A stretch of 64,000 nt of DNA, from positions 37,556,954 to 37,620,953 of the forward strand of contig NC_054712.1 of the NCBI RefSeq assembly GCF_016097555.1. Reading direction: 5' to 3'. Below, in pieces: positions 1 through 64,000 of this stretch. Below the pieces are notes generated by a model. That model had not been told where the DNA came from. It was given only the letters and a program-made list of their open reading frames with translations, and ran no database searches. Position 1 is the first letter of the stretch. Every line of letters starts with the position of its first letter. The DNA comes from Gigantopelta aegis (taxonomy: Eukaryota; Mollusca; Gastropoda; Neomphalida; Peltospiridae). Position numbers and translations under genes: made by a program.

Positions 1-32
1 TTTTTATTTTATTATATCAATTATATATTAGC

Positions 33-60
33 ATACCATACCTAACCTAACACAACTGAG
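33..60 (+). repeat. terminal sequence of the wide-spaced Tc1/mariner element
   Basis: A stretch reading catacctaacctaacacaac recurs, inverted and slightly diverged, at about 33529-33553 beside a second decayed copy of the same transposase. The sharing suggests a conserved terminal or subterminal end of the element whose transposase starts near 600. I could not find a convincing matching right end after 1950. Confidence 0.5.
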
Positions 61-138
61 GTGTAGCACAGTAATAAACACAAATCACCTCACACACCGC
101 AGGAATGTGCTTTCCAAATTTATAAATACATTTAATGC

Positions 139-176
139 AGGGCCGGACCCAGAAGACCGGGGGGGGGGGGGGGGGG
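139..176. repeat. hAT-like MITE end with poly-G run
   Basis: A cagggccggacccag-type sequence, which resembles hAT MITE termini, runs into an uninterrupted G tract. The far end was not identified. Confidence 0.3.
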
Positions 177-252
177 CATAAAATGTTAAAGGCCACCAAC
201 ATCAAATAATAATAAAAATGTTATTTAATTTGCCTCTAAATTGGGAACTCAT

Positions 253-254
253 AC

Positions 255-313
<59 letters not shown>
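253..313. repeat. (TA)n microsatellite
   Basis: About 30 dinucleotide units. Reading frames through it give only Ile-Tyr repeats. Confidence 0.95.
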
Positions 314-316
<3 letters not shown>

Positions 317-599
317 TTTATGGTGGTGTTGGGTGGGGTGTTACATTTGTAATGCGAAAAACCAAAGGGTTATTGTTCGGACTCGTATGGGTTCAATCAC
401 TTTTTCATCCCGCAGACACAGCCCTGAATGTCCAAAATACGATAGCATTGCTTGGTCAATAACATCATTATTTCGATCTATGACTGCACGTGCTATTGTA
501 GCGATTTGTAAACCATGTAAAATACAAGTTAGGTAGGGTATATAAATTCATTGAAAATGTATTAGTCGACATTCTTGTTATTGTTATTTGAGGAAAAAT

Positions 600-1950
600 A
601 TGGGTAAATCGAAAAACACTTCAGTTGATGTAAAATCGTGTATTAAGAACGTTTTCGATTATTGTGAAGATGAATATCAGCGCGGTAGACCTAGGTATGC
701 TTCTTATTGAATTGTCGATCGAGTTGCCGCTGCACTTAAAGTTTCGGTTTCAACAGTAAAAAGAACTGTGACAAATCTAAGCTCTACGAATCCGAGCACA
801 GAAATCACTGTTAAAAAACGCGACCGAAAACTTATCGATTTATTTGATAAAGATGTTATTAGACGACGAGTATACAGATTTTATAGAGAGGGCGAATTAC
901 CTACATTACATAAGATTAACGTGGCTTTAAGGGAGGAATGTGGAATCAACATATCCATATCAACTTTACGAAGAACACTCCATGACCTCGATTTTAAATA
1001 CCAACATATGTCTACAACCGGAAAAGTGATTTTTGAGGACGCCAATATATCAGACAGGAGACTGTCTTATCTCCATGAAATATCCAGTTTACGAGAACAG
1101 GGGTATTTAATAGTGTATCAAGATGAGACCTGGGTGAATGTCAACCACACAACATCCCACCACTGGACAGATATCCACCCGGGCACAAGTACCGCCAATC
1201 ACCTGCCGAAATCAGACGCTGCTGATAGAGTTCCTAAACTCTGTTCGGTGACTGGGAAGGGAAAAAGACTTATTATTTGTCATGCTGTCTGTCATAAATA
1301 TGGATTGATAGATGGCTGTGAATTGATCTTTGAGGCTAAAAAACACAGACGGAGACTATCATGGTGAGATGAATCATGACAATTTCATCAAATGGTTTGA
1401 AGAACAACTTATGCCTTCTCTACCAGAACCTTCTGTTATCGTGATGGATAACGCAAGCTACCACAACAAATTAACTGAGATTACACGATGGCCTGCACTA
1501 AACGCTAAAAAGGAAGAAATTCAGTCGTGGCTACGAAACAAAAATATACCTTTTGAGAGTAACATGACAAAGCCAGTTCTTTATGAAATTGTGAAAAGTA
1601 ACAAATGTGCACAGCAATTTGTTACTGATGATATTGCTGAACGCCATGGGCACTTGTGTCTAAGACTGACGCCAAGACATTCTGAACTCAATCCGATAGA
1701 ACTGATCTGGAGTCAAGTCAAAGGGCACATAGTTCGTCATAATGATGGTAAAATGACCACGGTGCGGAGAGAACTTGCACATGCATTGAACTCTGTCACA
1801 CCTACACACTTCTCTGACGCAGTTAAACATGTAATAAAGATCGAAGAAGATTTTAGAAAACAAAATAGTTTTATAAGAAATAAAATACCCCCTGTGATAG
1901 TCCCCCTTAACGAAGATAGTGATGAAGAAATGAGTTCGTCGACTGATTAA
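600..1950 (+). pseudogene. broken Tc1/mariner-superfamily transposase, D-E spacing about 83
   Basis: DNA transposase remnant. An ATG at 600 opens a frame that hits an in-frame TGA at 708-710. The same frame continues through a helix-turn-helix-like stretch (RVAAALKVSVSTVKR) and a second HTH-like segment to the first catalytic motif, YQDETW. A frameshift near 1335-1367 moves the rest to another frame, which holds the second Asp (VIVMDNASYH) and the third acidic motif (ELNPIELIWSQVKG). Counting from the Asp of VMDN to the Glu of NPIE gives 83 residues between them, far more than the 34-41 of ordinary Tc1 and mariner proteins. This is close to the DD82E type I recall as 'Sailor'. The acidic residues survive, but the stop and the frameshift make this copy inactive. 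Assignment to the IS630-Tc1-mariner group is firm; the clade is an inference. Confidence 0.85.
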
Positions 1951-2106
1951 GTTATTTCTCCATACCCATCAGGAGTATTACTTTAATGTATGCATGAACT
2001 CTTTAACACCAAAAACAATTTATTTCCATATCATTCACTATCAAACAACCTAACAACCTATAAACTAATCGACTAGAAATGCATATAGACTACACATACA
2101 TACGAG

Positions 2107-2432
2107 AGAAATGTTTATTTAACGACACACTCAACGCATTTGATATACGTTTATGTGGCGTCAGACAAAACGGTTAAGGAGCATTATGACAGTGAGAAAG
2201 AAACTCGCTACCGCCACATGGGCCACTGTTTCCGATAAGCAATTTTGATAAGCAATAAGGGACGTTTTATATGCACCATCCCATAGACAGGATAGCACAT
2301 ACCACAGCCTTTATACATCAGTTGTGGTGCACAGGCTGGAACTAGACACAACCCAATGGGTCCACCATGTGGGATCGATCAGTCGACCTACCATGAGCGA
2401 ACGCTTTACCTCTGAGCTATGTCCCGCTCCAT
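2107..2432 (-). mobile_element. SINE, tail A body with tRNA-like head 1
   Basis: The 3' tail (tail A, inverted) is at 2107 and the body follows with the gcaccatccca...gatagcacatacca block. The tRNA-like head is at the right end, where reverse-strand A-box (gggacatagctcagaggtaaag) and B-box-like (gatcgatcc) remnants are seen. Diverged, with small duplications. Confidence 0.85.
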
Positions 2433-2525
2433 ATACAAAAGAAGCCTTAAGTGGGGTTGGGGTTGTGCAGAGGGTCACACCTCCACCATTCGCATGCATA
2501 CCATATTCTTCTCTCTCTCTCCCTA

Positions 2526-2573
2526 TAACCATATAACCATAGATTAAAATATGTTGAGTGCGTCGTTACATAA
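2526..2573 (+). mobile_element. SINE tail A fragment leading into a CT microsatellite
   Basis: Only the last 48 bases of tail A (atataaccatagattaaaat to cgtcgttacataaa) are present. The (CT)n tract starts seven bases later. Confidence 0.8.
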
Positions 2574-2578
2574 ATGAC

Positions 2579-2579
<1 letters not shown>

Positions 2580-2654
<75 letters not shown>
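2580..2654. repeat. (CT)n microsatellite
   Basis: About 37 perfect CT units directly after a SINE 3' tail. Confidence 0.95.
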
Positions 2655-2658
<4 letters not shown>

Positions 2659-2796
2659 GTATGTCTCTCCCTTCAGCGCGCGCGCTTGTGTATTCCACAA
2701 TATAATTATAATATTTGATACATATTTTTTTTTCAAACTGAGATTTTGTCACTTGAACTCCCCACCTGAATCCGCGCCTGCTTTATGTTTACAGAT

Positions 2797-3125
2797 ATTT
2801 TCTTAAATATAGGTCATACTACGAGTTGTGCGTATAGGACGATAGAACCGAACATTAGTTTGAAACGCACTATAGAATGATGCTTTTGATATGCAAATGA
2901 CCTTAGTTATTTATAGGAGAAATAACGTGCATTCCGAACACACAGAGATTCTTAAAAAGTGGAATTAAGTCAACTTCGTGCATTTTATATGATGATTTGT
3001 ATATAAAACCTGTCGGGGTTTGGGTTTGTTTTCATGTAAATGCAAAGAAAACAAATATTGAATAGGAAATAAACGTAACATTTGCAAAAAACTTTGGGTC
3101 TAAATAATTGAACAGGATAATAGTA
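2797..3125 (+). repeat. dispersed 330-bp repeat, copy 1
   Basis: This segment recurs inverted at about 31425-31765 and direct at about 33725-34005. Shared landmarks are gtcaacttcgtgcatttta, gtttgttttcatg and gaataggaaataaacgtaac. The class is unknown. A cgcgcctg-type hAT-like end lies just left of it, as in the inverted copy. Confidence 0.7.
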
Positions 3126-3455
3126 CACGTACATGCATCAGCTTGGAAATAGCAATCTCTTTATTTATCATTTTCCTTTCTACAAGTCAAGCCTTTTAAA
3201 TTCTACGATTAATCGCTGCTCGTCCCGGCTACCTGGTATATTCCTATACACGGGGATGTGGTTTACAATATTCCATACTCATTAGGCGACATTCGTTATC
3301 GATTCAACGCCCACCATCGATGACGAAAAAGTCATGATATATATCTGAAGACAAATTTCAGTGGAGGGATTTTCTTGTTGTTGACCATCGCTCTATCTGT
3401 ACCATTATGATCCTTAATAAGGACACTAATAAGCGCTTTCAGCAGTATAATATAA

Positions 3456-3595
3456 GTTGTAGAAGCATCACGAGGGGTATATGGCTTTTTATGTACCCTC
3501 TGAGTGTTCTTTTACCCCGAGCCGAAGGCGAGGGTGTAAAAGAGCACACAGAGGCTACATAAAAAGCCATATACCCCGAGAGTTGCTTCTACAAC
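3456..3595. repeat. 140-bp fold-back (hairpin) sequence
   Basis: The left arm ttgtagaagcatcacgaggg... is mirrored by ...gagttgcttctacaa at the right, with a loop near 3525. The arms stay complementary for about 65 bases, as in a fold-back MITE. Confidence 0.75.
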
Positions 3596-4409
3596 GAATT
3601 TATCTTGCCGACATGTTAAACCATATAGCCAAATAATCAAAATAACGCCAGAAAATAATTGTTAACAATTTATTAACGGAGCCGTACCACGCGGACGCGA
3701 ACGAAACCACTTGCCAGTGACGAAAAATAGTTCCGTCGATAAACGAGTTTTTAACTTCAAATGTTTGTAATACGAAATTGTCTGAAACAGATATTAATAA
3801 AAAAAATAAAAAACACTTTTTTTTAATTAGAAATGTATGTAGTAAAAAAATAAAAATATTAAAAAAAACAAAAAACAACAACAACTGTTGCTAATCGCGC
3901 ATTAATACAATAACACCATGACCGTAATTAGGTGGCCGAGTTCAACATTGCAGCTTTTAAAAGTATTGAAATAGTGTATTTTATAGTAAAAATAAAATTA
4001 ATTATGTATACTTGGTTGATTATCAATGTTATTTATAATCTAATTATTGCTTTAGCATTAACTGGGGCGGCTGGAAACTGTTGGAAATTACAGACGGGGT
4101 ATAAGAGAATTTGGCTCCGCCCACAGGGGGATAAGGGATTTGTCCAACGGCAAACAACCAATGGGATTAAAGAATTTTACATGAAGGCGAGATAATATAT
4201 ATTGTTAGTCCCACCTATGTATTAGTCAGAAACATTAGTAAGTGACGTCATTTTGTGACACATGCGTACGTCCTCTTATTCCGTAAACGTCAATTAAAGA
4301 AGACGAATAATAAAATGTGCGTAGGTTCAGACAGTTGGGGGTTTTTTTTCCGCTAATGCATTTGCAAACCATTTTCACAGGTTCACGAAAGGGTTATATG
4401 CATTCGATT

Positions 4410-4778
4410 TAAAGGCGCAGACCCTAGTTTTAACCCGTAAAAAAATTGACACTTAGTTTAGTTAATTTACAAACCTGTAACTCAATTGGATAAAGTTAAA
4501 ATAGAGCGAAAGAATAGTCTGTGACGTTAAAACGGGAAATATCCTTAAAAATAGACTAGAACTCGAATCAACAAACCGCTACTTCTCAGACGCACGTGTG
4601 TTTTTAAAAATATGAAAAATGCTATTTTTTGGTATTAGAAACACCAGGATGACCAGAAACAAGGAAATGGATAATCTAAAGAATAAAATATAAGTAATAT
4701 GTGAGTTCAGTGATCATAAACGGCTCTAATAGTGAAAAATATGCTGTAGTGTTTGAAAACTAGGATCTGTCCCTTTAA
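4410..4778. mobile_element. MITE, family with aaagg(g/c)(a/g)cagaccctag ends
   Basis: A 370-bp element with inverted ends: aaaggcgcagaccctag at the left and ctaggatctgtccctttaa at the right. It has no coding capacity. It is the intact relative of the expanded element at 13950-15055 and the truncated one at 58996-59170. Poly-A lies just outside, at about 4795-4816. Confidence 0.85.
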
Positions 4779-5009
4779 TGGCAGCGTAAATTTAAAAAAA
4801 AAAAAAAAAAAAAAAATCAGTCTAGCGAACGTTAGCGAAAAGCGATTGACTTAAATAAAGTGGTAATCCGGTTTCCTATATAGCGTAAAAACCAGTCTAG
4901 CAAGCATTAGCGACAAACCGCTGGCTGAACTTAATTAACTGGTGATGCATGCTCTCTTTGTCGTATTCTTGGATTATATGAAGACAGATGAATGCATGTA
5001 AAACTGAAG

Positions 5010-5190
5010 TTTGTTGTGTTTAACAACACCACTAGAGTACGTTGGTTTATTAAACATTGGATGTCAGAAATTAGATAATACTTAGTTTTTATTAGTAGCA
5101 CTTTTTATAAGCACTTTCCCACAAACAGGACAGCACATATCACGGCCTTTGATATACTAGTTGTGGTGCACTGGTTGGAAAGGATAAACC
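5010..5190 (-). mobile_element. SINE tail B fragment, headless
   Basis: Inverted tail B (tttaacaacaccactagag) and body down to the ttgatatactag...gtgcactggttgg block. The tRNA-like head is missing. Confidence 0.8.
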
Positions 5191-5211
5191 TAATGAGATT
5201 ATTACGTAATA

Positions 5212-5459
5212 TGTGTCAGTGTGTGTGTGCGTGTGTGTGTGTGTGAGTGTGTATGTGCGTGTGTGTGTATGTGCGTGTGTGTATGTACGTGTGTGTGCGT
5301 GTGTGTGTGTGTGCGGGTCTGTGTGTGCGTGTGCATGTGTGTATGCGTGTGCATGTGTGTGTGAGCGTGTGTGTATGTGCGTGTGCGTATGTGTGTGCGT
5401 GCGTGTGTGTGTGTATGTGCGTGTATATGTATGTGTGTGTGTGCGCGCGTGTGTGTGTG

Positions 5460-5508
<49 letters not shown>
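5212..5508. repeat. (GT)n compound microsatellite
   Basis: About 300 bases of GT repeats with GC and AT interruptions. Apparent Val-Cys proteins in its frames are artefacts. Confidence 0.95.
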
Positions 5509-5510
<2 letters not shown>

Positions 5511-5950
5511 ATTTTTTTAGGGGAGGGGAGGTCAAACGAAAGTCTTATTAGGGCTGAAAACTCAGGATAGTCTCTTGAAGTTTAAGTTTCCCTCGCAATA
5601 CTTTTATAAAACTATGCTTAATATTTAATTTTATACTAGCCAGGCACGGCGGAAGCAAGGAGACATTGGGGGTCTGACTGAGATCGAGGGGGCAAAGCGC
5701 CCTAGTTTCTAGGTGGTTTGGGGGTATGCTCCCCTGATTCGGAATTATTTGGGAGGCTAGAGCCTCACCCCCACCCACCCCCACCCCCACCCCCCACCCC
5801 GCATCACCCTTTGTTCGCCGTTCCTACTACTTCAAACAACCTTGTACATATGAGTAGCCAAAGCAAAAACAAAAGAACAAAAAAGCAAAAAACAACAAAA
5901 AACCCAAAAACAACAGCAGTTCCTTTTGTTGTTTAATATACAGTTAAACT

Positions 5951-6244
5951 TTATTTTGTTTAACGAAAGACACACTAGAGCATTGGTTAATAAATCACCG
6001 GTTGTTGGATGTCAAACTTTTGATGATTCTGACTCGTAATCTTCCGAGAAATCCCGCTACATTTTTTCCATTAGTAGCAAAGGATCATTTATGTGTACAT
6101 TACCACAGAAAGGGCGGTACATACCACAGCCGTTGATATACTAGTGGCGGATTATTGGTTGCCCAATGATTCCATCGAGGAGATTCGATCCTACGACCCA
6201 AGTACTTCAGGTGAGCGCTCTACCGACCGAGCTAAATCGGGCTC
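5951..6244 (-). mobile_element. SINE, tail B body with tRNA-like head 3
   Basis: Near full length and inverted. Tail B is at 5951. The right end, read on the minus strand, starts with a tRNA-like head: A-box tagctcggtcggtagagc and B-box-like ggatcgaatc. This head differs from that of the adjacent element at 6295. Confidence 0.85.
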
Positions 6245-6294
6245 ATGTATCAGGGCTCGAAATTACGCGTTGCATCCAGTGTAGACGGGTGGGG

Positions 6295-6593
6295 GTGGCG
6301 GGACGTAGCCCAGTGGTAAAGCGTCGGCTCGATGCGCGGTCGGTCTGGGATCGATCCCCGTCGATGGGCCCATTTGGGTATATCAAAGGCCTTGGTATGT
6401 AGTACCCTGTCTGTGGGATGGTTCATATAAAAGATCCCTTGCTGCTAATCGAAAAGAGTAGCCCATGAAGTGGCGACAGCCTGTTTCCTCTCTCAATATC
6501 TGCGTGGTCCTTAATCATATGTCTGACGCCATATAACCGTAAATTAAATGTGTAGAGTGCGTCGTTAAATAAAACATTTCCTTCCTTCCTTCC
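6295..6593 (+). mobile_element. SINE, head 1 and tail A
   Basis: Near-complete reference copy. The head has A-box tagcccagtggtaaagc and a ggatcgatcc B-box region, then the body (tatatcaaaggcc...gggatggttcatataaaagatccc). Tail A ends cgtcgttaaataaaac followed by (TTCC)n. Internal pol III promoter elements are expected for the family. Confidence 0.9.
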
Positions 6594-6652
6594 ATAATAA
6601 CCGTAAATAAAATGTGTTGAGTGTGTCATTAAATAAAACATTTCCTTCCAGT
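6594..6652 (+). mobile_element. extra SINE tail A, tandem to the preceding copy
   Basis: The terminal 55 bases of tail A are repeated immediately after the (TTCC)n of the previous SINE. Confidence 0.8.
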
Positions 6653-6684
6653 GTAGACGAGATTTAAATAACTGAGGGAACAAC

Positions 6685-6760
6685 AGTTGGTCCAGTGAAT
6701 TGGATGGATCTGCTGATCCATCGTACCTCAGGCGAGTGCTATACCGCTGAGCTAGAAAAC
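6685..6760 (-). mobile_element. SINE head 3 remnant
   Basis: Minus-strand ctagctcagcggtatagcac and a gatcc-containing B-box remnant. The body is lost. Confidence 0.5.
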
Positions 6761-8225
6761 TGAACGGAACCCATTTCGAATTGTCCACACCATTAGGTCA
6801 TGCCTCGGAAACCACGCCATAATGCGCCTGAAAATAAAATACATTCATTGAAGAAAAAAAAAGTGACTTTATCTTGCCTTATTGCACTAATCTATTTTAA
6901 GACGCATATAAACTGGATGCGGCGCATGCGTGCGGTCGGGCTAAAAAAAAGTCAAAATACATTAATTTCAATGAGAGCTTCGATGCGTACGATGCATGCG
7001 TGCGTCTGCAAAACCTTTGCGGCCAGCCGGAACGCAGTTGGCGTATATGTCCTAAACGCAAGCCGCATACGCATCACTGATGCCATCAGACGCAATAGTC
7101 GGAATGTACGAACCTTAAAAGTAATATCTCTATTTGGCGGAGATTTTAAGAGATTATGACAAGTTTAAACACTGTCATCAGACTTATATGTCTGATGTTT
7201 TGTTTTATCTTTTGCTGTTATTATTTTCTCTTCTTTTTTTCATCTTTTTTATAACTTTTCTTTTTCCTTTAAAGACACTAAAGCATGGTACCCATAAATT
7301 CTGTTACAAGTCGCAGGTCACCGCAGATCGCAGACAAAAGTCAACAAAGATAAGAAAAAGTAAAACTCTGTATATAAAGAATACTATTACATGAGTGGCC
7401 GTTCAAGTTCAAGTTCTTTATTGCTTTACAATGGAAAGCTTTATAATAAAAACAGAAAATTATAATAAATACATATTTACAATATTCGATAGTGGTGGGG
7501 CGCGCTTCAGATACCATTTATCTTACAACGGGTTGTTTTAAAATGTATCTAACGAACGGACGTTTCAGGTTAACTTATATGTCACAGATATATTGATTTT
7601 GATCATGCTTTTGTCATTGGATGCTATGGCTGCAGCGACCGGGTTATTATTTGGCTAGTAGCCAATCGTATGTTTTTACATCGATAACACACACATGTGT
7701 GTTACAGGTATGTGTTATCATAAATAAATTAAAAATGATGTTCTCACCTTCGAGTGTTTACGAAATACACTTCACGATGGTATGGAAACATAATAATGGA
7801 GACGTGTCGTTATCCCGTTCGAGAAATGATCATCTGAGATGCTTTCCGTTATCATACTCGTCGTATCAACATAACGCTGTGCTTCGAATCGGGATCGGGA
7901 AACAAGTGGAACGTAGATGGCGAAAAGACGATCCATTTTTATTTTTTTTAAATGAAGGTGGATCTGTTGGTAGAGTTGGTACTGGAATACTAAATAAATA
8001 AGCCTAATTCAGATAAAATAAAACTGAACGGTTTGACAATCAGGTCAAAATGAAATATCGAGACTCCAGAGCCTGATTCTCGTAAGTCGACTACGAGAAC
8101 GGAGACCATTACTCCCAAATTGATGACGTAGACCACAAATGTCGGTTATATCTTATTAGATCGGTTCTCGGACGGGATATCTGCGACTCTCAGCGGTGAT
8201 CTGCCGCTTATTACAAGTTTTTTTT
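6761..8225. other. no gene recognised
   Basis: AT-rich unique-looking sequence. Open frames of 86-126 codons here (for example about 7621-8001) have no recognisable motif, no signal peptide and no splice context. A gttcaagttctttattgc segment at 7404 resembles the end of some retroelements, but nothing else supports that. Confidence 0.5.
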
Positions 8226-8597
8226 TAAAAGGGACATTCCTGAGTTTGCTGCATTGTAAGATGTTTCCTACTAATAAAATATTTCTACAATTAAACTTAC
8301 ATATTAAATATATTTTCTTGTTTAGAATATCAGTGTCTGTATATTCAATGTGTTTCTGGTCGTCTTAACATTTGTAAGAAGCCCAAACTGGATTTTGTTT
8401 TCAAATAATTTCGTACGTACGAAAAAATAATATTTTAGGAAATAAATGAAATTTAACCTAGTACAAATATTAGAATGATCAGAAACACGTTTAATATACA
8501 GCCACTAATATTTTATGCAGAAAAATATATTTGATATGTAATTACAATCGTCGATAACTTCTTAAAAATTACAGCAAACTCAGGAATGTCCCTTTAA
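8226..8597. mobile_element. fold-back MITE, family aaagggacattcctgag
   Basis: Complete copy. Ends are aaagggacattcctgag and ctcaggaatgtcccttt, with a central palindrome, ttcgtacgtacgaa, at about 8410. The two halves are diverged inverted copies of each other over their full length. Later nested copies show insertion at TA or TTAA. Confidence 0.9.
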
Positions 8598-8978
8598 TAG
8601 AAACCAGATTTAAGACAAACTTTGAAAACAAAATGTCCTGTGTCTTCAGACCCTTGTAAATGTCCAAAGGAATGACTAATTTGGGTACTGTGTTCACAAT
8701 GATGGATTTGAAACTGTCCGCTTCATATTAATGTAAGTGACAATTTTAAACAAAAATAAAAGCATGTTAACATTAAAAATGCATTTATTTCACTCAAACA
8801 AATTATGCCTTCACAAATGAAAAAAAATCTAACAACAGAGCAGAAGGAATATTGCTTCACACGAAAGAAAACGTTGACTAATAAAATACTGAAGTCCTAT
8901 CCTTCACCGAACTGTTCTATACGACAGGAGGGACGGGGCGTGACTCCGTGGGTGAGGCACGCCTCGGGTGGGGGGGGG
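8598..8978. other. no gene recognised
   Basis: Unique AT-rich sequence. Only short frames without motifs. Confidence 0.5.
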
Positions 8979-9012
<34 letters not shown>

Positions 9013-9034
9013 ACGAGACAGAGAGAGAGACGGG
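8979..9034. repeat. (GA)n microsatellite with G runs
   Basis: Uninterrupted GA from 8979 to 9004, flanked by G runs and followed by degenerate GA. Confidence 0.9.
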
Positions 9035-9120
9035 GAATGAGACACACAGATAACATCATGGAAATTACTGTCCTGAGAGAGATGGTGGTGAGGGATAAAA
9101 GGAGAGAACTCGAGGAGTTA

Positions 9121-9350
9121 AAGTTTGTTTTGTTCAACGATACCAGTAGAGCACATCGATTTATTAATCATCGGATATTATATTGGATGTCAAACATTTG
9201 TTAATTTTTGACACGTAGTCGTCAGGGAAACCACACTACGTTTTTTTCTTTTCCATTAGCAGCCTGTGATATTTTATATGAAATTTTCCACAGACAGGAC
9301 ACCACATACCATACAGTTGATAAACCAGTCGTCAGGCACTGGGTGGAACG
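9121..9350 (-). mobile_element. SINE tail B fragment, headless
   Basis: Inverted tail B (ttcaacgataccagtagagc) and body to the cagtcgtcaggcactgggtgg block. No head. Confidence 0.8.
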
Positions 9351-9433
9351 CAAATAAAGCAGTTAGAAGATGGGTCCATACATGAAGAATTAAACCGAAA
9401 CAGATATGGAGTTGGAGAGGCAGACAGATAAAG

Positions 9434-9471
9434 AGAATGAATGAATGAATGAATGAATGAATGAATGAATG
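9434..9471. repeat. (GAAT)n microsatellite
   Basis: About nine GAAT units. Confidence 0.9.
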
Positions 9472-9631
9472 TTTAACGATGTCCCAGCACAAAAATACGC
9501 TTCGGCTATTGTGTGTCAAGTAATAGTAAGTATATGATTATGAATTTATTAGAGACAGACAAAGAGACAGGTGTTTCGAACCGCGTGTTCGACAGTACAC
9601 GGTCTTAACTACCGGTTAAGTGGACTATAAG

Positions 9632-9857
9632 ATTTTGTCCATTGCACACCACGACTGGTATATCAAAGGCCGTGGTATGTGCTATCCTGCCTGTGGGAAG
9701 GATAAAAGATCCCATGCTACTAATGGAAAAATTAATCGGGTTTCCTCTCTAAGACTATATTTTAGAAGCAGCACTAAGATTGATCAATGTTTGACATCCC
9801 ATAGTCGATGATTAATAAACCAGTGTACTCTAGTGGTGTTGTTAAACAAAATAAACA
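9632..9857 (+). mobile_element. SINE body plus tail B, headless
   Basis: The body begins at the gcacaccacgactgg block and runs to tail B (gtggtgttgttaaacaaaat). The tRNA-like head is absent. Confidence 0.85.
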
Positions 9858-10113
9858 CTACGCCCTCGAGGTCCGTACTCTCGGGCATCTGCTAACAAGA
9901 CTTTGACATCTGCTAACAAGTCCAAGAGTTCATTAACCAACTAATTGATCCCTTGTGATAATAATGTTATGTTATTCTAGCAATCTTTAAAGTATATTTT
10001 TGTAGCATTGGCTGCAGGTCTGTTACACCCTTCTGTACGCCCTTCCGTACTTCCGCCTTCCAGAAAGAAAGTCAGCTGCGGCTATTCTGCATCATACTTC
10101 CTGTATTGCAACT

Positions 10114-10175
10114 GCATACATACATACATACATGCATACATCCATACATCCATACATCCATATATACATACGTAC
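10114..10175. repeat. (CATA)n microsatellite
   Basis: Imperfect CATA and CATC tetranucleotides. Confidence 0.85.
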
Positions 10176-10204
10176 ATCTTTTTTTATGGATGACTCGATA
10201 GATC

Positions 10205-10400
10205 AGAACGTATCGTGGTTAGTCTAAAATTTGCGGGCGATTCGGTGCCACAGGTTCGAGTCCCAGCAACGGCATGAGACAATTTGTGAGGCCAGAAACT
10301 ATTTAATTATCCCCTATGCCAGTGCGTTAATATCTATGTATGTAATAGTCAACCTCAACATACATACAATATATGGATATTCAGACATCAATACATACAT
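10205..10400 (+). mobile_element. SINE family with CATA tail
   Basis: A tRNA-like head (cgtggttagtctaaa; B-box ggttcgagtcc) is followed by a caacggcatg...ccagtgcgttaatatctatg body and a CATA-rich tail. A sister copy is at 59318-59480, and a tail-only piece lies at 10675-10735. Confidence 0.75.
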
Positions 10401-10429
10401 ATTTATTTACATATACATATAATGAAGGA

Positions 10430-10672
10430 AAGAAGGACATGTTTTTATTTAACGGCGCACTCAACACATTTTATTTACGGATATATGGCGTCAGACATAT
10501 GGTTAAGGACCACACAGATATTGAGACAGGAAACTCACTGTTGCCACTTCATAGGCTACTCTTTTCTATTTGCAGCAAGGGATATGTTATATGCACCATC
10601 CCACAGACAGTATAGCACATACCACGGCCGTTGATATACCAGTCGTGGTGCACAGGCTGGACCGAGAAATAG
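10430..10672 (-). mobile_element. SINE tail A body, headless
   Basis: Inverted tail A (tttatttaacggcgcactcaa) through the body to ggctggaccgagaaatag. Head 1 is missing. Confidence 0.85.
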
Positions 10673-10733
10673 TTAATAGTCAACTTCGACATACATACAA
10701 TATATAAATATCCATACATCAATGCATACATAC

Positions 10734-10734
<1 letters not shown>

Positions 10735-10778
<44 letters not shown>
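10735..10778. repeat. (CA)n microsatellite
   Basis: About 21 CA units following a piece of the CATA-tailed SINE. Confidence 0.95.
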
Positions 10779-10780
<2 letters not shown>

Positions 10781-10781
10781 T

Positions 10782-10860
10782 ATAACCATTCCCCACAGCT
10801 AATATACCTTACAATTTTGGCAATTGTAAATTGTAAATCCCCTACCTTTTTTGAAGAGTA
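10782..10860. mobile_element. fragment of the tactcttcaaaa-ended element
   Basis: Contains ataaccattccccacagc, cttacaattttggcaattg and an end, cccctaccttttttgaagag. All recur in the 0.5-kb TIR elements at 54468-54991 and 57826-58357. Here the middle is deleted. Confidence 0.65.
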
Positions 10861-10876
10861 TATATATATATATATA

Positions 10877-12271
10877 TACTGACGGAAAACACAAACGCAA
10901 GTCCAATTTTGGTAATATAACCTTTTTATCCGTATACCATATGTAGTAACATTTGACATATAGCTACCTCGTTGTACTGTCCAAAGAATCCCTAGTTAAA
11001 ATTGGCCCAAACGTGAGGACGCACAAAGCTGAATGGGTTTTTTACCGATTTGTCAGGAAAGCGTCCATCCGGGCCACTGTCACGTGCTATGAACACTATA
11101 ACAAATCGAAGTTTTGAACAGTACACATCGAGTGCACAACATTTCATTTCAACACGATTGAAAAAAAAATGCAGCGAATGTTACAAGTTGATATGTGTAG
11201 GGCCATTGCTTTAATTATGCATGGGCAATCGCAACGTCGCGTCGCTCAGCAATTTGGGGTACATGCATTAACGATAGCTCGTTTAGTTGGGCGTCACGGA
11301 GACAGGAAGAGTAGCCGACCGTCCCAGGAGCGGACGTCTGCGCGTTACTATGCCGCGTCAAGACAGATGTATACGTCTCGCACACCTCCGTGACGGATTT
11401 CAGACGGCTACGGAGAAAGCGAATCAGGTTGTAGGCACTCATGGTCGTCCAGTGTGTCCACGAACGGTTTGGAATCGGTTGCGGGAGATCAACTTAAGGC
11501 CAAGACGTCCCTACGTTGGTCCGCAACTTACTCCCAGGCGACGTCAACGTCGATTACAATGTTTGCGTGATCATGCACCAAATCGGTTTCACTTAGCCCG
11601 CTGGAGACGTGTGTTATTCACTAACGAATCTCGGTTCTCGCCTTACTGGTCAGATGGCCGACAACGTGTTTTTTTATCCGTCGAGGTGAGCGATATTCAG
11701 ATGCGTGCGTTAAGAAAAACAACAGGGTAATCTTACAACCGTAAAATATTGGGATCAGGTCAGCAGGCCTCACGTCCTTTCACTTATCCATACGCGTAAC
11801 CTTACGTTGCAGTAGGATAATGCGAGGCCGCATGTTGCGACGGTTTGTCTTTAACTTCCTCAACGAAAACCATGTCCAGTGCTCGATTGGCTACCCTACA
11901 GTCCAGATTTGAACCCGATTGCGCATTTGTGGGACGAGCTGGACAGGAGGGCCAGGAAGCACGTCAACGTCCTCACGCAGTTCCTTCTTCATGAGTGGAA
12001 TAACATCCCACAAAGGACCGTAAATAACTTGATTGGGTTAATGGTAAGGAAAATTCGTGCAGCGACTGCAGCCCGGGGTTGGCACGCATGCTAATTATTT
12101 GGATCAGGAAATGGCGTAGAGTATACACATGTCAACGTTTTCCATACAAAACGTGTCATAATTTATTCAGTAATGAAGACAAAACCTAAAACTCCAAACA
12201 AATAATCATCAATAAAACATTTGAAATATTTACCACCAAAAACAAACTTGCGTTTCTTTTTTCCGTCAGTA
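10877..12271 (+). mobile_element. Tc1-like DNA transposon, degenerate
   Basis: A 1.4-kb element. Inverted ends are tactgacggaaaa...aaacgcaagt at the left and acttgcgttt...ttccgtcagta at the right, with TA on both sides. It sits at the edge of TA microsatellite sequence. It carries the decayed transposase annotated separately. Confidence 0.9.
11169..12094 (+). pseudogene. Tc1-like transposase pseudogene
   Basis: Transposase of the surrounding element, spread over at least three frames. The segment from 11169 has the N-terminal HTH (RRVAQQFGVHALTIARLV). A frameshift near 11290-11390 moves to a frame with a second DNA-binding part and the first catalytic region, VLFTNESRFSPYWSDGRQRV. The C-terminal part near 11879 has LPYSPDLNPIAHLWDELDRR. 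In Tc1 proteins these motifs read FTDESRF and NPIEHLWD, so both the first Asp (now Asn) and the catalytic Glu (now Ala) are replaced. The frame breaks and these substitutions make the copy dead. Usual length is about 340 residues, and the decayed span fits that. Confidence 0.85.

Positions 12272-12338
<67 letters not shown>
12272..12338. repeat. (TA)n microsatellite
   Basis: About 30 TA units abutting the right end of the Tc1-like element. Confidence 0.95.
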
Positions 12339-12341
<3 letters not shown>

Positions 12342-12342
12342 G

Positions 12343-12425
12343 TGAAAATGTGTTTTGTTCGACGATACCACTAGAGCACCTTTATTCATTACTCATTGTG
12401 AAATCGATGTCAGACATTTGATAAG

Positions 12426-12430
<5 letters not shown>
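12343..12430 (-). mobile_element. SINE tail B fragment
   Basis: Inverted tail B (gttcgacgataccactagagc) to gtcagacatttgataag. A (GA)n tract replaces the rest. Confidence 0.75.

Positions 12431-12506
<76 letters not shown>
12429..12506. repeat. (GA)n microsatellite
   Basis: About 38 GA units directly after the SINE fragment; GA-rich sequence continues to about 12630. Confidence 0.95.
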
Positions 12507-12508
<2 letters not shown>

Positions 12509-12863
12509 GTTTTGATATATGAGAGCGAAGCGGGAGAGAGCATGAGCGTGTGTGAGAAAGAATGAGGAAGAGACAGAGACAGGACAGAGAGAAAAGAAAA
12601 AGATGAGACAAATAGATAACGAGAGAGAGACTTTAAAATACCAATACTTACATGATAACGAAGTTAAAGGTCGCAGTTATGACGTCATAATTGATTGTTA
12701 CGTATGCTTGTCAACGGACTCTCAGCAACGTACAATACGTGTACGCTTATCAGCGCTGGCTTAGTATCGAACGCTTAGCAACACAGCATGTAACTGCTGT
12801 TTATTGTGACCTTTACTTGCAGAATCTTATATCATTTTTTATTTTTTATTTTTTTTGATAGAA

Positions 12864-13242
12864 AGAAAGAAAGAAATGTTTTATTTAACGACGCACTCAA
12901 CACATTTTATTTACGGTTATATGGCGTCAGACATATGGTTAAGGACCACACAGATTTTGAGAGGAAACCCGCTGTCGCCACTACATGGGCTACTCTTCCG
13001 ATTAGCAGCAAGGGATTTTTTATTTGCGCTTCCCACAGGCAGGATAGCACAAACCATGGCCTTTGTTGAACCAGTTATGGATCACTGGTCGGTGCAAGTG
13101 GTTTACACCTACCCATTGAGCCTTGTGGAGCACTGACTCAGGGTTTGGAGTTGGTATCTGGATTACAAATCCCATGCCTCGACTGGGATCCGAACCCAGT
13201 ACCTACCAGCCTGTAGACCGATGGCCTAACCACGTGTCCAGA
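12864..13242 (-). mobile_element. SINE, tail A with tRNA-like head 2
   Basis: Full-length inverted copy. Tail A is at the left. The body contains the gcaagtggtttacacctaccc extension, and the right end is head 2 (gatggcctaaccac; tgggatccgaaccc as inverted B-box region). The last head bases are altered (acgtgtccagag). Confidence 0.85.
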
Positions 13243-13249
13243 GCTAATG

Positions 13250-13356
13250 CAACCAATATTTGGGAAAGTGCATGCAAAAGATCCCTTGCTGCTAATGGAT
13301 AAGCCGATGATTAATAAATATTTGTTCACTAGTAGTATCGTCAACCAAACAAACTC
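13250..13356 (+). mobile_element. SINE tail B fragment with internal deletion
   Basis: Body piece gtgcatgcaaaagatccc joined directly to tail B (gccgatgattaataaat...cgtcaaccaaacaaac). Confidence 0.7.
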
Positions 13357-13508
13357 TGACTTTTAGGGGAACTGTAAATGTAGAACATAGCCCTATGGTA
13401 TGCATTTTGCCCACAACTGTTAAATTGTGGTGCGACTTCGAAACCAAATGTGAAGGTATATTTGTAACTCGATGAAAATATTTAAATAATTTAAATAATA
13501 CATACAGG

Positions 13509-13654
13509 ATATTTCATGTTTTTTTGTCAAATATGATTTATATCTCATTGAGTGAAGTTTGCAATCACATCTCACTTACACGACGAGTGTGATATGATTG
13601 AAAACTTCACGAGATGAGATATAAATCATATTTGACAAAAGACATGAAATATTC
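13509..13654. repeat. 146-bp fold-back sequence
   Basis: Left arm atttcatg...tcaaatatgatttatatctc is mirrored at the right by gagatataaatcatatttga...catgaaat, with the loop near 13580. Confidence 0.8.
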
Positions 13655-13756
13655 TATTTGTTATATAACTACCTTTAATTTACCTTTGTTTTTCAAATGC
13701 CATCAGCAAAATAGTACCGGTTTTCTTATTGTGAAGAAAAAACTTTCTACAGTGAC

Positions 13757-13802
13757 GATAACACATTTGAGAGTGAAATTTTCACTCTAAAATGTGTTAT
13801 TT
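13757..13802. repeat. short perfect hairpin
   Basis: aacacatttgagagtgaaa facing ttttcactctaaaatgtgtt. Confidence 0.7.
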
Positions 13803-13949
13803 TCACTGAGTGACTGATAGCACTTTTATTTCACTGATATTTTGAGATATTTCACTAAATGTTATATAATAAATGCCATAATTAATCGATAGTCTACCTC
13901 CCACATGTTAACACGAGTATAATCCCTCATCCGATAATACACACACTTT

Positions 13950-14765
13950 AAAGGGACAGACCCTAGTTTCAACCTGTGAAAATTAACACTAAGTTTAGTT
14001 AAAGGGACAGACCCTAGTTTCAGCCTGTGAAAATTAACACGAAGTTTAGTTAAAGGGACAGACCCTAGTTTCAGCCGGTGAAAATTAACACTAAGTTTAG
14101 TTAAAGGGACAGACCCTAGTTTCAACCTGTGAAAATTAACACGAAGTTTAGTTAAAGGGACAGACCCTAGTTTCAACCTGTGAAAATTAACACGAAGTTT
14201 AGTTAAAGGGACAGACCCTAGTTTCAACCTGTGAAAATTAACACGAAGTTTAGTTAAAGGGACAGACCCTAGTTTCAACCTGTGAAAATTAACACGAAGT
14301 TTAGTTAAAGGGACAGACCCTAGTTTCAACCTGTGAAAATTAACACGAAGTTTAGTTAAAGGGACAGACCCTAGTTTCAACCTGTGAAAATTAACACGAA
14401 GTTTAGTTAAAGGGACAGACCCTAGTTTCAACCTGTGAAAATTAACACGAAGTTTAGTTAAAGGGACAGACCCTAGTTTCAACCTGTGAAAATTAACACG
14501 AAGTTTAGTTAAAGGGACAGACCCTAGTTTCAACCTGTGAAAATTAACACGAAGTTTAGTTAAAGGGACAGACCCTAGTTTCAACCTGTGAAAATTAACA
14601 CGAAGTTTAGTTAAAGGGACAGACCCTAGTTTCAACCTGTGAAAATTAACACGAAGTTTAGTTAAAGGGACAGACCCTAGTTTCAACCTGTGAAAATTAA
14701 CACTAAGTTTAGTTAAAGGGACAGACCCTAGTTTCAACCTGTGAAAATTAACACGAAGTTTAGTT
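13950..14765. repeat. 16 x 51-bp tandem array
   Basis: Sixteen head-to-tail units starting every 51 bases (13950, 14001, 14052 ... 14715). Each begins aaagggacagaccctagttt and ends gaagtttagtt. The unit equals the first 51 bases of the MITE family seen intact at 4410. Because 51 is divisible by 3, a 307-codon minus-strand frame with a 17-residue repeat stays open; this is not evidence of a protein. Confidence 0.97.
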
Positions 14766-15055
14766 AATCTACAAACCTGTGACACATTTGGATAAAGTTA
14801 CAATTGTGTGAAACATGAGTCTGTGACTTTGAAATGGTGAAATACCTTCTGAAAATAGACTTAAACTCGAATCCATAAATGTTACTTCTCAGATGCACGT
14901 GCGTTTTTAAAAATATGTGAAATGCATTTTGTGATATTAGAAACACTGGGATGACCAAATCCACTTCGAATGTATGGAAATTGATAATCTAAATAATAAA
15001 ATCTAAGTAAAGTATGATTTTAGTTATCAAAAACGGCTATAATAGTCCCTTTATG
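14766..15055. mobile_element. remainder of the MITE whose left end was amplified
   Basis: Continues with the internal sequence of the 4410-4778 MITE (ctacaaacctgtgacac, cagatgcacgtgcgttttta, gtgatattagaaacac, ataaaatctaagta). It ends near tagtccctttat, so the array plus this segment is one element enlarged from about 0.37 to 1.1 kb. Confidence 0.85.
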
Positions 15056-15593
15056 GCCAGGCGATGTTAACGGACAAACATATGAGAGAGCAGTAACAAT
15101 ATTAACATCTACGACAAGTACGTGTAATATCATTGTATTAATAGTTAGTCTCATATTACGATCCGTTTCAATCCCAACAATCCCTTTGCTGCACAAATCT
15201 GTACGATGCGAGGTAGAACTTCAGTTTCTCATTCTGTTTTCGCTTAGCAATATTCCTTCTGCTCCAGCACAGTACAGTTACATGTCAGTTATTTAGGGGC
15301 CGTTCACAATTATCAATGTTCACGAGCATACGAATCGTACGTTATGTGGAATGGGGTTACTGTTGACGTATGCTTTTAAAGAAACACAATATATATATAT
15401 ATATATACACACACACACGCACGCACACATCTTTGGAAATAAATTAAGCACCAACAAGTTTTGTCCATATTTTAACTTATTCTTCGCAAGTAATTGAGAA
15501 CATTTTGTGGATTCAAAAAGGTTCTGCGTATACAGATGATACTGAAAGAGACAGCAAGTGACACTGTCGTTACATCAATATTTAATGTATTCT

Positions 15594-15608
<15 letters not shown>
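15056..15608. other. no gene recognised
   Basis: Unique sequence with a short TA/CA microsatellite at about 15390-15428. No motif-bearing frame. Confidence 0.5.
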
Positions 15609-15625
<17 letters not shown>

Positions 15626-15637
15626 GGGGGGGGGGGG
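15609..15637. repeat. poly-G tract
   Basis: 29 consecutive G preceded by (GT)n. Confidence 0.95.
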
Positions 15638-15725
15638 TAAAAAAATTCCGGGAAAGATTATAGAAACATAAAGAAAATCTCTTCTTAACCGTTTAAGGAG
15701 TTTTAGACTACTAACTACTCAGTTG

Positions 15726-15790
15726 CCCCCCCCCCCCCCCCCCAAAAAAAAATAATAATAATAATAATAATATTAATAATAATAATAATC
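15726..15790. repeat. poly-C, poly-A and (AAT)n tract
   Basis: A run of C, then A, then about ten AAT units, ending beside cctagctacggccctg, which resembles a hAT-like MITE end. Confidence 0.85.
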
Positions 15791-16304
15791 CTAGCTACGG
15801 CCCTGAATACAGAATATGTAAAAAAAAAATATATATATATCGGTATCTGGTTTAAACCAGTTTCGGCACAGGCAACCACGCCTTTTTCGCTGCAATACAA
15901 TTCCGGTGGTGCTTAATTTATTTTCATTTATTACATTTGATAAAAATATTCTTTACAAAATCAACATTTTTTATGTGCGTTCTTTAGGAGTAGAAGTAAA
16001 GGGTACACAAAAAAATAAAAAAACGAAAAAATATACAAAGCATACTTTTTGTACGCGCTTGAAAATATTGAAAATTATGAACGGTTCCATAGATAAATAT
16101 TACACATTTCAAAAAATAGCATTTCCACATTCTACAGCAGTTTTAGTCTTTCAACCCTATTTTACACATATACTTTTTCAATTAAAAGTATGGCATGAGA
16201 TCTATATAACAAAGGCCATTCTACGTAACAAACCTGTAGAGGGTGGCCTGTACCATTATAAAGCCTTTATATATGTGAGGGTGGAAATATGTGTTATAAC
16301 AGGT
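15791..16304. other. no gene recognised
   Basis: A 147-codon frame at 15906-16349 is lysine- and phenylalanine-rich from AT bias and has no recognisable domain. Confidence 0.5.
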
Positions 16305-16404
16305 GGTTCGTACGGAAGCGTATTAGTGCCACTACACCTTATAACATAACTGTTACTTGCTAACATATATGATGGCACGAATACGCTTCCGTAGGTTCGT
16401 ATAA
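16305..16404. repeat. 100-bp fold-back
   Basis: gttcgtacggaagcgtatta facing aatacgcttccgtaggttcg, with tgcca/tggca inside. Confidence 0.75.
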
Positions 16405-16529
16405 AGCGTGTCGTTTGTAGAAGGCTTGACACCAAATCACGTGAATTTTGTTTTGTTTTGAAACTCATGACACACATTTTATAATGCATTTGCACGAAAC
16501 TCTCAACAGTATATCAAAAAGGTAATGAT

Positions 16530-16765
16530 ACATACTGTATGTGTCTGTATGCTCGCGTGTGAGGCTGTGTGTGCGTGAGTGCGTGCGTTTGAGGATGTCT
16601 ATCCGTGAGTTGAGTGTGTGAGGCTGTGTGTGTGAGAGTGCATTCGTGTGAGGCTGTCTGTGCATGACTGCGAGTATGCGAGGCTTTGCGTGCGCGATTG
16701 CTTCCTTGTGTGTGCGTGCGTGTGTGTGTCTCTGTGTGTGTGCGTGCGTGCGAGTGTTTACGCAC
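16530..16765. repeat. degenerate GT-rich microsatellite
   Basis: GTGTGCGTGAG-like sequence with frequent substitutions. Confidence 0.85.
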
Positions 16766-17052
16766 GTATGTTTGCATTGATTTCATTTTAACTTTGTTTT
16801 GTGCTTATATCTAATTAACATTCAAGGACGCTGGCATGGGCACACACCTCAGATATCTTGGTGGTTTGTCAAGAACAAAGGGTAAATGTGCACTTATTAA
16901 CAATAAGTGAGAGAGAAGTCGAAGTAGCGATTGTACTGATCCCAATAGCAAATAAAATCCATCCCGGTAGGAGCCGATAGCGGGATGCGAACCAAGTACC
17001 AACCAGTCTTTAAGTTCGATGGCTTAATCACACCTCCGTAGCCGGTGCGTTT

Positions 17053-17500
<448 letters not shown>

Positions 17501-17651
17501 GAGTGTGTATATATGTGTGTTATTTTATGTGCTGTATATAATATCATGTGTGTTGTATATGCGTCTATGTATATAGTTTTGTGTTATCACAATATGGTGT
17601 GTGCCTGTGTGTTGTCATGTGTCCTTATCTTTGTCTAGTATCCTACAATTG

Positions 17652-17903
17652 TCAGTTTTTCACAGTTTCGTCTCTATCAATGTAGCTCACTTGAGTTGTG
17701 GACCTGGCTGGAGCATGGCTGGAGAAGTTGGACGGAACGACGGCGTTCTTACACTGCAGGATGTTGATCAGGCCGTGGCGGTATTCCCTGCTGAAGATTA
17801 AGTACAGCACTGGGTTGGAGGTCGTGCTGAGGGCCACAAACAGCTGCTTCAGAACGTTCGATGTGCCGCCCGCAGCTGTAGAGTCGTCGGTGCCCGTTAT
17901 TTC
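17652..17903 (-). CDS. class A GPCR, exon 3 (TM7 and C-terminal tail)
   Basis: Last coding exon of a rhodopsin-like receptor, 83 residues plus a TGA stop at 17654-17652. The acceptor is ttttccag just above 17903, and the exon enters in phase 0, as the donor at 19295 requires. It encodes extracellular loop 3, TM7 with a canonical NPxxY motif (SNPVLYLIF, about residue 285 of the assembled protein) and the start of helix 8 (SREYRHGL). A short cytoplasmic tail follows, with a Cys (palmitoylation candidate) and Ser/Thr residues. Sequence quality and codon use contrast with the surrounding microsatellites. The peptide-receptor subclass cannot be named from this alone. Confidence 0.93.
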   Translation of the reverse strand, partial: EITGTDDSTAAGGTSNVLKQLFVALSTTSNPVLYLIFSREYRHGLINILQCKNAVVPSNFSSHAPARSTTQVSYIDRDETVKN

Positions 17904-18095
17904 CTGGAAAACAGCAACGGTTACAGTAAGCCTAATGCGAGTGGGTATATATACTATAATACTATCAAATTATCTGACTGATATTCTGTGTAATTTGTTT
18001 ATTTATTTTTATTTATGCCTGACAAATGAAAAACAACATCAGTTACATTAATGCGGGTGGATATACTACAATACCATTAATTCATCTGACATAAT

Positions 18096-18195
18096 CTGTG
18101 TATGTTTGGGGGGTGGGGGTGGGGGGTTTATGTATGGGGTTTGGGGGGTGGGGGGTGGGGGTTGTGTTTTTATTTTTGTTGTTGTTGTGTTTTTT
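18096..18195. repeat. G/T-rich low-complexity tract in GPCR intron 2
   Basis: GGGGTGGGGGT and TTGTTGTTGTG clusters on the plus strand. Confidence 0.8.
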
Positions 18196-18384
18196 GTGGT
18201 ACTTATGCATATTATTGTACCCAACCATTTAGTTATAATATATTCACTATGTTATGCAAATGTCAGTTTATTCCGTAGACAGTGCAAACAAGTTAACTTC
18301 TGTTCACACCAGGTAGACAAGCATACAGGAGGGCAGAAAGCAGACAGGATGAAGCCGCCAAAGACAGACATATAAGCAGGTACT

Positions 18385-18565
18385 TAGTTATATGCACTTT
18401 CCTACAGACAGGATAGTACATACTACGTACCTCTCCCTTTGATATACCAGTAGTGGGGCACCTGCTAGGGTAGGGGAAAACATAAGCTCCGCCGAAGAGG
18501 TTCGATCCTACGACCTTACCACCTCGGGCGAGCAATCTACCGTCTGAGTTAAATCCCGCCCCCTT
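18385..18565 (-). mobile_element. SINE with head 3, tail lost
   Basis: Body from tatatgcactttcctacagac. The minus-strand head has A-box remnant taactcagacggtagattgc and ggatcgaacc as B-box region. Located in GPCR intron 2. Confidence 0.8.
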
Positions 18566-18604
18566 GGTTTGTTAGTGTTAACTATGAAGTCCGATCATGT
18601 ACGT

Positions 18605-18804
18605 GGGGTGTGTGTGTGTGTGTGTGTGTGCGTGTGTGTCTGTGTGAGTCTGTGTGTGTGTCTGTGTGAGTCTGTGTCTGTGTGTGTGTGCGTGTGTGTG
18701 TGCGTGCGTGCGTGCGTGTGTGTATGTCTGTGTGTGTGTCTGTGCGTGCGTGTCTGTGTCTGTGTCCGTGTCTGTGCCCGTGTCTGTATGTCTGTGTCCG
18801 TGTC

Positions 18805-18848
<44 letters not shown>

Positions 18849-19278
18849 TGTGTGTGTGTCTGTGTATGTGTGTGTATGTATGTGTGTGTGTGTCTGTGTG
18901 TGTGTCTGTGCGTGCGTGTCTGTTTCTGTGTGTGTATATGCGTGTGTGTATGTGCGTGCGTGTCTGTGTCTGTGTCCGTGTCTGTGTGTCTGTGTCTGTG
19001 TCCGTGTCTGTGTATGTGTGTGTGTGTCTGTGCCTGTGTCTGTGTGTGTATGTGTGTGTGTGTGTGTGTCTGTGTGTGTGTCTGTGTGTGTGTGTCTGTG
19101 CGTGCGTGTCTGTGTATGTGTGTGTATGTGTGTGTGTGTGTCTGTGTGTGTGTCTGTGCGTGCGTGTCTGTGTGTGTCTGTGTCTGTGTCCGTGTCCGTG
19201 TCTGTGTCTGTGTGCGTTTCTGTGTGCGTGCGTGCGTGTGTGTGTGTGTGCGTGCGTGTGTATGTGAATGTGTGTTTC
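18605..19278. repeat. 670-bp GT/GTCT compound microsatellite in GPCR intron 2
   Basis: Almost pure alternating TG with TCTG, CGTG and CCGTG variants organised in higher-order blocks (gtgcgtgcgtgtctgtg recurs). It fills nearly half of the intron and ends 17 bases from the exon 2 donor. All long frames through it are Thr-His or Val-Cys artefacts. Confidence 0.97.
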
Positions 19279-19294
19279 GAAACACTTGACTTAC

Positions 19295-19812
19295 CTCCAT
19301 AGTGAATAGTACAAAGAAGGGCAGCCACAACAGCGCGAACACCGCCGTGACCGTTATGAGCATGCGCAGCACATTGACGGTCGCCTTGGAGACGACGGAC
19401 GTGACGCTCTGACCCATGCTCGACTCTCGCGTGACCTTCTTCAGAAACGCCACGACTCTGACGTAGTTGATGATGATGAGTGCCAGTGGCAGGAAGTAGC
19501 ACAACGCCACCACGCACGAGGCGTAGATCAGTTCAAAGTTCTCCTCGATCCCGTGCGAGCCGCACGCGACCTCCGTCTCGTTGTCGTCTGCGTCGAACTT
19601 GTGGTACGTGCTGTACTCGTAGATCTGGGGTCCGGTCATCGCCATGCTTATCATCCACACCAGCCCCACCAGCAAGACGGCCTGCATCTGTGTGAGGATC
19701 TTCTGATACACGATGGCCACGTGGCGGTCGAACGACATCACCACCATCGTCGTTATCGAGCACGTGATGGTCAAGAGAGGGCCAGACATGATGATCTTGC
19801 AGCCAATGTTAC
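19295..19812 (-). CDS. class A GPCR, exon 2 (TM3 to TM6)
   Basis: Central exon of the receptor, 518 bases. The acceptor ctccacag ends at 19813 and the first two bases complete a Gly codon begun in exon 1. The donor is ATGGAG then gtaagt at 19294. Landmarks: Cys87 (C3.25) near the start of TM3; D-R-H at 111-113 in place of the usual D-R-Y, exactly 24 residues after C3.25; a TM4 Trp; extracellular loop 2 with an N-E-T glycosylation site and its own Cys; TM5 with Pro; TM6 ending LLWLPFF, with Leu in place of the Cys of CWxP. These fit a peptide-type rhodopsin-like receptor coupling to G proteins at the plasma membrane. Codon use is GC-rich relative to the surroundings. Confidence 0.95.
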
Positions 19813-20660
19813 CTGTGGAGGGGTGAAATGAGACATGACTTTTATGAAAGATTACTATCCTAGATATGATGATTTTGCAGACAATGTTACCTGTGGAGGG
19901 GGAAATGAGACATTACTTTTATGAAAGATTACTATCCTAGATATGATGATTTTGCAGACAATGTTACCTGTGGAGGGGGAAAATGAGACATTACTTTTAT
20001 TGAAGGGTTTGGTCTAGCCATGATGATCTTGTAGCCTATGTTATCTGTAGTGGGAGAAAATGAGACATTACTTTTATTGAAGGGTTTGGTCTAGCCATGA
20101 TGATCTTGTAGCCTATGTTATCTGTAGAGGGAGAACATGAGACTACTTTTGGTCTAGTCATGACGATCTTGTAGCCTATGTTATCTGTGGAGGGAGAAAA
20201 TGAGACATTACTTTTATTGAAGGGTTTGGTCTAGACATGACGATCTTGCAGTCTATGTTACCTGTGGAGGGAGAAAATGAGACATTACTATTATGAAAGA
20301 TTACTATCCTAGATACGATGATCGTGCAGCCTATGTTACCTGTGGAGGACGAACATGAGATTACTTTTATTGAAGGGTTTGGTCTAGACATGACGATCTT
20401 GTAGCCTATGTTACCTGTGGAGGGAGAAAATGAGACATTACTATTATGAAAGATTACTATCCTAGATACGATGATCGTGCAGCCTATGTTACCTGTGGAG
20501 GACGAACATGAGACATTACTTTTATTGAAGGGTTTGGTCTAGTCATGACGATCTTGCAGCCTATGTTACCTGTGGAGGGAGAAAAGGTGAAACAATATTG
20601 TTTTTACGAAAGAGATTCTTCTAGATATGGTCATCTTACAGGTAATGTTGCCTGTGGATG
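19813..20660. repeat. tandem array of exon 2 starts and acceptors in GPCR intron 1
   Basis: Directly upstream (on the gene strand) of the true exon 2 acceptor, a 70-85-bp unit is repeated about eleven more times. On the plus strand each unit carries a version of cttgcagcctatgttacctg tggagg. Boundaries like the real one fall near 19890, 19966, 20042, 20120, 20181, 20260, 20338, 20410, 20489, 20568 and 20651. On the minus strand each carries a decoy acceptor (ctccacag or close) followed by codons resembling the real exon start. Some units have lost the exact acceptor (tgttatctgtag). Confidence 0.93.
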
Positions 20661-20862
20661 GGAGAAATAGAACATTATTTTTAGAAAAGAGATTGTGTTC
20701 TAGTTCTTTCCATCAGGGAACGTCATTCTCGTACTATGATGTTTACTACAAGTTATTTATTTCTGAGCCGATTGTTCCCTAAATTACACATAAAAATAGT
20801 GTGTGGGGTCTTTTATGAGGATAGGCATTTGTTATTAGTACTGCTACTGTTGTGTTTTGCTC
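20661..20862. other. GPCR intron 1, unique segment
   Basis: No feature recognised. Confidence 0.5.
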
Positions 20863-21140
<278 letters not shown>

Positions 21141-21272
21141 AACGTCATTAACAATTGGAACAGGCGAAGTTGATGATGCAAGGGTCTTCAGTTAGATTAT
21201 AGCCAGGTTTTTTTTTCAAGAAATACCAAATATACAGTTAGTTCCGTAGTAAAACGATTCAGTTTACAATGG

Positions 21273-21415
21273 ACATAACCATATTGAGATTTTAGATTTG
21301 CGGGTGTTATTGTCTATTTGATGTTTCGTTGTTAACCTCAGGTTAACGCCTTCTGTCAAAAATAACATTTGCGGGATCAAATACACCCGCAAATCTAAAA
21401 ACTCCATATGGTTAT
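21273..21415. repeat. 143-bp fold-back
   Basis: ataaccatattgagattttagatttgcggg is mirrored by cccgcaaatctaaaaactccatatggttat, and gttaacctcaggttaac forms a small inner palindrome. In GPCR intron 1. Confidence 0.8.
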
Positions 21416-22120
21416 CTCCTAATTAGTAAATCAATTTGCTGTAGTGGTGTTAAAGAAAACAAACTATTTTTACATGCAAACGGTACTGTTGCGATCTGGA
21501 ACTTTACACACTTCCAAGAGTTCGATTTATTTGTACAGAATATTCTTAATTAAGACAAGAGTATTGAAGATAATGCGTAAAAATAAAGAAGCCTGAATTA
21601 CACAGCAATGCCGCTGACATGTTTGACATTTATTTCAATAATGACATTTTATTCGGTTTTATTTTTAGTCACAGACCGACAGACTAACGGACAGATGATT
21701 GACAGATATGTGGTTATTGTTTTTAACGTTCGTTCGCGAGTTTTTCTCTCCGTCTGAAATAATAACCGACAACTGAATATTTCAGCATTAGTCAATACGC
21801 AATAGGGGTTGGGATTACAACAGGAGTTGTAACAATGTACCAGGTTATTATTCTGGTAGTAGATAACATTAAAAATTTAAGCGAATACAGGTTATTATTA
21901 ATACAAAGTCGGCTTATTACTAGAAGTGGTCTTTTATACAGGGCATTAATATAATTAGGTTGCATCGGCAAAATCTGTGTGCAACGTGTGGGGCTGGGGT
22001 GGGGTGGTGGGGTTGTGTGTTTTTTTGAGGGGGTGTCCTCCAGAGGTCTAGAGATTAAGAGAAAGGAAACCCGCTACCATCACACGGGATACGCCTACCG
22101 GAAAAGCATCAAGGGATTAG
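21416..22120. other. GPCR intron 1, no feature recognised
   Basis: Mostly unique AT-rich sequence. A short SINE tail B trace is visible at about 21425-21465 (tagtggtgttaaagaaaac). Confidence 0.45.
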
Positions 22121-22123
22121 TTA

Positions 22124-22222
22124 TAACATAACATAACATAACATTACATAACATTACATGCCATCGCATCGCATCGCATCGCATCGTATCGCATCGCATA
22201 GCATAACATAGCATAACATAAT
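22124..22222. repeat. (CATAA)n and (CATCG)n pentanucleotide repeat
   Basis: Alternating runs of ACATA and CATCG units. Confidence 0.9.
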
Positions 22223-22447
22223 ATAATTATTATTGCCAAGAGATGGGATAAACAAAAGGTATATGGTGTTAAAGCATATTGTTTTACAATATATTGATAA
22301 TATGTAAGAAATAAAACTGTTAAATAAACATTTATGCCTGTCGCACTGTCAAACAATATTGTTAAGATAACATGTTCTTACATCAAGAGCCAATATAGCA
22401 GTATTTGGCCAGAGCGAATGCTATTTCATTTTCATTGGTCATTATTA

Positions 22448-22680
22448 GGCTATTTCTCGTTCCAGCCAGTGCACCACGACTGGTATATCAAAGGCCGTGG
22501 TATGTGCTACCCTGTTTATGGATGGTGTATATAAAAGCTGCCTTGCTAGATGTAGCGGGTTTCCTCTCTAAGTCTTAGACTAAGACTATATGTCAAAATT
22601 ACCAAATGTTTGACATCCAATAGCCGATGATTAATAAATCAATGTGCTCTAGTGGTGTCATTAAAGAAAACAAACTCTAT
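22448..22680 (+). mobile_element. SINE body plus tail B, headless
   Basis: Starts tatttctcgttccagccagt and ends ggtgtcattaaagaaaacaa. Head 1 is missing. Confidence 0.85.
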
Positions 22681-22689
22681 TTTGCACAT

Positions 22690-22812
22690 AGTGGGGCATA
22701 GTTTTTTTGTTGTTTTTTTGTTTGTTTGTTGTTTTTTTGGGGGGGAGGTTTGTTTGTTGTTTTTTGTTGTTGTGATTTTTTTTTTTTTTTTTGCGGGTGG
22801 GGGGTGGTGGCT
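22690..22812. repeat. G/T-rich low-complexity tract
   Basis: Runs of T, TTG and G blocks without fixed period on the plus strand. Confidence 0.85.
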
Positions 22813-22882
22813 GCTGCGCAACCACTCAGGTAGATCCTACCCCGAGTCTATCCATTCACAAAATTGATACAACACGGTATCA

Positions 22883-22932
22883 GGCCCAGTGCTTATACAA
22901 TATTAGAGTCTAGACCCATGACTCTAACAGAA
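22883..22932. mobile_element. end fragment of the cagtgcttata-type MITE
   Basis: ggcccagtgcttata...ttagagtctagac matches the ends of the element at 60262-60650. Confidence 0.55.
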
Positions 22933-22995
22933 TCTGAGACGTTAACATTATGACAACGCTATACACATTGTGACGTCATTAAACATTTGAATCCA

Positions 22996-23143
22996 GGGCC
23001 CATATTTTCGAAGCTATCTTAGCCTACGAAATCGTGAAATCATCGTAAGCTATGACGTCACTATGGCGTGCGCTGTAGTAACGTCACAACCTACGACGGT
23101 TTTACGATTTCGTAGCGCTAAGATGGCTTCGAAAATAGGGCCC
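22996..23143. mobile_element. fold-back MITE, copy 1 of a tandem pair
   Basis: Inverted ends gggcccatattttcgaagc and gcttcgaaaatagggccc; almost the whole 148 bp is palindromic. It includes tgacgtca on the left arm. Confidence 0.9.
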
Positions 23144-23145
23144 CA

Positions 23146-23293
23146 GGGCTCATATTTTCGAAGCTATCTTAGCCTACGAAATCGTAAAATCATCGTAAGC
23201 TATGACGTCACTATGGCGTGTGCTGTAGTGACGTCACAACCTACGACGGTTTTACGATTTCGTAGCGCTAAGATGGCTTCGAAAATATGGGCC
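23146..23293. mobile_element. fold-back MITE, copy 2 of a tandem pair
   Basis: Second copy, about 95 percent identical by eye, separated from the first by only two or three bases. Confidence 0.9.
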
Positions 23294-23324
23294 CAGACTC
23301 GGAAGTTACCATAAGTACGGGCCC

Positions 23325-23455
23325 AGGTAAAAATAATTTGTTTTTGTTTTATTTGGTGTTGGTTTTGTCTCTTTCTTCGGTTGGTTGGTTGTTGTTTTGT
23401 TGGGGGTTTTTTGTTTTGTTTGTTTTTGTTTTTTGGGGTTGTTTAAATATTGTTT
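23325..23455. repeat. G/T-rich low-complexity tract
   Basis: TTTGTTTTG and GGGGTTTTTTG clusters, same strand bias as the tract at 22690. Confidence 0.8.
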
Positions 23456-23548
23456 TATTATTATAAAAATATTCGAAATGCAGGAATTTCTATTTTTTAT
23501 GACAAATATTCAATTGTTTGAAGGTAGGTAATAAATAAAATACCGCAC

Positions 23549-23676
23549 TCGTTTTCGCTAGACATAATTTTTACGAAATTCGTGAACTTCCCAAGGTATC
23601 TGACCTCACTTTCGTTCGGTCAGATACCTTGGGAAGTTCACTTGTTTCGTAAAAATGATATCTAGCGAAAACACGT
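23549..23676. repeat. 128-bp fold-back
   Basis: cgttttcgctaga...ttcccaaggtatctgacc is mirrored by ggtcagataccttgggaa...tctagcgaaaacacg. Confidence 0.85.
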
Positions 23677-23732
23677 ATAGCATTCTATATATACATTGTG
23701 TACAATATTTACAAGCACCGTAACTACACAGA

Positions 23733-24510
23733 CTTGCGTGCTTACTGGCGTGATTGCTTGCTTGCGTGCTTACTTGCTTGCTTACTTTACTTGCTTGCTT
23801 TACTTGCTTGCTTATTTAATTGATTACTTACTTGCTTTACTTGCTTACTTGCTTGCTTTACTTGCTTGCTTATTTAATTGATTACTTACTTGCTTTACTT
23901 GCTTACTTGCTTGCTTTACTTGCTTGCTTATTTAATTGATTACTTACTTGCTTTACTTGCTTACTTGCTTGCTTTACTTGCTTGCTTCACTTGCTTGCTT
24001 ACTTGCTTCACTTGCTTGCTTTACTTGCTTGGTTACTTGCTAGTTTTACTTTCTTGCTTTACTTGCTTGCTTTACTTGCTTGCTTATTTAATTGATTACT
24101 TACTTGCTTTACTTGCTTACTTGCTTGCTTTACTTGCTTGCTTCACTTGCTTACTTGCTTGCTTCACTTGCTTGCTTTACTTGCTTGGTTACTTGCTAGT
24201 TTTACTTTCTTGCTTTACTTGCTTGCTTTACTTGCTTGCTTACTAGCTTGCTTTACTTGCTTGCTTACTAGCTTGCTTTACTTACGCGTTTTACTTGCGT
24301 GCTTACTTGCGCGCTTTACTTGCGTGCTTACTTGCGCGCTTTACTTGCGTGCTTACTTTTTGTTTGCCTTGTGTATTACCTTGCTTGCCTACTTGCTTAC
24401 TTGCTTGCTTACTTGTTGCTTTGCTTGTTGCCTTGCTTGCTCACTTGCATGCGTTTTGACTTGCTTGTTTAATTGCTTGTGTACTTGCTTACTTGCTTGC
24501 TTGTTGGATT
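23733..24510. repeat. (CTTG/CTTA)n array with higher-order repeat
   Basis: About 780 bases of CTTG, CTTA and CTTT tetranucleotides. A marker, tatttaattgattac, recurs at about 23813, 23871, 23929 and 24085, giving a higher-order period of 58 in the first part. In GPCR intron 1. Confidence 0.95.
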
Positions 24511-25135
24511 GAGTATTGTAAAGATGATAACAGATAGATGGAGTTGAAAACGCAAATGGCACTCGTTCGCTGTGACATTTGAAGAGATATAAAAAATTGG
24601 CCAGCTAAGTCAATAAGCAAATATTAGTGCACGTGTTGACGGAATTTGGAATAATTCGTGGCGCATGTACTACAGGAAATAGTCATTGATTAATGCCGGT
24701 GTGTAAAATAGCAATTGGATTAACAGTGCAAATTGACACATAATTAGTTTATTAATAGTATACCCTGTTGTAATGACATCCTTCACATAATGGATTGGTC
24801 CATAATTCCTTCCTTGTATCAGCAATATTGAGAGAGGCATCAGTAATATTGAGAGATGTATATAAATATTTAATAACCTCGTTAGGCTTGCACATAAAAA
24901 AGATGTCCAAGAGCCCGGCCTCAGCCGATATGAAAACATATTGTTTAATTTCTAGATGTAGCCCGTACTCAAAACGGGAAAATTTACATGAGGTGTGTTG
25001 GCCTTACACTGAGGTCTGCCCCCCCCCCCCCCCCCAAAAAAAAAAAAAATAATAATAATTAAAAATTAAAAAAATACGACCGTCGAGTAGATAGCCAGCC
25101 CTCATTAACTGAGGCTATATGCACGGACCCCGTGT
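24511..25135. other. GPCR intron 1, no gene recognised
   Basis: Unique sequence with a C15/A14 tract at about 25020-25049. Confidence 0.5.
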
Positions 25136-26332
25136 ATATAGCAATTCCTATGTTAGGTCACAACGATGGTGGCGTTGTTTATAGAATCCATCGTTGTACT
25201 CACTATGTATTATATACAACTATGTAACATGATATTGCGAAGTGCGGCATCGGGTAAGATATCGGCAGTGCATATTAAAACAGAGAAAGTGATCAGAACG
25301 ATTATACATTATTAATATAAAAATTTCTTGCGTATATATTATACTTTTTTTTTAAATTATTTATTGCATTTTATAAAAGTGTTTTTGTATTAATTCCAAA
25401 ATGGGTTGTTATAGTTTACAATCTGTTCAGTTCCCCGTTGGGAAATATGTCTTGGAGCCACAGATATGGATACTATACTGTAACATAGCTCAGAGTCACT
25501 TAGACTGTAGTCATTACATGCTAGTACATTATTCATGACTACGTCGTGAATTTGCAACGTCAGTGTTTTTGTCAAGTGCTCTGTTAGATTTGTTCAGGAA
25601 GGCAAGTGACCGCGGTCTCTCGCTAAAAATGTTTTGCGCCTAATGTTATGCTAGGATGAGACCATCAACTGTTACGACGGAGTTGGCCGACGGTTGCGTT
25701 GTAATGTCCCCAACTCCCAACTTAACGGCAGGTGCGCTCAGATTAACAACCACTGGGTTATGTGAATGGGTTATGCGACAGGAATCGAGTTTAAGAGCGC
25801 AACTGGACAGTCGTAGAAATCGTCACAGCAGAAGGTTGGCCAACTTTGTGCTGATAGTTGGTAGTCTGACACTAGCATTAGATGAATGTGATATAACAGA
25901 ACACGATCTTACCGCTGTCCACTGGTAAAAGTGCTCGCTTGATGCGCGGTCGATCTGGGATCGATCCCCATGAGTGTGCCCTGTGGGCTATTTCTCGTTC
26001 CACCCATTGCACCATGACTAGTATATCAAAGACCGTGGTATGTGCTATCCTATATGTGGTATAGTGCATATAAACGATTCCTTGCTGCATATAAAAGATT
26101 CCTTGCTACTAATGGAAAAATGTTGCGGGTTTCCTCTCTAAGACTATATGTCCAAATGAAAAAAGAATTGACATCCAATAGCCGATGATTAATAAATCAA
26201 TGTGCTCTAGTGGTGTCGTTAAACAAAACAAAACATTAACGATGATACCAGTCAAAATGTTCTGTATTAAACAGCCACGTTTTAAAATCCCTCGTCATGG
26301 TTGTTTAACATAGGTTTCATTACAAATATACT

Positions 26333-26364
<32 letters not shown>

Positions 26365-27096
26365 GCTACTGCTACTACTGCTGCGACGTATTGATTATGG
26401 ACTTCTCACTTCGGAGCAGCATTAAGTAATAAAGTGAGTTTTGTTTAACGACACCACTAGCGCACATTGATTTTTTAAAACATATGCCAGGATTTCTTTC
26501 TTTTTTTTCTTTTTTTTTCTTTTTTATTGTTGGTTTTTGTAATTCACATTCATGTATCTAACGAGTGCGAAATGAAACATGCACTTCTTTCATGTTGTGA
26601 CTTCGCAGTGCTTTTAAACCTTTTTCTCTTGTCAATCAGTTTCTAATGTTTTTTATCCACTTTCTAAATTTACGTCTTTTCAAGAGTTGTTATAGCATGA
26701 ACCAATTCCTTTTCTTTTTCATTACTTTCTCTCTTTTTTTTCTCTCTCTCTTTCTCTCTTTATTTTCTTTATTTAGGTTTACCACGAATATCCATTAGCG
26801 GAGTTTCAAAAATTAATTGATCATTAGTCACAAAAGATAAATTTGTTTAGGAATTATTGTCTATTAATTTAAAGGTGCTATGTCAAAGTTGCAATAATGA
26901 TGGCTCCCACCAGAAATATTTCAGTTATATGTCTAAAATATTTAAAAAGTATAACCAAATAATTCCATTTACATGGGGAAATCGTGAGAATGTGTCACAT
27001 GCATTAATTAGTGACGTCATTGTTTTATGAGTACATATTCAACACACTAGGTTTTCCCAGAATTATTTGCAGTCAACTAACAAAAGAAATATATAT
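25136..27096. repeat. tandem segmental duplication, copy 1 (1.96 kb)
   Basis: Begins near agcaattcctatgttaggtc and matches 27097-29044 in order, including the cttagactgtagtcatt region, the ccgacggttgcgttgtaatg region, a SINE, a (TTG)n tract and the tccattagcggagtttcaaa region. The offset between copies is about 1961 bases. Differences are scattered substitutions and microsatellite lengths. Confidence 0.93.
25925..26240 (+). mobile_element. SINE, partial head 1 and tail B (copy 1)
   Basis: ccactggtaaaagtgctcgc...gatctgggatcgatcc head, body, and tail B ending ggtgtcgttaaacaaaac. The same insertion is in the second duplication copy, so it predates the duplication. Confidence 0.85.
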
Positions 27097-27898
27097 ATAT
27101 AGCAATTTCTATGTTAGGTCACAAAGATGGTGGTGTTGTGTTTATAGAATCCATCTTTGTACTCACTATATATTATACAACATGATATGTGTACGGTAGA
27201 TTATAGGACCTGAGCGCAAAAAGATATATGCGAAGTGCGGCATCAGGTAAAATATCGGCAGTGCAGATTAAAACAGAAAATTATCAGAACGATTACACAT
27301 TATTAATATAAAAATTTCTTGCGTATTATATATATATATTTTTTATTGCTTTTTGTAAAAGTGTTTTTATATTAATTCCAAAATGGGTTGTTATAGTTTA
27401 CAATCTGTTCAGTTCCCCGTGGGGAAATATGTCTTAGAGCCACAGATATGGATACTATACTGTAACATAGCTCAGAGTCACTTAGACTGTAGTCATTGCA
27501 TGCTAGTACATTATTCATGACTACTTCGTAAATTTGCAATGTCAGTGTTTTTGTCAAGTGCTCTGTTAGCTTTGTTTAGGAAGGCAAGTGACCGCGGTCT
27601 CTCGCTAAAAATGTTTTGCGCCTAATGTTATGCTAGGATGAGACCGTCAACTGTTACGACGGAGTTGGCCGACGGTTGCGTTGTAATGTCCCCAACTCCC
27701 AACTTAACGGCAGGTGCGCTCAGATTAACAACCACTGGGTTATGTGAATGGGTTATGCGACAGGAATCGAGTTGTAAGAGCGCAACTGGACAGTCGTAGA
27801 AATCGTCACAGCAGAAGGTTGGCCAATTTTGTGCTGACAGTTGGTAGTCTGACGCTAGCATTAGATGAATGTGATAGAACAGAACACGATCTTACCGC

Positions 27899-28187
27899 TG
27901 TCCACTGGTAAAGCGCTCGCTTGATGCGCGGTCGGTCTGGGATCGAGTGGGCCCTGTGGGCTATTTCTCGTTCCACCCATTGCACCATGACTAGTATATC
28001 AAAGATCGTGGTATGTGCTATTCTATATGTGGGATAGTGCATGTAAAAGATTCCTTGCTACTAATGGGGAAATTTTGCGGGTTTCCTCTCTAAGATTATA
28101 TGTCCAAATGAACAAATGTTTGACATCCAATAGCCGATGATTAATAAATCAATGTGCTCTAGTGGTGTCGTTAAACAAAACAAAACA
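27899..28187 (+). mobile_element. SINE, partial head 1 and tail B (copy 2)
   Basis: Counterpart of 25925-26240, with a deletion in the B-box region (gggatcgagtgggccc). Confidence 0.85.
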
Positions 28188-28397
28188 TTAACGATGATAC
28201 CAGTCAAAATGTTCTGTATTAAACAGCCACGTTTTAAAATCCCTCGGCTTGGTTGTTTAACACAGATTTCATTACAAATATACTTTGTTGTTGTTGTTGT
28301 TACTGCTACTACTGCTGCGACGTATTGATTATGGACTTCTCACTTCGAAGCAGCATTAAGATTGACCAACGCGACCTAAATGATTCTAAACCTGTAA

Positions 28398-28447
28398 TAA
28401 AGTGCGTTTTGTTTAACGACACCACTAGCGCACATTAATTTATTAAA
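28398..28447 (-). mobile_element. SINE tail B fragment
   Basis: gttttgtttaacgacaccactagcgc. The same fragment is at about 26432-26475 in copy 1. Confidence 0.7.
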
Positions 28448-29289
28448 CATATGCTAGGATTTATTTGTTTTATCATTTTTTTATTATTTTTTTATTTTTG
28501 TAATTCACATTCGTGTATCTAACGAGTGCGAAATGAAACATGCACTTCTTTCATGCTGTGACTTCGCAGAGCTTTTAAACCTTTTTCTCTTGTCAATCAG
28601 TTTCTAATCTGTTTTATCAGCTTTATAAATTTACGTCTTTTCAAGAGTTGTTATAGCGTGAACCAATTCCTTTTCCTTTTCATTACTTTCTCTCTTTTTT
28701 TCTCTCTCTCTTTCTCTCTTTATTTTCTTTATTTAGGTTTACCACGAATATCCATTAGCGGAGTTTCAAAAATAGTTGATCATTAGTCACAAAAGATAAA
28801 TTTGTTTAGGAATTATTTATTAATTTAAAGGTGCTATGTCAAAGTTGCAATAATGGTGGCTCCCACCAGAAATATTTCAGTTATATGTCTATAAAAAAAA
28901 GTATAACCAAATAATTCCATTTACTTGGGGAAATCTTGAGAGTATGTCACATGCATTAAAATTAGTGACGTCACTGTTTTATGAGTACACATTCAACACA
29001 CTAAGTTTCCCAGAATTATTTGCGGTCAACTAACAAAAGAAATAAAGATGGTGGGAATGCTATATTTAGCCACCAATTATTGGGGAAACCCATCTTGTTG
29101 TCCAGTACAAGACTTTTAGAAATTATTATTCTAGAGTTATGTGATCGATTAATGTGTAGTTATTTATTGCAAATAAATGTGAAAATAACGAAATATTGTT
29201 GTTTAAACACTGACATAGGACCTTTAAGTTGTATACGATAAAGCATATTGGTATATTTTGCTGCTGCTACTGCTGTAGTTGCTGTTCTT

Positions 29290-29515
29290 GATGTAGTTTT
29301 GGTTTCGGGTTTTTTTGTGGGGGGTTTTCTTTGTGTTTTTTTGTTTGTTTGGTTGGGGGGGTTTTGTTCGGGGTTTTTGGGGGGTTGGGGGATGTTAGTG
29401 GTGTTTCCTTCGTGAGGGTTGAGTTATTGTTGCTGTTTATTTGGGGGTTTTGTGGGGGGTTTGGGGGGAGTTTTAAGTGGGTGTTGTTTGGGTTGTTGTT
29501 ATTTATATTAGTACT
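29290..29515. repeat. G/T-rich low-complexity tract
   Basis: Over 220 bases of G and T clusters with G-run spacing compatible with quadruplex formation. Confidence 0.85.
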
Positions 29516-29539
29516 AAGTGTCTGACTATTACCTACAAG

Positions 29540-30012
29540 AGGACAATCATTAAACAAATTTGGATAAAGTCAGTCTTTTAATTACGGCAATTTTCCCTAC
29601 TGTTGCTTAAGAACGTTTTTACCATTGTTCAACTTTTTAACTTCTGTTAGCTTAGCGTTATTTTATTTCTTGTATTTGATAGATATTAATAGAGAATCGC
29701 ACACCAAGAACTGTAAATTCAGTCGTTCATTAAGTTTAACTTATGTTTTGGACACATTTTTCTATGATCATTTCTATCCTTGCCTAATCTTATTATATTT
29801 GTTTTATCTATATTAACTTTTAGAACTGGGATATTTGTAAAATAGCGTAATCTTTCCATGGATTTTGTAAGAGATTTTTCATACCAATCTAATGGTAATG
29901 TTTTATCATCGGCAAGTGGCGATATTTTAAATTCCTTACCGTTTATCTGAATCCCTTTTTATGTCGTTGTTATTTCTTACTATGATCCCAAGAATTTCAG
30001 CACACCATCCTA
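29540..30012 (-). pseudogene. LINE reverse transcriptase remnant (palm and thumb)
   Basis: Non-LTR retrotransposon fragment on the minus strand. Read with two or three frame changes it gives AEILGIIVRNNNDIKG, then INGKEFKISPLADDKTL, which holds the catalytic A-D-D box (LADD where YADD or FADD is usual). SLTKSMERLRYF, VLKVNIDKTNIIRLGK, FTVLGVRFSIN and a final VGKIAVIKRL follow. These are the landmarks of LINE RT palm motif C through thumb. Both ends are truncated, and stops and frameshifts make it inactive. The clade is not determined. Confidence 0.8.
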
Positions 30013-30055
30013 TTCTCCATTTTGATTTAAATTTCTAAATTACCAATTAGTATTC

Positions 30056-30140
30056 TGTCCCCGGCCAGACCACTGGCTATCCAGAGGCCGGCCCCGGGAT
30101 GGACATGCCCGAAACCTTAGTGGTATAGGGGCATGTTAAA
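30056..30140 (+). mobile_element. fragment related to the 88-bp repeat SINE
   Basis: ctggctatccagaggccggccccgg...atgcccgaaccttagtgg-like sequence resembles the unit of the array at 47891-48330. It runs into the CT tract. Confidence 0.5.
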
Positions 30141-30142
30141 AG

Positions 30143-30326
<184 letters not shown>

Positions 30327-30359
30327 CACACCAAATAAAAATATAACACGATTGGTTGG

Positions 30360-30512
30360 GTTGTTGTTGTGTGTGGGGGGGGGTGTTCTTTTTGCTGCGG
30401 TGTTGTTGATAGTGGTTGTGGTGTGGGAGGGTTTGGGGATGTTTTGGGGTTGTTGTTGTTGTTGTTGTTGATGCTGATGTTGATGCTGCTGCTGTTGTTG
30501 TTTTCTAAAAGA
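30360..30512. repeat. G/T-rich tract
   Basis: GGGGGGGGG, TTGTTGTTG and TGATGCTGCTG clusters. Confidence 0.8.
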
Positions 30513-30536
30513 TACATTTACTACTATACTTTATTA

Positions 30537-30850
30537 TAGGATCTATCCTGAGTTTGCAACCAGTGTAACATATTACCAAATAATAAATGTTTCTATCCAC
30601 TAAAGTTACATCTTGAATACAGTTTATTATTTGGAATGTTAGTGTGTGTATATCGAATGTGTTTCGTCGGGTTGTCCTAACGTTTATAATAGCTCAAATT
30701 TCATTTTGCTTTTACTTCCCAATATAAATGTTTTCTTGCGTACGAATTTATTTGAAGGTAAAATACCATTTGAACTACTATAGACATTAGGATAACAACA
30801 AACACATTATATAAACAGACACTGACCTTTTAAACAAGGAAATGTATTTA
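30537..30850. mobile_element. fold-back MITE, variant with atcctgagtttgcaacca end
   Basis: Variant of the aaagggacattcc family: central cgtacgaat, half-palindromic, right end lost. Closest to the copy at 42004. Confidence 0.7.
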
Positions 30851-30999
30851 TGTATGTCGTCATTTTTTAAACATGTTTTATAAAAATAAAAAATAAAGTG
30901 AAAAAAAACACCCAGTTAATTACAGGTTGTCTCTCGATTTGTTTCTTCGTATGACGCAACATTAATTATATACACACAAATTTGTCCTAAAGGGAAAAA

Positions 31000-31293
31000 G
31001 GTAATTTTGTTTAATGGCATCAATAGATAGCACTGGCTATTGGATGTCAAACATTTGGTAATTTAGACACAGTGTTCAGAGGAAACATGCTATATATTTT
31101 TCCATTTAGCAGCATAAAATACTTTTATATGCACTTTTCCAGAAAAAAAGGACAGCACAAACCACGGTTCTTGAGATCCTAGTTATGTGGCACTGTTTGG
31201 GATGGGGGAGGCAATATGTTTGCTATGAGGAGTAGATCCTATGACCCCAAGAGCCTTAGGCGAGCACTTCATCGACTCGACTGGATCCCGCCA
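31000..31293 (-). mobile_element. SINE, tail B with head 3
   Basis: Inverted tail B at the left (ttttgtttaatggcatcaat). The right end has a head 3 remnant (gtagatcctatgacccc; gagcacttcatcgactcgac). Strongly diverged. Confidence 0.75.
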
Positions 31294-31424
31294 AGCACTA
31301 AATGAGTGCGTGTTATAGGTATATAACAAACCAATTTTTACAAAACATCGTAAATCTAATTTTACACGTAAACGTAAATCTACGACTAAATCACAATTCT
31401 ATTCTTACTAATATTACTATAGAC

Positions 31425-31765
31425 CTGTCCTGTTCAATGGTGTAGACCTTAAGTTTTTTGCAAATGTTACGTTTAATTCCTATTCCACACTTTTTCTTAT
31501 CATACACGTGAAAACAAACCCAAACCCCGACATATTTCATATACAATTCATCATCTAAAATGCACGAAGTTGATTTATTTCCATTTTACAAAAATCTCTG
31601 TATGTTTTGAATGCAGGTTCTTTCTTCTATAAATAACTAAGTCTATTTGCATAACAAAAGCATCACTCTGTAGTGTATTTCAAACTAATGTTCTTTTCCA
31701 CATTCCTAGTGGAATATATTGTAGTATGACCTATATTTAAGAATCAATTTGGAAACATAAATCAA
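31425..31765 (-). repeat. dispersed 330-bp repeat, inverted copy
   Basis: Reverse complement of 2797-3125; landmarks taaaatgcacgaagttga and gtttaattcctattccaca. Confidence 0.75.
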
Positions 31766-31774
31766 TAACCAATT

Positions 31775-31919
31775 CAGGCGCGGATTCAGGCGGGGAGTCA
31801 AGGTGACACGCCCTCCTCTATTTTTGTCAAACAATATATATTATCCCATCCACCTGTTCAAAAGCAACAACGGGTTTTGGGCCCCCGATATTAAAAAAAA
31901 CCGTCTAGATCCGCGCCTG
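31775..31919. mobile_element. short hAT-like MITE
   Basis: 145 bp with inverted ends caggcgcggattcagg and tctagatccgcgcctg. A lone right end of the same type is at about 2760-2783. Confidence 0.65.
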
Positions 31920-32089
31920 CTATGTTATTAATGTAGTGTACTGATACAAAAATATATAAGTTTGGGTGCTATTCGCGATAAAACACTGTAAAGTAACTAT
32001 AAGATAGGTTGATACATTATGACTGTTACTATATACTATTTATTATTTACAAATGCACGGGAAAGTGTTCAGCATACGGCCACGTTCCC

Positions 32090-32945
32090 TTTTAGTGAGG
32101 GGGGTTTGGGTGAGGTCTTAATCTCGTGATGTCCATTGTGACATATTGCACACACACGTGGCCAGAATAGTGTATACCCGCGATTGGTGGAGGCGTGGCC
32201 CTCTGTCCTACCTTACACCCACGCATTCCCAGTCTGGAGCTCCACGCGGTAAGACGTGTTTGTTTCGCGTGTGCACACTGCACGTGCTTTCGTGTGCTCG
32301 ACTTGGGGGTCCTTCATTTTGTTGTTTTTGTCAGCGAAATGAAGTTTTGTACTGGGATGTATGCGGCCATTGGAACTGATTGAACGCTGGAACGCTTCTC
32401 GTTTCGACAGCCTGCACCACCAGGTTGGATTCTTTTTTAGCGAGATTCCTTGCCTCCGCGTCATTTCTCTGTCTGACTGTCGACTTGTTTTTTTTCGTGA
32501 CTCGTATGACGGCCATTCTGCAGAACGCCACGGTTGTTCGCATTTAGTCTCTACATGTCCGAGCCTGTCCTAGCAGCACTGGAAGATTGACCGCCCCACT
32601 CTAAGAAGAAATAGGAAGCGGGGTCGGCCCCTACTACTCTTTTTCTAGACTTTACCTTGCTTTATAGTGATACCATCTCGTATCCTCCGGAGTCGGGCCC
32701 GTCCGCACCACTATACCAAACCATGACGACTGGACTATACCCTAGTCTGATACTCTCTCCCGTTCAGACGGATCCGGCTTCTCAAGATCTGTATTTTAGC
32801 ACAGCACTACACCTTCAACGTCTATCGACTGTCAATCTAGGGATTTTCTTGACGGGATGCAAGCCATCTCGTCCCTTTAAGCTGTGCACCCAAACGGCCT
32901 TAACGAGGCCACTCGCGTGGACATATCGATCGGACTTTTAGATCT
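32090..32945. other. GC-richer segment of unknown nature in GPCR intron 1
   Basis: Base composition is more balanced than the surroundings. Frames of 60-95 codons exist on both strands (for example 32657-32941 plus, Pro/Ser/Leu-rich), but none has a recognisable domain. It may be a decayed retroelement. Confidence 0.4.
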
Positions 32946-33149
32946 GCGTTCAAAATTTTATGTCGAAATTACTTCTTTTTTTTAAATATTATTAAATAGT
33001 CCGATCCTCTCTTATTTAATTTTGGACTGTCCTTCTAAAATGCTCCAAATTATATAAACATTCGGACGAGCAGTCAATTCTTTTTATTTTTGGATTGTAA
33101 CCTTTTTCTTTTTTTTCTTTTTTTTATTAACATTTTTACTAATTGCTAT

Positions 33150-33556
33150 TTTCAAAATTCTGCCCATTTTCGTGTTATGTCAGTTATTTTGTTGTGATAG
33201 CTTATATTATCCATGACGATGACAGAAGGCTATGGTAAAGAAGGCATAAGCTGTTCTTCATGATTCATCTCACCATGGTAGTCTCAGTCTATGTTTTTTT
33301 AGCTTCGTAACCATCTATCGGTTCATATTTATCAGTCATCGAACAGAGTTTAGGAACTGGATGAGTAGCGTCTAATTTTGAGCAGGTTATTGGCGGTGCT
33401 TGTGCCCGAATGGATATCTGTCCAGTGATGGGATGTTGTATGGTTAACGTTCACCCACGTCTCATCTTGATATACTGTTGAATACCCCGACCTTGTGTAA
33501 GCTGATTTTTGTTTGTTACTACTCCCCAATTGTGTTAGGTTAGATACGGTATGTAA
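33150..33556 (-). pseudogene. second, internally deleted copy of the wide-spaced transposase
   Basis: Minus-strand match to the element at 33-1500. From 33556 downward it has the shared terminal sequence, then a deletion. The stretch coding for the D-E-T-W motif region follows (gtatatcaagatgagacgtgg), then the region up to the second Asp (about 33215). The frame is broken throughout. Confidence 0.8.
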
Positions 33557-33724
33557 ATATATAATTTATAAAATAAAATTCAAATAAATAAGGTATTGCC
33601 AAAATTGATTCAATATACTGCATGTACATGGAATGGTTACATGTATTTTTACGTATGTGTTTAAAGAAAAGGTTAAACAAAGCTGGTACACATTTTACAT
33701 TCCAAAACATTCATAACCTTGATT

Positions 33725-34005
33725 CAATGAAGCAAGCTATAATGACCTTCACGTAGCCTCGTAGCTTAAATATATTGCTATGCAAATAGCCTTAGTTATT
33801 TATAAGAGAAAGAACCTACATTCAAAACATAGAGAAATAAGTCAACTTCGTGCATTTTAGATGATGAATCGTATATAAAACGTGTTGGGGTGTGTGTTTG
33901 TTTTCATGCAAATGTAAAGAAACCAAGGATTGAATAGGAATTAAACGTAACATTTTCAAAACACTTATGGTCTAAACAATTGAACAGGACTATAATATTA
34001 GTTAT
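33725..34005 (+). repeat. dispersed 330-bp repeat, direct copy 2
   Basis: Same family as 2797-3125 (gcaaatagccttagttattt, ttgttttcatgcaaatg). Confidence 0.75.
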
Positions 34006-34212
34006 ATACTTTGAAGTAAATATAATTAATATTAATTTCGTCCTTACAGTTATCTATCTGTCGTAACGATGTAATTTTACTGGGAAATTGGCTCCAGAAC
34101 GCATTCACAGGATGGGCGTGCCATAACCTTTAGACGATATGTAACTAATTTATAGTATGTCATTTCCCTAGGCAAATACATACGTTTTAGATCCCTTTAA
34201 AAGACACTTGCA

Positions 34213-34217
<5 letters not shown>

Positions 34218-34259
<42 letters not shown>
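34218..34259. repeat. (TA)n microsatellite
   Basis: About 20 TA units. Confidence 0.95.
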
Positions 34260-34260
<1 letters not shown>

Positions 34261-34409
34261 TTTTAAAATGTGTTCAGGTGTCTTTAACCAAACAATCAAA
34301 ATTCCTCAAATTCACGATCGATAGTACTTTCGAAACCCATTGGAAATGATATTACAATATTGAAATCTATGATATAATTATCCTTTGCCTTTGTCTTTGA
34401 ACTGAAATA

Positions 34410-34995
34410 GGGGGGATATATATTAAATGCATTTCTCTGCATAATATATCAGTGACTCTATATTAAATGTAGTTTTGGTCGTCTTAGTGTTTGTACTAGG
34501 TCAAACTTTTATTTCTTAACATATATTTTTTCGTATGTGATGAATCATTGGCACTCAACACATTTTATTTACGGTTATATGGCGTCAGACATATGGTTAA
34601 GGACCACATAGATTTTCAGAGGAAACCCGCTGTCGCCACTTCATGGGCTACTCTTTCCGATTAGCAGCAAGGGATCTTTTATTTGCGCTTCCCACAGGCA
34701 GGATAGCACAAACCATGGCCTTTGTTGAACCAGTTATGAATCACTGGTCGGTGCAAGTGGTTTACACCTACCCACGGAGCCTTGCGGAGCACTCACTCGG
34801 GGTTTGGAGTCGGTATCTGGATTAAAAATCACATGCCTGGACTGGGATCCGAACACAGTACCTACCAGCCTGTTGACCGATGGCCTAACCACGACGCCAC
34901 CGAGGCCGGTTCTGATATTCTAAACAAGAAACTATATTTAATATGTAATCTTAGTCGTTAAAATATTCTGTAAGTCGGAAAGATCTTACAATGAA
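34410..34995. mobile_element. fold-back MITE interrupted by a SINE
   Basis: The left part of an aaagggacattcc-family MITE (to about 34550, ttttttcgtatgtg) resumes after the SINE at about 34912 (ttctgatattctaaacaag...cttacaatg). The ends are decayed. Confidence 0.7.
34551..34912 (-). mobile_element. SINE, tail A with head 2, inside a MITE
   Basis: Starts cactcaacacattttattt and ends with inverted head 2 (gcctaaccacgacgccaccgaggccgg). Well preserved, hence younger than the host MITE. Confidence 0.9.
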
Positions 34996-35016
34996 AGAAA
35001 ATTAGTTCTGCTTCGG

Positions 35017-35303
35017 AGCGGAACGTAGTGGTAAATCGCTCGCCTGATGCGCGGTCGGTCCCCGGCGGTGAGCCCATTGGACTATTTCTCGTTCCCAACA
35101 GTGCACCACGACTGGTATATCAAAGACCGTGGTATGAGCTATCCTGTCTGTGGGATAGTGCATATAAAATATCCCTTACTACTAATGGAAAAATATAGCG
35201 GGTTTCCTCTCTAAGACTATATGTCAAAATTATTAATGTTTGACATCCAATAGCCGATGATTAATAAATCAATGTGCTCTAGTGGTGTCGTTAAACAAAA
35301 CTC
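35017..35303 (+). mobile_element. SINE, head 1 and tail B
   Basis: Head ggaacgtagtggtaaatcgctcgcc, body, tail B ending gtgtcgttaaacaaaac. Confidence 0.88.
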
Positions 35304-35572
35304 TTTTTTTTTCGGACAATCTGTAATCGTGGATTTACGTACATATACGACCAGTGGGAAAAAAATTAATTCGGCATACACGAGTACATAAAATCATTTC
35401 CCTTTGTCCTTAACATGGCCCATCTCTCGCCTTAATTTAATTTTCTGCGTGAAACAGATACCAAAGACATGTATTTGGATACTTTAGTACTTAGAGCGCC
35501 TGTCATGTACAGATAAATCAAGTGTGGTTAATGGACGGACCCCCAGTTGTATAGTAGAAATAGTTCACAGCA

Positions 35573-35685
35573 TTAAAGGGACATTCCCGAGTTTGCTGCA
35601 ATTTTTAAGATGTTATCGACTAACAGAGACTTTTTAACGATTGTAATTACATATCAAATATATTTTTCTGCATAAATTAAGTTTG
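35573..35685. mobile_element. fold-back MITE, one end only
   Basis: ttaaagggacattcccgag...tgttatcgactaacagagac; the rest is absent. Confidence 0.8.
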
Positions 35686-35759
35686 AAGCACACTGTTCTA
35701 CGCATTAGCCATCTAAGCTCTCTGTTCAGGACAGTGGGTGGGTTAGTGGTTAGTGAGTT

Positions 35760-36077
35760 AAAAAATTTGTTTCGTTTAATGACACCACTATAGCGAATTG
35801 ATTTAATCATTGGCTATTGGATGTCAAACATTTGGTAATTCGACATGTAGTCTTGGAGAGGAAACCAGCTATGGGTTTTTTCATCAGTAGCAAGGGATCT
35901 TTTATATGCACCATCCCACAGATAGGATAGCACATACCACGGTCTTTGATATACCAGTCGTGGTGCACTGGCTGGAACGAGAAATAACCCAATGGGCCCA
36001 CCGACGGGGATCGATCCCAAACCGATCGCACATCAAGCGGGCGCTTTCCCACTGAGTTACCCCCCCCCCCCCCCCGG
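35760..36077 (-). mobile_element. SINE, tail B with head 1, bordered by poly-C
   Basis: Inverted tail B (gtttcgtttaatgacaccac), body, and head 1 at the right (ggggatcgatcccaaaccgatc; gctttcccactgagttac), which runs into 17 C (36061-36077). The poly-C corresponds to an expanded G run at the SINE 5' end. Confidence 0.88.
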
Positions 36078-36129
36078 TTAGTGAGAGGGAAGCAGGTGTA
36101 GCGGCCGTACCTCTACTTCACTGAATCTC

Positions 36130-36328
36130 TAGCCTGAGGGGGCGAGACGTAGCCAGTTGTAAAGTGCTCGCCTAATGTGGGGGGTCGGCCTGTCAGTGGT
36201 CCGATTAGGCTATCTCTCGTTCCAGTCCGTGCATCATGACTGGAATATCAAAGACCGTGGTTTGTGCTATCCTGCCTGTGGGATGGTGCATATAAAAGAT
36301 CCCTTGTTTGTAATGAAAAAATGTCATT
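36130..36328 (+). mobile_element. SINE, head 1, 3' truncated
   Basis: gagacgtagccagttgtaaagtgctcgcc head and body to agatcccttg; the tail is replaced by another element. Confidence 0.8.
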
Positions 36329-36329
36329 C

Positions 36330-36565
36330 TCGATTTTGACCATTTCCGGGAAGGTCCATTAATCATTGTGGAACATTATTTCTGTCAATCTTTTTCATTC
36401 TGTTGATCATACAGTTATTATTGTTTTGTTTTCAGTCATTTTTATTGTTTGAATTTGATAAAGAATACTGATACAAATTTCACTTCCGACCCCAATCGTC
36501 CTTCAAGATCTTTGGTGGTCATAAAACCTATTGTAATACTGAACGACCAGTTGTAATGTTTCCCC
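36330..36565 (-). mobile_element. internal fragment of the tactcttcaaaa-ended element
   Basis: Reverse complement of the core of 54468-54991 (tctgttgatcatacagtt, ccccaatcgtccttcaagatc). Both ends are missing. Confidence 0.75.
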
Positions 36566-36845
36566 AATTAATTCACTATTGTCATATAACCATTCATACC
36601 TAATTAATTTCATATTTAGGCCTGTTCTAATTCAAATTGCAAATTCCATAGCCTTATTACCCCACCCACCCCCCTGTCTTGGACACATCCACCGGGGAAT
36701 CTCGGAGAATGTGTCCAAGACAGTCGTGCTTGAACCTTCGGTGGATGTAAGCACGAGTCAAATGGTTGATTAACTGACTGATTGATTGACGTCGCCTGTG
36801 TGTAACAATTACAGAAAGGTTAACAGTATGTTGCATTTAACAACA

Positions 36846-37197
36846 CCACCATGCTGCTTGCGGATTACAGTTCCTAATAGAATGCCAGAGTAACTTCCTA
36901 TTAATAGAGTCAAAAGCTTTTCTGAAATCAACAAATATACAATATAATCGGTAAAAATTTATAAATATTTCTGAACTAAACATTGTAGCGTAAAAAATGT
37001 ATCTGCTGTACAATAATATTTTCTAAAGCCTGCTTGGCATTCTGGAATCTTTTCAAAAGGTTTTGCAAATCGTTGCAAACGGTTATTAAGTACTGAAGTT
37101 AGTGTATTCCCAAAAGTATCCATTAGTGATACACCTCTGTAATTGTTCATACAGTTAACATGGCCCGTCTTATGGAGAGGCACAATAATTCTTCTCT
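36846..37197 (-). pseudogene. LINE reverse transcriptase remnant (fingers and palm)
   Basis: The minus-strand open part (37183 down to 36959) reads HVNCMNNYRGVSLMDTFGN, then LNNRLQRF, then ECQAGFRK and FFTLQCL. These are motifs 1-2a of LINE RTs (NYRGISLL; QAGFR). After a frameshift near 36955, another frame gives FVDFRKAFDSINRKLLW, the motif A region with the F-x-D-x-x-K-A-F-D pattern. It is truncated before the A-D-D box. It may come from the same family as the 29.5-30.0-kb remnant, but the two do not overlap. Confidence 0.85.
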
Positions 37198-37391
37198 TTT
37201 TTTTCTTCTTTTTTTTTTGCCTATTCAGATGGGAAAATAAATACCTGTTGAAATAATATTATTAAATATAGCAACAAAGTATGGCATCAATTAAGTACTA
37301 CAACAGGTGCAAGTGTTGTGGACAAGCTAATCGTGTCTGTAGCCTATATGGAAAGTCAAAGTACAAATATGTACGAAGTTTCATTACGATG

Positions 37392-37525
37392 CACAGTGAA
37401 ACCCCTCAACGCCGGACCCTTGCTAAACCGGAATTCCCTCAAAACTGCAAGTTTTCGGCGGTCCCGTGATTCGGGTATCTTTTAACACGGAGGTTAAACC
37501 CTCTCAGTCGGTACCCTCCAAACTG
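37392..37525. mobile_element. possible pogo/Tigger-like MITE end
   Basis: cagtgaaacccctcaacgcc and the following ccggacccttgctaaaccgg resemble pogo-like TIR sequence. The opposite end was not identified. Confidence 0.35.
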
Positions 37526-37548
37526 AATATCGGAAGAATAAATAAAGC

Positions 37549-37703
37549 TGTATCCTAACTGAACGCGAGCTGCGCAAGCGATTATTTTAGAAATCATTGA
37601 TTTCAATTGTCATAAATCTGTCGCGTCGCCCGCGTGCAGTTAGGATGCGGCAATAGACAATAAAATAATCGCTTGCATCGCTCGCGTCCGGTTAGGATAG
37701 AGT
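37549..37703. repeat. 155-bp fold-back
   Basis: tatcctaactgaacgcgagc and gcgattattttag are mirrored by aaaataatcgcttgcatcgc and gcgtccggttaggata. Confidence 0.8.
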
Positions 37704-38020
37704 TTAAGTCCCAGTGTGCTTATTATGTAAACTATATAAAGGATAATAAACGAGTTATCAGTTATTATCAAATTTATGTCACGAGTGAAATAATTTTCAC
37801 TTGTCACGAGTTTTAGCGAGTCTATAATCAATTGCATTAAACTACAATTTTATTACAAGTTTAACACTGAAACCAGAAAGACGTAAACTCAAACGCTTTA
37901 AACTACGGAATGTTATTGTGTGTGCTTTGCCAAATCGTGATGACGTCATATTTAGTACCAATAAGGTGATTGGTTTGTTGGCGTCAAATCGTCCAATAGT
38001 AGTGTACGTTAAACCAATTT

Positions 38021-38412
38021 ACCGGCCTCGGTGGCGTCGTGGCAGGCCATCGGTCTACAGGCTGGTAGGTACTGGGTTCGGATCCCAGTCGAGGCATGGG
38101 ATTTTCCATCCAGATACCGACTCCAAACCCTGAGTGAGTGCTCCGCAAGGCTCAATGGGTAGGTGTAAACCACTTGCACCGACCAGTGATCCATAACTGG
38201 TTCAACAAAGGCCATGGTTTGTGCTATCCTGCCTGTGGGAAGCGCAAATAAAAGATCCCTTGCTGCCAATCGGAAGAGTAGCCCATGTAGTGGCGACAGC
38301 GGGTTTCCTCTCAAAATCTGTGTGGTCCTGAACCATATGTCTGACGCCATATAACCGTAAATAAAATGTGTTGAGTGCGTCGTTAAACAAAAAACACTTC
38401 TTTCTTTCTTTT
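38021..38412 (+). mobile_element. SINE, head 2 and tail A, full length
   Basis: Head accggcctcggtggcgtcgtgg with ggttcggatccc as B-box region, the gcaagtggtttacacc block, the shared body, and tail A (cgtcgttaaacaaaaaac) with (TTTC)n. Best full-length copy of this type. Confidence 0.92.
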
Positions 38413-38521
38413 TTAAACCAATTCATGATAATTTCTCAGTGGGCAATTATGATTTTTATTTTCCCCGTTATGAGTGCCTGCTGGGGTAATAAACCTTAGT
38501 ATAGCCCGAGTACTTTGTCGT

Positions 38522-38845
38522 TTGAGGGGTGGCATTTAGCTCAGTCGGATGAGCGTTCGCCTGACGTGCTTGCGTCGCAGGATCGAACCACCTAGGTGAA
38601 TCCGTTAAACTATTTTTTTTTCTCTCGTTCCACCCAGTGCACCACAACTGGTAAAAGGCCGTGGTATGTGCTTCCCTGTCTGTGGGAAGGTGCATATAAA
38701 AGATCCCTTGCTGCATTAGGCAAAAATGTAACGGGTTTCCTCTGTTGACTACGAGTCAGAATTACCAAACGTTTGACATCCAATAGCCGATGATCAATTT
38801 ACCAATGTGCTCTAGTGGTGTCGTTAAACAAAACAAACTTCTTCA
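38522..38845 (+). mobile_element. SINE, head 3 and tail B, full length
   Basis: Head 3 tagctcagtcggatgagcg and caggatcgaacc, shared body, tail B ending cgttaaacaaaacaaac. Confidence 0.9.
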
Positions 38846-38988
38846 TCTTCTTCTGTCATATGAGAGCTGGATGGATATTTAATTCAAACGATTATGATGA
38901 CTCTGTTGTCAGAGGTAAATGTATGGCAAAAATACTGGAATGGCTGCCAACCACCGGGTAGGCAATGATTTCTGCTCTAATACAACAG

Positions 38989-39272
38989 GGGCGGGACGTA
39001 GCCCAGTGGTACAGCGCCCGCTCGAGCTATTTCTCGTTCCAGCCAGTGCACCACGACTGGTATATCAAAGGCCGTGGTATGTACTACCCTGTATGTGGGA
39101 TGGTGCATATAAAAGATCCCTTGCGGCGAATCGGAAAGAGTAGCCCATAAAGTGGCGACAGCGGGTTTCCTCTCTCAATATCTGTGTGGTCCTTAACCGT
39201 ATGTCTGACGCCATATAACCGTAAATAAAATGTGTTGAATGCGTCGTTAAATAAAATAGTTCCTTCCTTCCT
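38989..39272 (+). mobile_element. SINE, head 1 and tail A with head deletion
   Basis: ggggcgggacgtagcccagtgg, then a deletion of the B-box region, body, and tail A with (TTCC)n. Confidence 0.9.
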
Positions 39273-39775
39273 AATACAACAATAACCCTATGTTTGAAGG
39301 TCAAATACCTTTACAATGATCATTTTGGAGGTCGCTGATAACAAATATTTGAGATATATTAATCACTAATACGCGCACTACATGAAGAAACCCGTCAGCA
39401 CCTACGTACTTAACCGGACCATTATTGCAAAGGGGTACTGTCGGGTTTCTTCCTGTAGCTCTCGAACGGCAGAGTACTCGGGCTAACTATACTTCTGAAA
39501 ACCGGACTACCTGCTCGTTAATACGACTATATCAATATTAATATATCATTTCAATCACCAGAGCACTATTATTACCTCGTTCGATTACGTAGACGGTTAA
39601 TGCAATATGCGTTGGGTAGAATACCACTTTTTTTATTAATTACTCCATGCAATTCAATATCATTTTTTATGTCAGAATAACTTATCACTTTTCCTATATC
39701 AATAAAGAACATAATCAACAAAGAGCTTTTGCAAAATTTGCATACATTTCAAATTACTGAAAATTGAATATTCCT
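39273..39775. other. GPCR intron 1, no feature recognised
   Basis: Unique AT-rich sequence. Confidence 0.5.
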
Positions 39776-40018
39776 CACCGGCCTCGGTGGCGTCGTGGTT
39801 AAGCCATCGGACATAAAGCTGGTAGGTACAGGGTTCGCAGTAAGATACCGGCTCCCACTTCCAGAACGAGTTTTAACGACTCAGTGGGTAGGTGTGAGGC
39901 CACTACACCCTATTCTCGCTCACTAACAATTAACAACTAACCCACTGTTCTGGGCAGATAGCCCAGATAGCTGAGGTGTGCGTCCAGGACAGCGTGCTTG
40001 AACCTGAACCAAAAACAA
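39776..40018 (+). mobile_element. SINE, head 2 with tail C
   Basis: Same accggcctcggtggcgtcgtgg head, followed by a different body (gttttaacgactcagtgggtagg, ctcactaacaattaacaac, agctgaggtgtgcgtcc). Other copies are at 54170 and 56728. Confidence 0.85.
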
Positions 40019-40203
40019 AACGCGAAAATAAATTGCATTGGGGGGGGGGGGGGGGATTAACATTAATACAACGTAGTTCTGTACTACTCACTGAACAAAA
40101 TAAAACGATTTCTTGATCAGGCCCTTTGAGCACACACCACTCACTCCACCCCACCTCACCCCCACCCACCCCCACACATTTTAAACTCTGCACCTCGGGA
40201 TAC

Positions 40204-40252
40204 ACTACCAGAGGGTGTATACTACCAAATGCAATACCATAGACGACAATAG
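40204..40252. mobile_element. end fragment of the ggtgtatactaccaaat MITE
   Basis: gggtgtatactaccaaatgc...agacgacaatagta matches one end of the MITEs at 48547, 50415, 57004 and 41583. Confidence 0.65.
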
Positions 40253-40254
40253 TA

Positions 40255-40364
40255 TCACTCACTCAGGGTTTGGAGTCGGTATCTGGATTAAAAATCCCAT
40301 GCCGAACCCAGTACCTACCAGCCTGTAGACCGATGGCCTAACCACGACGCCACCGAGGCCGGTC
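40255..40364 (-). mobile_element. SINE head 2 fragment next to the GPCR exon 1 donor
   Basis: Inverted head 2 (cctaaccacgacgccaccgaggccgg) ends 25 bases below exon 1. The body and tail are missing. Confidence 0.85.
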
Positions 40365-40389
40365 CTGACCTAGAGAGACAGATACTCAC

Positions 40390-40636
40390 CGCCACTGAAC
40401 CCGTGTTTGTAGGACGACATGGCGGCGTTGTTCAGCTTCAGCGGCAACGCCAGTCCGGCCAACAGGAGGTCGCTAACAGCGAGGTTGATGATGAAGATGT
40501 CGGTGCACGACTTGATGGTCCTCTTCAGCGCGGTCACGACGATGACGAGGACGTTGGATAACACAGACAGGGTGCAGATGACGGCTAAAACTCCGATAAA
40601 CAACAGCGACGTCAGGCCATCGTCTTTAGACGTCAT
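40390..40636 (-). CDS. class A GPCR, exon 1 (N-terminus, TM1, TM2)
   Basis: First coding exon of the three-exon receptor. ATG at 40636 has A at -3, and an in-frame TAG lies six codons upstream (in ggctagagt), so no earlier Met is possible without another exon. Encodes a short ten-residue N-terminus, TM1 with the conserved Asn (LSNVLVIVV, N28), an intracellular loop rich in Lys/Arg, and TM2 with LAVSDLLLAG, whose Asp56 is D2.50. The donor after GGCG is gtgagt. The phase 1 junction restores a Gly codon with exon 2, placing C3.25 three residues later, which is strong evidence for the join across about 20.6 kb. The short N-terminus lacks glycosylation sites. A TATATATC about 70 bases upstream could be a promoter element, but that is weak. 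Confidence 0.93.
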
Positions 40637-41580
40637 TTTCAGACAAAGACTCTAGCCAATTTTAATAGTCCAAACAGTTGTGAAAACCGTACAAGAGTGT
40701 GTGTGATATATATTTTTTTTTATCAAAATTTAGGAAAATACATTTTTTTTCTTTATTCTCTTCTTTTTTCTTTGCTTTTTTTTTCTTTCTTTCTTGGTTT
40801 GTTTCTTTCTTCTTTTTTTTCTTTCTTTCTTTTCTCTTTCTTTTCTTTCGTTCTTTCTTTTTTTTGTGGTCAAGTGCGATCCGTTTATGAAATATTTACA
40901 TTGTTCTCCGTTTTGTTTCCTTTCGTTTCGTTTCTCTTCGTCTTTTGTTTCCAAGTAACTAGTTTATAACACGTGGTACACCGATTTTAACAAAGGAACC
41001 TGCCAGAGAACAAACTTTTTAAACACTGATTTGCCACAGAAATCCGCGTGGTGTTTGTCAAAGATGGAACGATCGATGACTTGGTTTACGTTTCTCATCA
41101 CCTGTGCGGTCAACCAATGATTGTTAATGTGCATTTGCTATCAACCAATGGGTGATGACTGGTATTTCTTTATCGACCAATGGCTGAAGGCTGATATTTT
41201 TCTCAATCAATTTGCCGTCTTCTGCATACGTCACTGATTTGGCGAATAATTGTTATGTGTTATTAGGCTGCGTAATATCGATTTGCTGTGGAGTTGTGAA
41301 TAATATTAGCTCTTTGGTTTATATAAAACGTGTATTTTTTACGCTCAGTGTTACATGCATATGCGTGATACTGTTAAAGAAAGACATCAGTAAAAAAAGA
41401 CGGGATTACTGTCAGATACTTATTTAATTGCCATGTACACACAACACAGCAATGCATTGATTAATTTCCAACCACACAAGAAATGTATCCCTGTCTGTCG
41501 AGTTACTCTAATCGCAAACACGTTGGATATATGGCCAGGCAGATTGCTTTGTCCTAATTAAATGAAAATGTCCGAATCTG
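40637..41580. other. upstream of the GPCR gene; T-rich tract and unique sequence
   Basis: A T-rich tract with TTTC clusters at about 40710-40950; otherwise unique sequence. The GPCR promoter should be here if exon 1 is the first exon, but no clear core element is seen beyond TATATATC near 40708. Confidence 0.4.
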
Positions 41581-41582
41581 GA

Positions 41583-42005
41583 TAACAACATTAGAGGGTA
41601 TATATTACCAAATCAAATCCAAGAGACGAAATAGTAACCGCAGCGTATCAATCGACATAAACGCCAGGGATATAAATACTACCTCCCATCACCCTTAAAG
41701 TGACTCAGAAAACAATTGGGGGTCAAACTGCTCATTTCTGAGATAACGGGTAGCGTCTATGACTACCCTAGTTCTGCACAAAATTCGAGTATTTTACATG
41801 TTTCAAGCACAAGGCTACTTTGACACAGTGGTACTTGATGAAATAAAACTGCATACATTTTTTGCCCAGATGAAACTATTTTTTTACAACCAACATACTC
41901 GCATTTATCACCAATCACAGGACCTGTGGTGTTTACTTCTCTATCAAAAGTTGGGTGAACCTCGAACTTTGACCCAGCGGGTAGTTATTTGGTTTAGTAC
42001 TACCT
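41583..42005 (-). mobile_element. MITE, family ggtgtatactaccaaat
   Basis: Inverted ends agggtatatattaccaaatc and ggtttagtactacct. The core matches 48547-49012 in reverse (tagcgtctatgactacccta, ctgtggtgtttacttctc). Target duplication TA(A/G)A-like. Confidence 0.8.
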
Positions 42006-42395
42006 AAAGGGACTGTCCTGAGTTTGCAGCCACTGTAAGATGTTTGCAATAACAGACCTTTGTTGCATGGCGACTACTATTTCATACGAAATACATTGTC
42101 TTGTTCAGAATACCAGCGTCTGTATATCAAAAGTGTTTGCGGTCGTATACTAATGTTTGTAGAACTCAGTTTTTACTTTAATTTTTGATATATATTTATT
42201 TCCGTACGTACGAAATTATTTGGAGGTAATATCCGGTTTGGGCTACTGCAAGCATTAGGACAACAGCAAACACCTTGTAAATACAGACACTGATATTCTA
42301 AATAAGAAAATGTATTTAATTTGTATTTTACGCCATCGAAAAGGCTCTATTGGTCGGAAACATTTTACAATGGATGTAAACTCAGGACTGTTATT
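42004..42395. mobile_element. fold-back MITE, aaagggactgtcctgag variant
   Basis: Abuts the previous MITE. Ends aaagggactgtcctgag and ctcaggactgttatttt, with central ccgtacgtacgaaat. Confidence 0.85.
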
Positions 42396-42639
42396 TTAAA
42401 TTCATATTAGAAGTAGATGTCAAACAGCTGTACAGAGTTGCAAACGAGTCACTGTATGTATTGGCACTTAGATTACAACTAATATTGTGGGGAGAATTAT
42501 GAAAATACTCCTTGAAAACGTTTTAGGCCAGCTCATATTGCTCGAATTCTCTATCGTTTTTTCCCTGAATTTGGGGATTTGCTGGAAAGGCAGTTGGTCC
42601 CTGCCCCACCCCCACCCCCACCTCCAACCCGCAGATTGG

Positions 42640-42857
42640 GCGTTTTCTCGTTCTAACCAGCGTACCACAACTGGACAAAGCTCGTGGTATGTGTTTTCCT
42701 GTCTGTGGGAAAGTGCATATAAAAGATCCCTTTCCGCTAATGGAAACATGTAACGGGTTTCTCCTGATGACTACGTGTCAGAATTACCAAATGTTTACCA
42801 ATAGCCGATGATTAATTAATCAATGTGCTCCAGTGGTGTCGTTAAACAAAAGAAACT
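42640..42857 (+). mobile_element. SINE body plus tail B, headless
   Basis: tctcgttctaaccagcgtac to ggtgtcgttaaacaaaaga. A (CCCCCA)-type tract precedes it. Confidence 0.85.
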
Positions 42858-42861
42858 TTAA

Positions 42862-43148
42862 CTTTTTAATCATTGGCTATTGGATGTCAAATATTTAGTT
42901 ATATTTAGTCAAATATTTAGTCATATTTAGTCAAATATTTAGTCAGTGGAAACACGCTACATTTTCCCATTAGCATCGAGGGATCTTTCAAATGCAAAAG
43001 ACAGAACAGGACATACCACGGCCTTTGGTATATCAGTTATGGTCATTGATTGCGACTGGGTAAAAACCCAATCAGAGAATGGGTCCACCAAGGGGATTCG
43101 ATCCATCAAACCCTGCACCTCAGGCGAGCGCGCTATCGCTTTAGCTGT
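42862..43148 (-). mobile_element. SINE, tail B with head 3, containing a 17-bp repeat
   Basis: Body inverted; a segment, tatttagtcaaatatttagt, is tandemly repeated near 42890-42943. Right end head 3 (gattcgatccatc; gagcgcgctatcgctttagct). Confidence 0.8.
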
Positions 43149-43149
43149 C

Positions 43150-43218
43150 AGTCATATGTTTAACGCCATATAACCGTAAATAAAATGTGTTCAGTGCGTC
43201 GTTAAATAGCACATTTCT
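43150..43218 (+). mobile_element. SINE tail A fragment
   Basis: catatgtttaacgccatata to cgtcgttaaatagcacattt. Confidence 0.8.
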
Positions 43219-43427
43219 ATCGCTTTAGCTAGATCTAGCTCCCGCGAAACAAAAAAGGTGTAACTGTGTAACCTCGGGAACGAGGGAAAATCGGTGGTGT
43301 AGTCATCGGACTTGAGCCTTAAGGTGTTGTCCTACTCTTTTTCACTCCATAAAGGGTACATACATTGCTTATTACCTCTGATTCAAGGTTTCTACCTTGA
43401 TCAGAGTGATATCGTTCTGGGTTTGTT

Positions 43428-43490
43428 TCTTTTTTTTCTTTTTTTTTTCTTTTTTTTTTTTTTTTTTTTTTTTTTGGGGGGGGGTGTCTT
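43428..43490. repeat. T-rich then G-rich tract
   Basis: Poly-T with C interruptions followed by nine G. Confidence 0.9.
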
Positions 43491-44559
43491 TTTATGTTTT
43501 GGGCACTACCGGACAATTCGTTCTGGTGCACCGTATCTCTGAAACCACTCAGACACTAGTAACTTTGCTGTGGTCACAGCCTTCTGGTCTTTTGTAGGAA
43601 CAGCCACAGTGAACTTGGTAAACACATCTGTTACGACTGAAACATTTTTTTTTTTTTTTTTTTTCAACTTGAAGATGGTTCCAACGCTACGAAGTCCATG
43701 GCTACAACTTCAAGAGGTCTTGTAGCAATAAGATGTCTCAAAGGTAGTTTGATTTTTTGGTTATGGCAGTTTAGCCACCGCACACGTTTCACACTCTTTA
43801 TACCATTTTCCAACATCTTTGTGCATACCAGGCCAGTGGCATCGTCTTCTAATAAGACTCATGGTTCTTTCAAAACATTGGTGTCCTGTCTGATTATGTA
43901 GACTATGCAGAACGTTCTCTTTCATCACGCCTGGAAATACTATCTGCTTCATATTTCCCAAGTTGGGGTCCTTTACCTTTCTGTAAAGCACATTATTTTC
44001 AATAAACAATCTGTCCCATCGGCGGATTAAGGTCAACGCATCAGATTCTTCTAACCTTCTCTCAGCCCTCCGTGGTTTCCTACCTCTAACCATTTAATGA
44101 AGCACTATCCTTATTAACTTGTCTTTTGCCTGCATCTCCGCTAGCTCTTCTAAAGAGTAGCTAGGACATGATGTTGTGGCTTCTGTAGTTCATGAAACTG
44201 TTCAACTGTAAGAGTTGTTTGTGTGGCATCCCTTCAATTACTATGTGTAGCTTGTCTCATCGTTTGTGGAAATTCTGTACCACCAGCAGTAGTTCTCAAA
44301 GCAGCTTCCACTGATGTAGACGTCATTCCGTGAAATGCCTTCCTGGATAGACCATCAGCATTCTTATTGTGTTGTGCTGAGCGATATTTCACATCAAAAT
44401 CGAATGCTGCAAGTTGAGACACCCATCTCTGCTCCATTGCTCCTAATGTCGCAGTACCAAGATGATTTAGTGGATTGTTGTCCGTATATATGGTAAATGT
44501 ATGTCTAAGAAGATAATCCTTGAATGTTTCAGTTACCGCCCATTTCAGAGCAACAAACC

Positions 44560-44951
44560 GACCTCGGTGGCATCGTGGTTAGGCCATCGTCAACAGGCTG
44601 GTAGGTACTGGGTTCGGATCCCAGTCGAGGCATGGGATCTTTAATCCAGATACCGACTCCAAACCCTCAGTGAGTGCTCCGCAAGGCTCAATAGGTTGGT
44701 GTAAACCACTTGCACCGACCAGTGATCCATAACTGGTTCAACAAAGACCATGGTTTGTGTTATCCTGCCTGTGGGAAGCGCAAATAAAAGATCCCTTGCT
44801 GCTAATCGGAAAGAGTAGCCCATGAAGTGGCGACAGCGTGTTTCCTCTCAAAATCTGTTTGGTCCTTAACCATATGTCTGACGCCATATAACCGTAAATA
44901 AAATGTGTTGAGTGCGTCGTTAAATAAAACATTTCTTTCTTTCTTTCAGAG
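44560..44951 (+). mobile_element. SINE, head 2 and tail A, inserted in the gypsy RNase H region
   Basis: Head 2 (cgacctcggtggcatcgtgg) to tail A with (TTTC)n. The gypsy sequence resumes with a short repeated agagcaaca on each side (about 44551 and 44948), a likely target duplication. Confidence 0.92.
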
Positions 44952-46282
44952 CAACACACTCTACCTTCATGGAACTAGTTGTTTATGTTCTTCTGAGTTG
45001 GTCTTACGCACCGGTTAGCATATGCAATCACTTTCCTTTGTCCATTCTGCCCATGTGACAGTGCATCAGTTTCCACAATAAAAGGTTCACTGAAATCAGC
45101 GTACCCTAACATTGGAGCTGAAGTTAACTTCCCCTTCAGTGTGTCAAAAATGTTTTGACAACTCTAATCCCAAGCAACCTTTAAGCATACGTGTTTCTTC
45201 TTGTCTCGAAACCTGTTCACCAAAGAATGCAAAGGTCCAACAATATGTGAGAATCCTTTCACATACCGTCTGTAGTAATTGGCAAACCCCAAGAAAGACA
45301 TCAAGTCTTTTGATGTTTTTGCAACTTCCCACTCAAGAACAGCCTCCTTTATTTTGTCTGGATCTGTAGCTACCCCGTCTCTAGATATCACATGTCCTAG
45401 ATATTTCACTTCTTTCCTAAGGAAACAGCATTTGCTTGTTTTCAGTTTGAGCCCATGTTGTTTTAAAATTTTAAATACCTCTTCTATTCTGTGGATGTGC
45501 TCAACATATGAACTTGCATAAACTACAATAGCATCCAAGAAGACTAGTAATCTCTGAAATATCTGCTCTCTTAAACAATGTTGTAGGAATCTTTTAAATG
45601 TGGCTAGTGCCCTTGATAAACCAAAAGGCATTCAGTTGTATTAAAACCCATTGGAGTGATGAATGAAGTTTTTGTCTTTATCCTCAACTGCAACCTGGTT
45701 GTATTCACTGGCCATATCCAGTGTAGTAAACCGTTTTGCTCCATGCAAAGCATCTAATGACTCATCTGTTTTAGGAAGTGGAAAGCACTCTTTCCTAGTT
45801 TTAGCATTCAGTCGCCTATAGTCCACACACAGCCGTATCGTGTTGTCCTATTTTCTCACTATAACAATAGGAGATGCATATGGGCTATGGCTGGGGCGAA
45901 CTACATCTTGCTTTATACGTTTCTTGATGTGCTCCTTGACTTCCTCATACTGACTGGGTGGAATTCTTCTGTACGGTTGTGACACTGGTATGTGATCAGT
46001 TGTACGTATTTGGTGTTTTACTCAGTCAGCAAAACCCAAATCAAGGTCATCTTTAGCAAATACATTAGAGTATTTGCTAAGTATTATCTTCAACTTCTTC
46101 TGTTCATCAGAACAATCACAGTTTGAGATATCAACAGGCAAACTATCTTTGTGACCTGTTGAACTCTCTGTGTAAACTGCTATGTGCTCTAACTAAATCT
46201 CTTCTCCTTCTTCTGTCTTTCTAAATCAGTTTTTTTGACTGAGACTCTTCTACCCTTGCCACTGATGACAAAATGCACAGTC

Positions 46283-46396
46283 TAGTTGGGGTTTGTTTGT
46301 TGGTGTTTTTTTGTTGTTGTTGTTGTTGTTTGTTGTTGGTGTTTTTGTGGTGGGGGGTTTGGGGGGGGGGTTGGGTTGTTGTTGTTTTTTGGTGGG

Positions 46397-46427
<31 letters not shown>

Positions 46428-46432
46428 TTATT
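46283..46432. repeat. G/T-rich tract inserted in the gypsy remnant
   Basis: TTTGTTGTTG, GGGGGG and poly-T (about 46399-46426) split the protease-RT spacer. Confidence 0.85.
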
Positions 46433-46611
46433 TCAGCCAAATAGCTGTAGACCCTAAGTTTACAACTCGAACATGAAACGGTTCGTTCTGAACACGAACT
46501 AGAGTGTTTATAACCATCGAATTCGCAGATAAATATCCCGACTTACCTTTCATTTGCTCCACCACAGCATAGCCACCTGAATTGTGCTTGTCGGTTTGAT
46601 AGATAGCATCA

Positions 46612-46678
46612 ATTACAGCACCATATAACGGTAAATAAAATGTGTTGAGTGCGTTGTTACATAAAGCATTTCTTTCAA
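46612..46678 (+). mobile_element. SINE tail A fragment in the gypsy remnant
   Basis: caccatataacggtaaataa to gttacataaagcatttctt. Flanking aattacagcag(c/t)a(g/c) on both sides may be a target duplication. Confidence 0.8.
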
Positions 46679-47190
46679 TTACAGCAGCAGACTCAGCTGG
46701 AATGCAGGCTGGGTGCTCTCCAGTAATTTTGACTGTACCTAAGACGCTTTTTGCTTGTTTGGCAGTCTGTAGACTTGTTATCCAGCTTTGATGTACCGAC
46801 CTGTTAGTCAGTTTCCTGAAGAAATTCTTACCGAGGTCTTCAGCCAGAAATTCTCCACATTGGCTAATAACGTTCATCCCCAATATGTATGGTACTTGCT
46901 CCCTTCATAGCCATGTGGCTTGGTCTTTGTATCTGTTCACAACCAAGATTCCTCTGTCAGAAACTAATTTGCCTAGTGCTTCGATATCCAGTTCAATATA
47001 TTCACAGTTGGGAATATCCAGTCCATTGACAGCCTTGGGCGAGAGCCATCTTTGTTTCACAAGGAGCTCAATATCAAGTGGGGCAAAGTTGTTGTTGAAG
47101 AAATCCTCGGTTATGGTAGTTACCATTGAACCAGTATCTAACAAACAATCAACTTGGATACCTCCCATAGATACTTAACTACGGAACAGT

Positions 47191-47887
47191 CAGCAACTGT
47201 TCTGGCAAATACTTGATCAGAAACAGTATCAAAAAGAGAGTAAGAAAATTATCTCAGTAATTCACCTTCCTTCTGTGATCGATCAAAAAATATTCCTCCT
47301 TCCTATCATTCCCTCCCTTCCCTCCCTATACCATCATCATTCTACGCCCTCGCTTGCTGTATGGATAACTCTGGGGTGGTCGAGATGGGGGGGCGCCGTG
47401 GTAGGGTGTTTTTGGGTCCAGTAGGGCGTAGGCGGTTTCGACCGGTAGAATGCCTGTTAGGAGGCCTCCACTTCCCGGCACTTCCGTCCCATGGAAATCC
47501 GGACCAGCTAACTTGGGCTACCCGCCTGTTGGAACGCCGACCGGATTGGACGCGATGCCTTCCCCTTTGCGAATCCCTAGCCTCCAGGGCTCTAACTTAG
47601 TAAATAAATATAATGTTTAAGTAAATTATATTAAATATATTAAAATAATTTTCAGTTTTTTTAGATGAGCCCGACTGAAAACTGCACCAACTAAATTTAT
47701 ATTTAAATCCATAACATAAATAATTACTCTTTTTTTCCTTTCTACTGTTCCTTTGAAATTAAGTATATTAATTGTATATATACCCCCCCCCCCTTTTTTT
47801 TCTTTCTTTTACCATTAAAATTTCTAAAACTCCCCCAGCATCTCAACTACTCCCTACTCCCCACCCCCTTCCTGCCCCGGAACCACT
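47191..47887. other. no gene recognised; GC-rich block at 47340-47600
   Basis: 47340-47600 is GC-rich and ends gggctctaacttagtaaataaa followed by AT-rich sequence, like the 3' end of a retroposon. Not classified. Confidence 0.4.
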
Positions 47888-47890
47888 CAC

Positions 47891-48330
47891 TGGCTATGTC
47901 AGTGACTGGATCCGGGGTAGGCGTGCCTGAACCTATATTGGATATGGGCACGTAAATAGAGTTCCCAGTCCCAGTCCCTGGCTATGTCAGTGACTGGATC
48001 CGGGGTAGGTGTGCCTGAACCTATATTGGATATGGGCACGTAAATAGAGTTCCCAGTCCCAGTCCCTGGCTATGTCAGTGACTGGATCCGGGGTAGGCGT
48101 GCCTGAACCTATATTGGATATGGGCACGTAAATAGAGTTCCCAGTCCCAGTCCCTGGCTATGTCAGTGACTGGATCCGGGGTAGGCGTGCCTGAACCTAT
48201 ATTGGATATGGGCACGTAAATAGAGTTCCCAGTCCCAGTCCCTGGCTATGTCAGTGACTGGATCCGGGGTAGGCGTGCCTGAACCTTTATTGGATATGGG
48301 CACGTAAATAGAGTTCCCAGTCCCAGTCCC
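47891..48330. repeat. 5 x 88-bp tandem array within a SINE-like element
   Basis: Units start at 47891, 47979, 48067, 48155 and 48243, each beginning tggctatgtcagtgactgg and ending near cccagtcccagtccc. Nearly identical, so recent expansion or homogenisation. Confidence 0.96.
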
Positions 48331-48440
48331 TGGGTTGTCATGCCACAAACTGAACAGTTCAGGCCCTTTTAAGGGCCCGACGGGCAACCTAGGGAGACCA
48401 ACTCCGACCAGGTCTTAACCGCTGAGCTACTCTCGGCCTA
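48331..48440 (-). mobile_element. tRNA-like head of the SINE carrying the 88-bp array
   Basis: On the minus strand ggccgagagtagctcagcgg and ttaagacctgg form an A-box-like start, followed by a weak B-box region. The array lies in the body or tail of this element. Confidence 0.6.
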
Positions 48441-48546
48441 CTAATATCTAAACCTACTCATAGCTCCTACCCTTTCCATTAGATCTACCGTTCGAAATTG
48501 CGCCTAACTTCCTTCATCGAAAACGCGCACCCTTTCTCTTTGAACT

Positions 48547-49012
48547 TAATCCTACGGGTAGTACTATACCAAATAACTTCCGGCTGTGTCAAAGTTCGAG
48601 GTGCACCCAACTTTTGATAGAGAAGTGAACACCACAAGTCCTGTGATTGGTTATAAATGTGAGTGTGTTGGTTGTAAAAAATAATAGTTTCATCTGGGTA
48701 AAATAAATGTGCAATTTTATTTCATCTAGTACCAATGTGTCAAGTAGCCTTGTGCTTGAAACATGTATGGGGTACCTGTAAAAAAAAGTACTCGAATTTT
48801 GTGCGAAACTAGGGTAGTCATAGACGCTACCCGTTATCTCAGAAACGAGCAGCTTGACCCCCATTTTTTTCTGATTCACTTTAAGTGTAAGGGGTGGTAG
48901 TATTTATATCCGTGGCGTTTATGTCGGTTGATACGTTGCAGTTAGGAGTTTTAGCCGCATATGTTACTATTGTCGTCTATGGGATTTGATTTGGTAGTAT
49001 ACACCCTACGGG
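48547..49012. mobile_element. MITE, family ggtgtatactaccaaat
   Basis: Ends gggtagtactataccaaata and tttggtagtatacaccc, bounded by TAC on both sides. A 96-codon minus-strand frame inside is preserved in the copy at 57004 but damaged in the two more diverged copies, so I do not treat it as a gene. Confidence 0.85.
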
Positions 49013-49609
49013 ACATTCCAAATTCCATAGTACCAAACCCCCCTCCCCATGCTACCGACCACGGTCGGGCTGCTGGTGCTCCCTTGCACTTTCCGGCGCA
49101 GGAGGTCCCTCCTCCACCCTCTCCCCACCTTTCCTGTCTTGGACAGAGAAACTGACCAAGGCCGGTACCTGTGCCGATGACAGGCGTGCGCTACAACAAC
49201 TTGCTCTGAACGTGCACGTTAATCATTAGTCCAGTCCAGTCCAGGACGTCGAAGGTTGTTCTTTCGTTCGTACGCGGTATGACAAGCAAGCATTAAAATA
49301 GTCCGGGATCCAAGGGCTTGAAATTTGGATGGATCTGACTCCGCACAACATACTTTTGTTTTGCTATTTATTTGTTACAACAGACCTTCAGGGTAAACAA
49401 TTGGGTGGTCTGCTTTGCTGGAAACATTTCAAACAAAACATATGACCATATATTCCTGTATACTGTTTTCTGTTAAATCGCGGGCTTTATTGAATCGGGG
49501 CATTTAAGATTTCATCAACTGTTTTAACAATTAACCCACCTAGAGTTTAATTACTTTCCCAGTTGGACAAGCAGAACTACAGACAGCAGCCAGCCATGAA
49601 AATTGAGAG

Positions 49610-49612
<3 letters not shown>
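49013..49612. other. no gene recognised
   Basis: Unique sequence; a short CCCCTCCCC-rich patch near 49040-49130. Confidence 0.45.

Positions 49613-49615
<3 letters not shown>

Positions 49616-49668
<53 letters not shown>
49616..49668. repeat. (TA)n microsatellite
   Basis: About 25 TA units. Confidence 0.95.
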
Positions 49669-49671
<3 letters not shown>

Positions 49672-49792
49672 CGAAGAGAATATCCAGGAAGAGAGAAAGA
49701 CGTTTGGGGCCAACTCTCTATGTCATTCATATATCACTCTTGCTGGATAGTCTCTTTGAATAAGCCGCTCCTTTTTTAGTAAATTTAAGAAA

Positions 49793-50042
<250 letters not shown>

Positions 50043-50160
50043 ATATTTTAGTCGTTAAAAAGGCTCTAGTAGTCGAAAACATCTTACAATAACAAACAAA
50101 TTCAGGATGGTCTGTTTAAAAATCACAAAAATACCTAAATATGAGTAAATCTGCTAATCA

Positions 50161-50166
50161 TTTATT
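50161..50166 (-). terminator. polyadenylation signal AATAAA of the cysteine-knot gene
   Basis: Canonical AATAAA on the minus strand about 119 bases below the stop codon at 50285. It supports exon D as the last exon, with a 3'UTR of roughly 140 bases. Confidence 0.55.
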
Positions 50167-50284
50167 TGCATTAAAAGATTCATGACGAATTTCCTTCTAC
50201 ACTGATTTTTGAAGAACAGAATGAAGTTCGCTCGTGTCTGCGTTCAGCTTTTCGTTTGGTCAGTCACGTGACATTTTTGGAAAA

Positions 50285-50380
50285 CTAGTTGCATTTGCTG
50301 TATAGACCATACTGTCGACAACGTCCATTGCAACACCTTCTGATCCCGTTTTGTGTACACCGTTCACCTCGTCTGATACA
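50285..50380 (-). CDS. cysteine-knot-like module exon D (terminal)
   Basis: Last exon of the proposed gene. The acceptor is cttgttatttcag (AG at 50382-50381) and the exon opens in phase 0 on a Cys codon. It encodes 31 residues with six cysteines spaced C-x6-C-x7-CC-x3-C-x8-C, then one Asn and a stop. This is the framework of inhibitor-cystine-knot peptides, seen in antimicrobial knottins and in many secreted channel-active peptides. The module is strongly basic (Arg-rich). Its last loop is longer than in modules A-C, and there is no Gly-rich tail. Function is unknown; homology to a named family is not shown. Confidence 0.75.
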   Translation of the reverse strand, partial: CIRRGERCTQNGIRRCCNGRCRQYGLYSKCN

Positions 50381-50414
50381 CTGAAATAACAAGCATTCTT
50401 TCAGAATTTCTGAG

Positions 50415-50886
50415 AGTACTGCTAAAGGTTGTACTATACCAAATAAAATCCCATAGGCGACCATGTTAATGTTTGTGTTTAAAAACACTATATGCAATAT
50501 ATTAACCAAACTATGACCCATAAATATCAGTACTACCACCACTACCTCAAAGTATTAACTGAAGAAAATGGTACCTTTCATGGCTCATTTTCGGTATAAC
50601 CAGATGTTTTTACAACACCCCTAGTTTCGCACAAAATTTTAGTACTTTCTTTTTGTTAAAAGTACTCCATACATGTTTCAAGCACAAAGCTACTTGACAC
50701 AGTGGTACTAGATGAAATAAAACTGCATACATTTTTAGCCCAGAGGAAACTAATTTTATTTTACAACTAACACACTCACATTTATAACCAATCACAAGAC
50801 TTGTGGTGTTAACTTCTCTAACAAAAGTTCCGTGCACCTCCAACTGTGACCCAGCCGGAAGTTATTTGGTTTAGTATAACCTAAAG
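50415..50886. mobile_element. MITE, family ggtgtatactaccaaat, in the C-D intron
   Basis: Ends ggttgtactataccaaata and tttggtttagtataacc, flanked by CTAAA on both sides. It sits 35 bases from exon D. Confidence 0.85.
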
Positions 50887-51118
50887 CAATACATATCCCC
50901 TACCGGGGCCAACAAATTTCCGTATCAAGGGCCATAAATCTTGTCAGAAATGGGTAAATCGCCATGAAAGTCAACCTTGATCTGTAACAGTGCGTGTTAC
51001 ATCTGTACACAAATTTGCAATATCTCAAGGCATTGTGAAGAAACATCTGGAATACTATATACATGGGACAAACGGACGGACGGACAGAGGACCAACAAAC
51101 CGTTTAATTAGATAGGGG

Positions 51119-51322
51119 AAGGGGCGGGATGTAGCCCAGTAAAGCGGTCGATGTGGGATCGATGTGAGCCCATATATACTAAAAGCCGTGGTATTGCTAT
51201 CCTCTCTATGGGATGGTGCATATAAAATATCCTTTGCTACTAATGGAAAAAAGGTAGCAGGTTTCCTCTCTAAAACTGTATATAAATATTACCAAATGTT
51301 TGACATCCAATAGCTATTTCTT
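51119..51322 (+). mobile_element. SINE, head 1, tail B truncated
   Basis: aggggcgggatgtagcccag head with internal deletion, body, and the start of tail B (gtttgacatccaatagc). A second decayed body piece follows to about 51440. Confidence 0.8.
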
Positions 51323-51545
51323 TTTGACTAAGGGAAAAGGGTTCTTGTTGCTAATGGAAAACTATTCCTCGAATAATATGTATCAGGATTACCAAATGTT
51401 TCATATGCAAATCAATTGCTCTAGTCAAGTGAAAAATAAACAAATTACCTTTAAGGATTTGTTCAAAGGAGAAAGAAAGGAATGAAATGTTTGTTAATCG
51501 ACCCTGTATATTTTAAACTTGCATTTCGATTATTTGAGAGAGAAG

Positions 51546-51778
51546 GGGGGGGGGGGGGGGGGGGGGGAAGGGGAAAGAAAGAAAGAACGAAATGAGAAAG
51601 GAAAGGACAGACAGAGTGAGAGAGAGAAAAAGAAAAGAAAGAATGAATGAGCCAGAGAGAGAGGGGGGAGCAAAGAGACAGACAAAGAGAGAGGGAGGAG
51701 AGAAGAGACGGGAACAAAGGGAGGCAGAGTGACAGACGGAGCCAGAAAGAACGAAAGAAAGATAATGAGAGATTGACT

Positions 51779-51838
<60 letters not shown>

Positions 51839-51858
51839 AGAGAGAGGGAGAGAGAGAG

Positions 51859-51922
<64 letters not shown>

Positions 51923-51938
51923 GAGAGAGAGAGAGAGA

Positions 51939-51973
<35 letters not shown>

Positions 51974-52060
51974 CAGACAGAGAGAGACAGACAGAGATAA
52001 GACAGAGACAGAGACAGAAAGACGAGGGAGAGAGACAGAGATAGAGACAGAAAGAGTCGT
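51546..52060. repeat. poly-G and (GA)n compound microsatellite
   Basis: 22 G at about 51546-51567, then GA-rich sequence with long perfect GA blocks at about 51781-51832 and 51864-51918. Confidence 0.95.
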
Positions 52061-52114
52061 TAAATCGCTCTGGATGGAAGCCGGTATCGAAAATGTTTTA
52101 ACATAAAAACTCAC

Positions 52115-52228
52115 CCCAATAATACCGCCATTTCCGCCATTTCTTCTCTCGCATCTATTTCGTCGACATCTCATATTGCTACAACACCTACGTCCGTTGT
52201 TGTTACATTTCCTACCTTGACCGATGCA
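52115..52228 (-). CDS. cysteine-knot-like module exon C
   Basis: Acceptor acaattttcag (AG at 52230-52229); opens in phase 0 on a Cys codon. Encodes 38 residues with cysteines spaced C-x6-C-x6-CC-x4-C-x4-C, then Glu-Arg-Arg and an Asn/Gly-rich tail (NGGNGGIIG). The exon ends ATTATTGGG with a consensus gtgagt donor at 52114, also phase 0, so it is a symmetric 0-0 exon that can be joined or skipped without a frameshift. The Arg-Arg just after the last Cys is a possible convertase site. Confidence 0.78.
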
Positions 52229-52312
52229 CTGAAAATTGTTTGACCAAAAAATGATCGTCTACATCTTACTTCTGTAATATGTCAAAATTTTCAAATATTC
52301 TACAATCTGTAA

Positions 52313-52329
52313 TCATCATTATCATCTCT

Positions 52330-52362
<33 letters not shown>

Positions 52363-52500
52363 TTTAACAATAACATCATCATCTGACAATAATCTTCATC
52401 ATCATTAACAACAGCATCATCATCACCATCATCATCATAACCGTCATCATTATCATCATTTTTAACAACAACATCATCATCAGCTGACATAATAATGATC
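52313..52500. repeat. (CAT)n microsatellite
   Basis: CAT/TCA trinucleotides with interruptions, in the intron between modules B and C. Confidence 0.92.
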
Positions 52501-53011
52501 ATCATCACCATCAGATCGCGGTTGGAGAGACAAGGACTGGGATGTGGAGGTGGACAGCGAAAGAAGTTGAAAGATAGGAGTTATCAGATCGGGAAGAAAT
52601 GAGATGGAATTCAAAGATGGGAAACGAAAGGATGCAGTGGTGGTGGTGGTGGAGGGGAAATATATCTGCAACCGCACGAATATGATCACTATTATGATTA
52701 TGCAGGACTTTAGGAACGGTATCTGGGGTTAGGGGCACAATCCGTATAATTATGCACGCTTTTTTTTTTCGCTTTTTTTTTGGTAGGGGGTCGAGGGTAC
52801 CAAAAAGGAGTTTGAAATGTTTGATAATAGTGTGTGGTGGGTGTGGGTAATTTTTGGCATGCTTCCATCAGAGAACTGCACGTCAATCGTGGGTACAACC
52901 TCTGACTTCGCCAGAGAGTCCTGTCGACGACAGGGATTTTGATAATTGCGAACGGCCCGGCCCCTTAACTAAATGAAAAGCTGTTTTAACATTGCGGCAA
53001 AGAGTACCAAC

Positions 53012-53134
53012 CCCTCCTCCTATTCCGCCGCCTCCCCCGTTGTTTCGCCTCTGGCATCTATTCTGTCGACAGGCGAGGTTCCCACAACACTTGGGATATC
53101 CTAATTGCTTACAATACTGACCTCGAGATTGACA
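53012..53134 (-). CDS. cysteine-knot-like module exon B
   Basis: Acceptor ttcatttccag (AG at 53136-53135), phase 0, first codon Cys. Cysteine spacing C-x6-C-x7-CC-x4-C-x4-C, then Gln-Arg-Arg-Asn-Asn and a Gly-rich tail (GGGGGIGGG). By alignment with exon C the donor should follow GGAGGAGGG, but here it reads gttggt instead of gtgagt, a weak site. If unspliced, the frame continues 43 more codons to a stop at 52883. Module B differs from A by two residues in loop 2 (LGYPK versus MGNPK). Confidence 0.72.
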
Positions 53135-53239
53135 CTGGAAATGAAAATGAAAGTATAAAACCAACTATAATAATTTGAATAAGCTGAGCACGCGAAGTGT
53201 ATTCCAGAGGAGCACTGTTAGTGAAATTCGAAAAGAAGA

Positions 53240-53552
53240 AGTTTTTGTTTTGTTTAACGACACCACTAGAGTACATTAATGTATTAACCATCGGCTATTG
53301 CATATCAAACATTTTGTATTTCTGACATATAGTCTTAGAGAGGAAACCCGGTAAAAAAAAATTCCATTAGCAGCTAGGGATGTTTTATATGCAACATTCC
53401 ACAGATAGAATAGCACATACCACGGCCTATGATATACCAATCGTGGAGCACAGGCTGGAACGAAGGTGATGGGCCTATCGACGGGGATCGATTTCACATT
53501 GACCGCGCATGAAGCGAGCGCTTTAACACTGGGCTACGTCCCGTCCCTCCAA
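53240..53552 (-). mobile_element. SINE, tail B with head 1 (duplication copy 1)
   Basis: tttgttttgtttaacgacacc to gctttaacactgggctacgtcc. Same insertion as 55362-55665. Confidence 0.88.
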
Positions 53553-53749
53553 CGACAAAAAAAAATTGAAATAATTTGGCCAAAGGTCATTCCAGATGTA
53601 TTTATTTTTACAATGTTTTATATTTAAACATGTTGAGATAAAATAACGTTTTAAAAATGATGAAAGAGAAGAATGTGTGTTGGAACAAACGGAAGTCTTG
53701 ATACGGCTGAAAACTCTTTTTAAGTTCATAAACATGGTTAATATTAATA

Positions 53750-53967
53750 CTAGGTTAATATTCATTTTACTTCCTAACGAAATATTTTTTCGTATGTACG
53801 AAATTATTTGAAGACAAAATCCAGTTTGGGCTTCTAACAAATATTAAGACGATCAGAAACACATTGAATATACAGAAACTGATATTCTAAACAAGAAAAT
53901 TAACCGTAGAATTATTTTATTAGTCGAAAACATCTTCCAAGGCAGCAAACTCAGGAATGTCCCTTTA
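53750..53967. mobile_element. fold-back MITE, right part
   Basis: aggttaatattcattttact, central ttcgtatgtacgaa, right end ctcaggaatgtcccttt. Flanked on both sides by a direct 100-bp duplication (53634-53735 and 53968-54068). Confidence 0.8.
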
Positions 53968-54169
53968 AGATAAGATAGCGTTTTAAAAATGATGAAAGAG
54001 AAGAATGTGTGTTGGAACAAACGGAAGTCTTGATACGGCTGAAAACTCTTTTTAAGTTCATAAACATGCGCAGATTCACATTCTGTTTAACATTCTAAAC
54101 GTATATACAGAGTTGATTTCGTTTGTTATATATAGAAAAACTCGAGTTCTTATGGTTATCTTCTAAAAC

Positions 54170-54430
54170 AGGCCTCGGTGGTGTCGTGGTTAAGTCATCG
54201 GACATAAGGCTGGTAGGTACAGGGTTCGCAGCCCAGTACCGGCTCCCATGCAGAGCGAGTTTTAACGACTCAATGGGTATGTGTAAGACCACTACACCCT
54301 CTTCTCTCTCACTAACCACTAACAGCTATCCTAGACAGACAGCCCAGAGAGCTGAGGTGTGTGCCAAGGACAACGTGTTTGAACTTTAATGGGATATAAG
54401 CACGAAAATAAGCTGAAATGTAATGAAATG
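54170..54430 (+). mobile_element. SINE, head 2 with tail C (intact reference)
   Basis: aggcctcggtggtgtcgtgg head; body includes gagcgagttttaacgactc, which is the uninterrupted version of the site hit by a MITE in copy 2. Confidence 0.88.
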
Positions 54431-54467
54431 AAAAAGATCTTCTAAATATTCACCACAACGTAATATA

Positions 54468-54991
54468 TACTCTTCAAAACAGTAGGGGAACTCTAATAAG
54501 AATTTACAATTGCCAAAATTGTAAGGTATATTAGCTGTGGGGAATGGTTATATGATAATAGTGAATTAAATGGGTAAACATTACAACCGGTAGTTCAGCA
54601 TTACAGTAGGTTTTATGACCACTAAAGATCTTGAAGGACGATTGGGGTTAGAAGTGAAATTTGAAAGTTGACGCTTTTTTATCAGTGAATCGCAAATTCA
54701 AACAATAAAAAATTATTAAAAACAAAACTGTATGATCAACAGAATAAAAACATATTGACAGAAATAATGTTTCACAGTGATTAATGGAAATTCCTGGAAA
54801 TTGTCAAAATCAAGAATGACACCCCACGGACGTTGTACGGGGCAACTGCGTGATGCATATGCAAACTATGGAATAGGTTTCGGTGTGCTGATAAACAGAC
54901 CTGAATGTTCTTTACTAGGATGTCTGTGGTCAAAACATATGTTCGGTCTAAGATTAATATTTCAGGTTCCCCTACCTTTTTTGAAGAGTAT
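54468..54991. mobile_element. 0.52-kb TIR element tactcttcaaaa, copy 1
   Basis: Inverted ends tactcttcaaaacagtagggg and cccctaccttttttgaagagta. Non-autonomous. Copy 2 is at 57826-58357; fragments are at 10782 and 36330. Confidence 0.85.
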
Positions 54992-55156
54992 TCATTGACG
55001 TTGTGTTGTCTAGAGTATGACTCGTCCTATGTGGCATTCGTTAGTGTGAAATTAATAAGAGAGTCCTGTCGACGACAGGGCGTTTGATAATTGCGAACGG
55101 CCCGGTCCCTTAACTAAATGAAAAACTGTTTTAACACTGCGGTAAAGAGTACCAAC

Positions 55157-55279
55157 CCCTCCTCCTATTCCGCCGCCTCCCCCGTTGTTTCGCCTCTGGC
55201 ATCTATTCTGTCGACAGGCGAGGTTCCCACAACACTTGGGATTACCCATTTGCTTACAATACTGACCTCGAGATTGACA
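55157..55279 (-). CDS. cysteine-knot-like module exon A
   Basis: Paralogue of exon B within the tandem duplication. Acceptor ttcatttccag (AG at 55281-55280), phase 0, first codon Cys. Cysteines C-x6-C-x7-CC-x4-C-x4-C, then Gln-Arg-Arg and a Gly-rich tail. The predicted donor is the same weak gttggt; without splicing, the frame stops at 55052. All six Cys codons and the acceptor are preserved between A and B, while the read-through part differs (an extra Cys in B is Tyr in A). That suggests constraint on the module but not on the extension. Confidence 0.72.
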
Positions 55280-55361
55280 CTGGAAATGAAAATGAAAGTA
55301 TAAAACCAACTATAACAATTTGAATAAGCTGAGCACGCGAAATTCGAAATTCGAAAAGAAG

Positions 55362-55665
55362 GAGTTTTTGTTTTGTTTAACGACACCACTAGAGCACATT
55401 AATGTATTAATCATCGGCTATTGCATATCAAACATTTTGTATTTCTGACATATAGTATTAGAGAGGAAACCCGGTAAAAAATTTTTTCCATTAGCAGCCA
55501 GGGATGTTTTATATGCAACATTCCACAGATAGAATAGCATATACCGCGGCCTATGATATACCAGTCGTGGAGCACAGGCTGGAACGACGGGGATGGGCCT
55601 ATCGACGGGGATCGATTTCACACTGACCGCTCATGAAGTGAGCACTTTAACACTGGGCTACGACA
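55362..55665 (-). mobile_element. SINE, tail B with head 1 (duplication copy 2)
   Basis: Counterpart of 53240-53552. Confidence 0.88.
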
Positions 55666-55742
55666 AAACAAAATTTGAAATAATTTGGCCAAAGTTCATT
55701 CCAAATGTATTTATCTGTACATGTTTTATATTTAAAACATGT

Positions 55743-56520
55743 TAAAGGGACATTCCTGAGTTTGCTGCAAGGTTTTAAGATGTTATCGACTAATAAAATA
55801 GTTCTACGATTAAACTTACATATTAAATATATTTTCTAGTTTAGAATATTAGTGGCTGTATATTAAACGTGTTTCTGATCGTTCTAATATTTGTACTAGG
55901 TTAATATTCATTTTACTTCCTAAAGAAATATGTTTTCGTATGTACGAAATTATTTGAAGACGAAATCCAGTTTGGGCTTCTAACAAATATTAAGACGATC
56001 AGAAACACATTGAATATGCAGACACTGATATTCTAAACAAGAAAATATATTTAAAGGGACACTCCTGAGTTTCCTGCATTGTAAAATGTTTCCGACTAAT
56101 AAAATAGTTCTACGATTAAACTTACATATTAAATATATTTTCTTGTTTAGAATATCAGTGTCTGTATATTCAATGTGTTTTTGGTCGTCTTAATATTTGT
56201 AACAAGCCCAAACTGGATTTTGTCTTCAAATAATTTCGTACGTACGAAACAAATTATATTTTTGGAAATAAAATTCAATTTAACCTAGGACAAATATTAG
56301 AACGATTAGAAATACGTTTCATAAACAGCCACTAATGTTTTATGCAGAAAAATATATTTGATATGTAATTACAACCGTTAAAAACTCTCTGTTAGTCGAT
56401 AACATCTTAAAAATTGCAGCAAAGTCAGGAATGTCTCACTAATATGTAAGTTTAACCGTAGAAATATTTTATTAGTCGAAAATATCTTACAATACAGCAA
56501 ACTCAGGAATGTCCCTTTAA
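55743..56520. mobile_element. fold-back MITE with another copy of its own family inside
   Basis: Outer element: left part 55743-56053, right part 56438-56520 (tatgtaagtttaaccgtaga... ctcaggaatgtcccttt). Inner element: 56054-56437, complete, with ends aaagggacactcctgag and caggaatgtctcac. It is inserted at TA in atatatttaatatg. Confidence 0.88.
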
Positions 56521-56727
56521 GATAAGATAGCGTTTTAAAAATGATAAAAGAGAAGAATGTGTGTTAGAACAAACGGAAGTCTTGATACGGCTGAAAACTC
56601 TTTTTAAGTTCATAAACATACGCGGATTCACTTTCTGTTTAACATTCTAAACGTATATACAGAGTTGATTTCGTTTGTTATATATATATAGAAAAACTCG
56701 AGTCCTTATGGTTATCTTCTAAAACAG

Positions 56728-57785
56728 GCCTCGGTGGTGTCGTGGTTAAGCCATCGGACATAAGGGTTCGCAGCCCAGTACCGGTTCCCACCCAGAGCGA
56801 GTTTTAAAGGGGAATTCCTGAGTTTGCTGCATTGAAACATGTTTCCGACTAATAAAATATTTCTACGATTAAACTTCTATATTAAATATATTTTCTTGCT
56901 TAGAATATCAGTGTCTTTATATTCAATGTGTTTCTGGTCGTCTTAATATATGTAAGAAGCCCAAACTGAACTTTGTCTTCAAATAATTTCGTATGTACGA
57001 AAAATTTAAGGTAGTACTATACCAAATAACTTCCGGCTGGGTCAAAGTTCGAGGTGCACCCAATTTTTGATAGAGAAGTGAACACCACAAGTCCTGTGAT
57101 TGGTTATAAATGTGAGTGTGTTGGTTGTAAAAAATAATAGTTTCATCTGGGTAAAATAAATGTTCAATTTTATTTCATCCAGTACCAATGTGTCAAGTAG
57201 CCTTGTGCTTGAAACATGTATGGGGTACCTGTAAAAAAAAGTACTCAAATTTTGTGCGAAACTAGGGTAGTCATAGACGCTACCCGTTATCTCAGAAACG
57301 AGCAGCTTGACCCCCATTTTTTTCTGATTCACTTTAAGTGTAAGGGGTGGTAGTATTTATATCCGTGGCGTTTATATCGGTTGATACGTTGCAGGTAGGA
57401 GTTTTAGCCGCATATGTTACTATTGTCGTCTATGGGATTTGATTTGGTAGTATACACCCTTAACATAGTACAAATATTAGAACGATCAGAAACACGTTTA
57501 ATATAAAACTACAAATATTTTATGCAGAAAAATATATTTAATATATAATTACAATCGTTAAAAAGTCTCTGTTAGTCGATAACATCTTAAACATTGCAGC
57601 AAATTCAGGAATGTTCCTTTAACGACTCAATGGGTACGTGTAAAACCACTACACCCTCTTCTCTCTCACTAACCACTAACAGCTATCCTAGACAGACAGC
57701 CCAGAGAGCTGAGGTGTGTGCTAGGGACAGCGTGTTTGAACCTTAATGGGATATAAGCACGAAAATAAGCTGAAATGTAACCAAA
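56728..57785 (+). mobile_element. SINE (head 2, tail C) split by nested MITEs
   Basis: Left part 56728-56813 and right part 57621-57785. Between them lies a fold-back MITE (56814-57003 plus 57464-57620), itself split by a ggtgtatactaccaaat MITE (57004-57463). TTAA flanks the innermost element on both sides, and TTAA/TA flanks the middle one, as judged against the uninterrupted SINE at 54170. Confidence 0.9.
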
Positions 57786-57825
57786 TGAAAAACAAATTTC
57801 TAAATATTCACCACAACGTAATATA

Positions 57826-58357
57826 TACTCTTTAAAAAAAAGTAGGGGAACTCTAATAAGAATTTACAATTGCCAAAATTGTAAGGTATATTAGCTGTGG
57901 GGAATGGTTATATGATAATAGTGAATTAACTGGGTAAACATTACAACCGTTAGTTCAGCATTTCAGTTGCTTTTATGACCACCAAAGATGTTGAAGGACT
58001 ATTGGGGTCAGAAGTGAAATTTGAAAGTTGACGGTTTTTTATCAGTGAATCACAAATTCAAACAATAAAAATGACTAAAAACAAAACAATAACAACTGTA
58101 TGATCAACAGAATGAAAAAGATTGACAGAAATACTGTTTTACAGTGATTAATGGAAATTTCTGGAAATTGTCAAAATCAAGAATGACACCCCACGCATGT
58201 GTATGGGGCAACTGCGTGATGCATGTGCAAACTATGGAATAGGTTTTGGTGTGCTGATAAACAGACCTGAATGTTCTTTAGTAGGATGTCTGTGGTCAAA
58301 ACATATGTTCGGTCTAACATTAATATTTCAGGTTCCCCTACCTTTTTTGAAGAGTAT
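57826..58357. mobile_element. 0.53-kb TIR element tactcttcaaaa, copy 2
   Basis: Counterpart of 54468-54991, with small indels (acaaaacaataacaactg near 58082). Confidence 0.85.
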
Positions 58358-58427
58358 TCATTGACGTTGTGTTGTCTCGAGTATGTCTCGTCCTATGTGG
58401 AACTCATTAGTGTGAAATCAATAAGTA

Positions 58428-58913
58428 TTACATTACTAGACACAATAAGTAAAACTAGAACGCGTCTTTGATACTGGCTGAATTTATGTTTAATCACGCG
58501 GTCGCCATTACTCCCTTTACCAGAAATATAAGTAGGAAGTCAAATTATTATGAAAGCAATTTGGTATATTGGTGCAATAATTTAATGAATCCACAGTTCG
58601 GTTTTTTTATATTCATTTAGATTATTTTAGCACTAGAGGAACTAATAAGAACCGTCTTAATTTAAGTGAACCCGCCAGTTCGAAAAGCAATATCATAAAA
58701 ATAAAACTAATGTAAGATTTCCGTCGGATAAAAATAAGCGATCTGTAATATACTACGCAGGGCCTGTTTAATAGTTTCCTATCGTTCTAATCGCTTCTCT
58801 TTGTTTTTTCTTCTTCTGTTTTTTTCTTTTTCATCGTTTGCCTGTTTTGTACTTATGTACATGATGCCGTACTTTGCAAGAATTGTTTTGCACTTAGGTC
58901 CGGCCAACTACCG
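58428..58913. other. proposed intron of the cysteine-knot gene, no feature recognised
   Basis: Unique AT-rich sequence. No further signal-peptide or six-Cys exon was found here on the minus strand. Confidence 0.45.
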
Positions 58914-58996
58914 CACACACATGGTGCATATAAAAGATCTCTCTCTACCAATGTAAAAATTACCAAATGTATGACATCCAATAGCCGTTGATTAAT
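58914..58996 (+). mobile_element. SINE body and tail B fragment
   Basis: catggtgcatataaaagatc...gccgttgattaataaa. Confidence 0.75.
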
Positions 58997-59170
58997 AAAT
59001 GCATTTTGTGATATTAAGTACACCAGGATGACCAAAAACACTTCGAATGTACGGAAATTGATAATCTAAACAATAAAATCTAAGTAGAGTATGATTTCAG
59101 TTGTCAAAAAACGGCTCTAATAGTAAAAAATATTCCTTAGTGTTTAAAACTAGGGCATGTCCCTTTAACT
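58996..59170. mobile_element. right half of the aaagggacagaccctag MITE
   Basis: atgcattttgtgatattaag to actagggcatgtcccttt, same family as 4410 and 13950. Confidence 0.85.
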
Positions 59171-59171
59171 T

Positions 59172-59310
59172 TAACATACATACGTACATACATACATACA
59201 TACATACATACATACATACATACATACATACATAGTATACATAGTATACATAGTATACATATAATCATACATACATACATACATACATACCGGTACATAC
59301 ATACATACAT
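59172..59310. repeat. (CATA)n microsatellite
   Basis: CATA units with TAGTATACATAG interruptions. Confidence 0.93.
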
Positions 59311-59317
59311 GCACGTA

Positions 59318-59572
59318 AGCGGGATCGACCACGTAGATTGTAGGCCCCATGTACAGGTTCGAGTCCCAGCAACGGCATGGAACAATTTGTAAGGCCAGAA
59401 AGGATTTAATTATCCCCTGCGCCAGTGCGTTAATATCTATGTATGTAACAGTCAACCTCGACATACATACAATATATAGATATTCATACATCAATACATA
59501 CATACATACATACATACATACATACATACATACATAGTATACATACAATCATACATATATACATATATACAG
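59318..59572 (+). mobile_element. SINE with CATA tail, sister of 10205
   Basis: ggttcgagtcccagcaacgg B-box region, gcgccagtgcgttaatatct body, then (CATA)n from about 59480 to 59572. Confidence 0.75.
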
Positions 59573-60261
59573 CAGTTGGGACATTTTGGGCCGATTTGGT
59601 ACATAATGTTTTGAACGGTACATCTTGGGCGGTTGGGACATTTTGGACTTCAACACCCTCATCCTAGACCGACCGCTTATCAAGCGAGCACTTTACCACT
59701 GGGCCACAGGCTACCTGTTAACAATAGTGGGTTAGTTAGTGACACATTGTTAGTGGTCAGTGAGACCCTGTCAGATTCAGTTTGGTATACTGCTACGTCA
59801 AAATAAATCATGCATATTTTAGGAGTTAGCGGCTCATCGTTTAGTTTGGCACAGTCAAAATAAATATGTCGTGAGACGAATCCAGAGAGTAACCATGGCC
59901 GCCATGCACACCCCAACCCCCACCTCCATCACATATTTTTCATTCACCTTTTATATTGCCGTGCCTTGCAATCAAAACAGGACTTAACAGGGTGAGGTTT
60001 GTTTGGGTAATTATTTTCAAAAATGTGAGGGTTCTTTGATTGTGGGGTTGGGTTGGGTTGGGGTTTGTTTGTTTTTTTGTTTTTTTGTTTTTTGTTTTTT
60101 TGTTTTTTTGGGGGGTTGTCTAAGGAAATATTTTTTTCTTACATCTGTTTAACATGTATCCAGTGAATATTTTAGCTGGAATTAAGACAAACTTGCTAAC
60201 TAATTAATTGTGTATTCAAGTGTCTGGGGTGTGAAAAAAATGGTAGCATTTTCAAAGAACA
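59573..60261. other. no gene recognised; SINE head 1 trace and G/T tract
   Basis: A head 1 remnant on the minus strand lies at about 59663-59710 (gtggcccagtggtaaagtgc). A G/T-rich tract is at about 60035-60118. The rest is unique. Confidence 0.5.
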
Positions 60262-60650
60262 ACTGGCCCAGTGCTTATAAAACGTTTAGAGCCCAGCCTC
60301 AATCTCTAATGGCGTCATCACACGCATACAATTTTAGAGCCCAGCCTCAATCTCTAATGGCGTCATCACACGCATACAATTTTAGAACCCAGCCTCAATC
60401 TCTAATGACGTCACACGCATACAATTTTAGAGCCCAGCCTCAAGCTCTAATGACGTCGCACGCATACAATTTGTATGGCGTTGCCATGACGTTAGTGTTG
60501 CACGCTGCTAGTCTCGAGTCTAGTCTCTAAAAGTTATATAAGTTCAGACTTTAATGTCATGGCAACGCCATTCAAATAGCATTACGTTAAAGTCTGTACT
60601 TTATTAAAGTCTAGACTTTAAGTTTTATAAGCACGGCGCCTGGTATATTA
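60262..60650. mobile_element. MITE with cagtgcttataaaac ends and four internal tandem units
   Basis: Inverted ends cccagtgcttataaaacg and gttttataagcacgg. Inside, four tandem units of 48, 48, 45 and 45 bases (60284-60470) each contain tctaatggcgtcatcacacg or tctaatgacgtcacacg. A frame runs through them on the plus strand (60210-60530) but has no support as a gene. It lies in the intron just downstream of the signal-peptide exon. Confidence 0.82.
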
Positions 60651-60676
60651 TATAAGGAAGGCTAGGTTTTTCTTAC

Positions 60677-60744
60677 TTGCGATGTGACGACTGTCAATAC
60701 CGCCGCCAAAACGAGACATATCAAAAAGCAATTCATCTTGTCCG
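60677..60744 (-). CDS. signal-peptide exon of the cysteine-knot gene
   Basis: Acceptor tttttttttcag at 60746-60745, then eight bases of 5'UTR (cggacaag), ATG at 60736-60734 and 20 codons: a basic-free start (MNCF), a hydrophobic core (LICLVLAAVLTVV) and a Thr-Ser-Gln cleavage region. The donor gtaaga follows at 60676 in phase 0. A typical secretory signal peptide encoded on its own exon, in the same phase and strand as the six-Cys exons below. This is the only signal-peptide exon I found between 50 and 61 kb. Its link to the modules rests on strand, phase and order and has not been tested by transcript data. Confidence 0.75.
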
Positions 60745-60802
60745 CTGAAAAAAAACCCCACAGAAATCATAATGTATGATATATGAAAGAAAAATTATTC
60801 TT

Positions 60803-61026
60803 AAGTTTGTTTTGTTTAACGACACTACTAGAGCACATTGGTTTATTAATCATCGGCTATTGGATGTCAAACATTTTGTAATTTTGACATATATTCTTAG
60901 AGAGGAAACCGCTACATTTTTTTCATTAGTAGCAAGGGATCTTTATTATGCGCCATCCCACAGACAGGATAGCACATACCACGACCTTTGATGTACCAGT
61001 TGTGGAGCAATGGCTGGAACGAGTTG
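60803..61026 (-). mobile_element. SINE, tail B body, headless
   Basis: tttgttttgtttaacgacac to ggagcaatggctggaacgag. In the proposed first intron. Confidence 0.85.
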
Positions 61027-61095
61027 GCCGTTGGATGTCAAACATTTGTTAATTCTTACATATAGAGAGTACTTGCACTTGCTGTTTTTCTTTTC

Positions 61096-61382
61096 ATGGG
61101 GTTGGGGGTATATAGCTCAGGAGTAAAAGCGATCGCCAATCGGGCTATTTCTCGTTCCAGCCAGTGCACCACGAATGGTATATCAAAGGCCATGGTATGT
61201 ACTATCCTGTCTGTGGGATGGTGCATATAAAAAAAAAATCCCGTGCTAGTAATGGAAATATATAGCGGGTTTCCTTTACAATACTACATGTCAGTGCTAC
61301 AAAATGTTTGACATGCAGTAGCCGATGATTAATAAATCAATGTTTTTAGTGGTGTCGTTAATTAAAACAAACTTTAACTTTG
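61096..61382 (+). mobile_element. SINE, head 1 and tail B
   Basis: gggtatatagctcaggagta head (B-box deleted), body, and tail B. In the proposed first intron, inverted relative to the previous SINE. Confidence 0.85.
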
Positions 61383-61622
61383 AGCTGGACATAGGCATTA
61401 TTAGTAAATATGACTTAAAATCGATGGCCTGGCTTTATAATAAAATTAAAGTTAGATAAGTACAAATATATTTTAAATAAATATGTTCATTCAAAATAGT
61501 TATTTAATGTTGTTACGTGTTCTTGTTAGAAAACTGAACTAATTTTCTGATTATCATTGGAGAAAGAAAACATATATTTTCACGTAAACTAAACCAGAGT
61601 TTACCAAATTTGCTGTACTTAC

Positions 61623-61655
61623 AGTTTCTTGATGAGACTTCTCAGGGCACGTTCG
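61623..61655 (-). other. putative 5'UTR exon of the cysteine-knot gene
   Basis: The minus strand reads acgaacgtgccctgagaagt, continues to aagaaact, and then has a perfect gtaagt donor at 61622. About 30 bases upstream is a TATTTAAA. This would be a short non-coding first exon spliced to the acceptor at 60745. Inferred from position and signals only. Confidence 0.5.
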
Positions 61656-61674
61656 TACATTCGGTGTGGCGTTG

Positions 61675-61682
61675 TTTAAATA
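61675..61682 (-). promoter_or_regulatory. TATA-like box (TATTTAAA)
   Basis: Minus-strand TATTTAAA placed about 25-30 bases above the proposed transcription start. Sequence immediately above it is conserved in the inverted duplicate at 63710-63967. Confidence 0.45.
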
Positions 61683-61976
61683 CACTTTTGAAGTCCATAA
61701 CTGCGGATAACATCAGACGTTTGATCGGTGGTTATCACATAAACACATCTCTCTCCGGACGTTCCCTGCGTTCTCTATATTACAAAAATGACATCTTTTT
61801 TAATAAAAATAAGACGATATTGAAATACTATGGCTTCATTGTGACACGTTTTACATGTGTTGTGAAATTACTGAGTGAGACGCGACACGACATTGAAGAT
61901 AAATAAATGACCCACTTCATACAGTTGTAACACTGATACTTTAAACACGTCAGCTACTCTGGATTGAACAGTTTAA

Positions 61977-62349
61977 AGGGACATTCCTGACTTTGCTGCA
62001 ATTTTTAAGATGTTATCGACTAACAGAGACTTTTTAACGATTGTAATTACATATATATTTTGCTGCATACAATATTAGTGTCTGTATGTTAAACGTGTTT
62101 CTGATCGTTCTAATATTTGTACTAGGTTAAATTTGATTTTATTTCCTAAAAATATTTTTCGTACGTACGAAATGATTTGAAGACAAAATCCAGTTTGAGC
62201 TTCTTACAAATATTGAGACGACCAGAAACACATTGAATATACAGACACTGATATTCTAAACAAGAACATATATTTAATATGTAAGTTTAATCGTAGAAAT
62301 ATTTTATTTGTCGAAAATATCTTACAATGCAGCAAACTCAGGAATGTCC
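61977..62349. mobile_element. fold-back MITE present in only one arm
   Basis: Ends aaagggacattcctgac and caggaatgtcc. The matching place in the right arm (gaacagtttaatatgtcagc, reverse strand) is uninterrupted. The last few bases of the right end are missing. Confidence 0.9.
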
Positions 62350-62394
62350 ATGTCAGTCTGTTTCTTTTATAGGTTTGGAAAAGGGTAGGAGGAC

Positions 62395-62418
62395 GGGGGG
62401 GGGGGGGGGGGGGGGGGG
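62395..62418. repeat. poly-G tract at a SINE 5' end
   Basis: 24 G directly before the SINE head. Confidence 0.95.
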
Positions 62419-62668
62419 ATATATGTCAGTCAGTAAAGCATGCGCTTGAGGTGTCTGGGTAGTAAAGTCGAACCCCATCGAAGGATCCATAAAGTTGCTT
62501 TTCCCTTTCCAACCAGTGTATGTCAAAGGCCGCGGTATGCGCTGTTCTGTCAGATCCTTTGCTGCTGAATGCGATGTGTAAGAAATATAAAGATGTTAAC
62601 ACCCAAAAGCCGATGATTAATTAATCGATGTGTTCCAATAGTGCCAGTCAATCAAATGACCAGAATTT
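62419..62668 (+). mobile_element. SINE, head 3-like and tail B, in the left arm
   Basis: atatgtcagtcagtaaagca head with aagtcgaacccc, reduced body, and tail B (gccgatgattaattaatcg). Its mirror copy is 63383-63637. Confidence 0.8.
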
Positions 62669-62690
62669 GTACGAAAGTGGTAAATGGGGT

Positions 62691-62722
<32 letters not shown>
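62691..62722. repeat. poly-G tract
   Basis: 32 G. Confidence 0.95.
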
Positions 62723-62723
<1 letters not shown>

Positions 62724-62914
62724 GCTGTTTATGGTGAGCTATGGACAATTTGGAATAACACTTGTTGAAAGGAAAGGCAGAATAAAACGGTAATGATCAA
62801 TTCAAAATTGACTGCTCAGCCGAAATTTTATATAACTTGGAGCATTTCTGAAGGGTAGTACGAAACTAAATAAGAGAAAAGATATCATCAGACTATTTAT
62901 CAATGTGGTGGGGA

Positions 62915-62934
62915 GGGGGGGGGGGGGGGGGGGG
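62915..62934. repeat. poly-G tract
   Basis: About 20 G, next to a gctattaaacaaaacgaac SINE tail trace. Confidence 0.95.
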
Positions 62935-62959
62935 CTATTAAACAAAACGAACTTTAAGT

Positions 62960-63132
62960 TCAAACGTTTAATGACAACAATAGAGCACATTGATTTATTA
63001 ATTATCGCTATTGGATGTCAAACATTTGATACTTTTTACATGTAGTCTTAGAGTTGAAGTTATCTTTTATATGCACCATCCCGCAGACAGGGTAACACAT
63101 ACCACAGCCTGTGATATAGCAGTCGTGCTTTA
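62960..63132 (-). mobile_element. SINE tail B fragment
   Basis: gtttaatgacaacaatagag to gtgatatagcagtcgtgc. Confidence 0.8.
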
Positions 63133-63200
63133 AGTTCAATGCTGGCTCGTAAAAATTTAGTGGCTCAAGTTGATACTTTTGTTTTATTATTTAATTAATT

Positions 63201-63205
<5 letters not shown>

Positions 63206-63291
<86 letters not shown>
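63206..63291. repeat. (CT)n microsatellite
   Basis: About 43 CT units. Confidence 0.97.
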
Positions 63292-63295
<4 letters not shown>

Positions 63296-63374
63296 GTTAT
63301 TCCACATTGTCCACAGCTCACCGTAAACAGACTCCCCACCCACCCACCCCCCAACAGACACACCTCTTTATCAA

Positions 63375-63967
63375 ATTCTGGTCATTTGATTGACTGAAAC
63401 CATTGGAACACATCGATGAATTAATCATCGGCTTTTGGATGTTAAAATTTTTATATCTCTTACACATAGCTTTCAGCAGCAAAGGATGTGACAGAACAAC
63501 GCATACCGCGGCCTTTGACATACACTGGTTGGAGCGAAAAAAACCTTTATGGATCCTCCGAGGGGTTTGATCCTACTACCCAGACATATCAAGCGAATGT
63601 TTTACCAACTGACGTATACCCTGCCCCCTCCACCCTCCCCCTCTCCCATTTCAAAACTAATAAAAGAAACAGGCTGACATATTAAACTGTTCAATCCAGA
63701 TTAACTAACGTGTTTCAGGTATCAGTGTTACAACTGTATGAAGTGGGTCATTTATTTATCTTCCGATGTCGTGTCGCGTCTCACTCAGTAATTTCACAAC
63801 ACATGTAAAACGTGACACACTGAAGCCATAGTATTTTAATATCGTCTTATTTTTATTAAAAGAGATGTCATTTTATTAATATAGAGAAAGCAGGGAACGA
63901 TCGAGAGAGATGGGGTTTTTTTTATAACCACCGATCAAACGTCTGATGCTATCCGCAGTAACTGGAA
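63375..63967. repeat. inverted duplication, right arm
   Basis: Mirror of 61695-62668 without the MITE. It stops at 63967, where a SINE tail begins; the copy may resume beyond the window. Confidence 0.9.
63383..63637 (-). mobile_element. SINE in the right arm
   Basis: gattgactgaaaccattgga to ttttaccaactgacgtatac; mirror of 62419-62668. Confidence 0.8.
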
Positions 63968-64000
63968 ATGTTTTATTTAATGACGCACTCAACACATTTT
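63966..64000 (-). mobile_element. SINE tail A cut by the window end
   Basis: aaatgttttatttaatgacg then cactcaacacatttt, the inverted start of tail A. Confidence 0.85.

What the first reader, a model, noticed from the sequence alone, without database searches (positions are those of the whole stretch)
50140..61700. Candidate gene for a secreted, multi-module cysteine-knot-like peptide
On one strand, in order, lie a TATA-like box, a 5'UTR donor, a signal-peptide exon ending in phase 0, four six-cysteine exons each opened by a good acceptor in phase 0 on a Cys codon, a stop right after the last module, and an AATAAA about 119 bases on. Spacing is C-x6-C-x6/7-CC-x3/4-C-x4/8-C, the inhibitor-cystine-knot framework. 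Modules are strongly basic. I cannot name a family, and this may be an undescribed mollusc peptide. Function (defence, signalling or other) is open.
Basis: partly seen in the sequence, partly recalled or inferred. Interest (0 to 1): 0.88.

Follow-up and report, generated by a model that had tools for sequence, protein, structure and literature searches.

The report
Snail gene of four cystine-knot exons
A vent snail carries a gene, apparently unannotated, for a secreted protein of four small disulfide-knotted units, each on its own exon, and relatives of it lie elsewhere on the same chromosome; this suggests that such multi-unit peptides can grow by copying exons, a route that studies of spider and mussel peptides considered and did not find.

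Summary
Confirmed. On the minus strand of 50.1-61.7 kb lie a signal-peptide exon and four six-cysteine exons, all in phase 0, with the stop one codon after the last cysteine. The spacing is inhibitor cystine knot (ICK). Window modules alone match solved ICK peptides weakly (best E 0.007); a profile with six relatives reaches 1.2e-7. The species is Gigantopelta aegis, a vent snail with two endosymbionts. Modules 1 and 2 arose by head-to-tail duplication of a ~2.15 kb stretch, junction 55058/55059. The gene is not alone: related ICK exons lie on the same chromosome at 21.47, 50.89 and 51.55-51.64 Mb. In 13 of 13 intact modules read, the exon opens on Cys1 directly after an AG acceptor. Multi-ICK proteins are known, but mussel mCRP-I and the spider Hc1a subfamily hold all knots in one exon, and their authors argue against exon duplication. 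This family looks like that missing route. The gene's protein was not found in a database holding its neighbour receptor; expression is unproven. Best guess: a cationic, multivalent defence peptide. Release of single knots is the main rival.

The parts
61623..61682 (-). TATTTAAA at 61682 and possible non-coding first exon ending GAAACT|gtaagt at 61623
   Evidence: motif only; weakest part of the model
60677..60744 (-). signal-peptide exon, ATG at 60736, MNCFLICLVLAAVLTVVTSQ, phase-0 donor gtaaga
   Evidence: DNA search of the whole genome finds this place alone at E <= 0.001
55157..55279 (-). ICK module 1, 41 aa, Gly-rich tail
53012..53134 (-). ICK module 2, 41 aa; 4 nt and 2 residues differ from module 1, all in a 7-nt stretch of the loop between Cys2 and Cys3
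52115..52228 (-). ICK module 3, 38 aa, Gly-rich tail, most basic of the four
50285..50380 (-). ICK module 4, 31 aa, terminal, with TAG one codon after the last Cys
50161..50166 (-). AATAAA polyadenylation signal
52913..55058 (-). copy A of the duplicated unit, carrying module 2
   Evidence: collinear matches to 55058-58425
55059..58425 (-). copy B of the unit, carrying module 1, longer through insertion here or loss in copy A
   Evidence: junction at 55058/55059

Best explanation
It is a protein-coding gene of Gigantopelta aegis for a secreted, strongly cationic protein of four inhibitor-cystine-knot domains joined by flexible Gly/Arg/Asn linkers. Each domain sits on one phase-0 exon, symmetric in the three inner ones, so inner exons can be added or skipped without breaking the frame. 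It is a divergent member of a family on chromosome contig C14 that grew by tandem duplication of single exons. The most likely working is that the protein stays joined and acts as a multivalent binder of anionic or membrane targets on microbes or parasites, that is, as a defence effector. Shown: the exons, frames, cysteine arrays, the tandem unit and the relatives. Inferred: splicing into one transcript, the disulfide pairing (1-4, 2-5, 3-6), secretion, staying uncleaved, and the defence role. My odds: real gene of this architecture about 0.93; stays joined about 0.6; defence role about 0.45.
Against: No transcript was seen. The protein was not found in a database that holds the G. aegis receptor of the same window, so it was not predicted or not expressed in the tissues used. 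Donors of modules 1 and 2 are weak. A mussel ICK peptide, sCRP-I H1, showed no antibacterial and no protease-inhibitor activity and was toxic to eukaryotic cells instead (PMC10138031, section 3.6 read). Cationic charge alone does not show antimicrobial action, and relatives at 21.47 Mb have acidic tails. The best profile hits, Xt3a and Hi1a, are toxins of the channel-acting kind. Each of modules 1-3 ends ...C-x-R-R-N, a possible cleavage site.
Confidence: 0.5

Rival explanations
1. The protein is a precursor. Proprotein convertases cut at the RR that follows Cys6 of modules 1-3, and separate small knottins act alone, each of the later ones with a Gly-rich head.
For: RRN follows Cys6+1 in modules 1, 2 and 3 and the terminal module ends one residue after its Cys6. 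Of 7 non-terminal relatives read, 1 keeps RR (CQRRNGNGQ) and 3 have RK (CRKASSSEEDD, CRKSSEDD twice). Mussel CRP-I precursors carry dibasic sites, though before the mature part (PMC10138031).
Against: There is no propeptide, the linkers would stay as odd Gly-rich heads, and 3 of the 7 relatives lack a dibasic pair there (CEREQEH, CQRSDDDS, CVPIETDT).
Confidence: 0.25
2. A mature endogenous ion-channel or receptor ligand, or a venom-like toxin, of the bivalent spider-toxin type.
For: The best profile hits are double-ICK toxins Xt3a and Hi1a; one relative, at 51592861, passes the Pfam Toxin_12 cut-off of 21 (22.5 bits, 22.7), and one at 21470989 comes near the Toxin_7 cut-off (22.4 of 27).
Confidence: 0.12
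3. A structural or glycan-binding secreted protein, for instance of mucus, shell matrix or operculum, where Arg-rich knots and Gly-rich linkers bind polyanions.
For: Gly-rich spacers and high Arg content; IGFBP mini-domain folds appear among the model's matches, 5 of 28 rows.
Against: No sequence match to matrix proteins in Pfam; IGFBP matches may only be a common arrangement.
Confidence: 0.1
4. A decaying or silent relic of the family, not expressed.
For: Not found in the protein database; weak donors; a decayed module lies at C14:21468632 in a relative locus, so decay does occur.
Against: All four frames, 24 Cys and all AG/GT borders are intact, and module divergence shows dN below dS. Between the 5%-diverged copies no indel hit the exon, though the exon's substitution count, 4 against 6.5 expected, is not significantly low (P 0.22).
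Confidence: 0.07

Closest known systems
Mytilus mCRP-I (multiple-array cysteine-rich peptides, mussels; PMC10138031)
   Same: Secreted mollusc peptides with two to five knottin arrays; modules 1-3 fit the published array C(X3-6)C(X1-7)CC(X3-4)C(X3-5)C; array number varies between genes.
   Different: mCRP-I have a conserved propeptide with a dibasic site and all arrays in the fourth exon, and the authors call exon duplication not plausible there. Here there is no propeptide and one exon per array; module 4 has an 8-residue last loop. No direct sequence comparison was run.
Bivalent spider ICK toxins Hi1a/Hc1a and DkTx (PMC13172734, PMC6262176)
   Same: Tandem ICK domains in one secreted chain; Hi1a is the second-best PDB profile match (E 9.4e-7, two stretches).
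   Different: The Hc1a genes have signal, pro and mature exons with the double knot inside the third exon by intra-exonic duplication; for DkTx the paper leaves the mechanism open. Venom use. Here exons duplicate, four domains, no propeptide.
Xt3a (PDB 7rz3), a solved double-ICK chain
   Same: Best PDB match of the family profile, E 1.2e-7, with two stretches matched.
   Different: Two domains; its remipede venom origin is recalled, and its gene structure was not seen here.
Nasonin-6 of the wasp Nasonia (PMC2853521, passages)
   Same: Several repeats of a small disulfide domain, each on its own exon, explained by exon duplication; listed among antimicrobial-peptide-like genes.
   Different: Defensin-like fold, not ICK, and phase 1 introns rather than phase 0.
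Tachystatin-type ICK antimicrobial peptides
   Same: Cationic ICK; tachystatin B1/B2 match at E 0.27 with window modules and 0.002 with the family profile.
   Different: Single domain; match is weak and may be convergent.

Membership tests
ICK / knottin fold | six Cys in C-C-CC-C-C order with knottin-like loops | tested here: met
   4 of 4 window modules
ICK / knottin fold | fold with short C-terminal beta hairpin, matching solved knottins | tested here: met
   models with two C-terminal strands, pLDDT 73.1 and 83.5; by my reading at least 20 of 28 Foldseek rows are knottin-type; sequence profile with relatives E 1.2e-7. Against: no Foldseek E below 0.001, pTM 0.49 and 0.42
ICK / knottin fold | disulfides 1-4, 2-5, 3-6 forming a knot | not testable with these tools
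   needs the folded peptide
Pfam Toxin_12 (PF07740) | score over the curated cut-off of 21 bits | tested here: not met
   full chain 9.9, module 2 11.3, module 3 16.7 bits, module 4 no match; the relative at C14:51592861 does pass, 22.5-22.7 bits
Mytilus CRP-I | array C(X3-6)C(X1-7)CC(X3-4)C(X3-5)C | tested here: inconclusive
   modules 1-3 fit; module 4 does not, last loop 8
Mytilus CRP-I | propeptide with dibasic cleavage site before the mature part, and mature part in one exon | tested here: not met
   Cys1 directly follows the signal-peptide exon; one exon per array; definition from PMC10138031
SCREPs (secreted cysteine-rich repeat proteins) | signal peptide plus tandem cysteine-rich repeats in one chain | tested here: met
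   on the predicted protein; one transcript not shown. Definition from abstract and passages of PMC6262176
C14 exon-ICK family proposed here | ICK exon opening on Cys1 directly after the acceptor, phase 0 at both ends or ending in a stop | tested here: met
   13 of 13 intact modules read: 4 in the window, 6 in L034-L036, 3 in L037 (donors were sought in frame only); one further copy in L037, at 21468632, is decayed; the other places were not read
C14 exon-ICK family proposed here | sequence likeness beyond the cysteines | tested here: met
   with Cys fixed and other residues shuffled, 0 of 1000 shuffles reach the summed score of the six cluster modules against the window's four; singly p 0.004, 0.047, 0.049, 0.008, 0.24, 0.07. 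The three L037 modules were not in this test
Antimicrobial peptide | kills or inhibits microbes | not testable with these tools
   charge only

The most novel reading that the evidence does not exclude
A chromosome-wide, exon-per-knot ICK family expanded in this vent snail and its members, with exon number and skipping tuning valency, serve to control or confine its two intracellular endosymbionts, in the manner of the cysteine-rich peptides of legume nodules and aphid bacteriocytes (parallel recalled). The strongly cationic four-knot protein of the window would be one of these effectors.
Probability: 0.1. Interest if true: 0.85.

Novelty: new variant of a known kind. Interest (0 to 1): 0.64.

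Why it matters
Multi-domain ICK peptides have arisen repeatedly, and how is an open question. [quoted passage not shown] the mussel study calls exon duplication not plausible for mCRP-I. Here the expected route is visible in the DNA, including one event young enough to keep its junction and a decayed copy elsewhere. Symmetric exons also predict isoforms with different numbers of knots from one gene, testable with RNA data that were sequenced from four individuals and several organs (PMC7895826, passages). The window gene appears to be unannotated; whether its relatives are was not tested.

Tried and rejected
Full-length and signal-plus-module searches of the 5.8-billion-protein set gave nothing. 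To test whether that silence means anything I searched the receptor gene of the same window: 8 hits at E <= 1e-10, the best one G. aegis itself. So metazoan proteins are held and the knottin was not found among them.

Two weak genome hits to module 1, C4:49225908 (E 0.33) and C740:86587 (E 7.2), are Gly-rich chance matches without the array. The lesser PF07740 hits on C12, C10 and C13 show no array; the one on C388 was not looked at. That search also rang, below its cut-off, in 1 of 14 control genomes.

I first took the gene for a singleton, because module 3 found modules 1-3 only and module 1 found modules 1-3 and the two chance hits. The Pfam search overturned that. Genome search with module 4 did not complete, and the tool scores only its best candidates, so counts are lower bounds.

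Purifying selection read from the module 1/2 exon alone fails: 4 differences against 6.5 expected, P 0.22. That all four lie within 7 nt is unlikely for random spots (0.000255) but was noticed after the fact and may be one mutation event. NCBIfam and PHROGs gave nothing. I considered defensin, WAP, EGF and granulin folds and dropped them, because of the array and because most PDB profile hits are ICK peptides. Not all are: with module 2 alone 2 of 6 rows are HIV envelope constructs, matched by the Gly tail; the relative at 51592861 also matches a granulin-type chain (1fwo, E 0.17) and prokineticin Bv8 (E 0.47) among 20 rows; Pfam gives weak DUF116 and Dickkopf_N matches to two relatives. The reference for that relative, 40 codons, includes one codon of the donor side.

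Signal-peptide exons for the cluster genes were not found with confidence in the 30 kb read. In one search, 4 of 12 rows carry a stop inside the match, so some members may be decayed or have their stop right after the module. PMC6700725 and PMC7736800 (passages) added nothing.
Full report
WHAT IS IN THE SEQUENCE. The signal exon encodes MNCFLICLVLAAVLTVVTSQ and ends in phase 0. Four exons follow, each opened by an acceptor and a Cys codon in frame: 41, 41, 38 and 31 residues. The last ends KCN-stop. The predicted mature chain has 151 residues, 24 Cys, 32 Lys/Arg against 2 Asp/Glu, pI 10.1. A six-frame scan finds these four arrays and no other in 64 kb, where 0.033 are expected, and none in 200 kb of flanks. 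Signal-peptide-like phase-0 exons are rare: 2 in the window over both strands, one of them this and one a microsatellite, and 2 in 200 kb of flanks. The 5'UTR exon and TATA box rest on short motifs and I give them little weight.

WHOSE GENOME. The window is C14:37556954-37620953 of a 1.15 Gb genome. A receptor gene in the window, spliced by hand (338 residues), matches 'histamine H2 receptor-like [Gigantopelta aegis]' (363 residues) at 93% identity over the whole query; the entry's contig length, 59,883,994, equals that of C14. The published host genome is 1.15 Gb with 15 pseudo-chromosomes (PMC7895826, passages), and the snail keeps two gammaproteobacterial endosymbionts (abstract start in the listing) in bacteriocytes of its oesophageal gland. 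The protein database therefore holds G. aegis proteins, and the knottin was not found there by two searches.

FOLD. Module 2 and module 3 were modelled from four-row alignments: pLDDT 73.1 and 83.5, pTM 0.49 and 0.42, with two short C-terminal strands. Foldseek has no match under E 0.001, but by my reading at least 20 of the 28 rows for module 3 are ICK-type peptides of spiders, cone snails, sponges and others; 5 rows are IGFBP domains and one is a fungal-protease inhibitor. VIA gives low Z, as for so small a domain: 4.1 with rmsd 1.2 over 30 residues for module 2, and for module 3 4.5 with rmsd 1.0 over 30 (its top row, 4.6, has rmsd 6.4). By sequence, profiles of the window's modules reach E 0.007 (4 rows) and 0.0088 (12 rows), all ICK peptides to my knowledge. 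The profile of ten modules, six of them relatives, finds 43 at E up to 1, best Xt3a 1.2e-7 and Hi1a 9.4e-7, both chains of two ICK domains. Neither the chain nor modules 2-4 pass a Pfam cut-off.

EXON DUPLICATION SEEN IN THE DNA. Modules 1 and 2 differ at 4 of 123 bases. The likeness runs on into the introns: 52913-55059 is collinear with 55058-58425 in four pieces of 89.5-95.7% identity, with unmatched stretches between them in the longer copy. The end of one unit meets the start of the next at 55058/55059, reading AATAAG then AGAGTCC; by eye the outer ends share only AG, so the event looks like microhomology-mediated tandem duplication rather than recombination between repeats (inference). 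A 7-base-arm inverted repeat, CCTGTCGACGACAGG, lies near the unit's edge. Intron divergence over those four pieces is 98 of 1865, 5.3%; two further short, non-collinear rows were left out. Between older modules dN is 0.46-0.60 and dS 1.1-1.9, with Fisher p 0.019, 0.061 and 0.013 for three non-independent pairs: coding constraint, moderately supported.

A FAMILY ON ONE CHROMOSOME. Genome search with modules 3 and 1 found only the window's own modules 1-3 and chance hits. A Pfam Toxin_12 search then gave one place over the cut-off, C14:51592861, 14 Mb away. It is again an exon opening on Cys after a cag acceptor, in phase 0. Reading 30 kb around it showed six such exons, among them a minus-strand series 51609748, 51608929, 51607303-stop and another 51600365, 51597766-stop. 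Searching with two of these gave 12 and 12 rows at E up to 10, self matches included, and 24 of 24 rows lie on C14, one of 5216 contigs. They are 17 distinct places: 12 at 51.55-51.64 Mb, one at 50.886 Mb, three at 21.467-21.471 Mb, and, last at E 6.1, the window's module 2. Four of the 24 rows have E above 1. 4 of 12 rows contain a stop within the matched stretch. The 21.47 Mb stretch holds three intact modules, two of them close copies, plus one decayed copy at 21468632. Of the 13 intact modules read (4 + 6 + 3), 13 open on the Cys codon directly after an AG; 10 have a phase-0 donor and 3 are terminal with the stop one codon after the last Cys. Likeness of the cluster to the window modules goes beyond the cysteines: 0 of 1000 Cys-fixed shuffles reach the summed score, while single modules range from p 0.004 to 0.24. 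The 21.47 Mb modules were fetched later and are not in that test or in alignment A4. Linkers vary: GGGGGIGGG and RRNGGNGG in the window, QRRNGNGQ in the cluster, acidic RKSSEDD at 21.47 Mb. That the exons of each series form one gene is inferred from order and phase.

HOW IT PROBABLY WORKS. The simplest reading is a secreted chain of four cationic knots on flexible linkers, whose exon structure lets evolution, and perhaps splicing, set the number of knots. Joined ICK domains gain avidity, as described for DkTx and Hi1a (PMC6262176, abstract and passages). Tachystatin-type ICKs are antimicrobial (Nasonia paper PMC2853521, passages). In a snail not known to have venom (recalled) I favour defence, at about 0.45. 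Against it, a mussel knottin had no antibacterial and no protease-inhibitor effect and was toxic to eukaryotic cells (PMC10138031, section 3.6); that points to eukaryotic parasites as alternative targets. Processing at RR after Cys6 is the main rival; of 7 non-terminal relatives, 1 keeps RR and 3 have RK.

COMPARISON WITH WHAT IS KNOWN. [quoted passage not shown] Exon-per-domain repeats are described for defensin-like nasonin-6 (passages). In ten literature searches I saw no listing that describes an ICK gene with one exon per knot or an ICK family of G. aegis; several of these listed only the top part of their results, and subscription papers are not held, so this is not proof of absence. The kind, a tandem-ICK secreted protein, is known; the gene architecture and route of growth appear new for it.

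VERDICT. A real and well-read observation, raised by the family and the frozen duplication, held back by the lack of any transcript and by an open function.

Noticed in passing
window 17655-40651, minus strand: Rhodopsin-type receptor gene in at least three coding exons, matching 'histamine H2 receptor-like [Gigantopelta aegis]'; the public model holds 25 more residues than my splice, near the second exon.
   Followed up: partly
window 52920-52934 and 55065-55079: Perfect inverted repeat CCTGTCGACGACAGG near the edge of both copies of the duplicated unit; possible fragile site (seen by eye).
   Followed up: no
C14:51620433/51621362 and 51628744/51629668: Two pairs of ICK matches on the plus strand, 8.3 kb apart from each other, look like a further segmental duplication inside the cluster; not read.
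   Followed up: no
L037 (C14:21466901-21471900), place 21468632: Decayed copy of an ICK exon with its acceptor kept, beside two close intact copies: exon gain and loss in one locus.
   Followed up: partly
window 57010-57460 and 48557-49007: 98.4% identical 451-base repeats, one in the gene's first coding intron and one downstream of the gene; probably a young transposable element.
   Followed up: no
window 711-1947 (+), 11118-11727 (+), 43764-46904 (-): Transposon-like ORFs: of the pieces scanned, 711-1361 matches helix-turn-helix and Tc3 transposase models below cut-off, 45167-45631 a reverse transcriptase above cut-off, 11118-11390 no Pfam family.
   Followed up: partly
window 55243-55249 against 53098-53104: All four differences between modules 1 and 2 fall in 7 nt of one loop; focused change or one multi-base event.
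   Followed up: partly
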